From positions 7,413,001 through 7,477,000 of the forward strand of contig NC_083515.1 of assembly GCF_032362555.1 (NCBI RefSeq): a stretch of 64,000 nt of DNA. Direction: 5' to 3'. This stretch comes from Amyelois transitella. Its lineage: Eukaryota > Arthropoda > Insecta > Lepidoptera > Pyralidae. The notes under the pieces were generated by a model that was not told the DNA's origin, did not search any database, and saw only the letters and a list, made by a program, of their open reading frames with translations. Within the stretch, counting starts at the first letter, position 1. Each line of letters starts with the position of its first letter. Both the position numbers and the translations under genes were made by a program. Shown piece after piece: positions 1 to 64,000 of the stretch.

Positions 1-1918
1 GCTACGTGCATTTAAAAAAATTATAACAAAATTTTTGGCAATAATCTGTTGTGTCGACTCTGCTCTGAAGGTTGAGTCAATGACTTTTCCATCTTATACA
101 GATTTATGTTTCAAAGAAAAGTTAATACCACTTTGAAAACATTTAAAATTGCTTAAAGTCCGAGGTAATGAAATTATGTCAACCCGTCATTTGTATTTAA
201 GAAGTAGAGCGTTTATTTGATTCTTATAAAGTGAATTTTGATCTCCGCCCAACACTTTATATTGCCATGTCTTGCGTTCTCTACCAACTCTTGTCAGTCT
301 TAAGCTCCAAAAAACTCATCGCTCCAGCGATATATTTCATGATGAAATTAAATAACACTTTCAACGGAAAAATCCAACTAGAATTGCACCGAAAATTGAT
401 TTACCTATATGAAGACTCGTGCCTTTCGAACCAATTACAGTAGGCGTCGAACCGAAATAATGAGAGAGGCAATTATAACTTCAAATGAAGTTATGTTGTA
501 CAAGGTCGACGGTGATCAGTTACAGGTAAAGACCGAATTTCGTTTAAACTGTTCCTATTTCACTGAAATAACAGTTTCATTAACGAACAGACGGACCTTT
601 GAAGTTACTTGAAGATAACGGGCAAGTGACTCGTAAAATTACCTACTTCACTAATTTAAATGAACCCGACAGCGCCATATTGGCTGTGTTAATATTGCTC
701 TTACACGAACAGCTACAATATGTAAAACTACATATTATTAGATTTAGGTTTTAATTCTCTTAAACTTTAGGTACTAAAGTTAGATGCATATAATAATACA
801 TACAAAGGTTTTGTATACTCGCGTACGAGATAGAATCCCTTGGAACTTAGTGTGCGATACGGATATAAATTACATCATTTATTCTGAACATGCTCTCGGA
901 AAAGTAATTTTGAAAATAGCGAGGCAATGAGGCAAGCGAGGAGAGTCACCACACAAATAACTTGATTTCATGCGTAATCTTGACTAATGCTGACCACTGA
1001 AGGATAATTCACAATAAACTAAACTAAAGCAATATATAAGAGTATCAGAAGGTTTATATGTCGTGCTGTGCCGTGTAGTTCTCAGTTTTTTCGAATAGGA
1101 CAAAACTATCCCTTTCCCATAAATGTGGTAGGAGCAAGCACTTTTTCTAAGCATAAAAACATGATTAAAGCTGGGTTGACGGAGCTTCATGGCGTAATTT
1201 CGTGATTCGTCGTGGTCATAGACGGTCTTCGTGGCGCCATGCAAATATCACAAATAACAAGGTCCTACTTTATTATAGTATAAAAAAAATACTTAAAGAA
1301 ATAGAATAGAATCGAGAAGTCTGAGCGAAAATGCTTGATAACACAATGCAAAGGTAGATTTCTGTAAGCTAAGATTGGAAACGGTAAATTTACATTTATA
1401 TTAAAACCATAAGTCGCTTGTACATTATGTACGTATCTCCCGGGGGTAATTAATTATATACCGCCATTATTTCCATACTCAAGATTTTGACTTCGCATAA
1501 TTTATACGTCCGCGTTAAACTCTAGAGATTATATTATTAAATTTAAAAGTGAAATTAAAATGAATTTTATCTAGTTTCATATAGCAATTAACAGTTGGTG
1601 ACAAATTAATCTGCAAGTGGATTCTTCAAACTAGTCGTATTTTCTCTGTAGACGTTGTAAGACAAACAATAAATTGGCAAAAACTATAGCCCGAGACGAG
1701 CGTAAAGTTTGTCGAGATGGGACGCTGCCAATTGCGTCTTAGCTAGTTTAAGTGCATTTACTGGACAAAGTAAGAATGATTTAATCAATCAATCGGAATA
1801 AGTGATCACTCATTGACCTATGAATAACCAGTCTTTTGGCATTGTACGTTAAAAAAATATAGCGCTAACCGGGTTAGTTTAGATGTAGTACAACGAACAT
1901 AGAGATGATGGTACTTAG
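1..1918. other. Gene-poor AT-rich stretch
   Basis: No reading frame here has coding character. The short open frames (for example around 231-612 and the antisense frame at 984-1244) have no recognisable domain, no convincing splice context and AT-rich composition like their surroundings. I see nothing that I can name. Confidence 0.5.
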
Positions 1919-2012
1919 TACATACATACATAGTCACGATATCGGCCTTTCAGTCATTTCAATACAGTTGACTCTGTCTACCCCGGTAGAGATATAGACA
2001 TGTATGCATGCA
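1919..2012 (+). repeat. Fragment of repeat family A (TATG-tailed)
   Basis: A short degraded piece of the dispersed repeat called family A here (best copy 54040-54311). The tail block around CTCTGTCTACCCCGGTAGAG is followed by a degenerate ATAGACATGTATG end. A second (ACAT)n tract lies at its left edge. Confidence 0.6.
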
Positions 2013-2307
2013 ATTTTCAATGTCAGAATTACTCAAATTTCAGGTCAAGCAAAAGGTGCGAAACTTTTTGGTGGAATATAAAGTATTCATAAAATACCGT
2101 ACGGGTTTGTTGTAAACTACGAATGTCGCATTTTCCTTAGCTACACTGTTTGCACTGGTTGCTTTTATGAAATACTGCTTCTATTACTTGTGATATAATT
2201 TACAACCCTATCTCTCACAGAGCGCGTGTAGCCTTGGATTTATTCAGTTTTATCTGATGGCTTTATATAAATAGCACGACATTCGTTCGAACTCCCAACC
2301 GTACATA

Positions 2308-3567
2308 CATTCAGTCAGAAAAGTATCGGGAATGGATTATTTATTTATGGTTCCAAATTCAAATTTTTGTTTTTTTTGTTGTTGTTAGATTGGCACAACT
2401 GTTTTCCATTTTGGCGCGGAGTTTGAGTTGCATCTGTTGTTTACATTAAATACAGTGCTATTTTTAGTTATATCATATCTAGTGTGTATTGCTAATTTCA
2501 TAATGGATAAAAACATCGAACAAAGAGTTTGTCTTAAATTTTGCATTGCCAATGGAATATCGTGTTCGGAGTCACTGAAAATGTTACAGAAGGCTTACGG
2601 TGAATCGACTTTATCAAAAACTCGTGCTTATGAGTGGTACAAAGCGTTCAAAAGCGGTCGAGATGTGATGGAAGATTTGCCTCGCTCTGGTAGGTCTCTT
2701 CAACTTTGAGAGAGATAGCCACCGAACTTTCTGTATCTCACGAGTCGATCCGTACCATTTTAACTAATAATTTGGGTATGAAACATGTTGCCGCTCGGCT
2801 AGTCCCAAAAGACCTGAATTTTTTTCAAAAACTCAATCGCATGAGAGTCGCTGAGGACATGCTAGAACGAGTCAATTCCGACCCAACATTCATGAAACGC
2901 ATTGTTACTGGTGACGAGACGTGGGTTTACGAGTTTGACATGCAAACTAGTCAACAAGCTTCGGAGTGGCGCCTTCCAACTGAACCGAAACCGAAAAAAC
3001 CACGCCAAAGTCGTTCAAAAGTCAAAGTCATGTTGACTGTTTTCTTTGACTATCGCGGTGTTGTGCACTCGGAATTCTTGCCGGAAGGTCAAACGGTAAA
3101 TAAGGAATATTATTTGAGTGTTATGCGGCGTTTAAGAGAGCAAATCCGACGAAAAAGGCCAGATTTGTGGAAAGAAAATTCTTGGATTTTGCACCATGAT
3201 AATGCACCTTCGCACAAGGCCATCATTGTGAACGAATTTTTAACCAAACACTCAACAAATACCATCGAGCAACCACCATATTCACCAGATATGGCTCCAG
3301 CCGACTTTTTTCTTTTTCCTAAACTCAAATTACCACTTCGTGGCACCCGTTTTCAATCGGTAGAAGACATAAAAGAGAATTCGCGGCGAGAACTGACCTC
3401 AATTCCGGAAACAGCGTTTAAAAAATGTTTTGATGATTGGATTATTCGTTGGCGTAAGTGTATCGTTTCTAAAGGAGCATATTTTGAAGGTGATAAAATA
3501 AATTTGGATGAATAACAAACAGTTTGTGTATTATTGATCTTTTCCCGCTACTTTCTTGACAGAGTAG
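2308..3567 (+). mobile_element. mariner-type DNA transposon, internally deleted copy
   Basis: This is a Tc1/mariner-superfamily element of about 1260 bp, bounded by TA dinucleotides at 2306-2307 and 3568-3569. The imperfect terminal inverted repeats share the core AAGTA(T/G)CGGGAA at both ends (about 2308-2337 and 3538-3567). It carries a mariner transposase that is broken into two frames. The 3' flank is directly a family A repeat with an (ACAT)n tract, and the 5' flank is also TACATACAT-like, so the element probably landed in the tetranucleotide tail of an older repeat. Its length is close to the usual 1.3 kb for the family. The shortfall is explained by one internal deletion near 2700. Confidence 0.9.
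2503..3515 (+). pseudogene. mariner transposase, broken by an internal deletion and frame change
   Basis: The first part (2503-2709) starts MDKNIEQRVCLKFC and encodes the N-terminal helix-turn-helix domain, ending soon after the DLPRSGR motif at a TGA. The second part (2706-3515, another frame) resumes at REIATELSVSHESIR, the second helix-turn-helix, and runs through the catalytic core. The acidic triad is visible in TGDETWVYE, HHDNAPSH and PDMAPADFF, with 34 residues between the last two aspartates, so this is a DD34D mariner transposase. The linker that normally joins the two helix-turn-helix motifs is missing, and the frame shifts at the junction. The copy is therefore predicted to be inactive even though its catalytic residues are kept. 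Confidence 0.9.
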
Positions 3568-3569
3568 TA

Positions 3570-3655
3570 TACATACATATGGTCACGTCTATATCCCTGG
3601 CGGGGTAGACAAAGCCAACAGTCTTGAAAAGACGGAATGGTATGTATGTATGTAT
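3570..3655 (-). repeat. Fragment of repeat family A
   Basis: An inverted partial copy: an (ACAT) tract, then GGTCACGTCTATATCC, GGGGTAGAC and AACAGTCTTGAAAAGAC, matching the 3' end of the copy at 16719-16988. It is cut off by a second TATG tract at its far side and abuts the mariner element. Confidence 0.75.
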
Positions 3656-4061
3656 TGTATATATAATCTCGACTTGGACTACTAATACTAACACAGCGAT
3701 TGCGATAAAATCTTGATGGGCAAGTAAAACGGCTTTTAGTGTGGTGTGGGAGGCTAAAGTTAAATGCGCCATAAATGTAAATAGCTATGCTATCAGAACG
3801 GGAGCGTAATAGGATATCACTGCCGTGTATAATCTATGGCGTCGAAGCCATTACGTGCCGTATTTAGTCGTAAAATACACAGCCACACTGGGAGGTTTAT
3901 GTTATGAATTAATAGAGATGTACTTTAAAACATATAATTGTTTACTATTTGTGACGAAGCCGCCAACCTTACGATAAAAAATAGGGTTGCGAAAAGTCGG
4001 TAAAACAAAGATGCGCGCTATACTATATATTTTACAAATACTCGTATACAATGTAATATAT

Positions 4062-4280
4062 AAAGAATAGGACTACTCCCTCTCTTTCCCATGGATGTCG
4101 TGAAAGGCGACTAAGGAATAGACTTTTAAACTTGGATTCTTTTTTTTTAGCGATGGGCTAGTAACCTGTCACTATTTAAATCTTAATTCTATCATCAAGC
4201 TAAACAGCTAAACTTAGCCTCGACATGTAGCATCTATTCGACAAGAGATATTGACGTGACTATATGTATATATGTAAGTA
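4062..4280 (+). repeat. Repeat family A, near full-length degraded copy
   Basis: It contains the ordered family blocks AGAATAGGACTACTCC, TCTTTCCCATGGATGTCGT, AAAGGCGACTAAGG, GCGATGGGCTAGTAACCTGTC and ATATTGACGTGACTATATG. It is diverged in the hairpin and tail region relative to the copy at 54040-54311. It is non-coding. Confidence 0.8.
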
Positions 4281-4370
4281 CGATACTTAATTATTTAGAG
4301 CAGTGAAAAATGCTTTAAAATCGGTTTTGTCGTTTAAAGGAGACTGGATTTTTATACTTTATATTAATAA

Positions 4371-4486
4371 TTTTCCGGGATAAAAAAGTACCTAGTAATG
4401 CAAGAGTAATGGTACCGTTTCATCAAAATCCAACCTACTACGAGATGGTTTTGCGTGAATATACATACAGACGGACAATTTTTTTT
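4371..4486 (+). repeat. Degraded LINE 3' end (RTE-like)
   Basis: The run of words TTTTCCGGGATAAAAAAGTA, TTTCATCAAAATCCAAC and TTTTGCGTGAATATACATAC, followed by ACAGACGGAC, is the usual order at the 3' end of lepidopteran RTE-like LINE copies. No coding part is left. The family call is from memory of common lepidopteran repeats. Confidence 0.55.
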
Positions 4487-4615
4487 TTAATTTACTTATT
4501 ACATTTAAATAGTTTACATAAACGCTATTGCTTATGTATGTAAGGTGCAAGGTAATGTATGCTAAAGTTATGATTTATAGTTGAACATCTAAAATCCATG
4601 CAGGACATTCAGATC

Positions 4616-4692
4616 CCTGACCGGGGATCAAATCCGGGACTTGTACTTCAGAGACAGGAACATAATAATACCATTACACCAAGGAAGCCGTC
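4616..4692 (-). repeat. tRNA-derived SINE head (not a functional tRNA)
   Basis: Read on the minus strand this is about 77 nt with a perfect A-box (TGGTGTAATGG, rc of 4671-4681) and a good B-box-like element (GATTTGATCCC), spaced as in tRNA genes. The expected acceptor-stem pairing is poor and the downstream sequence runs into retroelement debris, so I call it a pol III promoter-bearing SINE head or tRNA relic. Confidence 0.6.
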
Positions 4693-4699
4693 ATATAGA

Positions 4700-4872
4700 A
4701 AAGGAACTAGCTTTCGCCCACGTCTCCGCCCACAATTACTCTTCTATGGATATCGTATGTTCTTCTATGGATATACAAAATTTCATGCAGTTCGGTTCAG
4801 CGATGACGAAAATGGAAAATAACAATTACACAAACCTTTCCTCTTTGTGATATTAGTATGGAAGTATGGATA
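4700..4872 (+). repeat. RTE-like LINE remnant
   Basis: It begins with ACTAGCTTTCGCCCACG, contains AAAATTTCATGCAGTTCGG and ends ACAAACCTTTCCTCTTTG with GATATTAGTATGGA. These are the start and end words of common 5'-truncated RTE-type copies in Lepidoptera. It contains an internal short duplication (TTCTTCTATGGATAT twice at about 4740-4775). There is no intact ORF. Confidence 0.6.
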
Positions 4873-4912
4873 ATTGATGAAATTGTATTTTTACCTTGTA
4901 ATGTCAACTCTT

Positions 4913-4982
4913 TTTCGTAGCAACATTGTAGCACTGTAAAACTTTCGTAGCAGTTTTCGTAGCGATATTCGTAGCACGTAGT
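4913..4982 (+). repeat. Irregular TTCGTAGC repeat
   Basis: At least four copies of TTCGTAGC or TTTCGTAGCA occur in about 70 bp at uneven spacing, with variants such as TTGTAGCA and GCACGTAG. It is a degenerate low-order repeat rather than a tandem microsatellite. Its function is unknown. Confidence 0.5.
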
Positions 4983-6280
4983 ATGGGTATTTTTCTACAA
5001 GGAAAATAAACGATGTACTGATAGTAAGGGTGAAATATTGTCTCAATTGGTAATATGTAAATACAGATCCACTGAAATGGGTAACTATATAGATGGATGA
5101 CAGATCATTCCTGAATTATGAGATTCATGAACTACATAAAGAGTATACATTAAAATAAGTTTTTCTTAGTTTAATGAACTGCGGCGTTTTTTAGATATAC
5201 TTAACACAGTACGTGAAGATCAAAGAAGATGAATATGGAACGAAACAATTAATGCATTCATATTCCCCCCTTCCAGTCAGAAAGTCTAAATAGTAAAACG
5301 TTAAACAAAGCGAAACGTCTAAAGAGCAATCTGCCTAACTAGCTTATCACCCGATCAGCAAAACGTCTATAAAGAAATCGTCAGATTATTATTAAGTACA
5401 CTTGTAAACATAATTATTAATAAAAATATTTTTATTTATTGGAAACACAAAATAAGTTTCATAGCTTCTTGGACCCAACCAACATAGGTAAACAAATACA
5501 AGATAACCCTATCTAGTATCAATTATACGAGATTATAATACTTAACAATTTGTGATTAAAGATGATGCACAACATATCTTTTCACAAACCTGTTAGAGTT
5601 TCTCCTCTGAATTCGCATAACGATTTTTTTTTGTGTAAGTCTAGTAAGGTTTTATGGCTCAGATATAAAATAAACATTTCCAGACGTTAACGTGTTCTCA
5701 TAATTTTCCCCAAGTCTCTATGTGATAATGCCATAATACGTAAGGCATTGTTTATCCAGGATACCCCAGGATGCCCCGCTAAACGACAAACTGTCATATA
5801 TGTCAGGTTCCAGGATTATACGGAAAATTAATTAATGTTGAACCTTAAAATTTCCGTAATCATTGACTTTGATTTATCGTAAGTAAAACCCGTAGAGGAC
5901 TATTGTTTAGTTAAATTAGTAGGGTTCGAAACGTTGCAATGAGATAGGAAACGTTGAATAGAATGAGCATAAAATTTTAGGATGATAAATAATGCTTTAT
6001 TTATCTCCCAAATACTGTCTTACTATTACGGACAGAAAAGAAACTGAAGCTTAAAATGATAAAACAAAACAACGATCTCCCTGAAATGTACCGTAATAAA
6101 CAGCCCTATATCACTCAGCCGGAAAAATCAGGAAGCGAAAACCACACTCACGCGGTCCGTACCTTTTTCCATATAAAAAATTCCCATCTTCAAAGCATGT
6201 TTAAATTCCGCTAAATCATTTGCCCTCGCGTACTACGAGTGCTGAATAAAATAGCTGAAACCGTTGAAAACATGGAATGA
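4983..6280. other. Intergenic stretch without recognised features
   Basis: AT-rich DNA with no ORF of coding character on either strand. I see no domain, tRNA or clear repeat copy. Confidence 0.4.
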
Positions 6281-6284
6281 AGTT

Positions 6285-6565
6285 ATATTCGTATGAGTGG
6301 TGGAAGCACTGGGCGAGGCTATCCCGGGTATGTGGCTTGACGGCGAGCAGTGCCCGTCCGGACGGCGTCGAGAGAACATCACCCTGTATCGCTCTCCCGC
6401 AGATTTTACTCTCGGGCGAACTTCTCGTAACAATGACGTCGGATCAAAACGTTACGTTTGACATGTCCGCTGCCAAGTGAAGTGATCCGCTGAGTGCTTC
6501 GAATCGAAAAAGACTTTTATTGTTCTGGAAAATGCTTTCACGGGAATGCGCGTTATTTTCTTAAG
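6285..6565 (+). promoter_or_regulatory. GC-rich promoter-like patch with possible 5' UTR exon
   Basis: A GC-rich island in AT-rich surroundings, rich in CpG (for example GTCCGGACGGCGTCGAG). It ends in a plausible splice donor AAG|GTATGCC at 6565/6566. The open frames across it (6277-6480 plus, 6233-6433 minus) have no recognisable domain. It could be the promoter and non-coding first exon of the gene whose next exon starts at 15725, which has a strong 3' splice site and no visible upstream exon. This link is inference only. Confidence 0.35.
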
Positions 6566-6709
6566 GTATGCCTACAAAATACAAATCATGATTATCTTTA
6601 ACATGGATTATTTTTCTTTTGTTAGTTATTCGTTCCTTCAATGCACATAATAATATTTATTGATTTTTTGTAAATAACATTATGATTAAATTAAAATAAA
6701 GTTACTCTA

Positions 6710-6745
6710 AGTTAAAATATGGGTTAAATAACCCATATTTTAACT
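6710..6745. repeat. Perfect palindrome, 17-bp arms
   Basis: The arm AGTTAAAATATGGGTTA (6710-6726) is followed by AA and its exact reverse complement (6729-6745). It would form a 17-bp hairpin or cruciform. It does not coincide with a recognised transposon end. Confidence 0.9.
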
Positions 6746-7532
6746 ACCTTGTTACGAGTATCTTAAAGAAATGAGGAGTAAGCGTGGTTATCGACTCGTT
6801 AGTACCGTGAGGTGACTTCATACCACGTGATTCATGTGGTCACATCATGAGGTAGCTGGACTCCAGGGTTTAACTCCCATGAGAATTTCAGGATAAAAAG
6901 TATCATTTGTGTTATTTCAGGTTATATTCTATCCGTGTAAATTTCATAAAATACAACAAACACATACATCCGACCCGATCCTATCAGATCAGATCAAATA
7001 CCTTGATGAAAATGAAGGCGTTCTGATGAATAGTCAAATTACCTACACTAAGCTAATGCATATACTATACATGATATGATGATTGTAGACGAAGCAAAAG
7101 AAATATTTCTAGGGAGTGGATCCGGGACACCAGACTGTGTAAGGAAAAATTATTAATTTTGTGTACTATCACTACCCCGACCAGGTATCGAAATCAGAGC
7201 TCAAGCTCCGCTGAAGCATGTTATTGACATTTAACACGGTCGATGCCTCACATAGCAGCGTGTAGTAGTCACAGCCTCAAAATTTAATTTACATATTGTC
7301 TTGACCAAAGCTCAGTATTTTAATATGACAAACCGCACGCAACCTTTTTCAATTTACATACGCTACGTTTGTTGTTCCGCAATCACGTTCGGTTAGATTT
7401 GAATAATCGAGGACTGTGAAATCACGATTACGTTGGAATTGGATGTACAGATTTAACTGGAGTTATCTCTTTAATGGAATTTGTCTAACACATTTTGTTT
7501 GACTGGAAATTTCGATTAATTAAATTAAACAT

Positions 7533-7650
7533 ACATATCTTTATCCGTTACGGGGTAGACAGAGCCAGTAATCTCGAAAGGTTGAAAGGCCACAATCAGC
7601 TGTATGGTATTCAAATAGTGAGGTAGCTAGCACATCGCCTCATAAAATAA
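7533..7650 (-). repeat. Partial family A repeat
   Basis: Inverted copy: ACATACATATC, TTACGGGGTAGACAGAGCC, GGCCACAATCAGCTG, TTCAAATAGTGA and GCTAGCACATCGCC occur in family order with small deletions. Confidence 0.75.
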
Positions 7651-10600
7651 GCTAAAGTTATAGCCTTTCACTTGATTGACTTATTTTATTCCAATGTAAA
7701 TATGAAGCTTAGCTTCTGTTCATGTTATTCATTCTGATTATACAGCACTTTAAACATTAAAATATAATACTGAAGAGTTTCATCCTAATCATAGTTTTGG
7801 CAAAAGGATTACTCAAAAACTTTCGCATTTATAATAGGTACATACATGCTACCCCTAGTTTTTAATGTCATTCTGGAACTAGTATTAGTAAGAAATATAA
7901 TTAGCATTACAATAATTCAATGCACGATATTTTCCTCATAAATTGTTGTAAATAACGCGAAGAGCAGCAAGCAAAGCCTGAAATATCCGCACGTGACCTG
8001 AAAATCTCGGGACGACCTGTCTTCAAAGAGTATTCTTGTCCGATAAAACCCTTCTAGGTACTAAATATTACAAGACTATGTAATGGATTAAGCGCTTCTT
8101 TAGAAATGTAGGCAATCGCACCTCGGGGTCATAATGGCATTACGGGAAACACATCTCTATAATATATAATATATTATAATATAACTACTCTCTCACATAT
8201 ACCACTCGTATACCTGATAATTACCTAATACTCGACTAGTTTAGGTGTAGGTTTGTTGCACATCCGTACAGACTTACAATTTTTTGAAAGATTTAAATAT
8301 AAAAATAGTAAGTATATTATTTTTAATGTACTTTAAATCACTTAAACAATCCAGAGATAATTGCCAGGGATGCTAACTTATACGTGTGCACACATTTCAA
8401 TACAAATTGTTATGATATTATTGTGACAATACCAAGTAACTTACGTTAATAAAAGCACAACTGAAACCAAAGGTCTTCTAGAATGATAAAAGACTAAGTT
8501 AAAATATATAACAATACTGCAAATAATATCCATTAGAATATCGTAGCTTCATCTTTATTCAAAGTTCATTGAAGAATTGAAATTAATTGTGTATGGCTCG
8601 GAGTTTGACGCTAACTATCAAAACTTTGCTTTTAATACTTCACTAGCACTAAAGCAATCCATTACTTAAAAGTTTGTATAATAACTACCATTAATGCACT
8701 ATTAATATTGAAATACTCTCTAAATCTTTTGGGGATATTGTCGGTGCTTCTTTGATTTAAATATATTTTCTTGTCATTTAGTAACAAATGGAAAATTAAA
8801 GAGAGAGTTAAAAAAGTGATTTCATAAAAATCTTGCTTTAATTAAATAAGTCTTACTTTATGTCTGACTGACTTTTAGTACATAAACTTCTTACATAGAT
8901 AATGTTTGTAATGACCATCAGATAAGTGTAACGCAATATTAAATCAACGATACATTTTTGTAACGATAATTTTCCTATGTAAAGAAAGAAAAATTTTACA
9001 TCTTGAACTGACGGGGCTAAATGTCGGCAAACAATCAACTACGAGTATTTTCGCTACATACATAGTTATCTAGTTCTATCTAGCTATTCAACGTTGGTAT
9101 TTGTGCGCCTCAAATGAAAAATGTATTTTCTTATCTGCAAAATTTCTAAAAATGTAAACCCAAAAGTCAAGTTAATCCGCATCTGAAAATTTATTTGAAC
9201 CTTTCTTTGGCATAGATAAAAGGGTAGGGTTTCAAAGAACAATTTGTTTGCTGTCTCATTATTACTTATCTCTCAAGATGCAAGAAGTAATTTGGGCTTC
9301 TTATTTTAATATTTATACCAAATGATTTTTACTTACAAAAAAGCGTGGTTAGGCAAAATTAAAGTAAAACTGAATACGTGTTTATTAAATTTTGTTATTT
9401 TGCGAAAGAAAAGTGTTAAAATTTCCATTAAGTTAAAAGTGATCAAATTTGTTGAAAAACATGTTTAAAACACATTTCAAAGGACCTCATAGTTCCGGAA
9501 ACCTAGAAAAATTTATACCTATATCCAAAGTAAAATAAAATAAGATGAAGTCTATGCGCTTTTAAACAAAATTAACTTAAAAATTGTTGATCATAAAATT
9601 GTTATCAATATTTTTTTAACAGTCTTTTGCATAATGAATACATGACAAAGACATGATACTTGTATGTAAACAAATATAAAAATCCCTTACAGGCGCCTCT
9701 TAACTACGATTTTATGTACCAAAAAACTGTACTATAACATTGCAGGGAAAGGAGGCTTTTAGGGGGACACAACTGAAGGGTCGGTCCATAATTGGTAATT
9801 TCACAGCTTTCGTTTTCTTTATTATTATGTCTTTCCCTTCCCTCTTTTATCAACGGAGAAGCTTGGAATAAAGGATTTTAATTGTAACACTGTAATCATG
9901 GTCTCAAAGTGTTCATTAAAAATTCAAATCAATTTGCATTTTTTACTGGTTAAAATTGGTCCATGATATTGAACAAGCTGAAAATATTTACTCCGAATCA
10001 ACTTTCAAAAAAATGGCATACATAGGTGTACTATGATTTGGCGAAATGCATACGTAGAGAACAATGAAATTTTCTATGAATATCTATAAACCTCCTTGAA
10101 TAAATTATATTTAAAAGGGACTTTATTTTGCGAACGTAACACAAAAGTAAATATGTATAAAAAATATTTGCTTTCGTGTTAGTTAATTTTTGAATATATT
10201 ATATATATTTGGATTGGAAGGACCTTGTGTAAAAAAGACATTCTATTTTCTATAGTCGCATACCGGGGGTCACTGAATTTCGAATTAAAATGGTCTTTCA
10301 GGAAAGCTTAATGTTTGAGATCATACAAATTTTTCTATTAAGAACGAATCTCAGTTAATAAATCGATGTCTGATATCCTATTTCTATAAAGGATAATCGG
10401 TGTAAGTACTTTATTTTTCTTTCCTGTTTATGAGCCGAAGGATTTTGTTACTGCAACCCTTTGGAGCGGTTTTACGATCCTTGCCGATAAAATGGCACGT
10501 ACCTTATTACTTAACTAAAGGAACAGCCTCCTTTCCGTTTCTCCGGAAATATTCGATGAGATTTTGCGATTTAATATTAATAAGTTGGGGACAATGCGAC

Positions 10601-11389
10601 CGTTTGAAGAGAATTGTGATCTCCAGATTTTTTATTAAAAGAATGTATGATATAAACCACAATAAGTATTTCTTTGGATACGGTAGAGGCTTAAGCAAAA
10701 GCATTTTCATTATTCATTTCTTTACTTCGTTAACTTATATTTTCCAACTTACTTCTAGGCTAGCTTAGCTGTGTAATTTGATCCTTAAAGTTCATTTCTT
10801 TATTAACTATTATAGTTTTATTCGCTTCATTCACAAATAAATATATATGGTTGTTATCAGTTTATGCAAACGATCCTACCCTAATCAGTCTTATCCAGTT
10901 GAAATCTACATATATTTTATTCAAACTAATCTGAATAATTACATTATTCAGTCTACCAGATTATAACACTTATACTAAAGTACCTGAAATCGTTCTTTAT
11001 AGACAGAGTCTATGCAAGTTGACCACAAATTTATTCAAATAAAATCTTAATCATAATTCTACCAGAGTATATTAAACCTATACTAAGGCAATAAATCTAT
11101 GAAACCTTTATAAATGTTTTTATAGCCTTAGCTTACAGCCAAAGTCGACTACAAATTTAATCATAGTGATGTTTGTTAGCTCAAGAAAATTCATTAGTAA
11201 GTAATGAATCCTACGGGAACGCTAAATAAACCTCATCATGTGAAGGTTTATCCACTTCCACGACTATTACATTAATCATATAAATACTGTAAAGGTGCCC
11301 TGCTTGTAAAAGTAATTAAAAACTTTGACAGAAATAGACTAATATGTAGATGACATGATATTTACAATACGTCGTATATTATAATATAT

Positions 11390-11440
11390 ATGACTAGCTT
11401 TTACACGTGGTTCTTCTCGCATTTCCGGTAATAAGACTAA
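11390..11440 (+). repeat. RTE-like 5' fragment
   Basis: GACTAGCTTTTACACGTGG followed by TTCTTCTCGCATTTCCGG resembles the beginning of common lepidopteran RTE-derived copies. It is short and degraded. Confidence 0.4.
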
Positions 11441-12950
11441 ACATGTTGCGAGGATCACAAATCCCACGAAAAGCACAAATGTGTGAGTGAATTTCAAGAT
11501 TGTTAGTCAATTATTCTAAAGATGACTACAAACACCTCATTTATAATTACATATGAACAGTCACGGCACCAGCATGCTGAATAGTAATGCAAACCACACA
11601 GAGCATCTATTGTCTCAATTTGTAGTAAAAAATGATACATGTTGCAAAAATTCTCTTTTTTGTCAGCAGAATAAAAACAAGGAACATTTCAAAACATCCG
11701 TTTGTTAGCAAACGGAATGACGCCCTCCGTACAGTACGCAACCTAATTGGACGTCGGTTTCCCACTTCCCAATACCCAGCCGTTCGATTTCCCGTATTTC
11801 ATGACAAGTGTGGAGCGTCACTCGATTTTAATTCCGTGACAGGCAACTGCCATGTCACAGGGATTTTACGGAAAACATGCAGATTAAATAACTTCATTTT
11901 GACAGAGGCATTATCAGTTTTTTTATCTCCCGTATGACATGTATTCATTCATAATAATAATAAATACAATTGATAACAAAAAAACTAAGAATGCAGTGTA
12001 TATAATTTGTATACTTTTGATTTTGAATTCTACAATACGAGTATATAACTATATTATACGACATACTCATATAGGTATAGGTATAACTCAGTCTTAGGAA
12101 CACGAGCTGAAGACGCATTTTCTCATTTATGGGTGGCTTACATGTTCGTCTTTCTTTGCCCCTTGTAAATATACTTAGGTACCTTCAAAGGGTCAAAGCA
12201 ATTTCGCAACGTGTTTTCGCAGCTGCCTGAACCGCATTCTATCGTTCTTTTCTTTACATAAATTGATATAGACCAGAACTTTGATGTATATAAATTCAGA
12301 GGTCCATAATGAATTATATTATAAAGAGACAAGTTAACTTTTAATTAACTGGAAATTTCTTTAACTAACTTATAATGTGTTGTCAGGTATGTTAATTTAA
12401 TCAAAATTATTTGCTTAAATATATTTTGCTTCTTTTTACTTTTGCCATCGTTAAACTAAACATATGATACAATTATTTACGAGATGTATATAGTTTTTTT
12501 AACCTTTTCACTCTTAACTAAACACCACAGCATATTGAGTTGTTAAGTGGCGCCAAATGACAAACAGAACTCAAAAGCACTTGAAACTAACTTGACCCAG
12601 TGAAGCCGCAGCAGACGACGGTCTGCCGCGAGGAAATTTATTGGGGACAGCCTCCTAACATAAATCGTAAGTTACTTGGTTCACTGAAAACTAAATGTAA
12701 GTAGTCTAGTTTTTTGGAGGACGAAAGAAATGATACTTTGGAGGATTGCCACGAATATTTTTGTGAAGTATCATATAGTGACATTCTAAGGTTGAGCAAA
12801 GATGAACAACATTTCAGTTCAAATTAGATCCAAAGAATTTCATTTGCTAGGTACAGCGGGACCTAATACTGCTAATATAATTATTGTTCTTTTGGTTTGA
12901 ATGACGGGCCAAACGGTCATAATATATGAATAAGAAGACATATTATATTG

Positions 12951-13010
12951 TTGCACATACATAAAAAAATCACGCCTCCCTTCCGGAGGGGTAGGAAAAA
13001 ATGTAGGTAT
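12951..13010 (-). repeat. Fragment of LINE 3' end (family B)
   Basis: ACATACATAAAAAAATCACG then CCTTCCGGAGGGGTAGG: the inverted last 50-60 bp of family B, described at 33443-33610. Confidence 0.65.
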
Positions 13011-14147
13011 ACTATCATGTTCCTATTAAATGCATTATATCACGGCCTAGTTCAGCGCTTCCAAGGAATGCAATTACTTAGAGCAAGTGACGTCATCGAA
13101 CCATTATTGTGTAGGATATGTAACATTACGAGCTTTTAAAATAATTAATGCGAGTAAAATTTGAAATTGGATTCAAATCGGAAAAATATGTGGTGATGAG
13201 TATATACCGGAAAACACACAAACGAAAGCGATTTATAACTAAATCCTTACCAGACTTGTCGGTATACGTTTAGGGTAGACATAATTACATCTTTTCACTT
13301 TGTCCATATATTTTTAAACTTACTTAATAAATCATTCGAGCCATAGTGAAAAGCTTGTTATGCTAACCTAATTAGACGATGACCGTATTGACCGTAAATA
13401 AAAGACACAATCGTCTGTTTCTAAGTGTCTATAAATTTCGGCAGTGTTAATTAAAACTTTAGTCAAATTTCAAACTCAAATAATTTTGAATGCTCGACGT
13501 CCATAGACTAGGAAATTCACAACTTGTTGGTTTAGGATACTCTGACCTTACACCAGGATATCACCGATTTGATCGAGATACATTCAAGGTATGCAGAAAA
13601 AAATAAATATTTTTAATATTGCTACCTTATCATCATTCTCCTGGCATTTTAAGACCCTGGTACATTCTTCCTGGGAAAGATAAGTAGATCGTCTAAAATG
13701 TTGTTATACTTATTGCAAAACTAAATATTAACATTTTCTCTCCTGTGACAACAGAATATAATTTAATTTCGATTGGGAACCCCGCGTAACAACGAAAAAG
13801 TCATATGAAAACAGATGTGCGTTGAAGGAAAACTCGGTTAGGTACATTCATTTCACAATTCAATACAGTTATATGCAAACAAGCGCATGATTGAACAAAA
13901 GAGTGCAAACACGAGCAGAATTGTATTTTGCAATATCACAAAGGTGATTATAAAGATATTGTATGCTTATAATATTTTAGCCCCCGACCTAAATAGAGGC
14001 TTGTTGTCCCGTACAACTACGAGTATTACATGAGGTATTTGTACCTCTGTCTGCAGCCTGTCCTTTTTATAGTATTATTTAGTTAAACTTTTAGTATTGA
14101 TATTTTTTTTCTTATTTCAAAGAAGTTTATTATGTATCTACCTACAT

Positions 14148-14332
14148 ACATAAAATCACGCCTCTTTCCCGGAGGGGTAGGCAGAGATTAAATGTTTCCA
14201 CTTGCCACGATCTCTGCATAATTCCATCGCTTCATTTATTCATCTTCTTCATTCATAACTCTCTTCATGCAAGCTCAGCGGTTTCGGGTACTCTAGACCT
14301 GACCCTTTGCCAGGACGTCCTTAATTATGTAC
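14148..14332 (-). repeat. 5'-truncated LINE 3' end (family B)
   Basis: On the minus strand the copy reads GACGTCCTGGCAAAGGGTCA, CCGAAACCGC, AAGAGAGTTATGAATG, GATCGTGGCAAGTGG and CCCTCCGGGAAAGAGGCG, ending in a (TATG) tail. The frame matches the C-terminal coding end seen at 33443-33610 but is interrupted by an indel in the middle. Confidence 0.8.
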
Positions 14333-15724
14333 CAAATGTAATTATTGTCGACATAGTTCGACCTATATTCAATTAATATCGATTCAACGGTTATATTGTC
14401 TTTCGGTCTTCTTATGTATAGTTTAGTATGTTAAAATTCTTTGGAAAAATAAAGAAGCAATATTTTATTTTTACTTTTTTGAGAATACAATTTCTCAAAA
14501 ATCCAATAGGAACGGAAAAGATGGGTACTTTGCACGTAATAGAGACGAGGGAATTAACTTAATAAAATAATTTAGTGAACATGTTTGCACAATATGTAGG
14601 TTGGGAAATTAAGTACTAATAAACATTTTTCCGAACATTAACGAAAACTTAAGCAACGATTAGGAGAAATCTGTGGGAGGAAATGGTAAGCGATGTCGAC
14701 CATTTATATGGATTGGTGCCATTATTCTAAGGGAGGGAAGGATAATTTGGACGTAATGGCTGCGGAAGTGGTTAATGAGCTTATATAATCCCGGTAATCC
14801 ATCAATATAAATAAAGTTACTTAAGGATACTATTTCACATAGCGTAAGTCAGAAGTTACCTCCGTTCTGCCTCCGCAGCCTATACTCGTACTGTGTAACC
14901 TAATCCATACTTATTGGATCTTCGTAAAAGCTGTATAAGATGAATGCGCCTATTCCCATAGGCGAAAGAGATGGAGTATTCCGGTAACCACACAAGAATA
15001 ATGACGTAGGTGCTGAATACCTCGCACGGAAAATTCTTGCAACATAAAAATAATAAGTTTACATAAGTGAAAGTCAAAGTATCTTGCGGTTTTTATCATT
15101 CCTATGTAGGAAACCACTTCAAATATACAAAAGAGGGTTCCATTCTAAATACTACTACATTTTATACCTACATACTTAGTATGCGGATATACATGGCATA
15201 GTTCCACCTTTTTACATAATTTCTCTTTTTCCTTTTATTACCTGTCTTATTTTAATATTATATTTGGGAAATTTACAAGCCATCCAAATAAACGAATCAT
15301 TCTGAGTATCTACAGAAAGGGTTTAATTTTCAGCCTCTTAATGATAAATCGATTTTGCTTTTCAAAAGATGTTGAGGGTGAAAGTAGGGGAAAATTTAAT
15401 TTATCTGGTAAATTTTAAGGGTTAATAGACTTGACTATTTGTAGTATTTTTTAGACATTAATTAGATTTTTTGGTGTACAAATATAAGAAAACACAATTA
15501 ATCAAACTCATCGCTCACATTAATCAAAACATATATCAATCTTACCAGATTTAAATCAACTTCAACCATTCACCAAATTTTAAAGAAAAAAAAACAATAA
15601 TTTTCTGGTACATTCAAAATATTTTAATAACCATTAACAAAAAAGACACAAAACTCTTTGATGAGGTTTATAAGAATATTCTTTTTTATTTCAAATCAGT
15701 TCAAACGAGATTACTTTTTTTCAG

Positions 15725-17942
15725 ATCCAACAATATAATGAAGGTAAAACGACGGCGCGGCCTGCATAATTGAAAAGGGGCAAAGAAGCTTCAAGATTTT
15801 GCCCGAAAAAAATCAAAATGAAGATTGTCGTCATAGGTGAGCAATTTTCTTTTATAACATTTATTATATGTCTATTTTTTTCCGGAATTCCAGTAAATAT
15901 AACAGATATGTCTGCCGTTGGATCGTGGAAGATAATAAAATAGCTAACAACTTTTGCTTCATTTTAAATTTCCAAAGCCAGTTCTCCGACACGGGGACTA
16001 AACAGACCTTGGGAATTTTCTAAAAATCAAGTAGATTTTAAGATGATTTGAGCTTATTACGAGTAGCATTATAAATATTTTAATGAAACTTATGTGTAGG
16101 TGTGAAGACAGGCGCCGTGGTGCTTGTAACCGCAGGAGGGGTGTCGGCGCGAGTGGCCGGCAAAGTCGGCGGCTACTCTAATAAGAAAGGAGGTTGGCAC
16201 ATTTTCTATACATTTGACCTGTTAATTGTACTATTACAATTAAGAGATTTCAGCGCGTGTGGCTGGCTTCTTTTACAAGATAGGAGATGGAGATTTGCAA
16301 ATGTTGACCTGAAAAACTTTACTTGCAATCAATGATTTACTATATCTTGCAATGTAAGATCTAAACTAAGAAATTTTACTGTTAATCGCCAGATGAAAAT
16401 ACATTTTTCTTCTATTAAATTTTTTTATTAGTACTAATATAACGTTGATTAAATAAATGTTTGAAAACGTACATTAATTGACATAAAGCATTTTTACAAA
16501 AGAAAATCAAAAATAAAATTATCTTCTTTCAAAAAACGTAATTTTCCACCAATTTACTACAAAGGCGCGTTTTCTGCAAGAAAATAAAATAGTAGAGAGC
16601 TTTAGGGCTTGCATTTAGTTTTTTTAGCTGCGTTGTGTTGGTTGCTGAGTCGCATAATGCACGTTTTATACATTTCCATATAAAAACACTTTTCGGTATG
16701 ATTATGATTTGATAATTTACATACATACATACATACATATGATCACGTCTATATCCCTTGCGGGGTAGACAGAGCCAACAGTCTTGAAAAGACTGAATGG
16801 CCACGTTCAGCTATTTGGCTTAATGATAGAACCGAGATTCAAATAGTGACAGGTTGCTAGCCCATCGCCTAAAAGAGGAATCCTAAGTTTATAAGCCTAT
16901 CCCTTAGTCGCCTTTTACGACATCCATGGGAAAGAGATGGAGTGGTCCTATTCTTTTTTGTAATAGTGCCGGGAACCACACGGCACTATGATAATTTGAA
17001 TTCTGAATTAAAATAACTATTCTTTTGGGAATGTAAGGAAAGTGCCGAGTTGGTAAATTAAGTGTAAGACCCCCATCGTCGATAACAGTTGAACAAGTTG
17101 AACTCCGGGGAGCAAATAACACGCTGGCAAAGTACTTTCAACATCACTTTTGCAGGAAAAATACAGGAAAACTGTCGATACCTTACTCAGAAATAAAGAG
17201 CGCCGAATGTAAACATGGGAGACGATGTTTTTAGAATAATTTCTGTGAAAACAGTATTTGGACAATTTAGTTCAGTCATGTAGCAATAGCTGTGAATTGG
17301 AGATAATATTTTCTTTAAAGATTACGGTTTTCCCGAAAATGTTTAAATCTGCGAAATATTAGTATGTATGCTTCTAGATAATTAAGTAAAGCTTTAGAAA
17401 CAAGACTTTACAAAACTATTATGTTAATGAACATTGCAAAATTGATCAAATGTATTTTCAATAATTAAATTCATTACTTGACAAACAAAACCTAAGTAAA
17501 TCTCATTAAGCAGTAATTGTCTTGCACATACGCTTGTGGTGAATTAATTGGTATTATATTATTTTATATCTTTCTCTTCAATACAGGTAAATCAACGAGT
17601 GGCATCAACGAAGAAATCATATGGATCAGTATAAGCATGGCGATAGCCATCGCTGTGCTCATAGCTATCGCGCTGTGCTACATCCTCAGGCAGAAGTGCA
17701 CCAAACGACACCACTACCGAGAGCAGTCATGACGATACAAGCAGGAGTTTGCGAAGCACGCCCTCGCAGACTCCCTCTCCGATCTCAGCTTCCCCGCTTA
17801 CACCCTGTACCCACAATTCTCTCCAGACGGTAAAGAATACTTCTACAATTTTCATCGCTTTTCCTACATCAAAGATCATTATAAGCTACCACCTAAGGAC
17901 TACCCCGTTAAGAGCAAAGAAGAAGTGTATATCAATGCGTGA
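15725..17942 (+). CDS. Small single-pass membrane protein, 85 aa, with likely stop-codon readthrough to about 155 aa
   Basis: I do not recognise this gene. Exons are 15725-15836 (strong acceptor TTTTTTTCAG before it; ATG at 15818), 16100-16192 and 17587-17942, and all phases agree. The protein starts MKIVVIGVKTGAVVLVTAGG, a signal-peptide-like or anchor segment. It continues with a short Gly/Lys-rich stretch, then a transmembrane helix (WISISMAIAIAVLIAIALC, about residues 50-70), a basic Cys-containing tail and a TGA at 17730-17732. The next base is C, and the same frame stays open for 69 more codons with coding-like, GC-rich third positions, ending at TGA 17940-17942. The extension is rich in Tyr, Phe, Lys and Pro. 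The canonical product is thus a short type I-like membrane protein, and readthrough would add a soluble cytosolic tail. A 12-codon upstream ORF (15738-15773) precedes the start codon. A polyadenylation signal AATAAA is at 18089-18094. The exon structure is well supported; the function is unknown. Confidence 0.7.
15738..15773 (+). promoter_or_regulatory. Upstream ORF in the 5' UTR
   Basis: An ATG at 15738 opens a frame that ends at TGA 15771-15773, 44 bases before the main start at 15818. It encodes about 11 mostly basic residues and would reduce initiation at the main ATG if scanned. Confidence 0.5.
16719..16988 (-). repeat. Repeat family A, full-length copy in an intron
   Basis: A complete inverted copy with an (ACAT)5 tail at the left. 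Then come GATCACGTCTATATCCC, GCGGGGTAGACAGAGCC, CAACAGTCTTGAAAAGACTG, TTCAAATAGTGACAGG, GCTAGCCCATCGCC, GTCGCCTTTTACGACATCC and GTGCCGGGAACCACACGGCAC. It lies in the second intron of the small membrane-protein gene. Non-coding, about 265 bp. Confidence 0.9.
17733..17942 (+). CDS. Readthrough extension ORF after UGA-C
   Basis: This is 69 sense codons in the same frame as the upstream exon, beginning CGA TAC AAG directly after TGA. The peptide contains SDLSFPAYTLYPQFSPDG and YKLPPKDYPVKSKEEVYINA. Third positions are GC-rich over most of the frame, and the amino-acid mix is that of a real protein segment, not of UTR. The stop context TGA-C is the leaky one that is overrepresented in insect readthrough genes. 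A separate downstream start is unlikely because the frame has no ATG at all. Confidence 0.65.
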   Translation, partial: RYKQEFAKHALADSLSDLSFPAYTLYPQFSPDGKEYFYNFHRFSYIKDHYKLPPKDYPVKSKEEVYINA

Positions 17943-18095
17943 TGATTTACAGTTTTCAATTGGTGTTTTGTTTAGTGTACGAATACGCTTAGTATATTTC
18001 GTCTTAATACGAATTTTAATTTTTAATGTCTCTATTAATATATATAAAGAATCAGAGAAATATGTGTCTTGAATGTTAAATTTTATGAAATAAAA

Positions 18096-21000
18096 TCTCG
18101 ATCATTTTAATTAAGCGTAATAATTTATCCTTGTGTAGAATTATATGTTAGCTGTTTGTGAGTAAATGGTAAAATAAGTTGTAATTAATGTTGAAAAAAA
18201 GAATTTAAATTTTACAAACTAAATATTTATCGAAATTTAAAAATGAACTGACGTTTAATTTAACTGTGATAGTAATTTCAGGCTTACTATGGCCAACATA
18301 GCGGTATTTAGAAACACGGTAACGAGATTGTACAATGTTTAACCACGAGTCGTTGTTCATAAGGTATTGTGAATCTTGTGTTCAATATTGAATCTTGAGC
18401 CTTGTATATAAAACTGACTTTTCATTAGCAAACTATTCAATCAGCACCTTCGTAAAATGTAATGACTACTGTTTGTAATTAAGGTCTACGCAGTACAGAT
18501 TTGCCTACATTATTCAATATGAACTGCTAATTTTCGAGAAATCAGTTAATTAAATGAAATAACTAACTCCGTATTTGTCCGTAGTTCAGTATCTTAAAAA
18601 TTATAATACAATATTTTGAAATTACTGAATTGACACGCACATAAATTTTAATAAATAAATAACTTTACTTATTTACTAAGCTGGAGTAATTAAAAGGCTT
18701 AAGCCTTTTACATTATCGAAATAAATGTCAATAAGAATTGAATACTTATCAAGAAATTACCTATAGGTACCAACATAGCTAATAATAAATTATGTAATAG
18801 GTACGTAAGGACCGACAAGACCGTGGTGCCAAAATAATATCTAAAAGCAGTGGACTGTTATAGGCTAATTATCATGATAATTATCATTTGCGTATGTACC
18901 AATAAAGAATTAATTATAAAACTTAGTATTTTCTTAAGATCGATATGATCGATGTGGATGTGAAATGTAACTTATAGTAAATGTAGATTGTGTGGCATAT
19001 AAAAAAACGTATATAGAAATTCCTAAATGAAAACATTTAAACGAATCACTATAATGACCAAGTAATCCTGTATTATTTTATAGAACATAAATGTTTATGA
19101 ATTAATTACTATTTGTTTTTTTTTATGGTAATTAATCAGTCAGTTTTGAATATCCTTGCTAAGACAGATAACATGTTTGTTTAAGTCAGTCAAGAGGCTT
19201 ATAAATTTGGCATCATCTCATTTTAGGCAGTGGGCTAGCAATTTCTAAATCCAATTCGATCATTAAGCCATCTAAGTACCTATAGGCCTTCGTAAGTGAT
19301 GTCATGTGAGCATTGGTTATTGACTACTCTCTGTCTACCTTCCAAAGAATAAAGATGTGATTCACATTTTGTTAAAGATATATATAGCAAATTGCAATAA
19401 AAAATAAAACTTTTCGACATAAATAAAATATAAATGTTTGTCAAAATATTCCATGATTTTATGCTTGCTTTCCCGACTTATACGTTGCGCAACTTAGTAA
19501 CGCTCCAATTCTCACATTTGGGCGACAGCCAGTTTACATGGCAATGAAAGGATTTACGATTTAGTTTATAATTTTCTACAGATTCACTTACTATAATACA
19601 ACTTAGTTAATATTGACGTCAGTATCGACGACCCACCGGCTAAAAATATCGCCGTTACAAAGTTTCGAATTATACCGCGTCCAAATAGTTAATAACGTCT
19701 TTTCTGAAATATGTTCGTCCATTAGTTATGTCACTTGCTAACCAAGTTACGATGAGTGAAAATATCGTAAGGAAACCCGTACTACATACATATACCTATA
19801 TACCCACAATTCAAGGTAAGGTTCCCTGAGTGGCTGCGGGTCAGACGATATAGTCTAGACTCAAGACAAATTACTTTGATACCTATCATTATGAGAAGGA
19901 CCCTGACCTCCTCTCCAAAGAGGTGAGGATATAACCGGAACTGACCCAAGGAGTATGATTATTTTCGTCTTCTAGTTCAATCACACCGGTATATTTACAT
20001 TACATTTAAAGTTGAAAATCCTGCAAAATTCACAAATGTAATTTCTAACATTTAGAAGTCATCTTAAAGACAAAATAAAATACACTTTACTGCTCACTGA
20101 AAATGTTTTATTCTCTTGAAATAGGAGCAGACACCAAATGAGTAAGTCTCACAAAAGCTTTTGAGTGTTGAATTCGCAACACATATACAAGAAAGATCGT
20201 CATATAATAAAGGGTTTCGAAGGAAAACAAACAAAAGTAGAAACAGCGCCATTTTGTAACTCGCTTTGTAATATAACGTTTCTTTTACAAACAATAGGTA
20301 TTTGTCTTTATAATGGCATAATAATATGAAAGATATTATGAAATATTGTCTATAATACGAGTATATAGGTGTTCTACTACTTATTTTCCCCATTATATAT
20401 TGCAAAAACAATGACAATGTATAAAAGTAAAGAGCAGGGTGAGTCATGAGAGATTTTATACTTATTTTTTTATAAAAAATATTATTATTTTATGACTTTA
20501 ACAAATCACTTTAACCGTAGCAGGATTTCTTTATCATATTAAAAATATCCAACATAAAACACGAGAAAAGTAGAACGGATAATCGCCCTGTATATTATTT
20601 ATAAACGTTACCTGCTTCATCATAGCCGTGAATGCCATGACATTCTTCTGGGTTCAGGTGAATCGTTAGGCTTACGACCCGCAATATGTTTGAGTGATAT
20701 AGTCAATTAAGTAAAGTTGTAAAATGATACGAGGTAAACAGCGACACAAGAGGATATGGGCGTGCAAAATAAATATAGGTACATGCTATTTACAATGGCT
20801 TTACCTTATTCTAAGTTGATAAAATAATTTGCAATTCGTTTGGCAATGTAACTGAGCGATCAAAGGCTATAAATGCTATTAAATTGGTAAGATACGGTAG
20901 TAAGCTAAGTTCTTAGACAAAGCGTCTGACATCGAGGTCCCAACACATGCGGCCTGAATGTGCAGGTTCACAATATTTCCCCTCACTTCAAAGGTTAACT

Positions 21001-21890
21001 ATTGTACAAAACTCAGACAAAAGTCTTGGAGAGATAAGGTTTTGCATTATATCGGATTTATTTCTTTTAAGTTTATTAATTATGCATGTTTTTTAAATTA
21101 CATTTTTCGGGAAAGCCAGTCTATTACCACGTCACTCTGGCAATTTACGTGCTTTCCCGAATATAATATTGCTTGGCAAATTACTGATTACGTATTCCGA
21201 TCAGCAATCATTTCCGCTAAATTTGTTTTACCAACTTTTATTTACGGGAACATATGAGGAAAATACTTAATAATAATAAAGATCGTTGGTTGTCGAATGT
21301 TCAATTGTCGTTTGCACAGATTCTAATATACGTTTAAATTTTTTAACTTCATTGACGACATAAATGAAATTTCTTGTGAACTACATATATATAATTTTAA
21401 TCTAATGTTTCATGTATTTATTTAACAATTCAATTAATGGATGTTTTTATTATTCGTTGATCTTTTAAAATTGGTATTTCATTTAGAATAGGTTCGGTTT
21501 AAATTGTTGTTTAAATAAGTAAATTAAATAAAATCTAAACTTTAATCTTTTATATATTAATATATTTAGATATTAGTACAAGTATAGTGCCCCGTCGACA
21601 TGTAAGAAGATATGACCGGATGTCATACCTCGTGATCTATCGCTGATGTGGGGCACATTACTGATGACAGGGACACGCCTCAGGGAACGTGGGTATCTAA
21701 ACTCGATATTAAAGATCTAGTTTCATATGTAAGTAAGTATTTGTACATAATATATTTATTTTGAACACAGATATAACCTTTTTGCATAAGGTTTCCTTTA
21801 GCCTAAGAATTGGGCAGCAATAAGAGGTCGCAGGTAAGAGAAATGAAAGATAATACAAAAATTTGTAAGAATAGACTATCTTTATTTATA
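18096..21890. other. Intergenic, gene-poor
   Basis: No coding exons recognised. It holds a degraded family A copy (19190-19365), a 16-bp palindrome (AATTATCATGATAATT near 18871) and a GC-richer patch around 19815-19945 of unknown origin. The antisense frame at 20094-20447 (117 codons) is AT-rich with no domain. Confidence 0.4.
19190..19365 (+). repeat. Degraded family A repeat
   Basis: Blocks GGCAGTGGGCTAGCAA, TCCAATTCGATCATTAAGCC, TCTCTGTCTACC and AAGATGTGATTCACA lie in family order but are strongly diverged. Confidence 0.5.
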
Positions 21891-22042
21891 CAAGATAAAA
21901 TTAAGAGGTTGTGGGTTTAGCTATAGACACTTAATCCAGCCGCTAGAGGAAAGCGAGCTACTTGGTTATAGTCCAAAAGTGAAGACCCGGGGCGCGAGCT
22001 CATGTTTTTATAGGCTGTGAAGAGGGGCGCCGGGGACACCGA

Positions 22043-22220
22043 ACTTGGGATTCCTCTTTTAGGCGATAGGCTAGCAATCTGTAACTACTTATTAGAATCC
22101 CAATTCTACCAATTCTATCATTAAGCGAAATACAGCTGAACGTGGCCCATTGGTCTCTTCGAGACCTTTGATTCTGTCTACCCCGCAAGGGATATAGACG
22201 TGATTATATGTATGTATGTC
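22043..22220 (+). repeat. Family A repeat, 5'-truncated copy
   Basis: From CTTGGGATTCCTCTTTTAGG through GGCTAGCAATCTGTAAC and AGCTGAACGTGGCC to CTACCCCGCAAGGGATATAG and a (TATG)3 tail. It is a well-preserved young-looking copy. Confidence 0.85.
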
Positions 22221-22374
22221 TATTCTTAAGTTCCGGAAACTACACGGCAGTATACATACGGATAGCTGATAACTTATGGAAGTGATTAAGAAAAGATAAT
22301 GCTAGATGTAACTAAGGCAAAAAAGTTTTAAGACCTAAAAACATCAGACTTTTTCATTTAAATATGTATAAGAA

Positions 22375-22445
22375 CACACACACACAATCACGTTTGTCTC
22401 TTGCGGTACAAACGCGTCAGTAAATTCGAAGGCCACGTTGAAACA
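22375..22445 (-). repeat. Family A fragment
   Basis: CAATCACGTTTGTCTCTTGC, GCGTCAGTAAATTCGAAGG and CCACGTTGAAAC follow the inverted 3' part of family A, preceded by (CA)n. Confidence 0.45.
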
Positions 22446-24785
22446 AATAACTTGAGACTGTTCTTAAAGCGGTTAGAAATTAATCATTTTAATAAGTACA
22501 TAGTTTCAATATTATGTATTTCAATAAAATTTTGGCAAAGAAATGGAGAGAAGAAACGATATTTGTTGTATGAAAATTTACCAGTAATTTCATAATGAAA
22601 TAAATCAATATATACCTATAAGAAATGTATGTTGACATGAGTATGACAATGAATATGTTAAAGTGGTGTTTTGTTTTATATTTTAGTTTCATCATTACTC
22701 GAAGTTACTGTAATAATCATGTAGCAGAAGTGTCAATTAGCTCTGTCCTATTAACAATATCCTAAGTTGTTGACATCTATGTTTCGAAACATTCCAAATG
22801 TTAATTAACGTAATGAGAGTTTCATGAATATGTAGATTAAGATGCTTATTCTATCAACATAGATTAAAGCTAAAGCCCAAACTTAAGTTAATTATCAAAA
22901 AGTCTTGGTTAATTTAATTTTATAGCATAAAATATGTGTGTAAAGTTTGATGATTCAAACACAAAAAACTTACAAACATTTAATTTTAACGTAGTTAAAA
23001 ATTCATGAAATGTATTACAAATAGTGTAGTTCTTACAGCCCGTATTTATACAAAAGATTTAGGATTTATATATCCTCCACAGAAATCGCAATTTTCCGTG
23101 TGATATCCACACACACTGCCAATTATAATACGTAGTAGAAGCTGCGGCGCATTACAGCTTCGGCGTAGAATCCCGTAGACGCTACGACCGTAGCCCGTAG
23201 GCACGAAGCTACACTATCATCGGCTGGATCAAATGAAAAGCTGTAAGATTATATTTTTAACGGGTGGGTAATTCATTATCTTTCAAGTTTTCAATGCAAT
23301 TTACCTTTTCTGTCGTTTTACATAATAAATTTTATTCGTAACATGTAGAATTATTCAAATTTCTTGGAGCTCAATTAAAATTCAAGAAATATATTTCATA
23401 ACCATTTTCTGCGTTTGTATGGAATTGTTTTAGAAATGTTTATTTTTCTCCTTGTTCTTTTTACAATTACAGCGTGTTGTGTGATTGCGATTCCATTGAA
23501 AGAGCGCTTGTGAATGAGTGTCTGATTCCGACCGCAGAAAGTGGGTCAAGCAGGCCCCGGGTGCTTACCGCCTTTACAGCTACATACCCATAGGCTTTTT
23601 CAATGAGAACCTTTAACGTTTAAATGACTAGTCTTAAATCTAAATAGTGTGTATTTTCTTTATAATTGTAAATTCGTTGTTGTGTTAGCGACCAATATTA
23701 TTTTTACCGATCTTATTTTCAGCCCATGTTAGATTTCCAAAATTAATTTTAACAACAATCGTAGCAAGTCCCACATTCATGTATTTATACAAATGAAAAT
23801 ATCGCTTATTAATATTTATATAAGTATAGTAGCGCACATTAGGGTAGCATTAAGTACAAAATGTGACGTGACGAAGACGAATGACGCACCTAGCGTGATT
23901 CACCCTGATGCCCTCAATTTGTCACCGTCTCAATCATGGCAGAATATCTGTCTCTACTCCCATCATTGATATAGAATAATCCAGAGGATTATCGGTAGTC
24001 GAACTGTTAATAGGTGCCCGAATAATAAAAGCATTATGCTTTAAGCATTAAGTAAAGGTCTTAAATTTTAGTTTCTTCTTTGTCGTTTCGATCGCTTTGG
24101 TAGAACGGTTGTCGTCACAATGAAGAAAACGCTTTCCTCACAATCTCCCTATTTCTCCCTGATGCCATTGGGATGCCATTGGCACAGTCTGATACGCGGT
24201 TTCCATTTGCTGATTTCATATGGACAGACCAGCGTAAAGGTAGGTGATCGGCCGCGTTGTTTGGTTCACTCTACCTCTGCACGACTAGTAGGTGTATAGA
24301 GTTTTTTTTGCGTCTAGACACATGGCAAAAGTATTGTTGTCTGTTACTATTGACAGACACCCCGTTATGCGAAGTTCCCTGATTATGGAGATGTTTGCCC
24401 GAACTCTGTCCACGATATTCCGTGCATCTAATCTTAGCTCAGTTTTAACGAAGTAAATAATGCCAGAATGACGATAATGATTTCAGAAGATTATCGCTCG
24501 TAATATCAAAAATTGAATGCAATTTTTTAGCACAAAGCGACGACCCAGATTACTTCTACCAGACTAAAAATTACGCGCGTTCCTTGTCACACAAAATATT
24601 GCTAACAGTCTTTTCTCAATACAGATTTTTCCGACAATTTCACCATGAAGCTCAATGGGCGGCAGGCGAGCATGACACGGACCTTGTTGAATAAAGGCAT
24701 ACTTAAATAAAAAAATCTTACCTTACCACAAAAATAAAATTAAGCCCAATATTTTCACTTTTTCCTGTTCTACTTTATGAAACAC

Positions 24786-24840
24786 TAGCTGTTTGCCAAC
24801 GACTTCGTCCACCTTAAACCTCTATAATTTTTTACTTATA
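24786..24840 (+). repeat. RTE-like 5' fragment
   Basis: ACTAGCTGTTTGCCAACGAC followed by TTCGTCCACCTTAAACC is the typical first 40-50 bp of an RTE-derived lepidopteran copy. The rest is missing. Confidence 0.5.
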
Positions 24841-25834
24841 CTGTGTTTAAAATGTCTAAGCTATATAACTGCATTTTTTGAAGAATATCCGTTGAGTGGC
24901 TTTTGCGTGGAAGAGTTTGTTACTCTTCCACACACACAATACATACACGTCCTTATAAACTTCATATTAAAAATATTAGTAAGTAGGATTGGTAAGTACA
25001 TAATTTAACTATTAAGTATGTCTATATATAGAAGTAGGAAACCGGATCCCAGGCCCCAAAGCTTAATGGTAAGTCACGCTAAGATAGAGAAAATCATAAA
25101 TATCTAGGTATAAAGTCTTACTACCGTAAGGGTAATTTTTTGTCAACGGGAATTTCGAAAATTTCAAATCAAATCCTTCATGCCAAATTTCAAATCTCCT
25201 GACCTTGAGCTATATTTTGATATGACATCAGTATTCTTTGTTCAAATATTATAAGGAAGATATTTTGATTTCGATGTCTTCAACGCAAAATCACTAGAAA
25301 AACTGCCAATCTGAATGAGCTCTTACAATCAGAATAAACGTTAGACGCTGACTTATTTTGCGTTTGTGATCTGACTCTTATTCGTGTTTCTTTTAATGGA
25401 GTCGCAGTCAAGCAATAATTTATAGAAACTCTTACATAAAAGGAGGAATTACGATTGCCTTGTCTGTTATCCGAATCACGTTTATCGACGCTGCTAGAAA
25501 AAGACGTGATAGAAATGAAACTTTTATTGTGGCTATTTTAAAAATTTGGTTTTAAGATTATTATTACAGTTACAGAATAAAATTGCCAGTGTATTAAAAA
25601 CAAAAAATATGGATAAAGTATAACTACGAAGAATATATGCAACATACGTAGGTACCTAACTTTTTACATTGGTTCAAATAAAGGTACCAAGGGCCAGCGC
25701 TATCCCTACTAGAGCTTGACTCCACTCACGTGTATTAGGTATATCCACGTATAAAATAAATGAATTAGGTTGAAGAAGCAAATAAACAAGGATAGTAGGT
25801 GAATGGGAACATCGGTTGAAGCCGAGATCAAGTC

Positions 25835-25970
25835 GGGTATTAAGACGTCCTGTAGAAAAGGCAGGTCAAGTGTACTCTAATATCACGATCTTTCAGAAAG
25901 AGAATAATAAATTTGGACGAAGCGAAATAAGTATGCAGGGATCGTGGCAAGTAATAGTGTAAATAAATGT
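25835..25970 (+). repeat. Degraded family B (LINE 3' end)
   Basis: TTAAGACGTCCTGTAGAAAA, GGACGAAGCGAAATAAGTAT and GCAGGGATCGTGGCAAGT match family B in order. The distal tail is lost. Confidence 0.6.
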
Positions 25971-26779
25971 GTGCAAAAATAAATAAGAGTATTTCTTTGA
26001 ACCATATTTAAAATAAAACAAGAACGGGTGTTTAGTTGAAGAGATTGTTACGGAAATTTAGTTAGTTATTACATTAAGTCAGCCTGCGCTCGCCAAAGTT
26101 TTCGTCGTAAAACTTTAACTTTGAGTTACATTTCGTGGAAAACGAGTGAGTTCTCATTTTCATAAACAAATTTATCAACAAAATCCTTTATTTTGTACGA
26201 CTGCGCTAAGTCTTTTACGACTTTCCAATTGGTTAATGGATATTTTGCATCTTTTAGAATAAGTTCCAATTCTTTAACATTTTTATCTCACCCATGTTCT
26301 TTTCCGTACTCACACATTAGTTCATGAAGGACGGTTCAGTAGCGTAACAGGTGAAAAACTTACAAACAAAAGCTCACATTCGCATTTATAATACTAGTTT
26401 GGATACTAAAATATAATTATCTTTGTCTGTATAAGAAAAGGCACAAAGGGTGAATTGAAATTTTCAAGTGGTAAAACTGACACTCAAGAGTGTAAAAGCT
26501 TTGTCAAATCGCTTGACAGCATGTGAAGCATCACTGCACTCTTTAAGACCCCTTTGATGCAAGCGGCTGAAAATGCAACTTGATGAGAGATATACCTACA
26601 TACGTGAATTTAACAATAAATACTTATATTTTAGTTTCAAATATTGCAATGCTATTTAATTAGAACATCGGATAGAAAATCAGAACTTTCATAAAATCAT
26701 TCAGGCTACATATTTTCTTGGGCTCGTCCTACGCGAGTAAAAGGAATAATTATCTTAGTTTTACATCTAAGTAAATATA

Positions 26780-26860
26780 TTTATCACGTCTATATACTTA
26801 AGGAGGTAAACGTAACTAAAATTCTCGAAAATACTTGAAGGCCACGTTTGTAAAAAGAGG
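26780..26860 (-). repeat. Family A fragment
   Basis: ATCACGTCTATATACTTAAG, ATTCTCGAAAATACTTGAAG and GCCACGTTTG follow the inverted 3' part of family A. Confidence 0.5.
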
Positions 26861-28317
26861 AATAATGTGCTATAATGTAAAAGGCATAAACAAAATTCTG
26901 CTTACCGTTGTTCAAGTTAAATCACGAACACAATTTATTCCTAAGAAAACTTTCTTAGAAAGTCCAATTAATCAAACATCAAAAGATCGTTATTTTATTT
27001 AGGTAGGTAGATATTATTTATTTTTCACTCTAACTAAGGAAATCACCGATCTTCTTTTCGCTATCAGGCGCCCGGGCTGGAGTTATTTGCCCTACTCGTC
27101 TGTAGATAGATTTTTAAGGAGTTTGCCAATATTTTCTGTGTAAACTTCTGATGTACTTATTTGAGTCAGCTAGAGGAGGTCTTCTAAATTAGAACTTTAT
27201 TGCCCAAAATTTACAAAACGCGGACAATGTCATATGACAACCTTTACCAGTCTACTAATTAACTTCAACAACTACTTCAACAATCTACTCACTCTGCTGT
27301 CTGCTGGAAGATATTTCATCCGAAATAAGCTATATGTACCTTTGTTCAATGGTTCTGACCTATATCAAATAAAATGTACACTATGCCTATATTATCCTTT
27401 TGTTCATATTTTTTTTATAATTATAATAAACTTTTTAACATACTTAAGAAGCGGTAAGGTGAAAATTCTAACCTAATATGTTTGGGACTGGACCGAACAA
27501 TTACTGTAAATTTGAACGAGCCGAATATACCGAAGATACCCCAAGGGAGAATGTAATTCGGCTTGATTCCGAATCCCGGCTGAAAACATACCTACTGTTG
27601 GGTCGAAAAAGGGTTCTCATTAACTGACGGACCATTAGTTTCGCTAATAACCCTTGCGAAGTGAACTAGAGGCGAGGTATTTAGTGGCAAAGTTTCGATC
27701 AACTTTGACATCCATTTCATTTATCATTCGTCATTGTTTTCACGTCTTCTAATAGGATAGACGACTCTCGCATTTTGTTAACATAAAGGCCGTTTATTTT
27801 ATGTGGATTTAGAACTGGTAATTATAATTATAGAACGGTGTCAGATTCAGTCCCTTGTTTGGATAATAATATCTAACATTATTTATTATTTATGCTTTTC
27901 TCGGTCCCTGACCAGTTGGAGTGATTCATGATATCAATATAATATACACCATGTAAAAGCATAGAATGTGTGTGTTGAAGTGCCACACACATGATTAATT
28001 ACTTTTGTTAGCTGTAAATAAATCAAATGGCCCTACTGTACTTTAAAAGATAGTCCTGTAAGTATAGTTAGTCTGCAGTTTATGCAGATTTTTCGAAGTC
28101 ACGTTCTAGACGATTTAATTTCGCGCGAAATACGTGGATAACGCCATCCCTAACTTTTAATAACAATTCTGAAAAAAAAAGAGATGTGGAATATGGCATA
28201 CCTACAATAGTAAAATTGATGAAATTTGGTACATATAAAAAATTTTTTGAATATGTATATGCAAGTAGCATATCCATATTCAAAAGTATTCTAATTACTT
28301 ATCTACAAACTTAAATG

Positions 28318-28467
28318 TCACCACGTCCAGGTAGAAGCGGCAGGCCGAAAAGATCATGGCTTGTCGTTGCAAAAGATGATATGCGAGCTAATGGACTGAA
28401 ATCCGAGAACGCCGAAAACCGGACCAAGTGGACAGAGAAAAGTCGGAAGTCGGACCCCGGGCCCTGA
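28318..28467 (+). pseudogene. C-terminal relic of a LINE ORF2
   Basis: A 49-codon open stretch reads GRPKRSW, AKDDMRANGL, then NRTKWTEKSRKSDPG and a stop. This is the familiar tail of lepidopteran non-LTR retrotransposon ORF2 proteins (basic GRP-R-W, then D-x-x-x-x-G-L, then R-x-K-W). Upstream reverse-transcriptase sequence is missing, so it is a 5'-truncated insertion. The family assignment is from memory. Confidence 0.65.
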
Positions 28468-29261
28468 AACACTTCTGTGGAGGTGCATCCTCGGGAACTC
28501 TCGAGAATCCTCAACCAAGAACACGCAAAGATGAGAGAGACTTAAATACGTATGTAAAACATTTTTGACGTGGTTATTTCGTATGTTATCATATTTGTCG
28601 TGTTCGTCTATATTAGTGTCTCTAGGTAGGCATAGGTGCAGCCTCCGTATATCGTTGAAATTTGTAAAGTAGGTCATTCATTTAACCGCCACAATATTGA
28701 AAATTTTAATGACTACGGCTAATAGGTACATTTTTTGGAGAAAATAACTTTGCTCTTATTGGTTATATATCTTTAATAAATGATAAACAGTTTTTTTATT
28801 TTCTCGCGACGCGACGCCATTTTTATCGCGCCATAAACTATCGTTGTCCCGTTTTGCGTCATAATAAAAGCGAAGAAGAAATAATTTATCGAAGGATAAA
28901 AACGTCGTCGTGCGTGCTATGTTAGCCCCGCTCATATATGGCTATGAAGCTATTTATTGTTATCGATCGATAGTAAGACTATCGACAGTTCGGCAACACT
29001 ATTACCCGCTGCCTTGCTGTAACTGCCAGCTGACAGCTGTCACTTTTTCCCTAAATGGGTTGCCAGAATTCTTTTTTACCAGTTAATTACCAAAAGATAT
29101 CATATTTTGTCCGTTAAAAACTTACTTTTGTAAAAGTCCTCATAATATCATTGTATGACAATGTAAATAAATATTCCTTAACGCATTTAATTCATGAATA
29201 AATATCATAGCATTAAAAGCTAAAAATAATAGAAACTATGCAAAATTAACAAAAAATAACA
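28468..29261. other. Intergenic patch with E-box/DRE-like words
   Basis: No gene. At 28810-29050 the DNA is richer in CpG and holds TATCGATCGATAG, ACTATCGACAG and the overlapping palindromes CAGCTG and GACAGCTGTC. It looks promoter-like or like an old DNA-transposon end, and no exon can be attached to it. Confidence 0.35.
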
Positions 29262-29296
29262 TACATACATACATAAAATCACGCTTCTTTCCACTA
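29262..29296 (-). repeat. Family B tail fragment with (ACAT)n
   Basis: (CATA)n followed by AAAATCACGCTTCTTTCC is the inverted last 30 bp of family B. Confidence 0.55.
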
Positions 29297-29878
29297 AAAA
29301 AGAAAAAAAATATTTGAATTAAAAAAGAAAGAAAGGGGAAAAATTTTTATACATTTTGAAAAAATATTCTCTAAAAACAGAACTTACAAATGGGTGTCAA
29401 AATGTCAAACTGCATTATATTGTCAAAATTCCCAAATCTCTATCTCGTTATTGAGAGTTTTCAGTTGAACCATTAAATTCACAAACATCTCTCTCTATAG
29501 AGGGAGAAGATGACTTGTTTGGTAGGTTCCTCCACTGTCGTCTGTTTCCCAAATAATAACCTTGTTTTCCATTTCAATTTTTTTTCATACAGATTTAAAA
29601 ACATTACTTAAAGCCTTTTCAGCATCTTCATTTTTAGTTTATTGGCTCACAAAATCATGCCGATGATCAGAAGATGAATGAAAACAGGTTGACTAAGCAG
29701 ATATACATGGAGAGTGTGGAGGGAAAGGTCGGGGTGGTAGGCTATTACACTCTTTTTTGAAAACTGTTTTAAATCAATCCTGAGACTGTGTTATACCTAT
29801 AGAATTTTTATTAAAATTTTTTGAAGCCGAAAAGTGCTCTAAAAACGATTTATTATTTATGATTTTGTATTTTCGCGC

Positions 29879-30317
29879 GAAAACGCCATCCGCCATGCTG
29901 TTTTGACTCGTGACGTCATACTTTTAGTAAACAATACAAAAAATAGGTTATGTTGGATTGGTTGTGTAATAATTTACCTATTATAATTGTGTATTGTAAG
30001 AGAATGTTTAATACAATAAATACTTACATCGCTGTTTTAACATTTCTTAACTCAGCAGAACAGAAATCGGGATTGGACGCAAAAAATTTCGCCACCATCA
30101 ACGTATTAATCCTCGGTAGATTTATATTGTCTGCTTTCACAAAACCGTCTTCCATGATTCTATTAAATTATTAAAGAGTAAAAACCCAAAAACGTGATAG
30201 AAATTTTAAAATTTCAAAGTAAACAGAGCCTGACATCATCAATATGTTTTCGATTCGATATTTGTTTACTAAAAGTATGACGTCACGTCAGTACCCAACA
30301 TGGCGGATAGCGTTTTC
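29879..30317 (-). mobile_element. Short inverted-repeat element with a relic first exon
   Basis: The arms 29879-29934 and 30261-30317 are inverted copies, about 84% identical without gaps (47 of 56 by eye). Both include GTGACGTCATAC, CTTTTAGTAAACAA and ATCCGCCATG. The 330-bp interior has a minus-strand frame from ATG 30155 reading MEDGFVKADNINLPRINTLM and later SAELRNVK, ending at a strong splice donor (AT|GTAAGTA near 30027). The peptide resembles, from memory, the first exon of multicopy lepidopteran transposon-borne proteins. I interpret this as a non-autonomous derivative that keeps both ends and the 5' part of its parent gene. No clear target-site duplication was found. Confidence 0.55.
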
Positions 30318-30479
30318 GACTTTTGAAGAACAGATTAAAAAAGAGGATTTTTTAAATTGAATTATAAAATCCATATTGCACTTTTATGAATAATGATCGA
30401 TGTTTTTCTTTTATTTTTTACAAAATCTATAAGATACGTGCATTTTTATATTTTTTTTTACATGGTGTAAAATAGCCTA

Positions 30480-30650
30480 TTAAGGACGTCCTGGTAAAGG
30501 TCAAAAGTACCCGAAACCGCCGAGCTTGCATGAAGAGAGTTATGAATGTGGATGAAACAAAGGAAGTATGCAGGGATCGTGGCAAGTGGAAAGAGGTAGT
30601 CTCTGCCTACCCCTCCGGGAAAGAGGCGTGATTTTATGTATGTATGCAAA
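30480..30650 (+). repeat. 5'-truncated LINE 3' end (family B)
   Basis: Well-preserved copy: AAGGACGTCCTGGTAAAGG, CCGAAACCGCCGAGCTTGC, AAGAGAGTTATGAATGTGG, GCAGGGATCGTGGCAAGTGG and CCCTCCGGGAAAGAGGCGTG, with a TATG tail. It carries the same C-terminal coding end as 33443-33610, with one small indel near its 5' end. Confidence 0.85.
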
Positions 30651-32077
30651 ATCATGCCTGGCGATATAAACCCATATTTTTCTAATAGAGTCAGCATAGC
30701 CAGACAATTAGTCCCGCAACAGCTTGCAGGTTTCTACAATAATTTCTAGAATGACTTCTATCAAAAAAGGTTCAGTATTATTCAATGCAAAGTTATATTT
30801 TATTATTTTAAAAATAAGTATACCACTTCGATTCGTTATTTGAAAGAAATGGGAGGATTTGAGCTTAGAAGTCTAGCAACACTATTTGCAATTTTATTCC
30901 GCTGTCCGCTCAACGCTCGTCGTAAATGTTGTCATAACAAAGTTCATAATGGGTTATCACAGTAGATAAAATGGTATTTTTTAATTAAATAAAACATTAT
31001 CAAGTTTATTTGTCAAAGGAACTTTTGGTGTAGTTCTTTTTACTATGAGTTCTACTGTAATACGTACGTTTTTATTTGACTGCCATCGACGATTACATAG
31101 AAATACTCTTCAATATTTCTGGAGTCCAACGATTGGTTTACAAACAAACTTCAACTTTAAGGTATTTATTATCAGTTACTATTTTAAAAATCGCATCGCA
31201 TATTTTCAACTTTGCTGACAAAACTAAACAACAGGTCCCCGATGCATTAACACGTTTTCGTCTTAAAAGGTAAGGTTATTAGACTGCATCACCTACTTTG
31301 TTATTTTAAATTTAAAAGTCTTGACAGACAAAAACTGTACCTACCTAGTCACCAATTTGTTTTTAAAGAAAGGACTTGCCTTAATATCCATAGTCCTAAA
31401 CAAATTCACGAAAATGCTTTTTGCATTAGGATGAGAATAAATGTTTGAGCAAATTTTTGGTGGGTTTAAGTGTTTTTAATTTAGAAATTGACATTATAAA
31501 GTTTAAAACTACATGTTGTACATGGTATTGGAGCTAAGTAACATATATTTTTACTTTAAATAATTAGTTATAAGATTTACTTATTAGTTATTGGTATACC
31601 TCCAGACCAGAAAATTGATTATTTTGACAAAAATGTAGTAGGTAAACACTAAACCTGTAACCATTTCCATTCTAACAATAAACTTAAAAAAGCCTCCCTA
31701 TAAAGATGACGTATTGAGTACAAGGCATGTATGTATGATGTAATAAACAATTTTTGTTTATGATTGCACTATCATACATATCAGCCACAGGTCAATACAA
31801 GTGAACTTCATATTAATATCACTTTATTTACATCTCTTGGTCAGTGTATGACTTTGTACAGTATAGTCTTGGTCTTCGTGTATTGTATTATAAAAAAAAT
31901 ATATAATAAGTAAGCATTTGAATTATAATATAGTTTATTTATGAAGTAACTACTTTCTACTATTCTGATATAAAGTTTAAGTCAGCTATAAAGTTATTAA
32001 ATAAAAAATCTTAATACAACTATTTCAAATAAAGAATTTATGTTCTGTACTTATATGTCATTTTTTTATTACAACAG
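30651..32077. promoter_or_regulatory. Region upstream of SHMT, probable promoter and 5' UTR intron
   Basis: No coding exon is seen. A donor-like site AAAAG|GTAAGG at 31269/31270 could end a 5' UTR exon that splices to the acceptor at 32077 (TTATTACAACAG). The open frame at 31076-31273 does not join in frame with SHMT, so it is not a leader peptide. Confidence 0.35.
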
Positions 32078-32110
32078 ATTGGCAAGAAGTTCATACATAC
32101 AACTTCCACA

Positions 32111-35100
32111 ATGAGCAACCTACTCACTGGACAACTGTGGGATACAGACCCGGAACTGTTTGAGATCATTAAGAAGGAGAAACATAGACAACTAACAGGG
32201 TTGGAGATGATTGCCTCCGAGAACTTCACTTCCTTGTCTGTGCTTCAGTGCCTCAGCTCATGTCTACATAACAAATATTCTGAAGGCATGCCAAACCAAA
32301 GGTACGATCATAAAGTATTTTTTATTGAAAAAGAATCAAAGTATCTTTGTTGACTCTAGTAATTTAAATAAAACCGTTTAATTAAAAAAAAACACAATTT
32401 GTTTTGTAACATATCTTATGAAAGAATCAACGATTTCCATAAAACTAGATGGCCACATTTAGCATGCTATTCTTTTTTTTTGTACTCTTGTTACACACAC
32501 AATATCCAGTCCTACCTTTAGAGATCAACAATGGTGTTATCATTACAACTTGAACGGATGTTTTTCAAACATTTCACAGTAGCTACCATTTTTCCTTCCA
32601 GGAAAATTGTGGTTGTATCATTAATGAATGGAAACATAAACAATAAAATTCTTGTAATAAAGTACTTCCTGTAAAATATGCTATTACCTGATTTTAAAGT
32701 AATCATTAAAGCTCAAAGCCAATTTTAAACAAGCATATGCTTTCTCATGTATGAAAAAGTCAGCTCCTCTGTCAATTTCGATTTTAACTTATAATAAAAT
32801 AAAATCTTAAAAAAGGTCATAATGAAACATTCTGTGTAAAATATTGTATGTGTCATTTCAGATATTATGGTGGAAATGAATTCATCGATGAAATAGAAAT
32901 TATGGCGCAGAAGCGGTCTTTGCAAGCATATAGACTTAGTGAAGAGGAATGGGGAGTAAATGTGCAACCTTATTCAGGTATTATATTCTTCACTGTGGCC
33001 AATAAAATTTACATGGTTCTGACAATCTGGACAGGTTTCTCAGTTAACTGGATGTTGTACGTCATATAGCAGCAGTGGCTTCATTTTAAATACCTGGATT
33101 TTTTTTGCCAAAAAGGAAAAACAATTTATATGCAGACTATAAACTTGTAGTCCTGGGGGTCTGACAACCTCAGCGCCGCCGCCATATTCAGCTTTATTGC
33201 GAGCACACAAGCTCATCCTAAATTGCGCAAGGTAGCTGCACATATACACTTTATTAACAATTAAAACACTTTATTGCACCATTAGAATAAAACAAACAAA
33301 AAGAATAAGGGAAATATATGTTAATGCAATCTCTCCCAGTCATACAAGCACTGTTCATTTTTTCACTTTAGGCATAACCAATCTACCTCACCAGAGAAGG
33401 TTAACTTATAAAATAAAATCTTTTATTTATTTATCTTTATTTGATTAAGGACGTCCTGGTAAAGGGTCAGGTCAAGAGAACCCGAAACCGCCGAGCTTGC
33501 ATGAAGAGAGTTATGAATGTGGATGAAGCGAAGGAAGTGTGCAGAGATAGTTGAAAGAGGTAGTCTCAGCCTACCCCTCCGGGAAAGAGGCGTGATTTTA
33601 TGTATGTATATATGTATCTGCAGGGTCGCCAGCAAACTTCGCCGTTTACACCGGCATCGTGGAGCCGCACGGGCGCATCATGGGCTTGGACTTGCCCGAC
33701 GGCGGCCATCTCACGCACGGCTTCTTCACGCCCACCAAGAAGATATCGGCCACCTCCATTTTCTTCGAAAGCATGCCATATAAGGTAATTTGCATTATAT
33801 AACTATTGAATTCACAAATAAAACCTTCCTTAGATATCTTTTAACTGAATTTGATGTATGTATGATACTGAAAAATAGACCCACAAAATAAAAAACTTAT
33901 GATTTAAATTGTAAGATTACAAAAGTATTTGGAAATAACACAATCACTGCACCCAAAAGTGCAACCGAAATCTTTAGTTTTAGATTAGTTAAGTCCTTAG
34001 CAAAAATCATGATAAGTAAATTCGTAAAAGACTCGACATATCAAGGAAAATTTGTAATCAGAAGTGCGATACGTAAATAACAAATGTGGTGGTAATTCAA
34101 GCACATCTACTGTGGATATAAGATAATTGACCTTATCATCATTTTGTGATGAGTGCCTTGTGGTTTCCGGCACTTTAGAGTAGAATCACTTCATATCGAT
34201 GTCGTTAAAAGCGACTAATGGATTATAAACTTGGGATTCCTCTTTTTGGCGATGGGCTAACAACCTTTCACTATTTGAATCGCAATTCCATCATGAAGCT
34301 GAACATAGCCTTTCAACCTTTTTGATACTGTTGGCTCTGTCTACACCGAAAGGTATAGACGTGACTATATATATATGTATGTATCAATTTGTTCTGATCT
34401 CTTTGACAACAATAGATCATAATTTGACCTCATCGATGTAATTCTGTTGTTTTATTACTTAGAAACAGTTCAACAACAAATCATAACAAATATTTTATGT
34501 AAACACGTCAACAAGATATGATTCCTTATCAGTAGCTTTGGTCTGTTTGCTATTAGGTACTTATTAACATAATATATTGACCTATAGCTGTTTAACTGAT
34601 GTAATTTAATTGTATGTAAGTCATGAATAAGATTCTCAACGTATCGACAAGTATTTTTAACCATCGTTATCAATCGTATCGATAGTTAAAAATAATTGTA
34701 GAAGTTATGTTGGAAACAGTTTTAACGATTGTTTGATAAACGATTTACTGCCTGTTGCATTGTTTTCCGTAAAAGTTTACTGACAATCTTTTATTCCCTC
34801 TTTTATTCACCCCCATTAATCGCAATAAAAACTATGTTTTTTCTCTGGGCCAAAATCGCGATATTAATCAGATTTTTATGATTTCCGAAGTTTTTTGCAT
34901 ATGTTATCAGTTCAATCTAACTCGAATTATAATAGGGGAGGCATTGACTTATGAGTACATATAACAACAAAGAAATTGGGATAATAATTTTTCCAATATC
35001 TAATATACAACAAATTAATAATTATAATAAAAAAAAACCTAATAAGTATCTTTAACACAGAATGACAATCCAAGTGAGATATGTTAGCAGTTAAGAAATT

Positions 35101-37632
35101 TTTCAAAAAAAAAAATTCAAAATTTTTTTATTCATTATTATAGGATATTATTATATCGCTTAATAATTGTCGTATGGTTTAACAACTTGGTTGACGTCAA
35201 ATAAATTACTTAAAAACTAAGTTTACTGCCGCTTCCAAGGCGTCAGTGCAGAAGAAGCGGTAACAAACTGCACTGCAGCATTTTCTTCACAACGTCAACT
35301 TCACAATATTAATTTATACTTAGAATAGAATGTGGACGGGAGAATACATTGTTCACGGGAGATTTATATATTTGTGAGATTTAATATTGAAAAAAGAAAA
35401 AAATATATATAATATATATTTTATGGATTGCCAATTTTAAAAAGATTTATGTACAGAGTGTACTGAAATTTTGATTTAAGTTCAAATTAAACTACAATTA
35501 ATTACGAGGTTCCTGTGCCAAGCTCGAGCCAGATGTTTTTATCATTAAGGTAATCATCAGTCCTATAATAAGCCTTCTCACAAAGTACTTTCTTTACATA
35601 CTCTTTGAATTTTCGGTTGGGCATATCAAGAACAGACTCCGGCAACCTATTATAAAATCGTATACAGTTCCCCTCCAGTTTATTCAGTGGCATCCTAAGT
35701 CCCAATATTTCTCAAACTGTAACCTTTTTATTTAGTTGCATCCTAAGTCCCAATATTTGTCAGCGTCTACAATTGATTTACACGTTTTACCAGGTGAACC
35801 CCGAAACAGGGCTAATAGACTATGACAAGTTAGCGGAGACCGCGAAGCTGTTCAAGCCTCGCATCATCATCGCCGGCATCAGCTGTTACTCGCGCTGTCT
35901 CGACTACAAGCGGTTCAGGCAGATCGCGGACGAGAACGGGGCCTATCTGATGGCTGATATGGCGCACGTCTCGGGACTGGTCGCCGCTGGTGAGTCATTT
36001 TTTTTTATATACGTAAATATCGGGTCGGCGGAAAGGGAAACTAGAAACAGACCTAAATACTGCGAGAAGTAAGTCGAAAATCGTCGCTTGTTTGTTGTTT
36101 TGATTTTATAAGATTTTGCACAGTACCTAACAGCCAATATTATCTACACAGGCTCGCAAAAGCAACAAATCTTCATAATAAAAAGCGCAACGGGAATGCG
36201 ATAGTTTTTCGCGCGATAAAAACGGTGTCGCGCGTTTCTTACTTCGGGGGTTGCTAAAGTTTCAGCGTTGCCTGAGAACAAATCAACATTTTTCTATCCC
36301 TGGCACTTTGAAATGACATCCTTGATAACTTGCAGGTATTATTCCAAGCCCGTTCGAGTACGCCGACATAGTATCGACAACTACCCACAAAACACTCCGT
36401 GGTCCCAGAGCAGGCGTCATATTCTACCGCAAGGGCGTTCGCTCTGTGAAAGCGAATGGCACCAAAGTAATGTATGATTTGGAGAGCAGAATCAACCAAG
36501 CGGTATTCCCTGGCCTGCAAGGAGGACCTCACAATCACGCCATAGCGGCCATAGCTACGGTCATGAAGCAAGCCATGACTCCCGAGTTTAAGGAATATCA
36601 AAAGCAGGTAAGATGTGTTCCTTTTTAATGCCCTAGGACATTTTATTAGGGTTCCGTAATCAGCAAATAACATTATAGTTTCACCCTATCCATTTTTCTA
36701 TCGCAAGCCAATCAAACAATAAAAAATTATCTTTCTAAATAAACATGCCTAATTTGGTACCTAACATGGATAAAATAAAATAATGCAAATTTTCACTCCG
36801 AATCATGTAATAAACAGTTCTGATTGTTGTACAAAAGAAATCATTATATTATTAAATTAATTTTCAGGTCGTAAAGAACGCCCAGCGGTTATGTGAGGGT
36901 TTAAAATCTCGCGGCTACAACATAGCCACAGGAGGGACGGACGTGCATATAGTCCTCGTCGATATGAGGAGTGTGGGACTTGTGGGGGCTCCGTCCGAAC
37001 GGATCCTGGAACTCTGTGGAGTTGCTTGTAATAAAAATACTGTTCCGGGAGACAAGAGTGCTATGAACCCTAGTGGCATTAGACTTGGTGAGACCTTCTT
37101 TTTTTTTTAAATTCAAACCAAAAAATTTTTTAAATTTATGATACATATTTATTAAGATGGTTCTTGAATATAATAGATGGGTGAAACTGTAAGTTGTAAA
37201 ATATAGAGTTAGGGCTCTAATTGATTTGTTCCAAGAACCAATTCATAAAATAATCAACTTGTTTTCCAAAAATCTGTAATGATGTTTTGGATGTCTTGGA
37301 CATCCCTAATACGAATTGTAATGTTCATAATCGACCCAATAAACTTCAAAACGCATGTATAATATTTATTATAATAATCACTTTCAATTCTAGGTACTCC
37401 CGCACTTACCACCAGAGGTATGAAGGAAGCTGACATCGACAGGGTAGTAGATTACATCGACAAAGCTGTTAAAATTGCTCAAGATATTATCAAAGTATCC
37501 GGACCGAAGATAGCTGACTTTAACAAAACGATCGAAGGGAGCGCCGACTTCAAGGCAAGAATCAACAAACTGCACAACGAAGTGGCGGAATTCAGCAAAT
37601 CATTCCCACTCCCCGGACTAGAAGATTATTAA
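32111..37632 (+). CDS. Shmt: Serine hydroxymethyltransferase (7 coding exons, 464 aa)
   Basis: SHMT converts serine and tetrahydrofolate to glycine and 5,10-methylene-tetrahydrofolate, feeding one-carbon units into thymidylate, purine and methyl metabolism; it is PLP-dependent. Coding exons: 32111-32301, 32862-32977, 33624-33784, 35794-35989, 36336-36607, 36868-37087, 37394-37632. All introns are GT-AG and the phases sum to 465 codons. Visible motifs: ASENFTS near residue 37, [39 protein letters not shown] and the PLP-lysine motif [12 protein letters not shown] (Lys about 240). The length equals that of cytosolic SHMT. The chosen start gives [20 protein letters not shown] with no mitochondrial presequence. 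The frame is open upstream to the acceptor at 32077, so a leader from a distant exon cannot be excluded. Intron 3 and the end of intron 2 contain retroelement insertions. A polyadenylation signal AATAAA is at 38052-38057. Confidence 0.97.
33443..33610 (+). repeat. 5'-truncated LINE 3' end (family B) against an SHMT splice acceptor
   Basis: It has the family B words AAGGACGTCCTGGTAAAGGG, CCGAAACCGCCGAGCTTGC, GAATGTGGATGAAGCGAAGG, CTACCCCTCCGGGAAAGAGG and a TATGTATGTATA tail. Read in frame, the family encodes a LINE-type C-terminus containing MNVDEAK and [11 protein letters not shown] followed by TGA. It is therefore the truncated 3' end of a LINE, not an independent SINE. Its tail ends about 13 bases before the AG of SHMT exon 3 (33622-33623). 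Confidence 0.85.
34152..34384 (+). repeat. Family A repeat in SHMT intron 3
   Basis: GTGCCTTGTGGTTTCCGGCA, CTTGGGATTCCTCTTTTTGG, CGATGGGCTAACAACC, TCACTATTTGAATCGC and GGTATAGACGTGACTATATA are in family order. It is nearly full length with moderate divergence. Confidence 0.85.
34650..34694. repeat. Hairpin with CGATA-rich loop
   Basis: The arms TATTTTTAAC and GTTAAAAATA form a perfect 10-bp stem around a loop that holds ATCGTTATCAATCG and TATCGATAG words. It lies in SHMT intron 3. Confidence 0.6.
35205..35760 (-). pseudogene. LINE C-terminal and 3' UTR remnant (Jockey-like) in SHMT intron 3
   Basis: The minus-strand frame 35502-35705 contains [38 protein letters not shown] and KNIW. I recognise this as the C-terminal tail following the reverse transcriptase in lepidopteran Jockey-like LINEs. 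The stretch GCCGCTTCCAAGGCGTCAGT near 35228 is the usual 3' UTR word of the same family. A 21-bp direct repeat (GCATCCTAAGTCCCAATATTT at 35690-35710 and 35738-35758) marks a local rearrangement at its 5' edge. No upstream RT domain is present. Confidence 0.65.
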
Positions 37633-37694
37633 GTTTACTATATTTTGATACTTTTTAAGATATTGTATAGCCATTTTATACTGTCATCTGTAAT

Positions 37695-37775
37695 TAAGCT
37701 GAACATACAGCTGAAGGTGGTCTTTTGGCTCAGTCTACCTCGTAAGAGATAAAGACGTTACTCTATATATATACA
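37695..37775 (+). repeat. Family A 3' fragment in the SHMT 3' UTR
   Basis: TAAGCTGAACATACAGCTG, GGCTCAGTCTACCTCG and TAAGAGATAAAGACGTTACT match the end of family A. It lies between the SHMT stop codon and its AATAAA, so it is probably part of the 3' UTR. Confidence 0.6.
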
Positions 37776-38051
37776 TTTTTTTTGTGTTTTTTATTCCATC
37801 TATCCACATACTTTTATGTCAAATGGATTTACGACGAATCTCGGTTTTACTTTGTATCCATGCATTTAACTTCCTATTGCATTTAATTCCATTTTGCTCA
37901 TTATTACTTATAATTAAGGTGCCTTATAGTTGTAAGTGAAACTGTGTTATTCCTATTATTTTGCTAGAAATATTTTTACGGCTGTGTATAAATCAAAAGA
38001 GTACCACTAAATTGTTATAACGTAAAGTGTATGTTGTTGATATATCTTAAA

Positions 38052-38057
38052 AATAAA
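38052..38057 (+). terminator. SHMT polyadenylation signal
   Basis: An AATAAA hexamer about 420 bases after the SHMT stop codon, followed by AT-rich sequence. Confidence 0.5.
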
Positions 38058-39438
38058 ATATAACTCAGATTTGTGGCTATAATTTTTACAATATTTCTTT
38101 TGTTAATCCTTTTCTCAAATTTACACACGAGAATATTTTATTGTAACGAAATATACCGAGCAGTAGTTTTTGCCCCCTATTTAGCGTACCAGCAGTAACT
38201 ATTATGGCTGAATTGAAAGTTAAAAATTTAAGAGCACGCGATTTGCCGAAATTTTTAAATAATAAACGTAGCATTTGTTTCTCCAGGATATTCCAAATGT
38301 CATCAAAACCGTGCAGTAGTTATAGACTTTTTGTTTTAAAATATCTGAAGGTAGAACTGTTCTCTGGCAAAGTCGAGTAAAAGAACGCTGCCACCGTAAT
38401 ATATTTTTCTCTAGCCTTGCCATTTTTGGAGACTACGTCAGAAAGGCCTAGGGGTACCAAATCTATTTGAGTTCTCCATACATATACATAATTGAAGAAA
38501 GAGCTTGTAAAAATGTAATGGTCTATAAACAAATTTTGAACGCTTTGCAAAAATTGTTTTGTAGTACCTAAATACATTGGATTGGATGTACCAATTAATG
38601 ACTAAAGAAACCCTTTTGACGAAACTGGGTTAAATATTTTTTTATTAGTTTTTGACTGCGCTCCCAAAGAAAAAGTACCTACATAACTTATGGTATTTGT
38701 CTGTCTCTGTGCCAGTTATCAAGTCCGTGGTTCCAGTGTGTTACAAATATCATACTAATGTTTTCTGTTTAAAATATTAGTATAGTCCCATGCCCACTGT
38801 TTCGTTCTAATTCAAAAGGGGAAAGTACTTTTATCTGCGACAAACCTCTAGGGTTTAAGAGGTTTTTCTCTCCAACAATAACATTGGCATTACACATTGA
38901 TTGACACTGCCACCAAGGAACCAAACAAATAATCTTTAAGTCATTTTTGTTTTGACGTTGACGTTTTATTTGTTTGAATCATTCATTCACTGCTGCGATT
39001 TGCAAAGAGATTTGCAATCATCTGTCGTTCATTTCATTCAATCATAAATTTATTTTCTTTCTTGCAAAACGAAATGTTTTGTATCGAAATTAAAACGTAA
39101 TTACCTAGCGATTGCATTGGTTTTGATAAAATAGCTATTGCTTGCAAGTAATTTATTTTTAATCAGAAACGAATCAAGTTGCAACTATGTGGAAAACTTA
39201 ACTGTGTCGACCTTGTGTATACCTACATGGTTTCTTGGACTGAAGGAAAAGTGGATTATTCTCTTCTTTACCGTTAAACTGAGTGTCAATAATTCCCTTA
39301 CTCTCTGCTGTTTCTCAAGTTTCTCTGCATTCAAAAGACTAGATGAATTTAAAGCATTAAATACAAAGTTTTATTTACTAGTATGTTTACATATGTGTGT
39401 GGTAAAGACCACCTGGAGATCAGGAGACAGAATTCACC

Positions 39439-42033
39439 ATGACTATGTACCCCACGTCCGGAGCGGTAGCAGCGTCTCAGGGAGCGATCAGCCAAGTCTC
39501 TCAAAATGGAAGCATTACTCTTCCCCGTTCACATCATCAAAGAACAGGCAAGTTTTTTTCAAATTTTGAAATGACCTAGTGTGCTATTGAAATGTCTTGA
39601 TCATTATTGAAATTGTAAATATAAAGAGCTTGAATGATAATTAAATTACCTGTTTACAAGCCATCTCACATGAACTTTAAATTCTTTCTTCTCACCAAGT
39701 TTGACTGCCAGGATGTAGGCTTCCTTCAGTTTCTTCCATATTTATTAATAAGAAGGAGGGTTGATATGTGTGTTGGAAAAGAGTGAGGGGTAAAAAAGGA
39801 AGAATATAATTTTTTCAGAGTATTTTTATATCTATATTTTATTAATTTCGCTGCATGCATTTCAATACTTTTGACTTGTAAACACTTTGGTTGGTATTAA
39901 GATTGAACCATCTGTGTTCAGTTTAAAAATAAATTTAATTTTTGTATTAACATTTTTTACTAAACACAAATCACCAAAAAACACTTGCACTAAATACTTC
40001 TAAAAGAGATTAGAAAGACCTTAGCTTAGTTACCCATGGAAAATAACTGAAATTACACATGATAATTGCAGGGAGACCACCGGCAGCACCAAAGTCATAT
40101 GACTATCTGCTGAAAGTCCTGTTAGTAGGGGACTCTGATGTTGGAAAGCAAGAGATCCTTCAAGATTTAGAGGATGGTTCAGCCGATTCTCCATTTTGCA
40201 GTGGCAGCGGTAAGACAAATTTTATTAAACTATTTGAATTTAGTTTTAGAGTGTCTGTAAATCTTATATTTTAAGTTTTAAGTTCTAGTTTAGTTTGGAG
40301 GTAAATTCTCTTGGTGTTTAGTCTTGTTTGTGACCTTTCCCTGGGAAGGGACCCAGGGATGTTACCACAATCCTAGAATGGTAAGGATTGATTATTGAAC
40401 ACCCAACTCCTGACTTAAATTTGCAACCTATTCAAGGTTGCAAATTTAAGTCAGGAGTTGGGTGTCCTAATCCAGCTTGAATTATGAGATTAAATATGCA
40501 TAGAGTGGCTTAAATGTGCAAAATTTGACATGTAGTTTTACCTCACTGTAAGATAATGATTAGAATTCAAAATGTCATATGTCTCTGTCAGACTCAAGAA
40601 ATTTATTTGTTGATCACCATAGAAGTTGAACCTGTACTGTATGCCTGGGAACAGGCACGTTTTTGACTTGATTACATCAACGTCACAACAACACACGGTA
40701 GTTTTGGTACTAAGTTATCAGCAACAAAATCTTTAAAATCTTATATGTAATTTCATTCAGCATACAAAACAACAACTATCCTTCTTGATGGGAAACGAGT
40801 GAAACTCCAACTGTGGGACACATCGGGACAAGGGAGGTTCTGCACGATCATCCGCTCGTACTCGCGGGGCGCGCAGGGTATACTGCTGGTTTACGATATC
40901 ACAAACAAATGGTCCTTCGACAGTATTGACAGGTGGCTAGAGGAGGTTGAAAAGGTAATTCGTTCATATAATTTATTTGTAAAAATAGAGATTTTAATTT
41001 ATTGTGGTTTTAGCAAGTTGTTTATTATTCTGATAGTAGTGGTGATTTTATAAAATGCAAGAATTCATAATGAGGTAGGAAAATTTATTATTTTTTTTAC
41101 TAACCTTGACATCCATCACCATGGAAGTTATGATGGCAGCTACCCAGACTGAGAATTTATGTAACATTATTTTTAAACTTACACTAGAATTATGTCTCAA
41201 TATCAATAATATATAAAGGGGTATCATACCAAGGCCAAGGAATCAAGTTCTCAAAAATAACAGTATTTCAACAACCTTGACAACTGCAACAAAAATATAT
41301 TTTTAATTATAATTTGCTATTTCCAGCATGCTCCAGGAGTACCCAAAGTACTGGTTGGGAACCGACTACATTTAGCTTTTAAGAGGCAAGTGCAAGAGCG
41401 CGACGCGGAATTATACGCGGCTAAGAATCACATGGCGTTCTTTGAAGTGAGCCCGCTGTGCGACTTCAATATCAGGGAGAGTTTCTGCGAGCTGTCCAGA
41501 ATGGCGCTACATCGGAATGGGATGGAGAGGTTATGGAGAAGCAATAAAGGTTGGTTTTGATGATATTTTTGTGTTAGCAGGATTGGAAAAGATTGAAGGA
41601 GACCTATGCTTACAAGCAAATTTATTTATAAGAAAATAAATGAAATAATGTTATATTTACATGTAAAGCAGAATAAAGTTTATTTAACCCATTCTATTCT
41701 GCTTTAATATGGTATGGACTAGCTGAATAGTATCTTCAAGATTTCTCGTGGCGATCGGCTCAGTCTGCACTGTAACTAACAAAGAGTGTGTGTGTAATAT
41801 TCTTCTTTTCTCGTTGAACAGTATTAAGCCTCCAAGAGCTGTGCTGTCGCGCGATAGTGGCTCAAACCTCAGTGTACGGACTAGAGCGGTTGCCGCTGCC
41901 TACCACGCTGAAGTCCCACCTCAAATCCTACGCCATCTCGGCCGCGCCCAGCCGCCACAGAGCGCGGGCCACCAAGCATCCCCACCACGCGCGCCTCAAC
42001 TGCACCGGGAGAAACTCCTGCACGATAGTCTGA
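39439..42033 (+). CDS. Rab40: Rab40-type small GTPase with SOCS box (5 exons, 291 aa)
   Basis: Rab40 proteins are atypical Rab GTPases whose SOCS box recruits elongin B/C and Cullin 5, so they act as membrane-tethered E3-ligase receptors. Exons: 39439-39547, 40072-40209, 40761-40954, 41327-41549, 41822-42033; phases sum to 292 codons. Intron 1 has a GC donor (CAG|GCAAGT), needed to keep the frame. The P-loop is GDSDVGKQE (residues 56-64, with Gln in place of the usual Ser/Thr, as in Rab40 where this position is also unusual). Switch II contains WDTSGQGRF (101-109), G4 is [12 protein letters not shown] and G5 is FEVSPL. The SOCS box starts [13 protein letters not shown] at about 222. The C-terminus NSCTIV fits a CaaX prenylation box. 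The N-terminal extension of about 40 Ser/Gln-rich residues is longer than in human RAB40 and less certain. AATAAA occurs near 42654. Confidence 0.95.
40399..40465. repeat. Perfect 31-bp hairpin in Rab40 intron 2
   Basis: The left arm (40399-40429, starting ACACCCAACTCCTGAC) is followed by a 5-base loop ATTCA and an exact reverse-complement right arm (40435-40465). There is no mismatch in 31 bp. It is intronic and does not match the MULE, mariner or LINE ends in the window. Confidence 0.9.
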
Positions 42034-43433
42034 ACTCTATGGTTCATACTCGGGATTGTCGATGGTTAGATAGTGATGTGCATTCCATACAGACGGATAG
42101 ACAGTGCCTATATTTAATTTTTAAAACGTCTTCGAAATTATATACAATAAGAGGCAGAAATATTTGGTGATCAACCACAAATTTGCTACCTAAATAGTAC
42201 TGTGTGAAAAATAACTATCAATATCATGATTGCATATAAACCTAAAAGTCGGCTAGGGCTTTTAGCTTGAGCATGGCTGCATGTAAAACAAAGAAAGCAT
42301 GGTCGACCGCTTGTTCCTTAGCAGTTGCCTTAGTCAGTTAAAAGAAAAAGTACCGCCAAATACACTGGACAGATTTTTTCTTAAATTTGTCATTAATATC
42401 GAATTTTTTATATGAACATGGGAATGTAGCTGGGCGCTGTAAAGTATTTTGTTACTGTGACTTTAAATATTAGATTTAAAGATTGTCGGATAAATTAAAA
42501 TCCCAGTATGGATGCATAGAGTTCAGGTATTATTTAGAGTAGTATATCCTAAAAGTATTTTTTATACTTTCTCACTTATTTCGTGTTATAAGTATACTAT
42601 GCAACACTAATCTGACTGCCAATTGTAAGTACCTATATCTATTTATAAAACTAAAATAAATGATCATTACCTACTATGCAATTTCACGTTAGTACTGTGT
42701 CAAAAATTGTCCAACTTTAATTGAAAACAAGACACGCTATCTTCTTTGACCATTGAATACTCACTGCTGAAAACGCGCCCAGTGTGTGTAGGGAAAAAAG
42801 GGACACTAAAAATATTTGTACTCAACTCAATGCAACTAAATCAGTTTCATTTTTTTTTTAAATTTGTTATGTAGAGCTTGAATTTATTGGTCTACTGTAC
42901 TAGACAAAATCGTTTTCTTTATGTCTGTTGTCTGTCTGTATGCGACGGATTTTAATACAGTTTTCGTTTTTCGTAAAATCAATTTTTCATTGAAAAATAT
43001 TCAGTACAGATTATAACCTAATAATATGCGGTTAAATCCAAAACTATGTGAAAAAACAAAAGTTTGCTATGAATTTGTAAATAAAGAAATACTATCTATA
43101 GACCCGCTAGGCGCGTTTTCGCAATCTGGTGTTGACATGCAGGCTGTAACTGACAACGGATTTGTGACTAGAAATAAGTTTTGTTACTTAACAGATATAA
43201 TAATGTGAATATAAGTGTTATTTAATTATAAATGATATGTGAATATTTTGTTGTAAGGCAACTAGCTCCTCGTTTGTCCACATTAATGATACAAACTACT
43301 TTAACTTACTAATACGTTTCTAGTAATGTAAGGAGGGCTAGTGTTGTTAACTGGTGATATGGAAGTGAAATAAAATGAAAATTCTTTTCATCAAAATGTG
43401 TAAAAGGTCGATTGCTACTCTTGTCTCAGGGAC
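42034..43433. other. Rab40 3' UTR and intergenic DNA
   Basis: The first 600 bases are probably 3' UTR, up to AATAAA near 42654. Beyond this nothing coding is recognised. The open frame at 43026-43208 is short and featureless. Confidence 0.4.
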
Positions 43434-43441
43434 GTCATTCG
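43434..43441. repeat. Target-site duplication of the MULE, left copy
   Basis: GTCATTCG immediately precedes the left terminal inverted repeat and is repeated at 45602-45609. A ninth base (C) could be counted if one terminal base is assigned to the target. Confidence 0.85.
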
Positions 43442-43561
43442 CCTTTCGGCCGTCATGGCAACCAAACTTCGCAACCAGTTGAGAAAAAGACATTTTCATT
43501 CTTTGTCGGCAACCAGTTATGAATAAAGATTTTTTTTTCTTTATAAGCAACTAGTTGCCAA
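43442..43561 (+). repeat. MULE left terminal inverted repeat
   Basis: It is 120 bp, matching the inverse of 45482-45601 at about 93% without gaps. The palindrome GCAACTAGTTGC at 43547-43558 lies exactly 105 bases from the end, as at the other side. Confidence 0.9.
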
Positions 43562-43678
43562 CAAGGAATTTCTCAAAAACACTAGTTGCAGTATAAGAAT
43601 TTAATTTCTTCTTACGCAACAATGTAGTAATGTCCTCATCGAATACAAACACTGATCAATAAGTACATAGATTTCGTA

Positions 43679-43735
43679 CTAGCTGTAGCCCGTGACTTCG
43701 TGAACGCTCAAACCACTACCTACACCACGGAGGCG
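43679..43735 (+). repeat. RTE-like 5' fragment inside the MULE
   Basis: ACTAGCTGTAGCCCGTGAC then TTCGTGAACGCTCAAACC is the beginning word of RTE-derived copies. It lies between the left TIR and the transposase stop codon, so it may be a nested insertion or a chance resemblance. Confidence 0.4.
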
Positions 43736-43813
43736 GTTATTGTCCCTGTTATATTAAAACAAATATATTTTAATAGTGTTCATTTATTTATATTAACTGA
43801 GTGACTTAAACCG

Positions 43814-45208
43814 CTAAAACGAAATTGCAAAAGGGCTAATAATCTCCAAACAGTGACCAACAGATATCTTTTTTTCTACTAATTCACTCAACGCCTGGTC
43901 AATCTCCTCGTCAATTGCCTTATACTCTTTATTCTTTTTACTTTTAATATTTAAATCATAAGATTTATATTCTGTTGACAGAATATCCAATAATTGTGGC
44001 AACGTTGGATATTTTCTTCCAATATATCTATTAATTTTCGCATGCCATCCTTCAAGGCTATTATTAGTTCTTATATTTTCGTTACCACAAGAGCAAGACA
44101 TCATCATTTCATTTTTCTTTATCCATTGTTTATTAAAGTATTTATTAAATTTTTGCAACCCGTCAGATGGATTTCTAGGGTTTTTGCTCATAACATATTC
44201 ATATCCTTTTTCTATGTATTGAACAGGAAGACGAGCTAAACCAACGCACCGTGCAACATGCCTCTTTTCGGTTCTTAATTTGACATTTAAAGCTTTTGCT
44301 TTTTTCCATAAGCAACGATTAAAATGAAAGTAGCAGCCTTTGAATATAATTTTTGGAAATACTTTTTTAATTGCATTTATTGCTGCCACTTCGAAATCAA
44401 GGGTTATTTTTTGGGGGTTCCAACCGATGCTTGTCTTGATTAGGCTGAACAAAACTTTGTATGTTTCTGTTTTTTTATCCGGCAGCAGAGCAAAAATTAA
44501 AGGAGCTACTGAATTGTTATTCTTATTGTATCCATGTATTGAATATAGTTGATAAAATCCTTTCGGACAACACTTAAAAGTGCCGTCAGCGTAAAAATGA
44601 TGATACTTATTCATCTCCTTTCTGTTTTCATTAGAACAGAACACGATGATTCGTTTATCGTCATCCACGTAGTCAGCAACACAAAAATTTTTATATTTAG
44701 TGGGTACAATAAAATCATGACAATTATTAAAACGTGACTTTGCAACGCCCAAAACTTTGTTTCTTTCATTATATAATCCCGTCTTTATGTTATTAAACTG
44801 TGGTATTTTATTTATAAATTGAAAACCGTCGTTTTTGAGTCCTTTGACAACATCCTCATACTGTTTTTGAATCGATATAAAATTACAACTGCTCCTTTGC
44901 TTCAAGTCGTCCATCTTTTTCAAAATTAAATTTTTTCCAATATCAGCTTCACAGTCTGCGTCATGTTCCTTTGTTATTTTAATTATTTCATTTCGTGCAT
45001 TTATGGTTAAATTACCTCTGCATCCATTTTTAACATAGCATTTATAAAATGAGTCTCCATTTTTATATATTTTTTTACGATGATAACGGCGTCCTTCATG
45101 TAATATTGATACACCTCCTCTTCTTGTAGTTATATATTCTACTGTAGAGGAATTTGGATATATGTTTGAAGTAGACATCACAATGAAATAAAATTCGTTT
45201 TTTTTCAA
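43814..45208 (-). CDS. MULE transposase with FLYWCH-type zinc finger, intact (464 aa)
   Basis: A DDE transposase that would cut and paste the surrounding element. The N-terminal FLYWCH-like zinc finger spans residues about 22-88, with the metal-binding pattern FYKCYVKNGC and KEHDADC. The MULE catalytic domain follows: HHFYADGTFKCCPKGF (Asp 208), PQKITLDFEVAAINAI (Asp 271), the CxxH motif GCYFHFNRC (292-295) and the likely catalytic Glu 386 in NNSLEGWHAK. No stop or frameshift interrupts it, and the length is usual for insect MULEs of this kind. Met 1 gives a short leader (MKKNEFYFIV); Met 11 (MSTSNIYPN) is an alternative start. Its 3' end lies 250 bases from the left TIR. It may be an active transposase or a recently dead copy; expression is unknown. 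Confidence 0.92.
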   Translation of the reverse strand: MKKNEFYFIVMSTSNIYPNSSTVEYITTRRGGVSILHEGRRYHRKKIYKNGDSFYKCYVKNGCRGNLTINARNEIIKITKEHDADCEADIGKNLILKKMDDLKQRSSCNFISIQKQYEDVVKGLKNDGFQFINKIPQFNNIKTGLYNERNKVLGVAKSRFNNCHDFIVPTKYKNFCVADYVDDDKRIIVFCSNENRKEMNKYHHFYADGTFKCCPKGFYQLYSIHGYNKNNNSVAPLIFALLPDKKTETYKVLFSLIKTSIGWNPQKITLDFEVAAINAIKKVFPKIIFKGCYFHFNRCLWKKAKALNVKLRTEKRHVARCVGLARLPVQYIEKGYEYVMSKNPRNPSDGLQKFNKYFNKQWIKKNEMMMSCSCGNENIRTNNSLEGWHAKINRYIGRKYPTLPQLLDILSTEYKSYDLNIKSKKNKEYKAIDEEIDQALSELVEKKISVGHCLEIISPFAISF

Positions 45209-45481
45209 GCGAGGCTAGTTCGCGACAAAATATGTGTACTGACTTGACAGGGAAAATTAATGACATATTATTTAATTGACATATATCAATTAAAAGGAAA
45301 AATAATCCTGGCCAGTAATTCTAGAAATAGGATTTAATATAAGTACGGATTGACCGCAAAGATTGTCAACCCATTACTTCCCATTATTTTTGACGCAACT
45401 TGTTGTCAAGAAAGAATTTTAAATCATTTTTCACAACTGGTTGAGAAACTCAGTTGCCATGGTCGATAAAAATTTTCTTGG

Positions 45482-45601
45482 TTGGCAACTAGTTGCTTAC
45501 AAAGAAAAAAAAATCCTTATTCGTAACTAGTTGCCGATAAGGAATTGAAATGTCTTTTTCTCAACCGGTTGCGAAGTTTGGTTGCCATGACGGCCGAAAG
45601 G
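45482..45601 (-). repeat. MULE right terminal inverted repeat
   Basis: Inverse of the left TIR. Further inward (45410-45480) two more degenerate copies of the CAAC(C/A)AGTTG word occur, so the subterminal repeat array is longer on the 5' side of the transposase. Confidence 0.9.
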
Positions 45602-45609
45602 GTCATTCG
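45602..45609. repeat. Target-site duplication of the MULE, right copy
   Basis: GTCATTCG, an exact copy of 43434-43441, directly after the terminal AAAGG of the right TIR. Confidence 0.85.
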
Positions 45610-47458
45610 CGTGCGAGCAATATTTCTTCCTCTCGTGAGACAGCTACTAAAGCAATATTTTACATTAGGAATTGTTACGGAAACACCCAATTAATATTAA
45701 ACTAGCGCGTTCGCAAATATTCAACAACAGGAAAACTGAAATTAACATTTTAATATGTTCTGTCCTATTTACAATGAGAAGTACAATTTAACGTATTCAC
45801 GTAATATAACGCAGCTCTACGGTAAACTTGCGAAGCGTGCGAATGGTGAAAATCTTTATGTCCACTATATTAAGATAAAATACTAATATTTGTATAAGAT
45901 TTCACAACGCATTGACTTAAATTTGTAAATATTTTGGCCATATTTATAACTGTTTGAAGGAATTAATTGCATACCAAAAGTTCGTTGTAAATTTTAGTAA
46001 TAATAATTAAATATGGAATATTTTCAGAAACGTAAATTTACTAAATACACTATTGTTTAGTATTGGTCTCACTACACAACTCCTTAGTTATTGTATGTTT
46101 TCTATAATGGTTGTGTATGTTTAATGGAACAATATAAATACTTATGTGTAGTTTATTTTTGCATTTAATATTTCAATGTGTCATATCAGGTCACTTGTGT
46201 ATAAATAAAATGTATAAAGTAATTTCCAATGATTGCACAAAAAAATGGAACCAGGCAATACAGATCGATGCAATCCGTCCCTATAAATATCTGACGTCGT
46301 CCTATCCATCTCTTTTTATCAGTATTGATCATTTGACATTCATTTAATTCAAAGGTTCTTGCTTATAATAAAAATCAACTTCTCATACTGTGCATGTTAA
46401 GAAATTTATACGAAAATTATCAAATTGATTGCTGTTATATTTTCCCAGCTTTTAATAAATGAAATTAATAATAATTAATAATCACTTAACGACGTTTACT
46501 TTAAATTAATGTACATTTTCAGATTCATCATTATGCAAGGTACTTAATCAATTTCTGTTTTAAAAATCATCTCACATGACAAAAGCTGTACTGATTATAA
46601 TGTAATAACTTACATTTCATGTGATAGTAAAAGTATACATACGAATATTCCGTTGGTCCATTCCCCCAAAATTCCCATCTAAATTATAGGAATCACATTT
46701 GTACCTAATGATCTTCTAATAATTATTATTATAGATTGTTTTCAATGCATGCAAATTTTTCAGCCGGTTTATCTCACTAACTTTTGTACATAATATTGTG
46801 TAATTTTGGTATATTTTGTGATAGTTTTAGTTTATGTAAATCCAAATACACTAATGCCAGCTAAAAGTTTGGTTTAGGTTGATACAGTCATAATGTTACT
46901 GCTACACGATTGTAAGTTGTAAAATAAAACTATTTATAAATAACTGAGGGTTTCAGTTTACACCAATACCCTCTTATTTAGTGGTCAGCCAATGTAAATC
47001 ATATTATCGAATGTTAAATGTCTCATAAACTTAATAAATTTATTTTGACACAATATTTCGAATTAACACATTTATGATTTACATTGCCTGAGGTCCATAT
47101 TTCCAATTCAAATTTCAAAATGATAAATCAGTTTTGAGCATCCTCTATGTGGCATGATTAAATCATGTAAATGATAATTTTCTTCTTCAGTCAGATAGCT
47201 AAAAATCAGTTCAAACCTAAGAGCCCGCATACGCCCTGTGCTGCGGGGCCATTCCAACTGAAAAGTGACGCAGGAATGCGCGCAACGCAACAAAATTGAA
47301 ATCAATAAGATGTAACATGCGCGTCCAAGCTCTCGCTCACCTCACACCACAATCATATGAGCATCCAAACAATGTTTTTAATTTTCTCTGATTATTATCT
47401 AGTGGTCTAAACAGTCCAAATGTTTGGTAGAACGAAGCAATGTAATCTGTCGCACAAA
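45610..47458. other. Intergenic; promoter side of the four-pass membrane protein gene
   Basis: No exon recognised. The last 250 bases (about 47200-47345) are richer in GC and CpG (GCGCGCAACGC, ATGCGCGTCC) and are the likely promoter of the gene starting at 47459. Confidence 0.4.
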
Positions 47459-49317
47459 ATGATCATCCGCCTAAATAACTTTTTGTATATTTTTAATTTA
47501 CGTCAAGGCACAATTCTTATTGCCGTCCATCAGATCGTAAGTACAGTTTTAATAACATAGTTTTAAACATTGCGAATTGTACATTATACACATATGTTAT
47601 ATAACAAAAAAGTTTTTTGTGTAATCTCTTTACCTATTTTTTTTTATTTTAATGTTTTCTGTGTCTGATGAAGCTGTAAGGAAAGATCTCAGAGAAATAT
47701 ACACAACATATGTACAATTTTATTGCAAATCACAGGGTATTCATACATTGCTTAATTTATATAAGTATCAGCAAGAGATTGGTCCTTTGAATAACAAACT
47801 TCTATCACCCAGGCACTATCATCTTTCGTACTTATCATATTGCTCGTCGGAATATCGCATCTGGGCGAGATGTTGTCTATGCTTCACAACGACATGGAAG
47901 ATGACGCAGAAAGAAGAGGTTTCTATGAGGTTGCATACGGACAGGAGCTAACCTTCCACGAAGGAGACGTTGTCAGCACCAATAATCAGAGGCGGTTTGC
48001 GAAAGCACAGCATCTTGCATCAGGTAAACAAAATTATTAATAAGTAAATACATACATATGCAAATGCCTAATGAATGAAGAATATGCCTTCAATTCTGAC
48101 GGAATTACAAAAAATATAGAAATGGCACTGCCATGGTGCACATTATCGACATAGAGGTGTACTCAAGTGTCTCGTCTCGATTTTAATATCCTTCTATAGT
48201 ATACTAGCTGTCCCGGCAACCGTTGTTTTGCCATATAAATAATATTTGATTAATATCTATTTAAAAAAGATGTTAAGGGTGGACAACCCTCAACCACTAA
48301 GAGGACATCCACTAAGGGATATGAAAAATAGATGTTGGCCGATTCTCAAACCTTCTCAATATGCTCACAAAAAAAAAAAATAATGAGAATCGGTCAAGCC
48401 GTTTCGGAGGAGTACGGAAACGAACATTGACACGAGAATTTTATATAAGATGATATTTATATGATACAAAATTTCTTTTTCAGTGACAGTAATATTCCTG
48501 TACACAAGTACGATACTTACGTCCATATACCTAATGTGCTGCATCTCGTTACTCCACGGCGCTGTGAAGTACAAACGGGAGTACGTGCTGCCTTGGATCA
48601 TGGCCGCGTGCGTGGCGGTGGCTCTGCTTATAGTGGCCATCGTGATTGGCGACGGGTACCCTTGCGTCGTTAACTTGTTCGGGGGGCATAACTTATATCG
48701 TAAGTTTCGTCTTCCTATATGAGTAACGAGAGCATCTATTATCAAGTTTTATCAATTAGGTTCCGAATTAACTTGCTCATGATATTAATAGTCGAGTCGT
48801 CCATGTTTTGATGGGTGTCTGCGATGTAGGTATATCGTTTACCTACCAATTGCCATACGATTGTTCTGTCGCTAGGCGTTGTGAAATGTTCATCACAACA
48901 CCACTGTCAGACATTACCTCACCTGCAGATTTCTTCCAGTTCTGTACCCCAAAAAATATTTGATCAAATAAGTATTTATCAACCTACTCAAATTCACCGC
49001 AAATTCGCCTCTATTGCCGTATCATAGAGTTCCATACAGGGTAACTTGATATGCGATTGGTTGTACTTTATTAACTTTCCTGCAAATATTTTTCAGATTT
49101 CGGTTGCGCACTCTTCGTCCTAACTTTCATCTACGCCATTTGCGCTGTGAGCAGTTTCGCGTTGGAAACCGGCAGTGGGCGCTGCCGCAGCGCACGCGCG
49201 ACCAGCGACGAGAGAGGAGAACGACTTCTTCTGCTAGACCATGCGGCCCACTCGAGCCTTCTCTCCTCTGCACAGCTATACAAGCTTTCCCATGGCACGC
49301 GGTCGCAATTCGTGTAA
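47459..49317 (+). CDS. Four-pass membrane protein (4 exons, 241 aa)
   Basis: Exons: 47459-47536, 47813-48023, 48484-48699, 49097-49317; all introns GT-AG, phases sum to 242 codons. The protein begins MIIRLNNFLYIFNLRQGTIL. It has four hydrophobic helices: IAVHQIALSSFVLIILLVGI (TM1, spanning the exon 1-2 junction), VIFLYTSTILTSIYLMCC (TM2), PWIMAACVAVALLIVAIVI (TM3) and FGCALFVLTFIYAICAVSS (TM4). A charged loop of about 60 residues lies between TM1 and TM2, and a cytosolic tail of about 50 residues follows TM4. The 'N-L-R-x-G-T' entry into TM1 and the four-TM layout recall the insect family that includes the septate-junction pasiflora proteins (DUF4728-like). This is only a resemblance in layout. 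No enzyme motif is seen. Intron 2 holds a retroelement remnant. Confidence 0.85.
48204..48452 (+). repeat. RTE-like LINE remnant in intron
   Basis: It starts ACTAGCTGTCCCGGCAACC and ends with AATCGGTCAAGCCGTTTCGG, GAACATTGACACGAGAATTT and TATATAAGATGATAT, the typical start and end of short RTE-derived copies. It lies in intron 2 of the four-pass membrane protein gene. Confidence 0.65.
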
Positions 49318-50806
49318 TTACGCTTCGTTATTAGTATTATCACAAAGCAGTGAGGATACAGAGATAAAGCTTATGACCATGAAATATTGAATCAAATATG
49401 CGGCAGTGGGTTACTGTAAATTTTAACGCCTTTGCCTCTATTGTACTAAGTATTTAAGTTTGTGTTGTTTTATATGAGTTTGATTATATCATCAACTCTT
49501 CTTTCCCGTAGATATGAAAAATAGGCGCTTCGTTCGCTGCTGAGATCCTAAGTTCAATTTCATAAATGTTTTCTTAGGTGCTACTTAGGTTTGAGAAGCA
49601 ATTTCTGTACTCTCAGTACTTTGAAAGGCTATTGATGAGTTTTTAAGCCTTCCGTCCGGCGAATATTAAAATGTTTTACAGTAAAAGGCACTACAGAAAA
49701 CATATTGTTAAAAGCATAGTCAATTAATAAAATTCTTTTAAGATGGTAACTTATATTCATCTTGTCTACATAATGTAGTTTGTTCATTTATATAAAACAT
49801 AACAATATTTGTAAAAAAAATATAACATGGCTTCTAGGCTCTAGTCTAGAGTATATTACAATACAGCATTACAAATGTTTATTAGAAAAACGTGAAAGAG
49901 AAACGTAAAAAAGTGGAAAAATAATGTGTACCAGTATGTATGAATGTTGTTATTTCCTATTAATTTTATTCTATTAACAATTGTCTATGAGACAAAAAAT
50001 GTTGATACTAATGTTGCATTGATTTAGGTGAATTAATTATGGTAACAACTGTACACTAAATATTAATAGATAAAAGTTTGTGGCTAATGCAGAATCATTA
50101 TAAATAGTGAGGTATTTGTTTGTATGGTTTTAGGTGAGAGAATAAATATTGTATATAGGAAATCTAAATCCATAAACACCTAAAATGACTAATGAGGTAT
50201 TGTATGGTAAAGATATCTGAAATAATTATTTTTCTTTATAATATCTGTATAGATGAATCTGAATCTAAATGTATAAAAAAATCCAGCATATGACTTTATG
50301 GTTACCTACAAACTCTTTGTCTATGTTATGTACATAGAACAAATATAGCAAATAGTAAGATTGTTATTGCCATATACATAACTTATAATGCTGGATTTTA
50401 TGTTATGGGATTAACTTTGTGAATAGAATAGATTTTATTATTTCAATGTCCAAAAAAAAAAACAGGTACATAATTTTAAGTAGTTCATGCTTAGAGGCTA
50501 CCTATGGTATTGTGATATATTTTGTTCAAGTAAATGGTACAAATCTTTGATTGGCCTGTGTGTGAGTTCTATGTATAATATTGTGTTACAATTTTTTTTA
50601 TTTAAATACTGTTTTCAATTAAATATTGCTTGAAAATGCTGCAACAAAATTAAATGAAATTCTTTCCAGATGTTCTTTTATTTTTTTATATTTTATACTT
50701 AACTTACTCTAATAGTTTTTTATCTCCTCTTTTATTTTACCTAAAAGTAAAATGGCATACATTTAAGTTTGGAAGACATGAATTACTACTAATAAAAACC
50801 TAGTGA
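49318..50806. other. Interval between convergent genes (3' UTRs)
   Basis: This AT-rich interval of about 1.5 kb lies between the stop codon of the four-pass protein gene (plus) and that of MRM2 (minus). It must hold both 3' UTRs. AATAAA words occur (for example near 50137), but I see no other gene. Confidence 0.45.
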
Positions 50807-51953
<1,147 letters not shown>

Positions 51954-52994
51954 TGTATACTATAAACAAAATTTACGTTAAAGAAATGTACAAAATCATA
52001 AGAACACGTTATGATTCCAAATGGAAAATATTTGTTTATAGACGAAATGAACTAGAAAAATATTATGCTTTTGTAAATGTAATCTTCCCTCAATGTTGCC
52101 TACTATCATGAATAATTATCCAAATATAGTCAATTTCAATAACACTAATGGAGTAATAAATAGGATTGTGATGGGAACAGTCCTTTTATTTGCAATAAAA
52201 GCTTTTGCTAATTATAATTGATGGTTGGTCCGTGTCGGTGCAACTTAAGTTGTAAAAAGTCGCCGGCACGTTGCACGAGCCCTTACCTAAAGCCATCGAC
52301 CTGCCGACAAATACAAAATAGATTTATAAAAAAATGATTAAGAAAGTGCTTTATTTTTCAATAAAGGAGCATATTACAAATATTAAACAGTACCTAGTGC
52401 AGTATCAAGTCGGGTTTGTCATTAAGCATTTTTTACTCAAATAAAAGGAAAATACAGACCCGGCTTTGCACTGGTAGTGTTTAAAGATATATATATATAT
52501 ATATATACCTTCTTCAGAAAACCCTCTTTCCAACATTTCAAACAATGTCCGAGATATATACATACGTAAAGACAGAAAATTAGGGGGACTTTCATTAAAA
52601 GTAGTGTTATGTCACTACATAACATTAATGATTATTTCTGCCCTAACTTTGGGATAATTTTAGCCTTAGGTTGGAAACCCTACTATTTCGTACTCTGTCT
52701 TAAGACGTCAACGTCATTTCTTTTTGATGCACTGTTGATTGAAAGCCAAATGGTCAGTAGAGAAAAAAATACTGTCACTGTCAACGGGTCATTAAAGTCA
52801 TCAACATCTGACCCTGCCAAAAATTGAAAACAAAACATCTTGTCAAGCAAAGCCTATTACTAAGTTCTACGCGGGAAAGTAATTATTTCATAATATTGTT
52901 CTGGTTAAAGGTGATTTGCTTCTTTTATCGGGCCATTTTTGAAACAACTAATTTCTTTTCCCCAACCTCTGCCGAAAACTGCCCTAAAAGGGCA
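51954..52994. promoter_or_regulatory. Divergent interval between MRM2 and TOP3A
   Basis: These 1041 bp separate the two start codons, so they must contain both 5' ends and promoters. There is an (AT)n run at about 52488-52507 and a small GC-rich patch near 52260-52305. No coding exon is seen. The open frame that continues 171 bases upstream of the TOP3A start has no Met in a good context and is not conserved-looking. Confidence 0.45.
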
Positions 52995-55900
52995 ATGTCA
53001 ATTTTATTACGATATTATGGATATAACCTCAAGTATAAGTTTTATTCACATTATTCTTCATTATTATTAATCCGACATAAAAGCGAAATAATGAAATATC
53101 TGAACGTCGCCGAGAAAAACGATGCAGCCAAAAACATTGCTTTTCACCTATCCAGGGGTACTGCCAGACGAGTAAGTAATCATTATGTTGTGTCGCTGTA
53201 TTTCTCGATAAGGTTAACGTTATATTTAATTATCCGTGGTTTCGTTTTACAGCGGGAGGGATTATCCCAGTACAACAAAATATATGAATTTGAAACCGAT
53301 GTGATGGGGCAAAAGAGTCAAATGGTGATGTCGTCGGTGTCTGGCCATCTCCTTGCTCTGGAGTTTGTGGGTGCCTATAAAGGTTGGCAGTCATGTAACC
53401 CATTATCTCTCTTTGATGCACCAGTATTTAAATACTGCCCTGAAAACTATGAAAAAATAAAGGCAAGTTATATGCTGGTTGTATGATGCTTTGGCTGGGC
53501 TTGGCTTAAGCCATGTATTAAATTTCATTGTTCACTTCAATTCATAGGTACTTCTAAGATAAGCTGTATACTATTTTTCAACTTTATTAATGCTTTTCCT
53601 TTTGTCTGGATGTTAAAGGACACCAAAACTTTGTTAAGTATAATCTTCATATTTGCAGAAAACTTTAGAAAGAGAAGTAAGAAGCTGTCAAGGACTGATC
53701 ATATGGACAGATTGTGATCGAGAAGGAGAAAATATTGGGTTTGAAATCATACAAGTTTGTACAGCAATTAAGAACAATTTAAGAGTGTACAGAGCCAAAT
53801 TCTCTGAGATTACGGCTGTGTCTGTCAGAAGGGCGTTACAAAATCTGGAGGAGCCAAATAAGAACATTAGTGATGCGGTAGATGTTAGACAAGAGCTAGA
53901 TTTGAGAATAGGTAAAGTCTAATAAAAAAAAGCATTAGTGGCATTATATTTAAAGTATTTACTTTTATTAGTAGTCATGTGATAGACCCAACTTTTGATA
54001 TCTTCTACCTCTACTAATATTAACATGTTGTATTACTCTGTGCCGTGTGGTTCCCGGCACCAATTCAAAAAAGAATAGGACCACTCCATCTCTTTCCCAT
54101 GGATGTCGTAAAGGCGACTAAGGGATAGGCTTACAAACTTGAGATTCTTTTTTTAGGCGATAGGCTAGCAACTTGTCACTATTTGAATCTCAATTCTATC
54201 TTAAAGCCAAATAGCTGAACGTGGCCTATCAGTCCGCTCAGGACTGTTGGCTCTGTCTACCCCGCAAGGGATATAGACGTGATTATATGTATGTATGTAT
54301 GTATGTATGTATTACTCTATCAGAAAGCTAGTCTCTCAGTAAATAAATGCACTTTAATATTCCATAACTATGATTTCAGGTGCAGCATTTACTAGATTCC
54401 AAACATTGAGACTTCAAAAGGTATTTCCTAGTAAACTGGCAGAGAGTCTTGTTAGTTACGGCTCCTGTCAGTTCCCCACTTTGGGCTTTGTGGTGGAGAG
54501 ATACCGAGCTGTGGAAAATTTTGTTGCTGAACCATTCTGGAAGATCAAAGGTATTATTTTAGACATCCAATTCACTCTTATAGACCAAAAGTAGATTTGA
54601 CATTACAAGTAACATCAGCACAAGATTTTTTTTCAATTCCCTTTGGGAGAGAATGCTCAGACAAAAATTTTGTATAAAAGGGAAATATAAGCTGGCTCAT
54701 CATCATTAGGTTCTGTTGGCAAAAAAATTTTTTTTGTATATTTATACATATACAAAGCAAGTTAAGGGTAACAAGCAAGCATGTATTTTTTGCATTTTAT
54801 AATATACATTGCAGAAGAGAGATGAATCAATTGATTGGAGTACAAATTGCGAAAAACTATATGTGTCTTCTCATCAAAGTTAACCTTCTCGTTTTTTCTA
54901 GTGAACCACACTATAAATGACTTGAGTGTAGACTTTACATGGGAGCGTCAAAGACTATTCGATCAAGAAGCATGCCAGGTTTTACATGACATTTGTTTAG
55001 AAAACCCACAGGCGAAAGTGTGCGAAGTCAAAACTAAACCTAAATCCAAATGGCGCCCATTGCCATTAGATACAGTGGTGAGTTAATACATTTTTAGATA
55101 TTCCTACTTATTAGATCATAAGTGGAACCTGACTCCAGCCAATGAAGAAAAAGAAACTTCCCTGGGAGGGTGTGACCAGAATGACAACCTGTCACTTCAT
55201 TGTGAATATTCGGTCTAAATGTGAAACTTAAAATTTTTGAGACTATTGGCTCTATCTCACCAAAAGGTATAAAGACGTGAAGTACATGTGTATGTTAGTT
55301 CACTCCGATTTCCTCCTCGCGGCGTTTTTGTCATTGCTTAGGATCGTGAACTACCCACAGGATCAGCTTCTCTTACATATTGCCTTTCAACTTCGTAAAT
55401 AAGTCCCCCGTTCTGACTACTTCAGTTTATGTCCTTCAAAAGCCTTTATTTAATTTTATACTTGGAAACCTAGCATGTGCCCTCAATATTTTCAGGAATT
55501 GGAAAAACTAGCGTCACGGAAACTCAAAATCAACGCAAAAGAGACAATGCGGATTGCTGAGAAACTGTACACCCAGGGTTTCATAAGTTACCCGCGTACG
55601 GAGACCAATGAGTTCCCAAAGGAGATGAATCTTGGCCAGTTGGTGGGGCTTCAGACCAGTGACCCGAACTGGGGGGCCTTTGCTCAGGGGATACTGGACA
55701 GCGGAGGCCCCACCCCGAGGCAAGGCAACAAGAGTGATAAAGCTCATCCTCCTATTCATCCCACAAAGTATACTAACAGTAAGTGAAAAAAATCTTCTTA
55801 ATCAGATAATCGTGGGTAAATTTTGATAAAAGTCATCAATCTTTGATTATGTGGTAAAGGTCACAACACACTTGTGTGCGAATATCGAAATTTGAAGCTT

Positions 55901-58900
55901 TTGGAGTTTGGTTGAGAGTTAACAACATTATTAGTCGATTAGTTCGCGAAGGGCATTATTTAATTACTTCCAAGCAAACTTTAGTGGGTACTTATTACTT
56001 TCGGATCTTCGCTTAAGCTTGATATATAAACTCATTTCTCCAAGCAGCAACAATAATCTATGTAATTTTTAAGGTTTATCAGGCAACGAACAACGTCTAT
56101 ACGAGTTTATAGTGCGGTCGTTCCTCGCCTGCTGCTCCAAAGACGCGCAAGGCCAGGAGACCACGGTCTCTATAGACGTGGCCAATGAGAAGTTCAACGC
56201 TAGCGGCTTGATGATTACGGAAAGAAATTATCTAGAAGTTTACCCATATGACAAGTGGTCGTCGAAGGAAATACACGTTTATCAGGTGAGCATGTGTTTA
56301 TTTTTGACATTTCGTAGGCAAGAAATCATTATAATTTTACCATGGGCTTATTACTATTAATATTTTTTTTTTCAACTAATTGCTTGCTTTTATGATATGG
56401 CATCGTCCAGATCAGATTAGATTGAGGTGTTTAAAGGTATTACTTATTATGCTTGAGTTCGTATGAAGTTGTTAAACTTTTCAACCAATGATCAGACATG
56501 ATTGTAATTTGGAAACTTGTTGTTATTTTGCATAACCAAACAGGCAATTAATTCGTTTCTGTGTTTTTGTTACTGTATACATTAATTAATTTTTAGACAG
56601 GTCAGACATTTAGACCGACGAGTATCGATATGTTGGATGGAAGCACTTCGCCTCCCAATCTGTTAACGGAAGCGGATCTTATAGGTCTGATGGAGAAGCA
56701 TGGAATAGGTAAAAAAAAATTGTCAAGCTATTTAAACCTTACAGACTTTCGCATTTGTAAAATAAAGTATTATATACAAAACTTCTGCTGGCCTGTCCAG
56801 CGGAACTCAACTTTATTTCTGTTTTAGAAAAAACTTAGGGAACAAAAATTGACTTTACATTACACTTGGATCTTGGCTGTTGCTCTTCGCACTAGTTGCT
56901 ATTTGCATTTTACAAGTCCCCAAAACTCAACAGGTACCGACGCGACTCACGCGGAACACATAGAGACAATAAAAAGTCGTTCGTACGTCGCTCTCGCGGA
57001 CGCCATACATTTCGTGCCAGGGCTGTTGGGCATGGGCCTTGTGGAAGGGTACGATTCCATGGGACTCAATATATCCAAACCGCATTTGAGAGCACAGCTG
57101 GAAGCAGACTTGAAGGCTATAAGTGAAGGTAGAAGGCAACCTCACCAAGTTTTAGCAGAACAGGTAAGAGTAGCTTAGTTTTAAAATTGTCTATTGAGTC
57201 ACATTCCATACAAAACAACCTTTGAAGTGCACATGCTATTTTGTTTCAGATAGCGAAATATAAAGAGGTCTACCTTACAGTGACGGCAGAGGCGAACAAA
57301 ATAGACAGCGCGCTGGCCGAGCGGTTCAACGAGCGACCCAGCCAGTATACGCCCACTACTGAGTCGTTGCCCACTCAAATGCCTTCTGGTAAGTGTGTAA
57401 ATACTATTGTAGCGGATGATTCGGGCACAAACGCCACAAAGGGAAGATCTTTCGCCAGGCTAGGTGTCATGACTGAGGAACCGCGGCTCGGACTATGTTG
57501 AGTCAGAGTTTATATTTAATGCTCCAACCGTGAAATCTTTGCTTGTGCGATTTTGCATAAGCGCTGTGATAGGCTTGATGATGTTTAAGATATCGCCATT
57601 AACATTTTGCTGACGTTGGTTGAGCGCATTTTCGTATTTACGCAATTTCGTATTCTCACTATGATTGACTGTGGCGTGTGACATTATTGAGACACTATTA
57701 AATTTTACATGTCTTTTAATATAAAAATTAAACGGGGGTTACTCGTATTTTATGAGGTGTTGGCAATACTAAATATGGACCCGATTTAGTACACACGATT
57801 ACTGCAGGATTCCTGTACCCGTAAAAACACTTTCTGAGCGCTATCCCGTACAGTACCCTGAAATATACAAGCTAAATTTTAACTTCTTTAATACAGTTTT
57901 GGTTCTGCGTTGGCGATACACGTTACGCCTCGCGTGTCCATGTATCTACTTGGAATCAACTTTGTAAGATCATTATCAAATTCTGAACATAATAATTTCA
58001 GTTCTGAAATGTCCTAAATGTGGGTCGGACATGACTGTCAGACAGAAGAAGAACAGCCCCGACGAGTTCTACATCGGCTGCTTGAGTTATCCGAACTGCA
58101 AAAACGCCGTGTGGCTTCCTAGTATAGTCAAGACGTTGACTGTGTTGCCAGATACCTGTTCTGTGGTAAGAGTTTAAATCTTTTATTCATAGAGTATTGC
58201 ATTGTGAGCTATTTGCTTCAAAACTTGATGCCCTCTATGTTAATAAAGTGATAATTTTTATGTCATAGTCTTAATAGGATTTGGCAAAATTCATCGACTA
58301 TTAATTTAGTCTCTATAGGAACCAGAATAAAACTATCCGTCGTCGTCGTCCTCAATATCTGTCGGTGGGCGGTATACGATATACCTTCGCTGGGTTATGG
58401 CAACTAAAAGTTACAGGTCAATGTTTCCCAAAAAAATATTTATCATGGTGGTTGGTCAAGTAAAACTTAAGTCATTTTGAATTGTATTGCTTAAAAAGCC
58501 CTGTCATGTGAAATAAAACTATTTGATACTTTATATTTCAGTGTGGTCCGAACTACAAAATGGTTAAATTCGAGTGGAGAAACAATTCCATAAGTCACAT
58601 ATACCCGCCTCCATATACAGCTTGCATAGGAGGCTGCGACACCACGTTCTTGGAACTCCTCAAAATTAATTTATCTAGCGTCAAACAGATTCAAACACAA
58701 ACCAATACAAATCAAGGACGAAGCAATAATAATCAACCAGTACATTCCCAAGTGAATACTGTTCCAGTGAGGCCAAATATAAATCAGCCAAGGCAATTTG
58801 CCCCTCCACTAACTGCAAATAGAAACCAAAATTCTACAACAACTAGGCAAAATGGAAACAGACAAAATTTTAACCAGCCACGGCAAAACCCTCCATCAAC

Positions 58901-60237
58901 CGCTGGGAATAGGAACCAAACTAGAATGCCACTGCCGAGGGGTGGAAACAACCCTGATGATAACAATGTCATATGTGGGTGCAACAAACCAGCCATTTTG
59001 CTCACTGTTCAGAAGCAAAATAATAATTTTGGTAAGAAATTGTATGCTCTATGAATTATCTTAAATAGTGACATTAATAATTGAAATAATAAGACCTCTT
59101 GTTCTTAAGCATAGTAGTGGAACGTGTAGCTATGAACGTTTGGTAAGTCCTCCAACTAAAAAAATACAAATTTTTTAGTATAACAAATACGGGAAGATAC
59201 AATATGAATGCGACTTGAACAAACATTGGAATAATTATTCCAAATCCAAGTTGTCTTTAGCCGATTCTGTGGTTGAAACTAATTCGAAGTCTCTTTTATT
59301 TTCAGGTAAAAAGTTTTACAAATGTGCTGCGGGTCGAGACGGCAATGGTTGCGATTTCTTTCTATGGGCGCCCGAGTCCGTCACCAACGACACGCCGCCA
59401 CCCTCCAACTCTTGGGGCGAACACACGCCCTCTGGCGGCGGAAATACAAACATGTCCAGAGGGTGGGGGATAACTCCCAGCTCGTCTAGAGACAGTTATC
59501 AAGCAAGTGATAATGGTTTTAATTGTAACTGCGGCATTCCTGCTAAAAAGTGAGTTGGTAGTTCGTTTTCTGTTATAAAAATATTTCGTCTTATTCTTTT
59601 CGGGATAGACAGAGCCGGCAGAGGGACTTGAGATTATGTTGTTGTTACCAAAGTCAAAATGAGCATAAAAATATTTTATTTTTTAGTTTTTATTTTGATC
59701 TTTAATTCTTTATTTCAGGTTAACAGTTCACAAAGAAGGCCCCAACAAAGGGCGTATGTTTTATTCATGTCCTAACGAATACAATAATCGTTGTAATTTC
59801 TTCCAATGGGCAGATGAAGGATCCGCTTTACAGAATGGTACGTTGGGATTTGTTACATATGAGGTAACATTATTAAAAATTGCCTTATATCTTTTGGAAG
59901 CATTCTTTGGTTGGATCTTTGGGGCAGTGGTAATGCTAGAGCGTCCATCTATCTATTATCTATCTCAAAACACAAGGGCCCAAGTACTACACCTGATTAA
60001 GATTAATGTTTCACTCTCGTTTGCTGTGTTTATTTATTAGTTGGGATTGTTACAGAATGGGGCAATGGTGGCACCACAGCTACAAGAGGCCGAGGCCGGG
60101 GCGGGCGCGGAGGCGGGGGCGGGCGCGGGGGCGGCGGCGGGCGCGGCGCGCGGCGGGAGGGCGGGGGCGCGCGTCGCTGTACACTTTGCAAGCAGGAGGG
60201 ACATAGGAGGGATAGGTGTCCCAATTTACAGTCCTAG
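52995..60237 (+). CDS. TOP3A: DNA topoisomerase III alpha (15 exons, 1053 aa)
   Basis: Type IA topoisomerase that, with BLM and RMI1, dissolves double Holliday junctions and also decatenates mitochondrial DNA. Exons: 52995-53171, 53253-53462, 53659-53911, 54380-54550, 54902-55077, 55496-55778, 56074-56285, 56597-56708, 56934-57163, 57250-57388, 58002-58165, 58542-59031, 59306-59549, 59719-59837, 60056-60237; phases sum to 1054 codons. Toprim: VAEKNDAAK and TDCDREGE (DxDxE at 147-151). The active-site Tyr 361 is in GFISYPRTET. The C-terminal part has a four-Cys zinc ribbon (C658, C661, C681, C687), an Asn/Gln-rich linker, two GRF fingers (FYKCAAGRDGNGCDFFLW and FYSCPNEYNNRCNFFQW), an RGG-rich stretch (about 1004-1030) and a CCHC knuckle CTLCKQEGHRRDRC. 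Intron 2 has a GC donor (AAG|GCAAGT). Met 1 precedes a 32-residue basic, mitochondrial-like leader; Met 33 (53091) would give the nuclear form. AATAAA is at about 60310. Confidence 0.97.
54040..54311 (+). repeat. Repeat family A, best full-length copy
   Basis: In TOP3A intron 3. Order: GTGCCGTGTGGTTCCCGGCA, GAATAGGACCACTCC, TCTTTCCCATGGATGTCGTA, GGCGATAGGCTAGCAACTTG, TCACTATTTGAATCTC, GCTGAACGTGGCC, AGTCCGCTCAGGACTG (a small hairpin), CTACCCCGCAAGGGATATAG and (TATG)6. It is non-coding. The same tetranucleotide tail as the LINE-derived family B suggests shared retrotransposition machinery. No convincing pol III boxes were found. Confidence 0.9.
55140..55296 (+). repeat. Degraded family A repeat in TOP3A intron 5
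   Basis: AACCTGTCACTTCATTGTG, GAGACTATTGGCTCTATC and GGTATAAAGACGTGAAGTAC follow family order with strong divergence and internal loss. Confidence 0.5.
59594..59632 (-). repeat. Family A fragment in TOP3A intron 13
   Basis: TTCGGGATAGACAGAGCCGG then GACTTGAGATT is the inverted end of family A, about 40 bp. Confidence 0.35.
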
Positions 60238-60946
60238 TACATTTGAAAATGTGAATAAGTGAATAATTTATTTTGATATTTTCACCATTCAAGTTTTGCC
60301 ACAAAGTTAAATAAATTAAACCATTTTATGAAAAGCTAATGTACATACCTAATATAAACAGTTATTATTTTCTTAATAATTTTGTCATATATTGTATCTA
60401 CACTTTACTAGGTACGTATTTATGTTGTTAACTGTACAAAGGAGTAATTTTAATGGAAATTGATGATTTTTACCTTGTAATAAAATCATTAAGACAGAAA
60501 ACATCCTTGCATTTCGTCATTCTACATGAAATAAAAATGTTTTGTTGTCAAAATTTAAGTTTCTATAGTTATACAATGTATATGTATAATAAAAATAAGA
60601 ATTAAAATTTTCTGTGGCTAAATGTGATACTAATTGTACAACAGTTTAGTTTGTAAGTACAGTTTTTATATTAAATTTTCATGTTTTATTAACAAATTTT
60701 ATTTTAAATATCCCAAAGGAAACTTAAAAATATGTACACATGCCAATATTTATTTACAATTATCAAAGAACTATAATCCAATTCATTGAACAGCATAAGT
60801 GATCTGTGGAGCTATTCATCAACTCTGTGAAAGGTGCTTATGACAGCACAAGGTGTATGTGCCTTTTACAGGCAGAGCACAATGTTTTTTAAGAGTATAT
60901 TTAACATCAGCCCTATATTCCTGAATAGCTGCACTGACTAGGTTTA

Positions 60947-61446
60947 TCACCACCGCTTTTTGGCTTTCTTAGTCAAGTTTCCCACACTTTGTGTGCGTTG
61001 TACCTCTTGCTGTTCAGCCTCCACGGTTTTATCAGTCATCATGTCCAGTAATATTTCGAATTTCAATCGCAACATGTTATTCTCTTCTTCCAGTTGCTCA
61101 AGCTCCTTTTTGAGCCGGATATTTTCTTTGTGTGCGGCGCCAGCTTTTCCTGAGGCTGTAAAAGGATGAAACCTTAGACACAAAAATACACATTTATTGT
61201 GTATAGGTAGAACTTCAAAGTATGGGACAAGAACGTGGGTTGGTGAAGAACTATTTACGTACCCGGGATCCACTGTCCATCTTCAAAGGACACTTCAAAA
61301 TCACCTAACTTTAGTTTTAATGGAGCAATGTCAATGGACAGTTCTTTAGCGGCGTAATCGCTACCGAATTCTTTTTTTATCACTGATGTATCTTGTCGTC
61401 TGACTGGTATTGTTTTAGCAGAGAATTTACTGCTAAATAAAGGCAT
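60947..61446 (-). CDS. cby: Chibby (2 exons, 130 aa)
   Basis: A small coiled-coil protein that antagonises Wnt signalling by binding beta-catenin and acts at the ciliary base. Minus-strand exons: 61263-61446 and 60947-61155; GT-AG intron, phases sum to 131 codons. The N-terminus MPLFSSKFSAKTIPVRRQDT matches the chibby pattern MPxFxxxFSxKxxPxR. The centre has LKLGDFEVSFEDGQWIP (chibby: FENGQW). The C-terminal half is a leucine-zipper coiled coil (RLKKELEQLEEENNMLRLKF, EILLDMMTDKTVE), followed by a basic tail KKAKKRW that resembles the chibby nuclear-localisation end. Length is 130 aa against 126 in human. It is convergent with TOP3A (710 bp between stop codons). Confidence 0.95.
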
Positions 61447-62808
61447 TTTTAATTTCGCACAACTTTTTGTTACCTTGTTATAGTCGTTTGCAAAAATAAA
61501 AATACTTCGACGAAAAAGCAATACCTACGATACGAGTTAAGAAGACGCGTGTTTACATATTTCCTGTTTGTTTATATTTTACGCAGTTGCCATGGAAACA
61601 GTCTTTTTAAAAGAACGTTTAGCGACCGTGGATACATGTTTTGATAAGTTTATCTCAAGGAGTAACTTTAAATGGACATACGTTTCATGTTATTTCACGC
61701 AAACCCCCTGGTACTTAATCTCACACGATAAAACAAAAGACATAACCGATCAGAATAGTCTAATTTCTAGAAATAAAAAAGGAAATCCAAGATAGCGCCC
61801 AGAGTAACTGCAAAAAGGACCATGATCCATGACCAAAGACTAATGAATGTGGATGAAGCGCATAATGGATGTAAGGATCCGCCGCCTGCCACCCTGGCAT
61901 GTGGAAAGATATAGTATCTGTCTGCCTATATAGAAAAAAACTAGACAACGCGGTCGATCACCTATGCGCCAAACTGACCAAATAAAATCTGCGTTGGAAA
62001 AACACATAACAGACTACGCCAGTCAGCCTGCCAACAGAAATGACGAGAGATCATGAGAAAAGTATTGGTCTCATTTTGACCACGAACGTTTTGCCAAGAG
62101 CGAAACGACAAAGAGGAAGACCCAGAATAGATTTCATGTATGTATCATAGATTTAAAAACATTACTTGAAGGTATGAATGCAATAACAGCAATAATACCA
62201 CAATAACGACCATATGTTAGTAATAGTAACATTTATTGTTACATAATGAGGTTATTCTGCGACTGCTAAGTTTATGAGTCTGAGTATGTTTAAGATTAAA
62301 TTTGGACTTATTGATTAGACACACCTGATCGTAATTATTATATTGTGCTAATATTGTTTATACACTTATACAAAATATCAAGTTATTTTGGGGGTTATTT
62401 ACTATGTGCCTCAGGTATATAATGCCCACTCGATGCAAAGTCTTAACTTTGTCACGTTAGTCACGCTCTTCGATCTTCTCATAATTATATTCTTTGTAGA
62501 GATCACTATCATGTGACAGTATGTCATTGCGTGACACAGTGTGTCATTGTCTAATTTATCATTCACGTCAGTCCGCTGTCATTCTGTCATCAGCTTATAC
62601 ATAATGCATGTCACTCGAAGTTTGAAGTCAGATTTTTTGGAGTGAGTTGTTTTCTTACATGCTGAAAAATGGCATGACGAAATAAAACCTTGAACTTCTT
62701 ATTGTGATCGAACATTGAAGTTGCAAACATCTAGTAAAAATATTAATGTGTTTTGTATTACGATTTGAGTATGTAATATAGTTTCTTGTGTACAAAACAA
62801 GTTGCATT
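61447..62808. promoter_or_regulatory. Divergent interval between chibby and the gene at 62809
   Basis: It contains a degraded LINE 3' end (61800-61930) and a block at about 62508-62600 with many TGTCAT or GTGACA words in both orientations. It must hold both promoters. No coding exon is seen. Confidence 0.4.
61800..61930 (+). repeat. Degraded family B (LINE 3' end)
   Basis: TAATGAATGTGGATGAAGCG, GCATGTGGAAAGATATAG and TATCTGTCTGCCTATATAG correspond to the coding tail of family B (MNVDEA...KW...). The tail is lost. Confidence 0.55.
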
Positions 62809-63631
62809 ATGGAACTCTCCGGTACAGGTACAGGTATGTTTAGAATTCAACTATAATTAATTGGACAAATAAAATAACAAAGAGAATTTTCAATAATCTT
62901 CTCTGGTGTTTACTACACATTATTATTGTTATTTAAACTTTAGTATTAATTACACGTATGTTCGTTTCTTTGGTGACACAGATGATAACAAATAGTGTTT
63001 TTCCTTTCTTGCGCACTTGAAAATCGTTTTATTTTTCGTTATCGCTCTATGTAGTAATTTAATTATTTATAAGCTGCGAATCGGCAAGGCTCCTATGTTA
63101 AATTGAAAAATGAGTAAGCCTTTGTTTTCCGTATTTTGTTTGTGTTGAGTTTTGTTTTTCTCACTAACTTCTTTTCTTCAGGAAAGACAACCAATACATC
63201 TCTATCATTTAGATATAATGCGAACAATGAGGAACTAGAAGAATTATACCATGTATGTGATGATGATCCTCCCACTCCTCAATGTGACCCTCCTAGTGCA
63301 CAAAGCGAAAATGCAAGTCCCAAGAAAAGCGACAAGTCCTCCTCTTCAATTTTAGATAAGTATTTTAAGTCTATGCGAACTGAAAAAGTAGGCGAGAAAT
63401 CAGAAGATGTTAAGAATTCAGAGACAAAAGGGACTGATGAATCAAAGACTGCAACCCCTCAGAAAGAAGTAACAGCATCTCCTATGAAAGAGTATCTTAA
63501 TCGCTTGAGCAAGCGCAGCAATTCGGAAGTGCCACAAGAGAAGGATAGTAATGAAACATGGAAAATATTCCATGATTTCAAGTTTAAAATTGCTCAGGCT
63601 GTGGAGGACATGAAAACACGATCTGTTGAAG
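62809..63631 (+). CDS. Unrecognised acidic Ser/Lys-rich protein, first two coding exons (continues beyond window)
   Basis: Exon 1 is 62809-62833 (MELSGTGTG, donor GTATGT). Exon 2 is 63182-63631, acceptor TTTTCTTCAG and donor AAG|GTATGTG; the frame is continuous for 158 codons plus one base. The N-terminal part is GKTTNTSLSFRYNANNEE, then a Pro/Cys patch (HVCDDDPPTPQCDPPS) and a low-complexity region rich in Ser, Lys, Glu and Thr with SP/TP sites (likely disordered and phosphorylated). The more ordered stretch FHDFKFKIAQAVEDMKTR comes at the end. The Gly-Lys-Thr-Thr run across the exon junction only superficially resembles a P-loop, because no hydrophobic beta strand precedes it. I do not recognise the family, and the C-terminal domains lie outside the window. 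Confidence 0.75.
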
Positions 63632-64000
63632 GTATGTGTTATAAGTTAATAATGAATTCATTTTCATAAGATTAATAATAATTAATTGTGTTTTTAGTTC
63701 TCCTAACATATGATGATATTGTATTTTGCTTAATTTTTACTACTACTCTACTATTTTTACTCTTACTCATGCATCAAATACATTTTTTTTTATTAGTATT
63801 TAAGAGTGTTTTACCCCAATAAACCAAATGTATGTACTTTTACAAAGAAGTCAGCTTCCTCACTGATTTATTAACTTCATAATCTTATCTGATATAGTAG
63901 TTAAGTTATCAGTTGGCTAAGTAGTTTTTGATAGTGGTAACTTAGTGACATTTTCATATTTATATTTGAGATTATAGGTTTTTTTAAAGTTTATATTTGT
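63632..64000 (+). other. Intron of the last gene
   Basis: AT-rich DNA after the donor at 63632. No further exon is seen before the end of the window. Confidence 0.6.

What the first reader, a model, noticed from the sequence alone, without database searches (positions are those of the whole stretch)
17587..17942. In-frame UGA-C followed by a 69-codon coding extension: likely stop-codon readthrough in a small membrane protein
Seen directly: the frame of a short transmembrane protein (exons 15818-15836, 16100-16192, 17587-) stops at TGA 17730-17732, is followed by C, and continues in the same frame to TGA 17940. The continuation has coding composition (GC-rich third positions, aromatic and charged residues such as AYTLYPQFSPDG and KLPPKDYP) in an AT-rich UTR setting. 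Known: UGA followed by C is the leaky stop context of many insect readthrough genes. Inference: the gene makes a short form and a form with an added cytosolic tail. A recent nonsense mutation or an assembly error at one base are the alternatives.
Basis: partly seen in the sequence, partly recalled or inferred. Interest (0 to 1): 0.85.

Follow-up and report, generated by a model that had tools for sequence, protein, structure and literature searches.

The report
Leaky stop codon adds protein tail
A tiny insect membrane-protein gene carries a leaky-type stop codon, followed by a predicted RNA hairpin and 69 more coding-like codons, so it probably makes both a short form and a form with an added tyrosine-rich tail; this is a promising new example of a known kind of gene regulation, not yet confirmed in related species.

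Summary
In detail: three exons encode an 85-residue protein (hydrophobic N-terminus, one strong TM segment) ending at TGA-C (17730-17732), followed in frame by 69 sense codons to TGATGA. Best reading: programmed stop-codon readthrough. New evidence: (i) a predicted stem-loop, main stem 11 pairs (one G-U), starts 12 nt after the stop, outer pairs at nt 8; 20 and 23 of 2000 synonymous-codon shuffles fold as well; (ii) the tail's codon usage matches this genome's kinase and transporter exons (0.132; coding mean 0.127, noncoding -0.116; 6 of 186 noncoding ORFs as high); (iii) GC falls from 46% to 23% after the second stop; (iv) this genome's headcase, a known readthrough gene in flies, has TAA-C, a stem from nt 9 and 138 further codons. 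One copy was found. Conservation is untested, because no relatives could be reached; a recent nonsense mutation, an assembly error, RNA editing or unseen splicing is not excluded. The tail's last 38 codons score weakly, and an equally stable hairpin lies upstream. Novelty: a new member of a known kind, unusual for its very small host protein.

The parts
15818..15836 (+). exon 1 of the small membrane protein (MKIVVI + first base of G), ATG in AAAATCAAAATG context
   Evidence: donor 99th percentile (recalled weight matrix)
16100..16192 (+). exon 2 (VKTGAVVLVTAGGVSARVAGKVGGYSNKKG), 61% GC; its donor GAG|GTTGGC is weak (80th percentile) and its acceptor middling (71st percentile)
   Evidence: (codon score 0.436)
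17587..17732 (+). exon 3, short-form part: TM segment IIWISISMAIAIAVLIAIALCYIL, basic stretch, ends at TGA 17730-17732
   Evidence: acceptor 99th percentile; codon score 0.173
17730..17733 (+). leaky-type stop context TGA-C (TCA TGA CGA TAC)
17734..17784 (+). predicted RNA stem-loop: main stem of 11 pairs, one of them G-U, 17744-17754/17764-17774 (9-nt loop); outer pairs 17740-17741/17777-17778 and 17734-17736/17782-17784
17733..17942 (+). proposed readthrough extension, 69 codons, no Met, 9 Tyr, ends EEVYINA; TGA 17940-17942 followed by a second TGA
17943..18094 (+). AT-rich 3' UTR (23% GC in first 150 nt) with a possible polyadenylation signal AATAAA at 18089-18094

Best explanation
This is programmed stop-codon readthrough. 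Most ribosomes stop at UGA 17730-17732 and release an 85-aa single-pass membrane protein. A fraction insert an amino acid at UGA (identity unknown) because the UGA-C context terminates poorly and the stem-loop downstream slows or disturbs termination; they continue for 69 codons and add a tyrosine-rich, probably unstructured cytosolic tail. Shown here: the frame, the context, the coding-like composition of the tail, the predicted stem-loop, a single copy found in the genome, and a like architecture in headcase of the same genome. Inferred: that readthrough happens, its rate, the topology, and that the tail carries interaction motifs (for example YINA at the end).
For: UGA-C with a 69-codon open frame. 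Codon score of the tail 0.132, against 0.127 +/- 0.115 for 124 coding segments and -0.116 +/- 0.110 for 186 noncoding ORFs (6 of 186 as high); frames +1 and +2 score -0.109 and -0.047. Stem-loop: MFE of the first 54 nt -19.6 against about -10 in synonymous shuffles, with 20 of 2000 and 23 of 2000 as stable (3 of 1000). Its outer pairs start at nt 8 and its main stem at nt 12, as described for UGA-C readthrough signals, 'beginning around 8 nt 3' of the stop codon' (PMC3542737, passages). Flies and mosquitoes have hundreds of such genes, with UGA and 3' C favoured and predicted structures in 9-10% (PMC5100048, passages); a stem-loop at about +9 to +59 drives readthrough of Drosophila dfr, and six further stem-loops tested raised readthrough (PMC13170385, passages). 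Same-genome headcase control. No methionine in the tail, so it is no separate AUG cistron. The tail ends where GC falls to 23%, 147 nt before AATAAA.
Against: No orthologue could be examined, so conservation of the UGA and protein-like substitution in the tail are untested. The last 38 codons have a weak codon signal (0.021). An antisense frame of the tail scores higher (0.256), although in controls the sense frame is not the best of six in 31 of 124 segments, and the antisense ORF in that frame spans only 17727-17885. A less favourable measure of the hairpin: 58 of 2000 and 61 of 2000 synonymous shuffles contain a stem of 11 or more pairs in the first 60 nt, and without G-U the longest unbroken stem is 5 pairs. 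Across the window 93 of 6394 60-nt windows hold such a stem. Over 99 nt the second shuffle is not significant (165 of 2000), over 251 nt the fold is unremarkable (z -0.60), and an equally stable hairpin lies upstream in the TM-coding stretch (-21.5 at 17625). By published stem-loop criteria 1012 fly genes qualify (PMC13170385). Several fly candidates with predicted stem-loops showed no high readthrough in yeast, and fly candidates with structures have fewer UGA stops than those without (PMC5100048, passages). Readthrough hosts in flies tend to be long proteins (PMC5100048; PMC4999894 abstract), whereas this one has 85 residues.
Confidence: 0.7

Rival explanations
1. Recent nonsense mutation (or segregating allele) in an ordinary gene whose protein is normally 155 residues long; the reference carries a truncated copy.
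For: The tail looks coding. One substitution in a sense codon is enough to give TGA. No relatives or reads were available.
Against: It would not predict the stem-loop at readthrough spacing (about 1% of synonymous shuffles fold as well) nor specifically UGA followed by C. The tail itself is open to the end.
Confidence: 0.1
2. Single-base assembly or sequencing error at 17730-17732.
For: Only one assembly was available; reads could not be checked.
Against: The genome is held in 33 contigs of 327 Mb in all, which suggests a good assembly (inference); one copy was found. The stem-loop and C context are unexplained.
Confidence: 0.04
3. Splicing bypass: exon 2 joins directly to the acceptor at 17827 (TTCTCTCCAG|ACGG), in frame, giving a form without TM segment and stop; or an unknown upstream exon joins just after the stop.
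For: The 17827 acceptor has the right phase and a fair score (2.75); the GT at the start of exon 3 is a strong donor (5.93), so a stepwise (recursive) removal down to 17827 is conceivable (sum 8.67).
Against: It leaves the best-scoring 31 codons (17733-17825, 0.269) unexplained. With the exon-start GT set aside, in-frame GT-AG pairs within exon 3 that remove the stop score at best -2.6 in sum (scores rest on recalled weight matrices). The acceptor at 17745 is ordinary (0.31, 75th percentile) and out of phase with exon 2.
Confidence: 0.06
4. A-to-I RNA editing of UGA to UGG (tryptophan) in a double-stranded stretch, a stop-loss recoding and not ribosomal readthrough.
For: Insects edit many transcripts (recalled); one edit turns UGA into a sense codon (as it would UAG); the fold of 17700-17950 places the stop in a weak long-range pairing.
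Against: The stable stem does not include the UGA; no editing data were available.
Confidence: 0.03
5. Chance: a GC-richer 3' UTR with an accidental 69-codon open frame.
For: Base shuffles of the tail are open in 4.1% of cases, 6 of 186 noncoding ORFs score as high, and the last 38 codons score weakly.
Against: Length, frame, codon score, GC boundary at the second stop and stem-loop agree.
Confidence: 0.06
6. Selenocysteine insertion at UGA.
For: UGA is the codon that selenocysteine uses.
Against: No Rfam family reaches its gathering score anywhere in the window (that SECIS models are in that library is recalled). Some insect lineages have lost selenoproteins (PMC2500217, title and start of abstract in the listing).
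Confidence: 0.01

Closest known systems
Insect programmed stop-codon readthrough genes (Drosophila and Anopheles catalogues; for example hdc and dfr/vvl)
   Same: UGA with 3' C, in-frame second ORF of coding character, stem-loop close after the stop; disordered, motif-rich tails are described for flies (PMC4999894 abstract)
   Different: Host protein is very short (85 aa) where fly hosts tend to be long; it lies in a genome that looks lepidopteran, a group for which the authors of one 2024 paper say they are not aware of a documented frequency (PMC10917498, passage); conservation not tested
Type II viral readthrough signals (alphavirus, tobravirus, coltivirus: UGA-CGG or UGA-CUA plus extended stem-loop about 8 nt downstream; PMC3542737 passages)
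   Same: UGA-C and a stem-loop whose outer pairs begin 8 nt and main stem 12 nt after the stop
   Different: Next triplet is CGA, not CGG or CUA; cellular gene; the main stem has 11 pairs
headcase (hdc) of the same genome
   Same: Stop followed by C, main stem starting 9 nt downstream, in-frame coding-like extension in the same exon (L050)
   Different: TAA and not TGA; 138-codon extension; that this stop is the one read through in Drosophila was not tested by alignment
DAP10/DAP12-type signalling adaptors (recalled, analogy only)
   Same: Tiny single-pass protein with very short ectodomain and tyrosine motifs in the tail (here terminal VYINA; DAP10 has YINM, recalled)
   Different: No sequence relationship tested or claimed; no charged residue in the TM segment; tail behind a stop codon

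Membership tests
Insect programmed stop-codon readthrough | In-frame second ORF with protein-coding character | tested here: met
   score 0.132 against coding mean 0.127 and noncoding mean -0.116 (6 of 186 noncoding ORFs as high); weaker in the last 38 codons (0.021); one antisense frame higher (0.256)
Insect programmed stop-codon readthrough | Leaky stop context (UGA, 3' C favoured) | tested here: met
   preference stated in PMC5100048 (passages)
Insect programmed stop-codon readthrough | 3' RNA structure (an optional feature, predicted in 9-10% of candidates) | tested here: met
   Prediction only; equally stable hairpin at 17625; conservation of the structure not tested
Insect programmed stop-codon readthrough | Stop codon and tail conserved with protein-like substitutions (PhyloCSF) | not testable with these tools
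   The genome has no relatives in the held set; no relative in viral contigs, 2 chance bacterial hits in genome contigs
Insect programmed stop-codon readthrough | Not explained by splicing or a separate cistron | tested here: inconclusive
   exon 2 to 17827 possible in phase but explains 38 of 69 codons; no AUG codon in the tail's frame; no transcript data
Insect programmed stop-codon readthrough | Ribosome footprints, reporter activity or peptides past the stop | not testable with these tools
   No such data held
Type II viral readthrough signal | UGA followed by CGG or CUA | tested here: not met
   UGA-CGA; so it may work like this signal but is not filed under it
Type II viral readthrough signal | Extended stem-loop beginning around 8 nt after the stop | tested here: met
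   pairs at nt 8-9, main stem from nt 12 (prediction)
Selenoprotein | SECIS element | tested here: not met
   no Rfam match at gathering score in the window (presence of SECIS models in the library recalled)

The most novel reading that the evidence does not exclude
A miniature membrane adaptor whose signalling tail is switched by translation: the short form has a membrane anchor with almost no cytosolic part, and the readthrough form gains a tyrosine-rich tail with SH2-type motifs (terminal VYINA, YKLP), so the rate of stop-codon readthrough would set the dose of a signalling-competent receptor subunit, with the short form as a natural competitor.
Probability: 0.1. Interest if true: 0.75.

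Novelty: new member of a known kind. Interest (0 to 1): 0.45.

Why it matters
Readthrough is catalogued in flies and mosquitoes (PMC5100048). [quoted passage not shown] If confirmed, this locus is a compact test case: one exon holds the anchor, the leaky stop, the stem-loop and the tail, so all can be placed in one reporter. It would also show that a very small host protein can use the mechanism, and the headcase control suggests that the stop-spacer-stem layout can be spotted in a single genome.

Tried and rejected
Pfam with the short form and with the tail: only matches below the curated cut-offs, the best being E 0.01 (tail, domain of unknown function DUF3592). PDB sequences with the tail: 2 matches, best E 0.21, not meaningful. 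Genome contigs with the tail: 2 of 271 stretches confirmed, both bacterial, which turned out to be repeats with the motif YPQFSPDG (TolB/PD40-like, recalled name), rejected as chance selected by the search pattern. Viral contigs: 0 of 24 candidate stretches confirmed. Own genome: no paralogue of tail or short form at E up to 1. Rfam: 0 matches at gathering score. tRNA: 0. AlphaFold of exon 3 read through: single sequence, mean pLDDT 65.9, helix at residues 4-64, most of the tail under 50; used only as a hint of disorder. Paper searches on readthrough in Lepidoptera or silkworm (11 listed, 3 listed, 20 of 29 listed) showed no title or start of abstract that describes a lepidopteran readthrough catalogue; of the papers listed I opened PMC10917498, PMC5100048, PMC4999894, PMC13170385, PMC3609751, PMC3840789 and PMC3542737, in passages or outline with abstract, none in full.

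One search was a first, faulty version of the coding test (minus-strand loci not turned, 21 training segments left) and was replaced (36 of 39 segments kept; L007, L016 and L042 dropped for in-frame stops; the post-stop control used all 39). In one search the coding score was computed with the same 36 segments. The splice scores use weight matrices from memory. kelch was sought as a second control but not pursued.

Full report
WHAT IS THERE. Exons 15818-15836, 16100-16192 and 17587-17732 join in frame into an 85-residue protein with a hydrophobic N-terminus, a strong TM segment (19-residue hydropathy up to 2.84) and a short basic end; the frame stops at TGA 17730-17732, is followed by C, and goes on for 69 sense codons to TGA 17940-17942, with a second TGA next to it. 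The tail is RYKQEF...EEVYINA: 9 tyrosines in 69 residues and no methionine. After the second stop GC falls from 0.46 to 0.23, and AATAAA lies at 18089. One copy of the DNA was found in the 327-Mb, 33-contig genome; neither the tail nor the short form gave a second place there. Exons 1 and 2 are a model: the donor of exon 2 is weak (80th percentile) and its acceptor middling (71st), by recalled matrices; no transcript was available.

IS IT MORE THAN CHANCE. A codon model was trained on 36 of 39 kinase and sugar-transporter segments of the same genome (29,859 bases) against intergenic triplets of the window. The tail scores 0.132; 124 coding segments of the same length, each scored without its own locus, average 0.127 (sd 0.115); 186 noncoding ORFs of 40 or more codons average -0.116 (sd 0.110), 6 of them as high. 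On normal fits this is a likelihood ratio of about 12 (my arithmetic). The signal is uneven: 0.269 in the first 31 codons, 0.021 in the last 38. The other two forward frames score below zero, one antisense frame scores higher (0.256); in the controls the sense frame is best of three in 109 of 124 and best of six in 93 of 124. Shuffles of the tail's bases stay open in 4.1% of 20,000 cases, and 114 of 20,000 score as high. Of 39 control loci, 1 has 69 or more open codons after its first downstream stop, with a score of -0.09.

THE STEM-LOOP. The 54 bases after the stop fold at -19.6 kcal/mol around a stem of 11 pairs, one of them G-U, with a 9-nt loop (17744-17754/17764-17774) and outer AG/CU pairs at nt 8-9. 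Keeping the protein and its codons but shuffling synonymous codons, 20 of 2000 fold as well; drawing synonymous codons by the usage of core and tail, 23 of 2000; a second run of the first control gave 3 of 1000. For 99 bases the figures are 46 and 165 of 2000 and 14 of 1000, so the effect is local. By stem length alone, 58 and 61 of 2000 shuffles reach 11 pairs in the first 60 nt, and 93 of 6394 60-nt windows of the whole window do. Dinucleotide shuffles of 108 bases give z -2.46, of 251 bases z -0.60. A hairpin of equal stability lies in the TM-coding part (-21.5, window at 17625), so stability alone does not prove function; position does the arguing. Stem-loops 'beginning around 8 nt 3' of the stop codon' go with UGA-C readthrough in viruses (PMC3542737), and in Drosophila dfr a stem-loop at about +9 to +59, its stability and its distance from the stop set the rate (PMC13170385). 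Against this, several fly candidates with stem-loops showed little readthrough in yeast (PMC5100048).

A CONTROL IN THE SAME GENOME. The Pfam headcase family matches on contig C13 (4 exon matches over the cut-off). In the last matching exon (L050) the frame stops at TAA-C and runs on for 138 codons with a coding score of 0.368 (the other two forward frames also score above zero, 0.137 and 0.198); a 10-bp stem starts 9 nt after the stop, and in the first 60 bases 9 of 1000 synonymous shuffles fold as well (44 of 1000 for 54 bases, 59 for 81, 72 for 99). Headcase is a known readthrough gene in Drosophila (PMC4999894, text shown with the outline; PMC5100048 passages). That this very stop corresponds to the fly one was not tested. 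The method therefore points to an expected case in this genome, and the window locus has a like layout.

ALTERNATIVES. Splicing: with the GT at the exon start set aside, in-frame GT-AG pairs inside exon 3 that remove the stop score at best -2.6; exon 2 joined to the acceptor at 17827, directly or by recursive splicing from the exon-start GT, would keep phase and drop both TM segment and stop, but leaves the best-scoring 31 codons without a use. A separate cistron is unlikely without a methionine. Selenocysteine is unlikely (no Rfam match). Recent nonsense mutation, assembly error and UGA-to-UGG RNA editing cannot be excluded without relatives, reads or RNA; none predicts the stem-loop at this spacing. 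I put readthrough at 0.70.

HOW IT MOST LIKELY WORKS. Most ribosomes terminate and make the short membrane protein; some decode UGA with a near-cognate tRNA and add a tail that, on a single-sequence AlphaFold model, continues the TM helix for some residues (helix 4-64, the stop being residue 48) and is then mostly of pLDDT under 50 (weak evidence). [quoted passage not shown] The tyrosine motifs (terminal YINA, YKLP) suggest SH2-type docking, by recall only.

KNOWN AND NEW. This is a new member of a known kind. Unusual are the small host (flies favour long hosts: PMC5100048, PMC4999894) and the taxon: the genome looks lepidopteran (size, contig number; [quoted passage not shown]

Noticed in passing
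L050:3262-3861 (G000 contig C13): headcase of this genome appears to keep the readthrough layout: TAA-C, stem from nt 9, 138 coding-like codons to the next stop.
   Followed up: yes
17580-17592: The acceptor of exon 3 is directly followed by GTAAAT (CAG|GTAAAT), the form of a recursive splice site (recalled); it could let the intron be removed in steps or the exon be skipped to 17827.
   Followed up: partly
17727-17885, - strand: A 52-residue antisense ORF overlaps the first part of the tail, and that antisense frame scores high in codon usage.
   Followed up: partly
2694-3515: 273-codon open frame without stops that matches Pfam Transposase_1 and DDE_3; it looks like a mariner-type transposase (recalled).
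   Followed up: partly
32033-37632, 40751-41560, 55454-60206: Neighbouring genes: serine hydroxymethyltransferase, a Ras-family GTPase (Rab40-like by recall) and a DNA topoisomerase (topoisomerase III alpha by recall); one exon of each was matched to Pfam.
   Followed up: partly
G000 contig C1:659801-661282: Nine kelch-repeat matches of identical score spaced exactly 171 bases apart: a near-identical tandem array.
   Followed up: no
3592, 16752, 22167, 34330, 54246: A 28-base motif of a dispersed repeat (TATCCCTTGCGGGGTAGACAGAGCCAAC), present in intron 2, occurs 5 times in the window with up to 3 mismatches, 0 expected by chance.
   Followed up: partly
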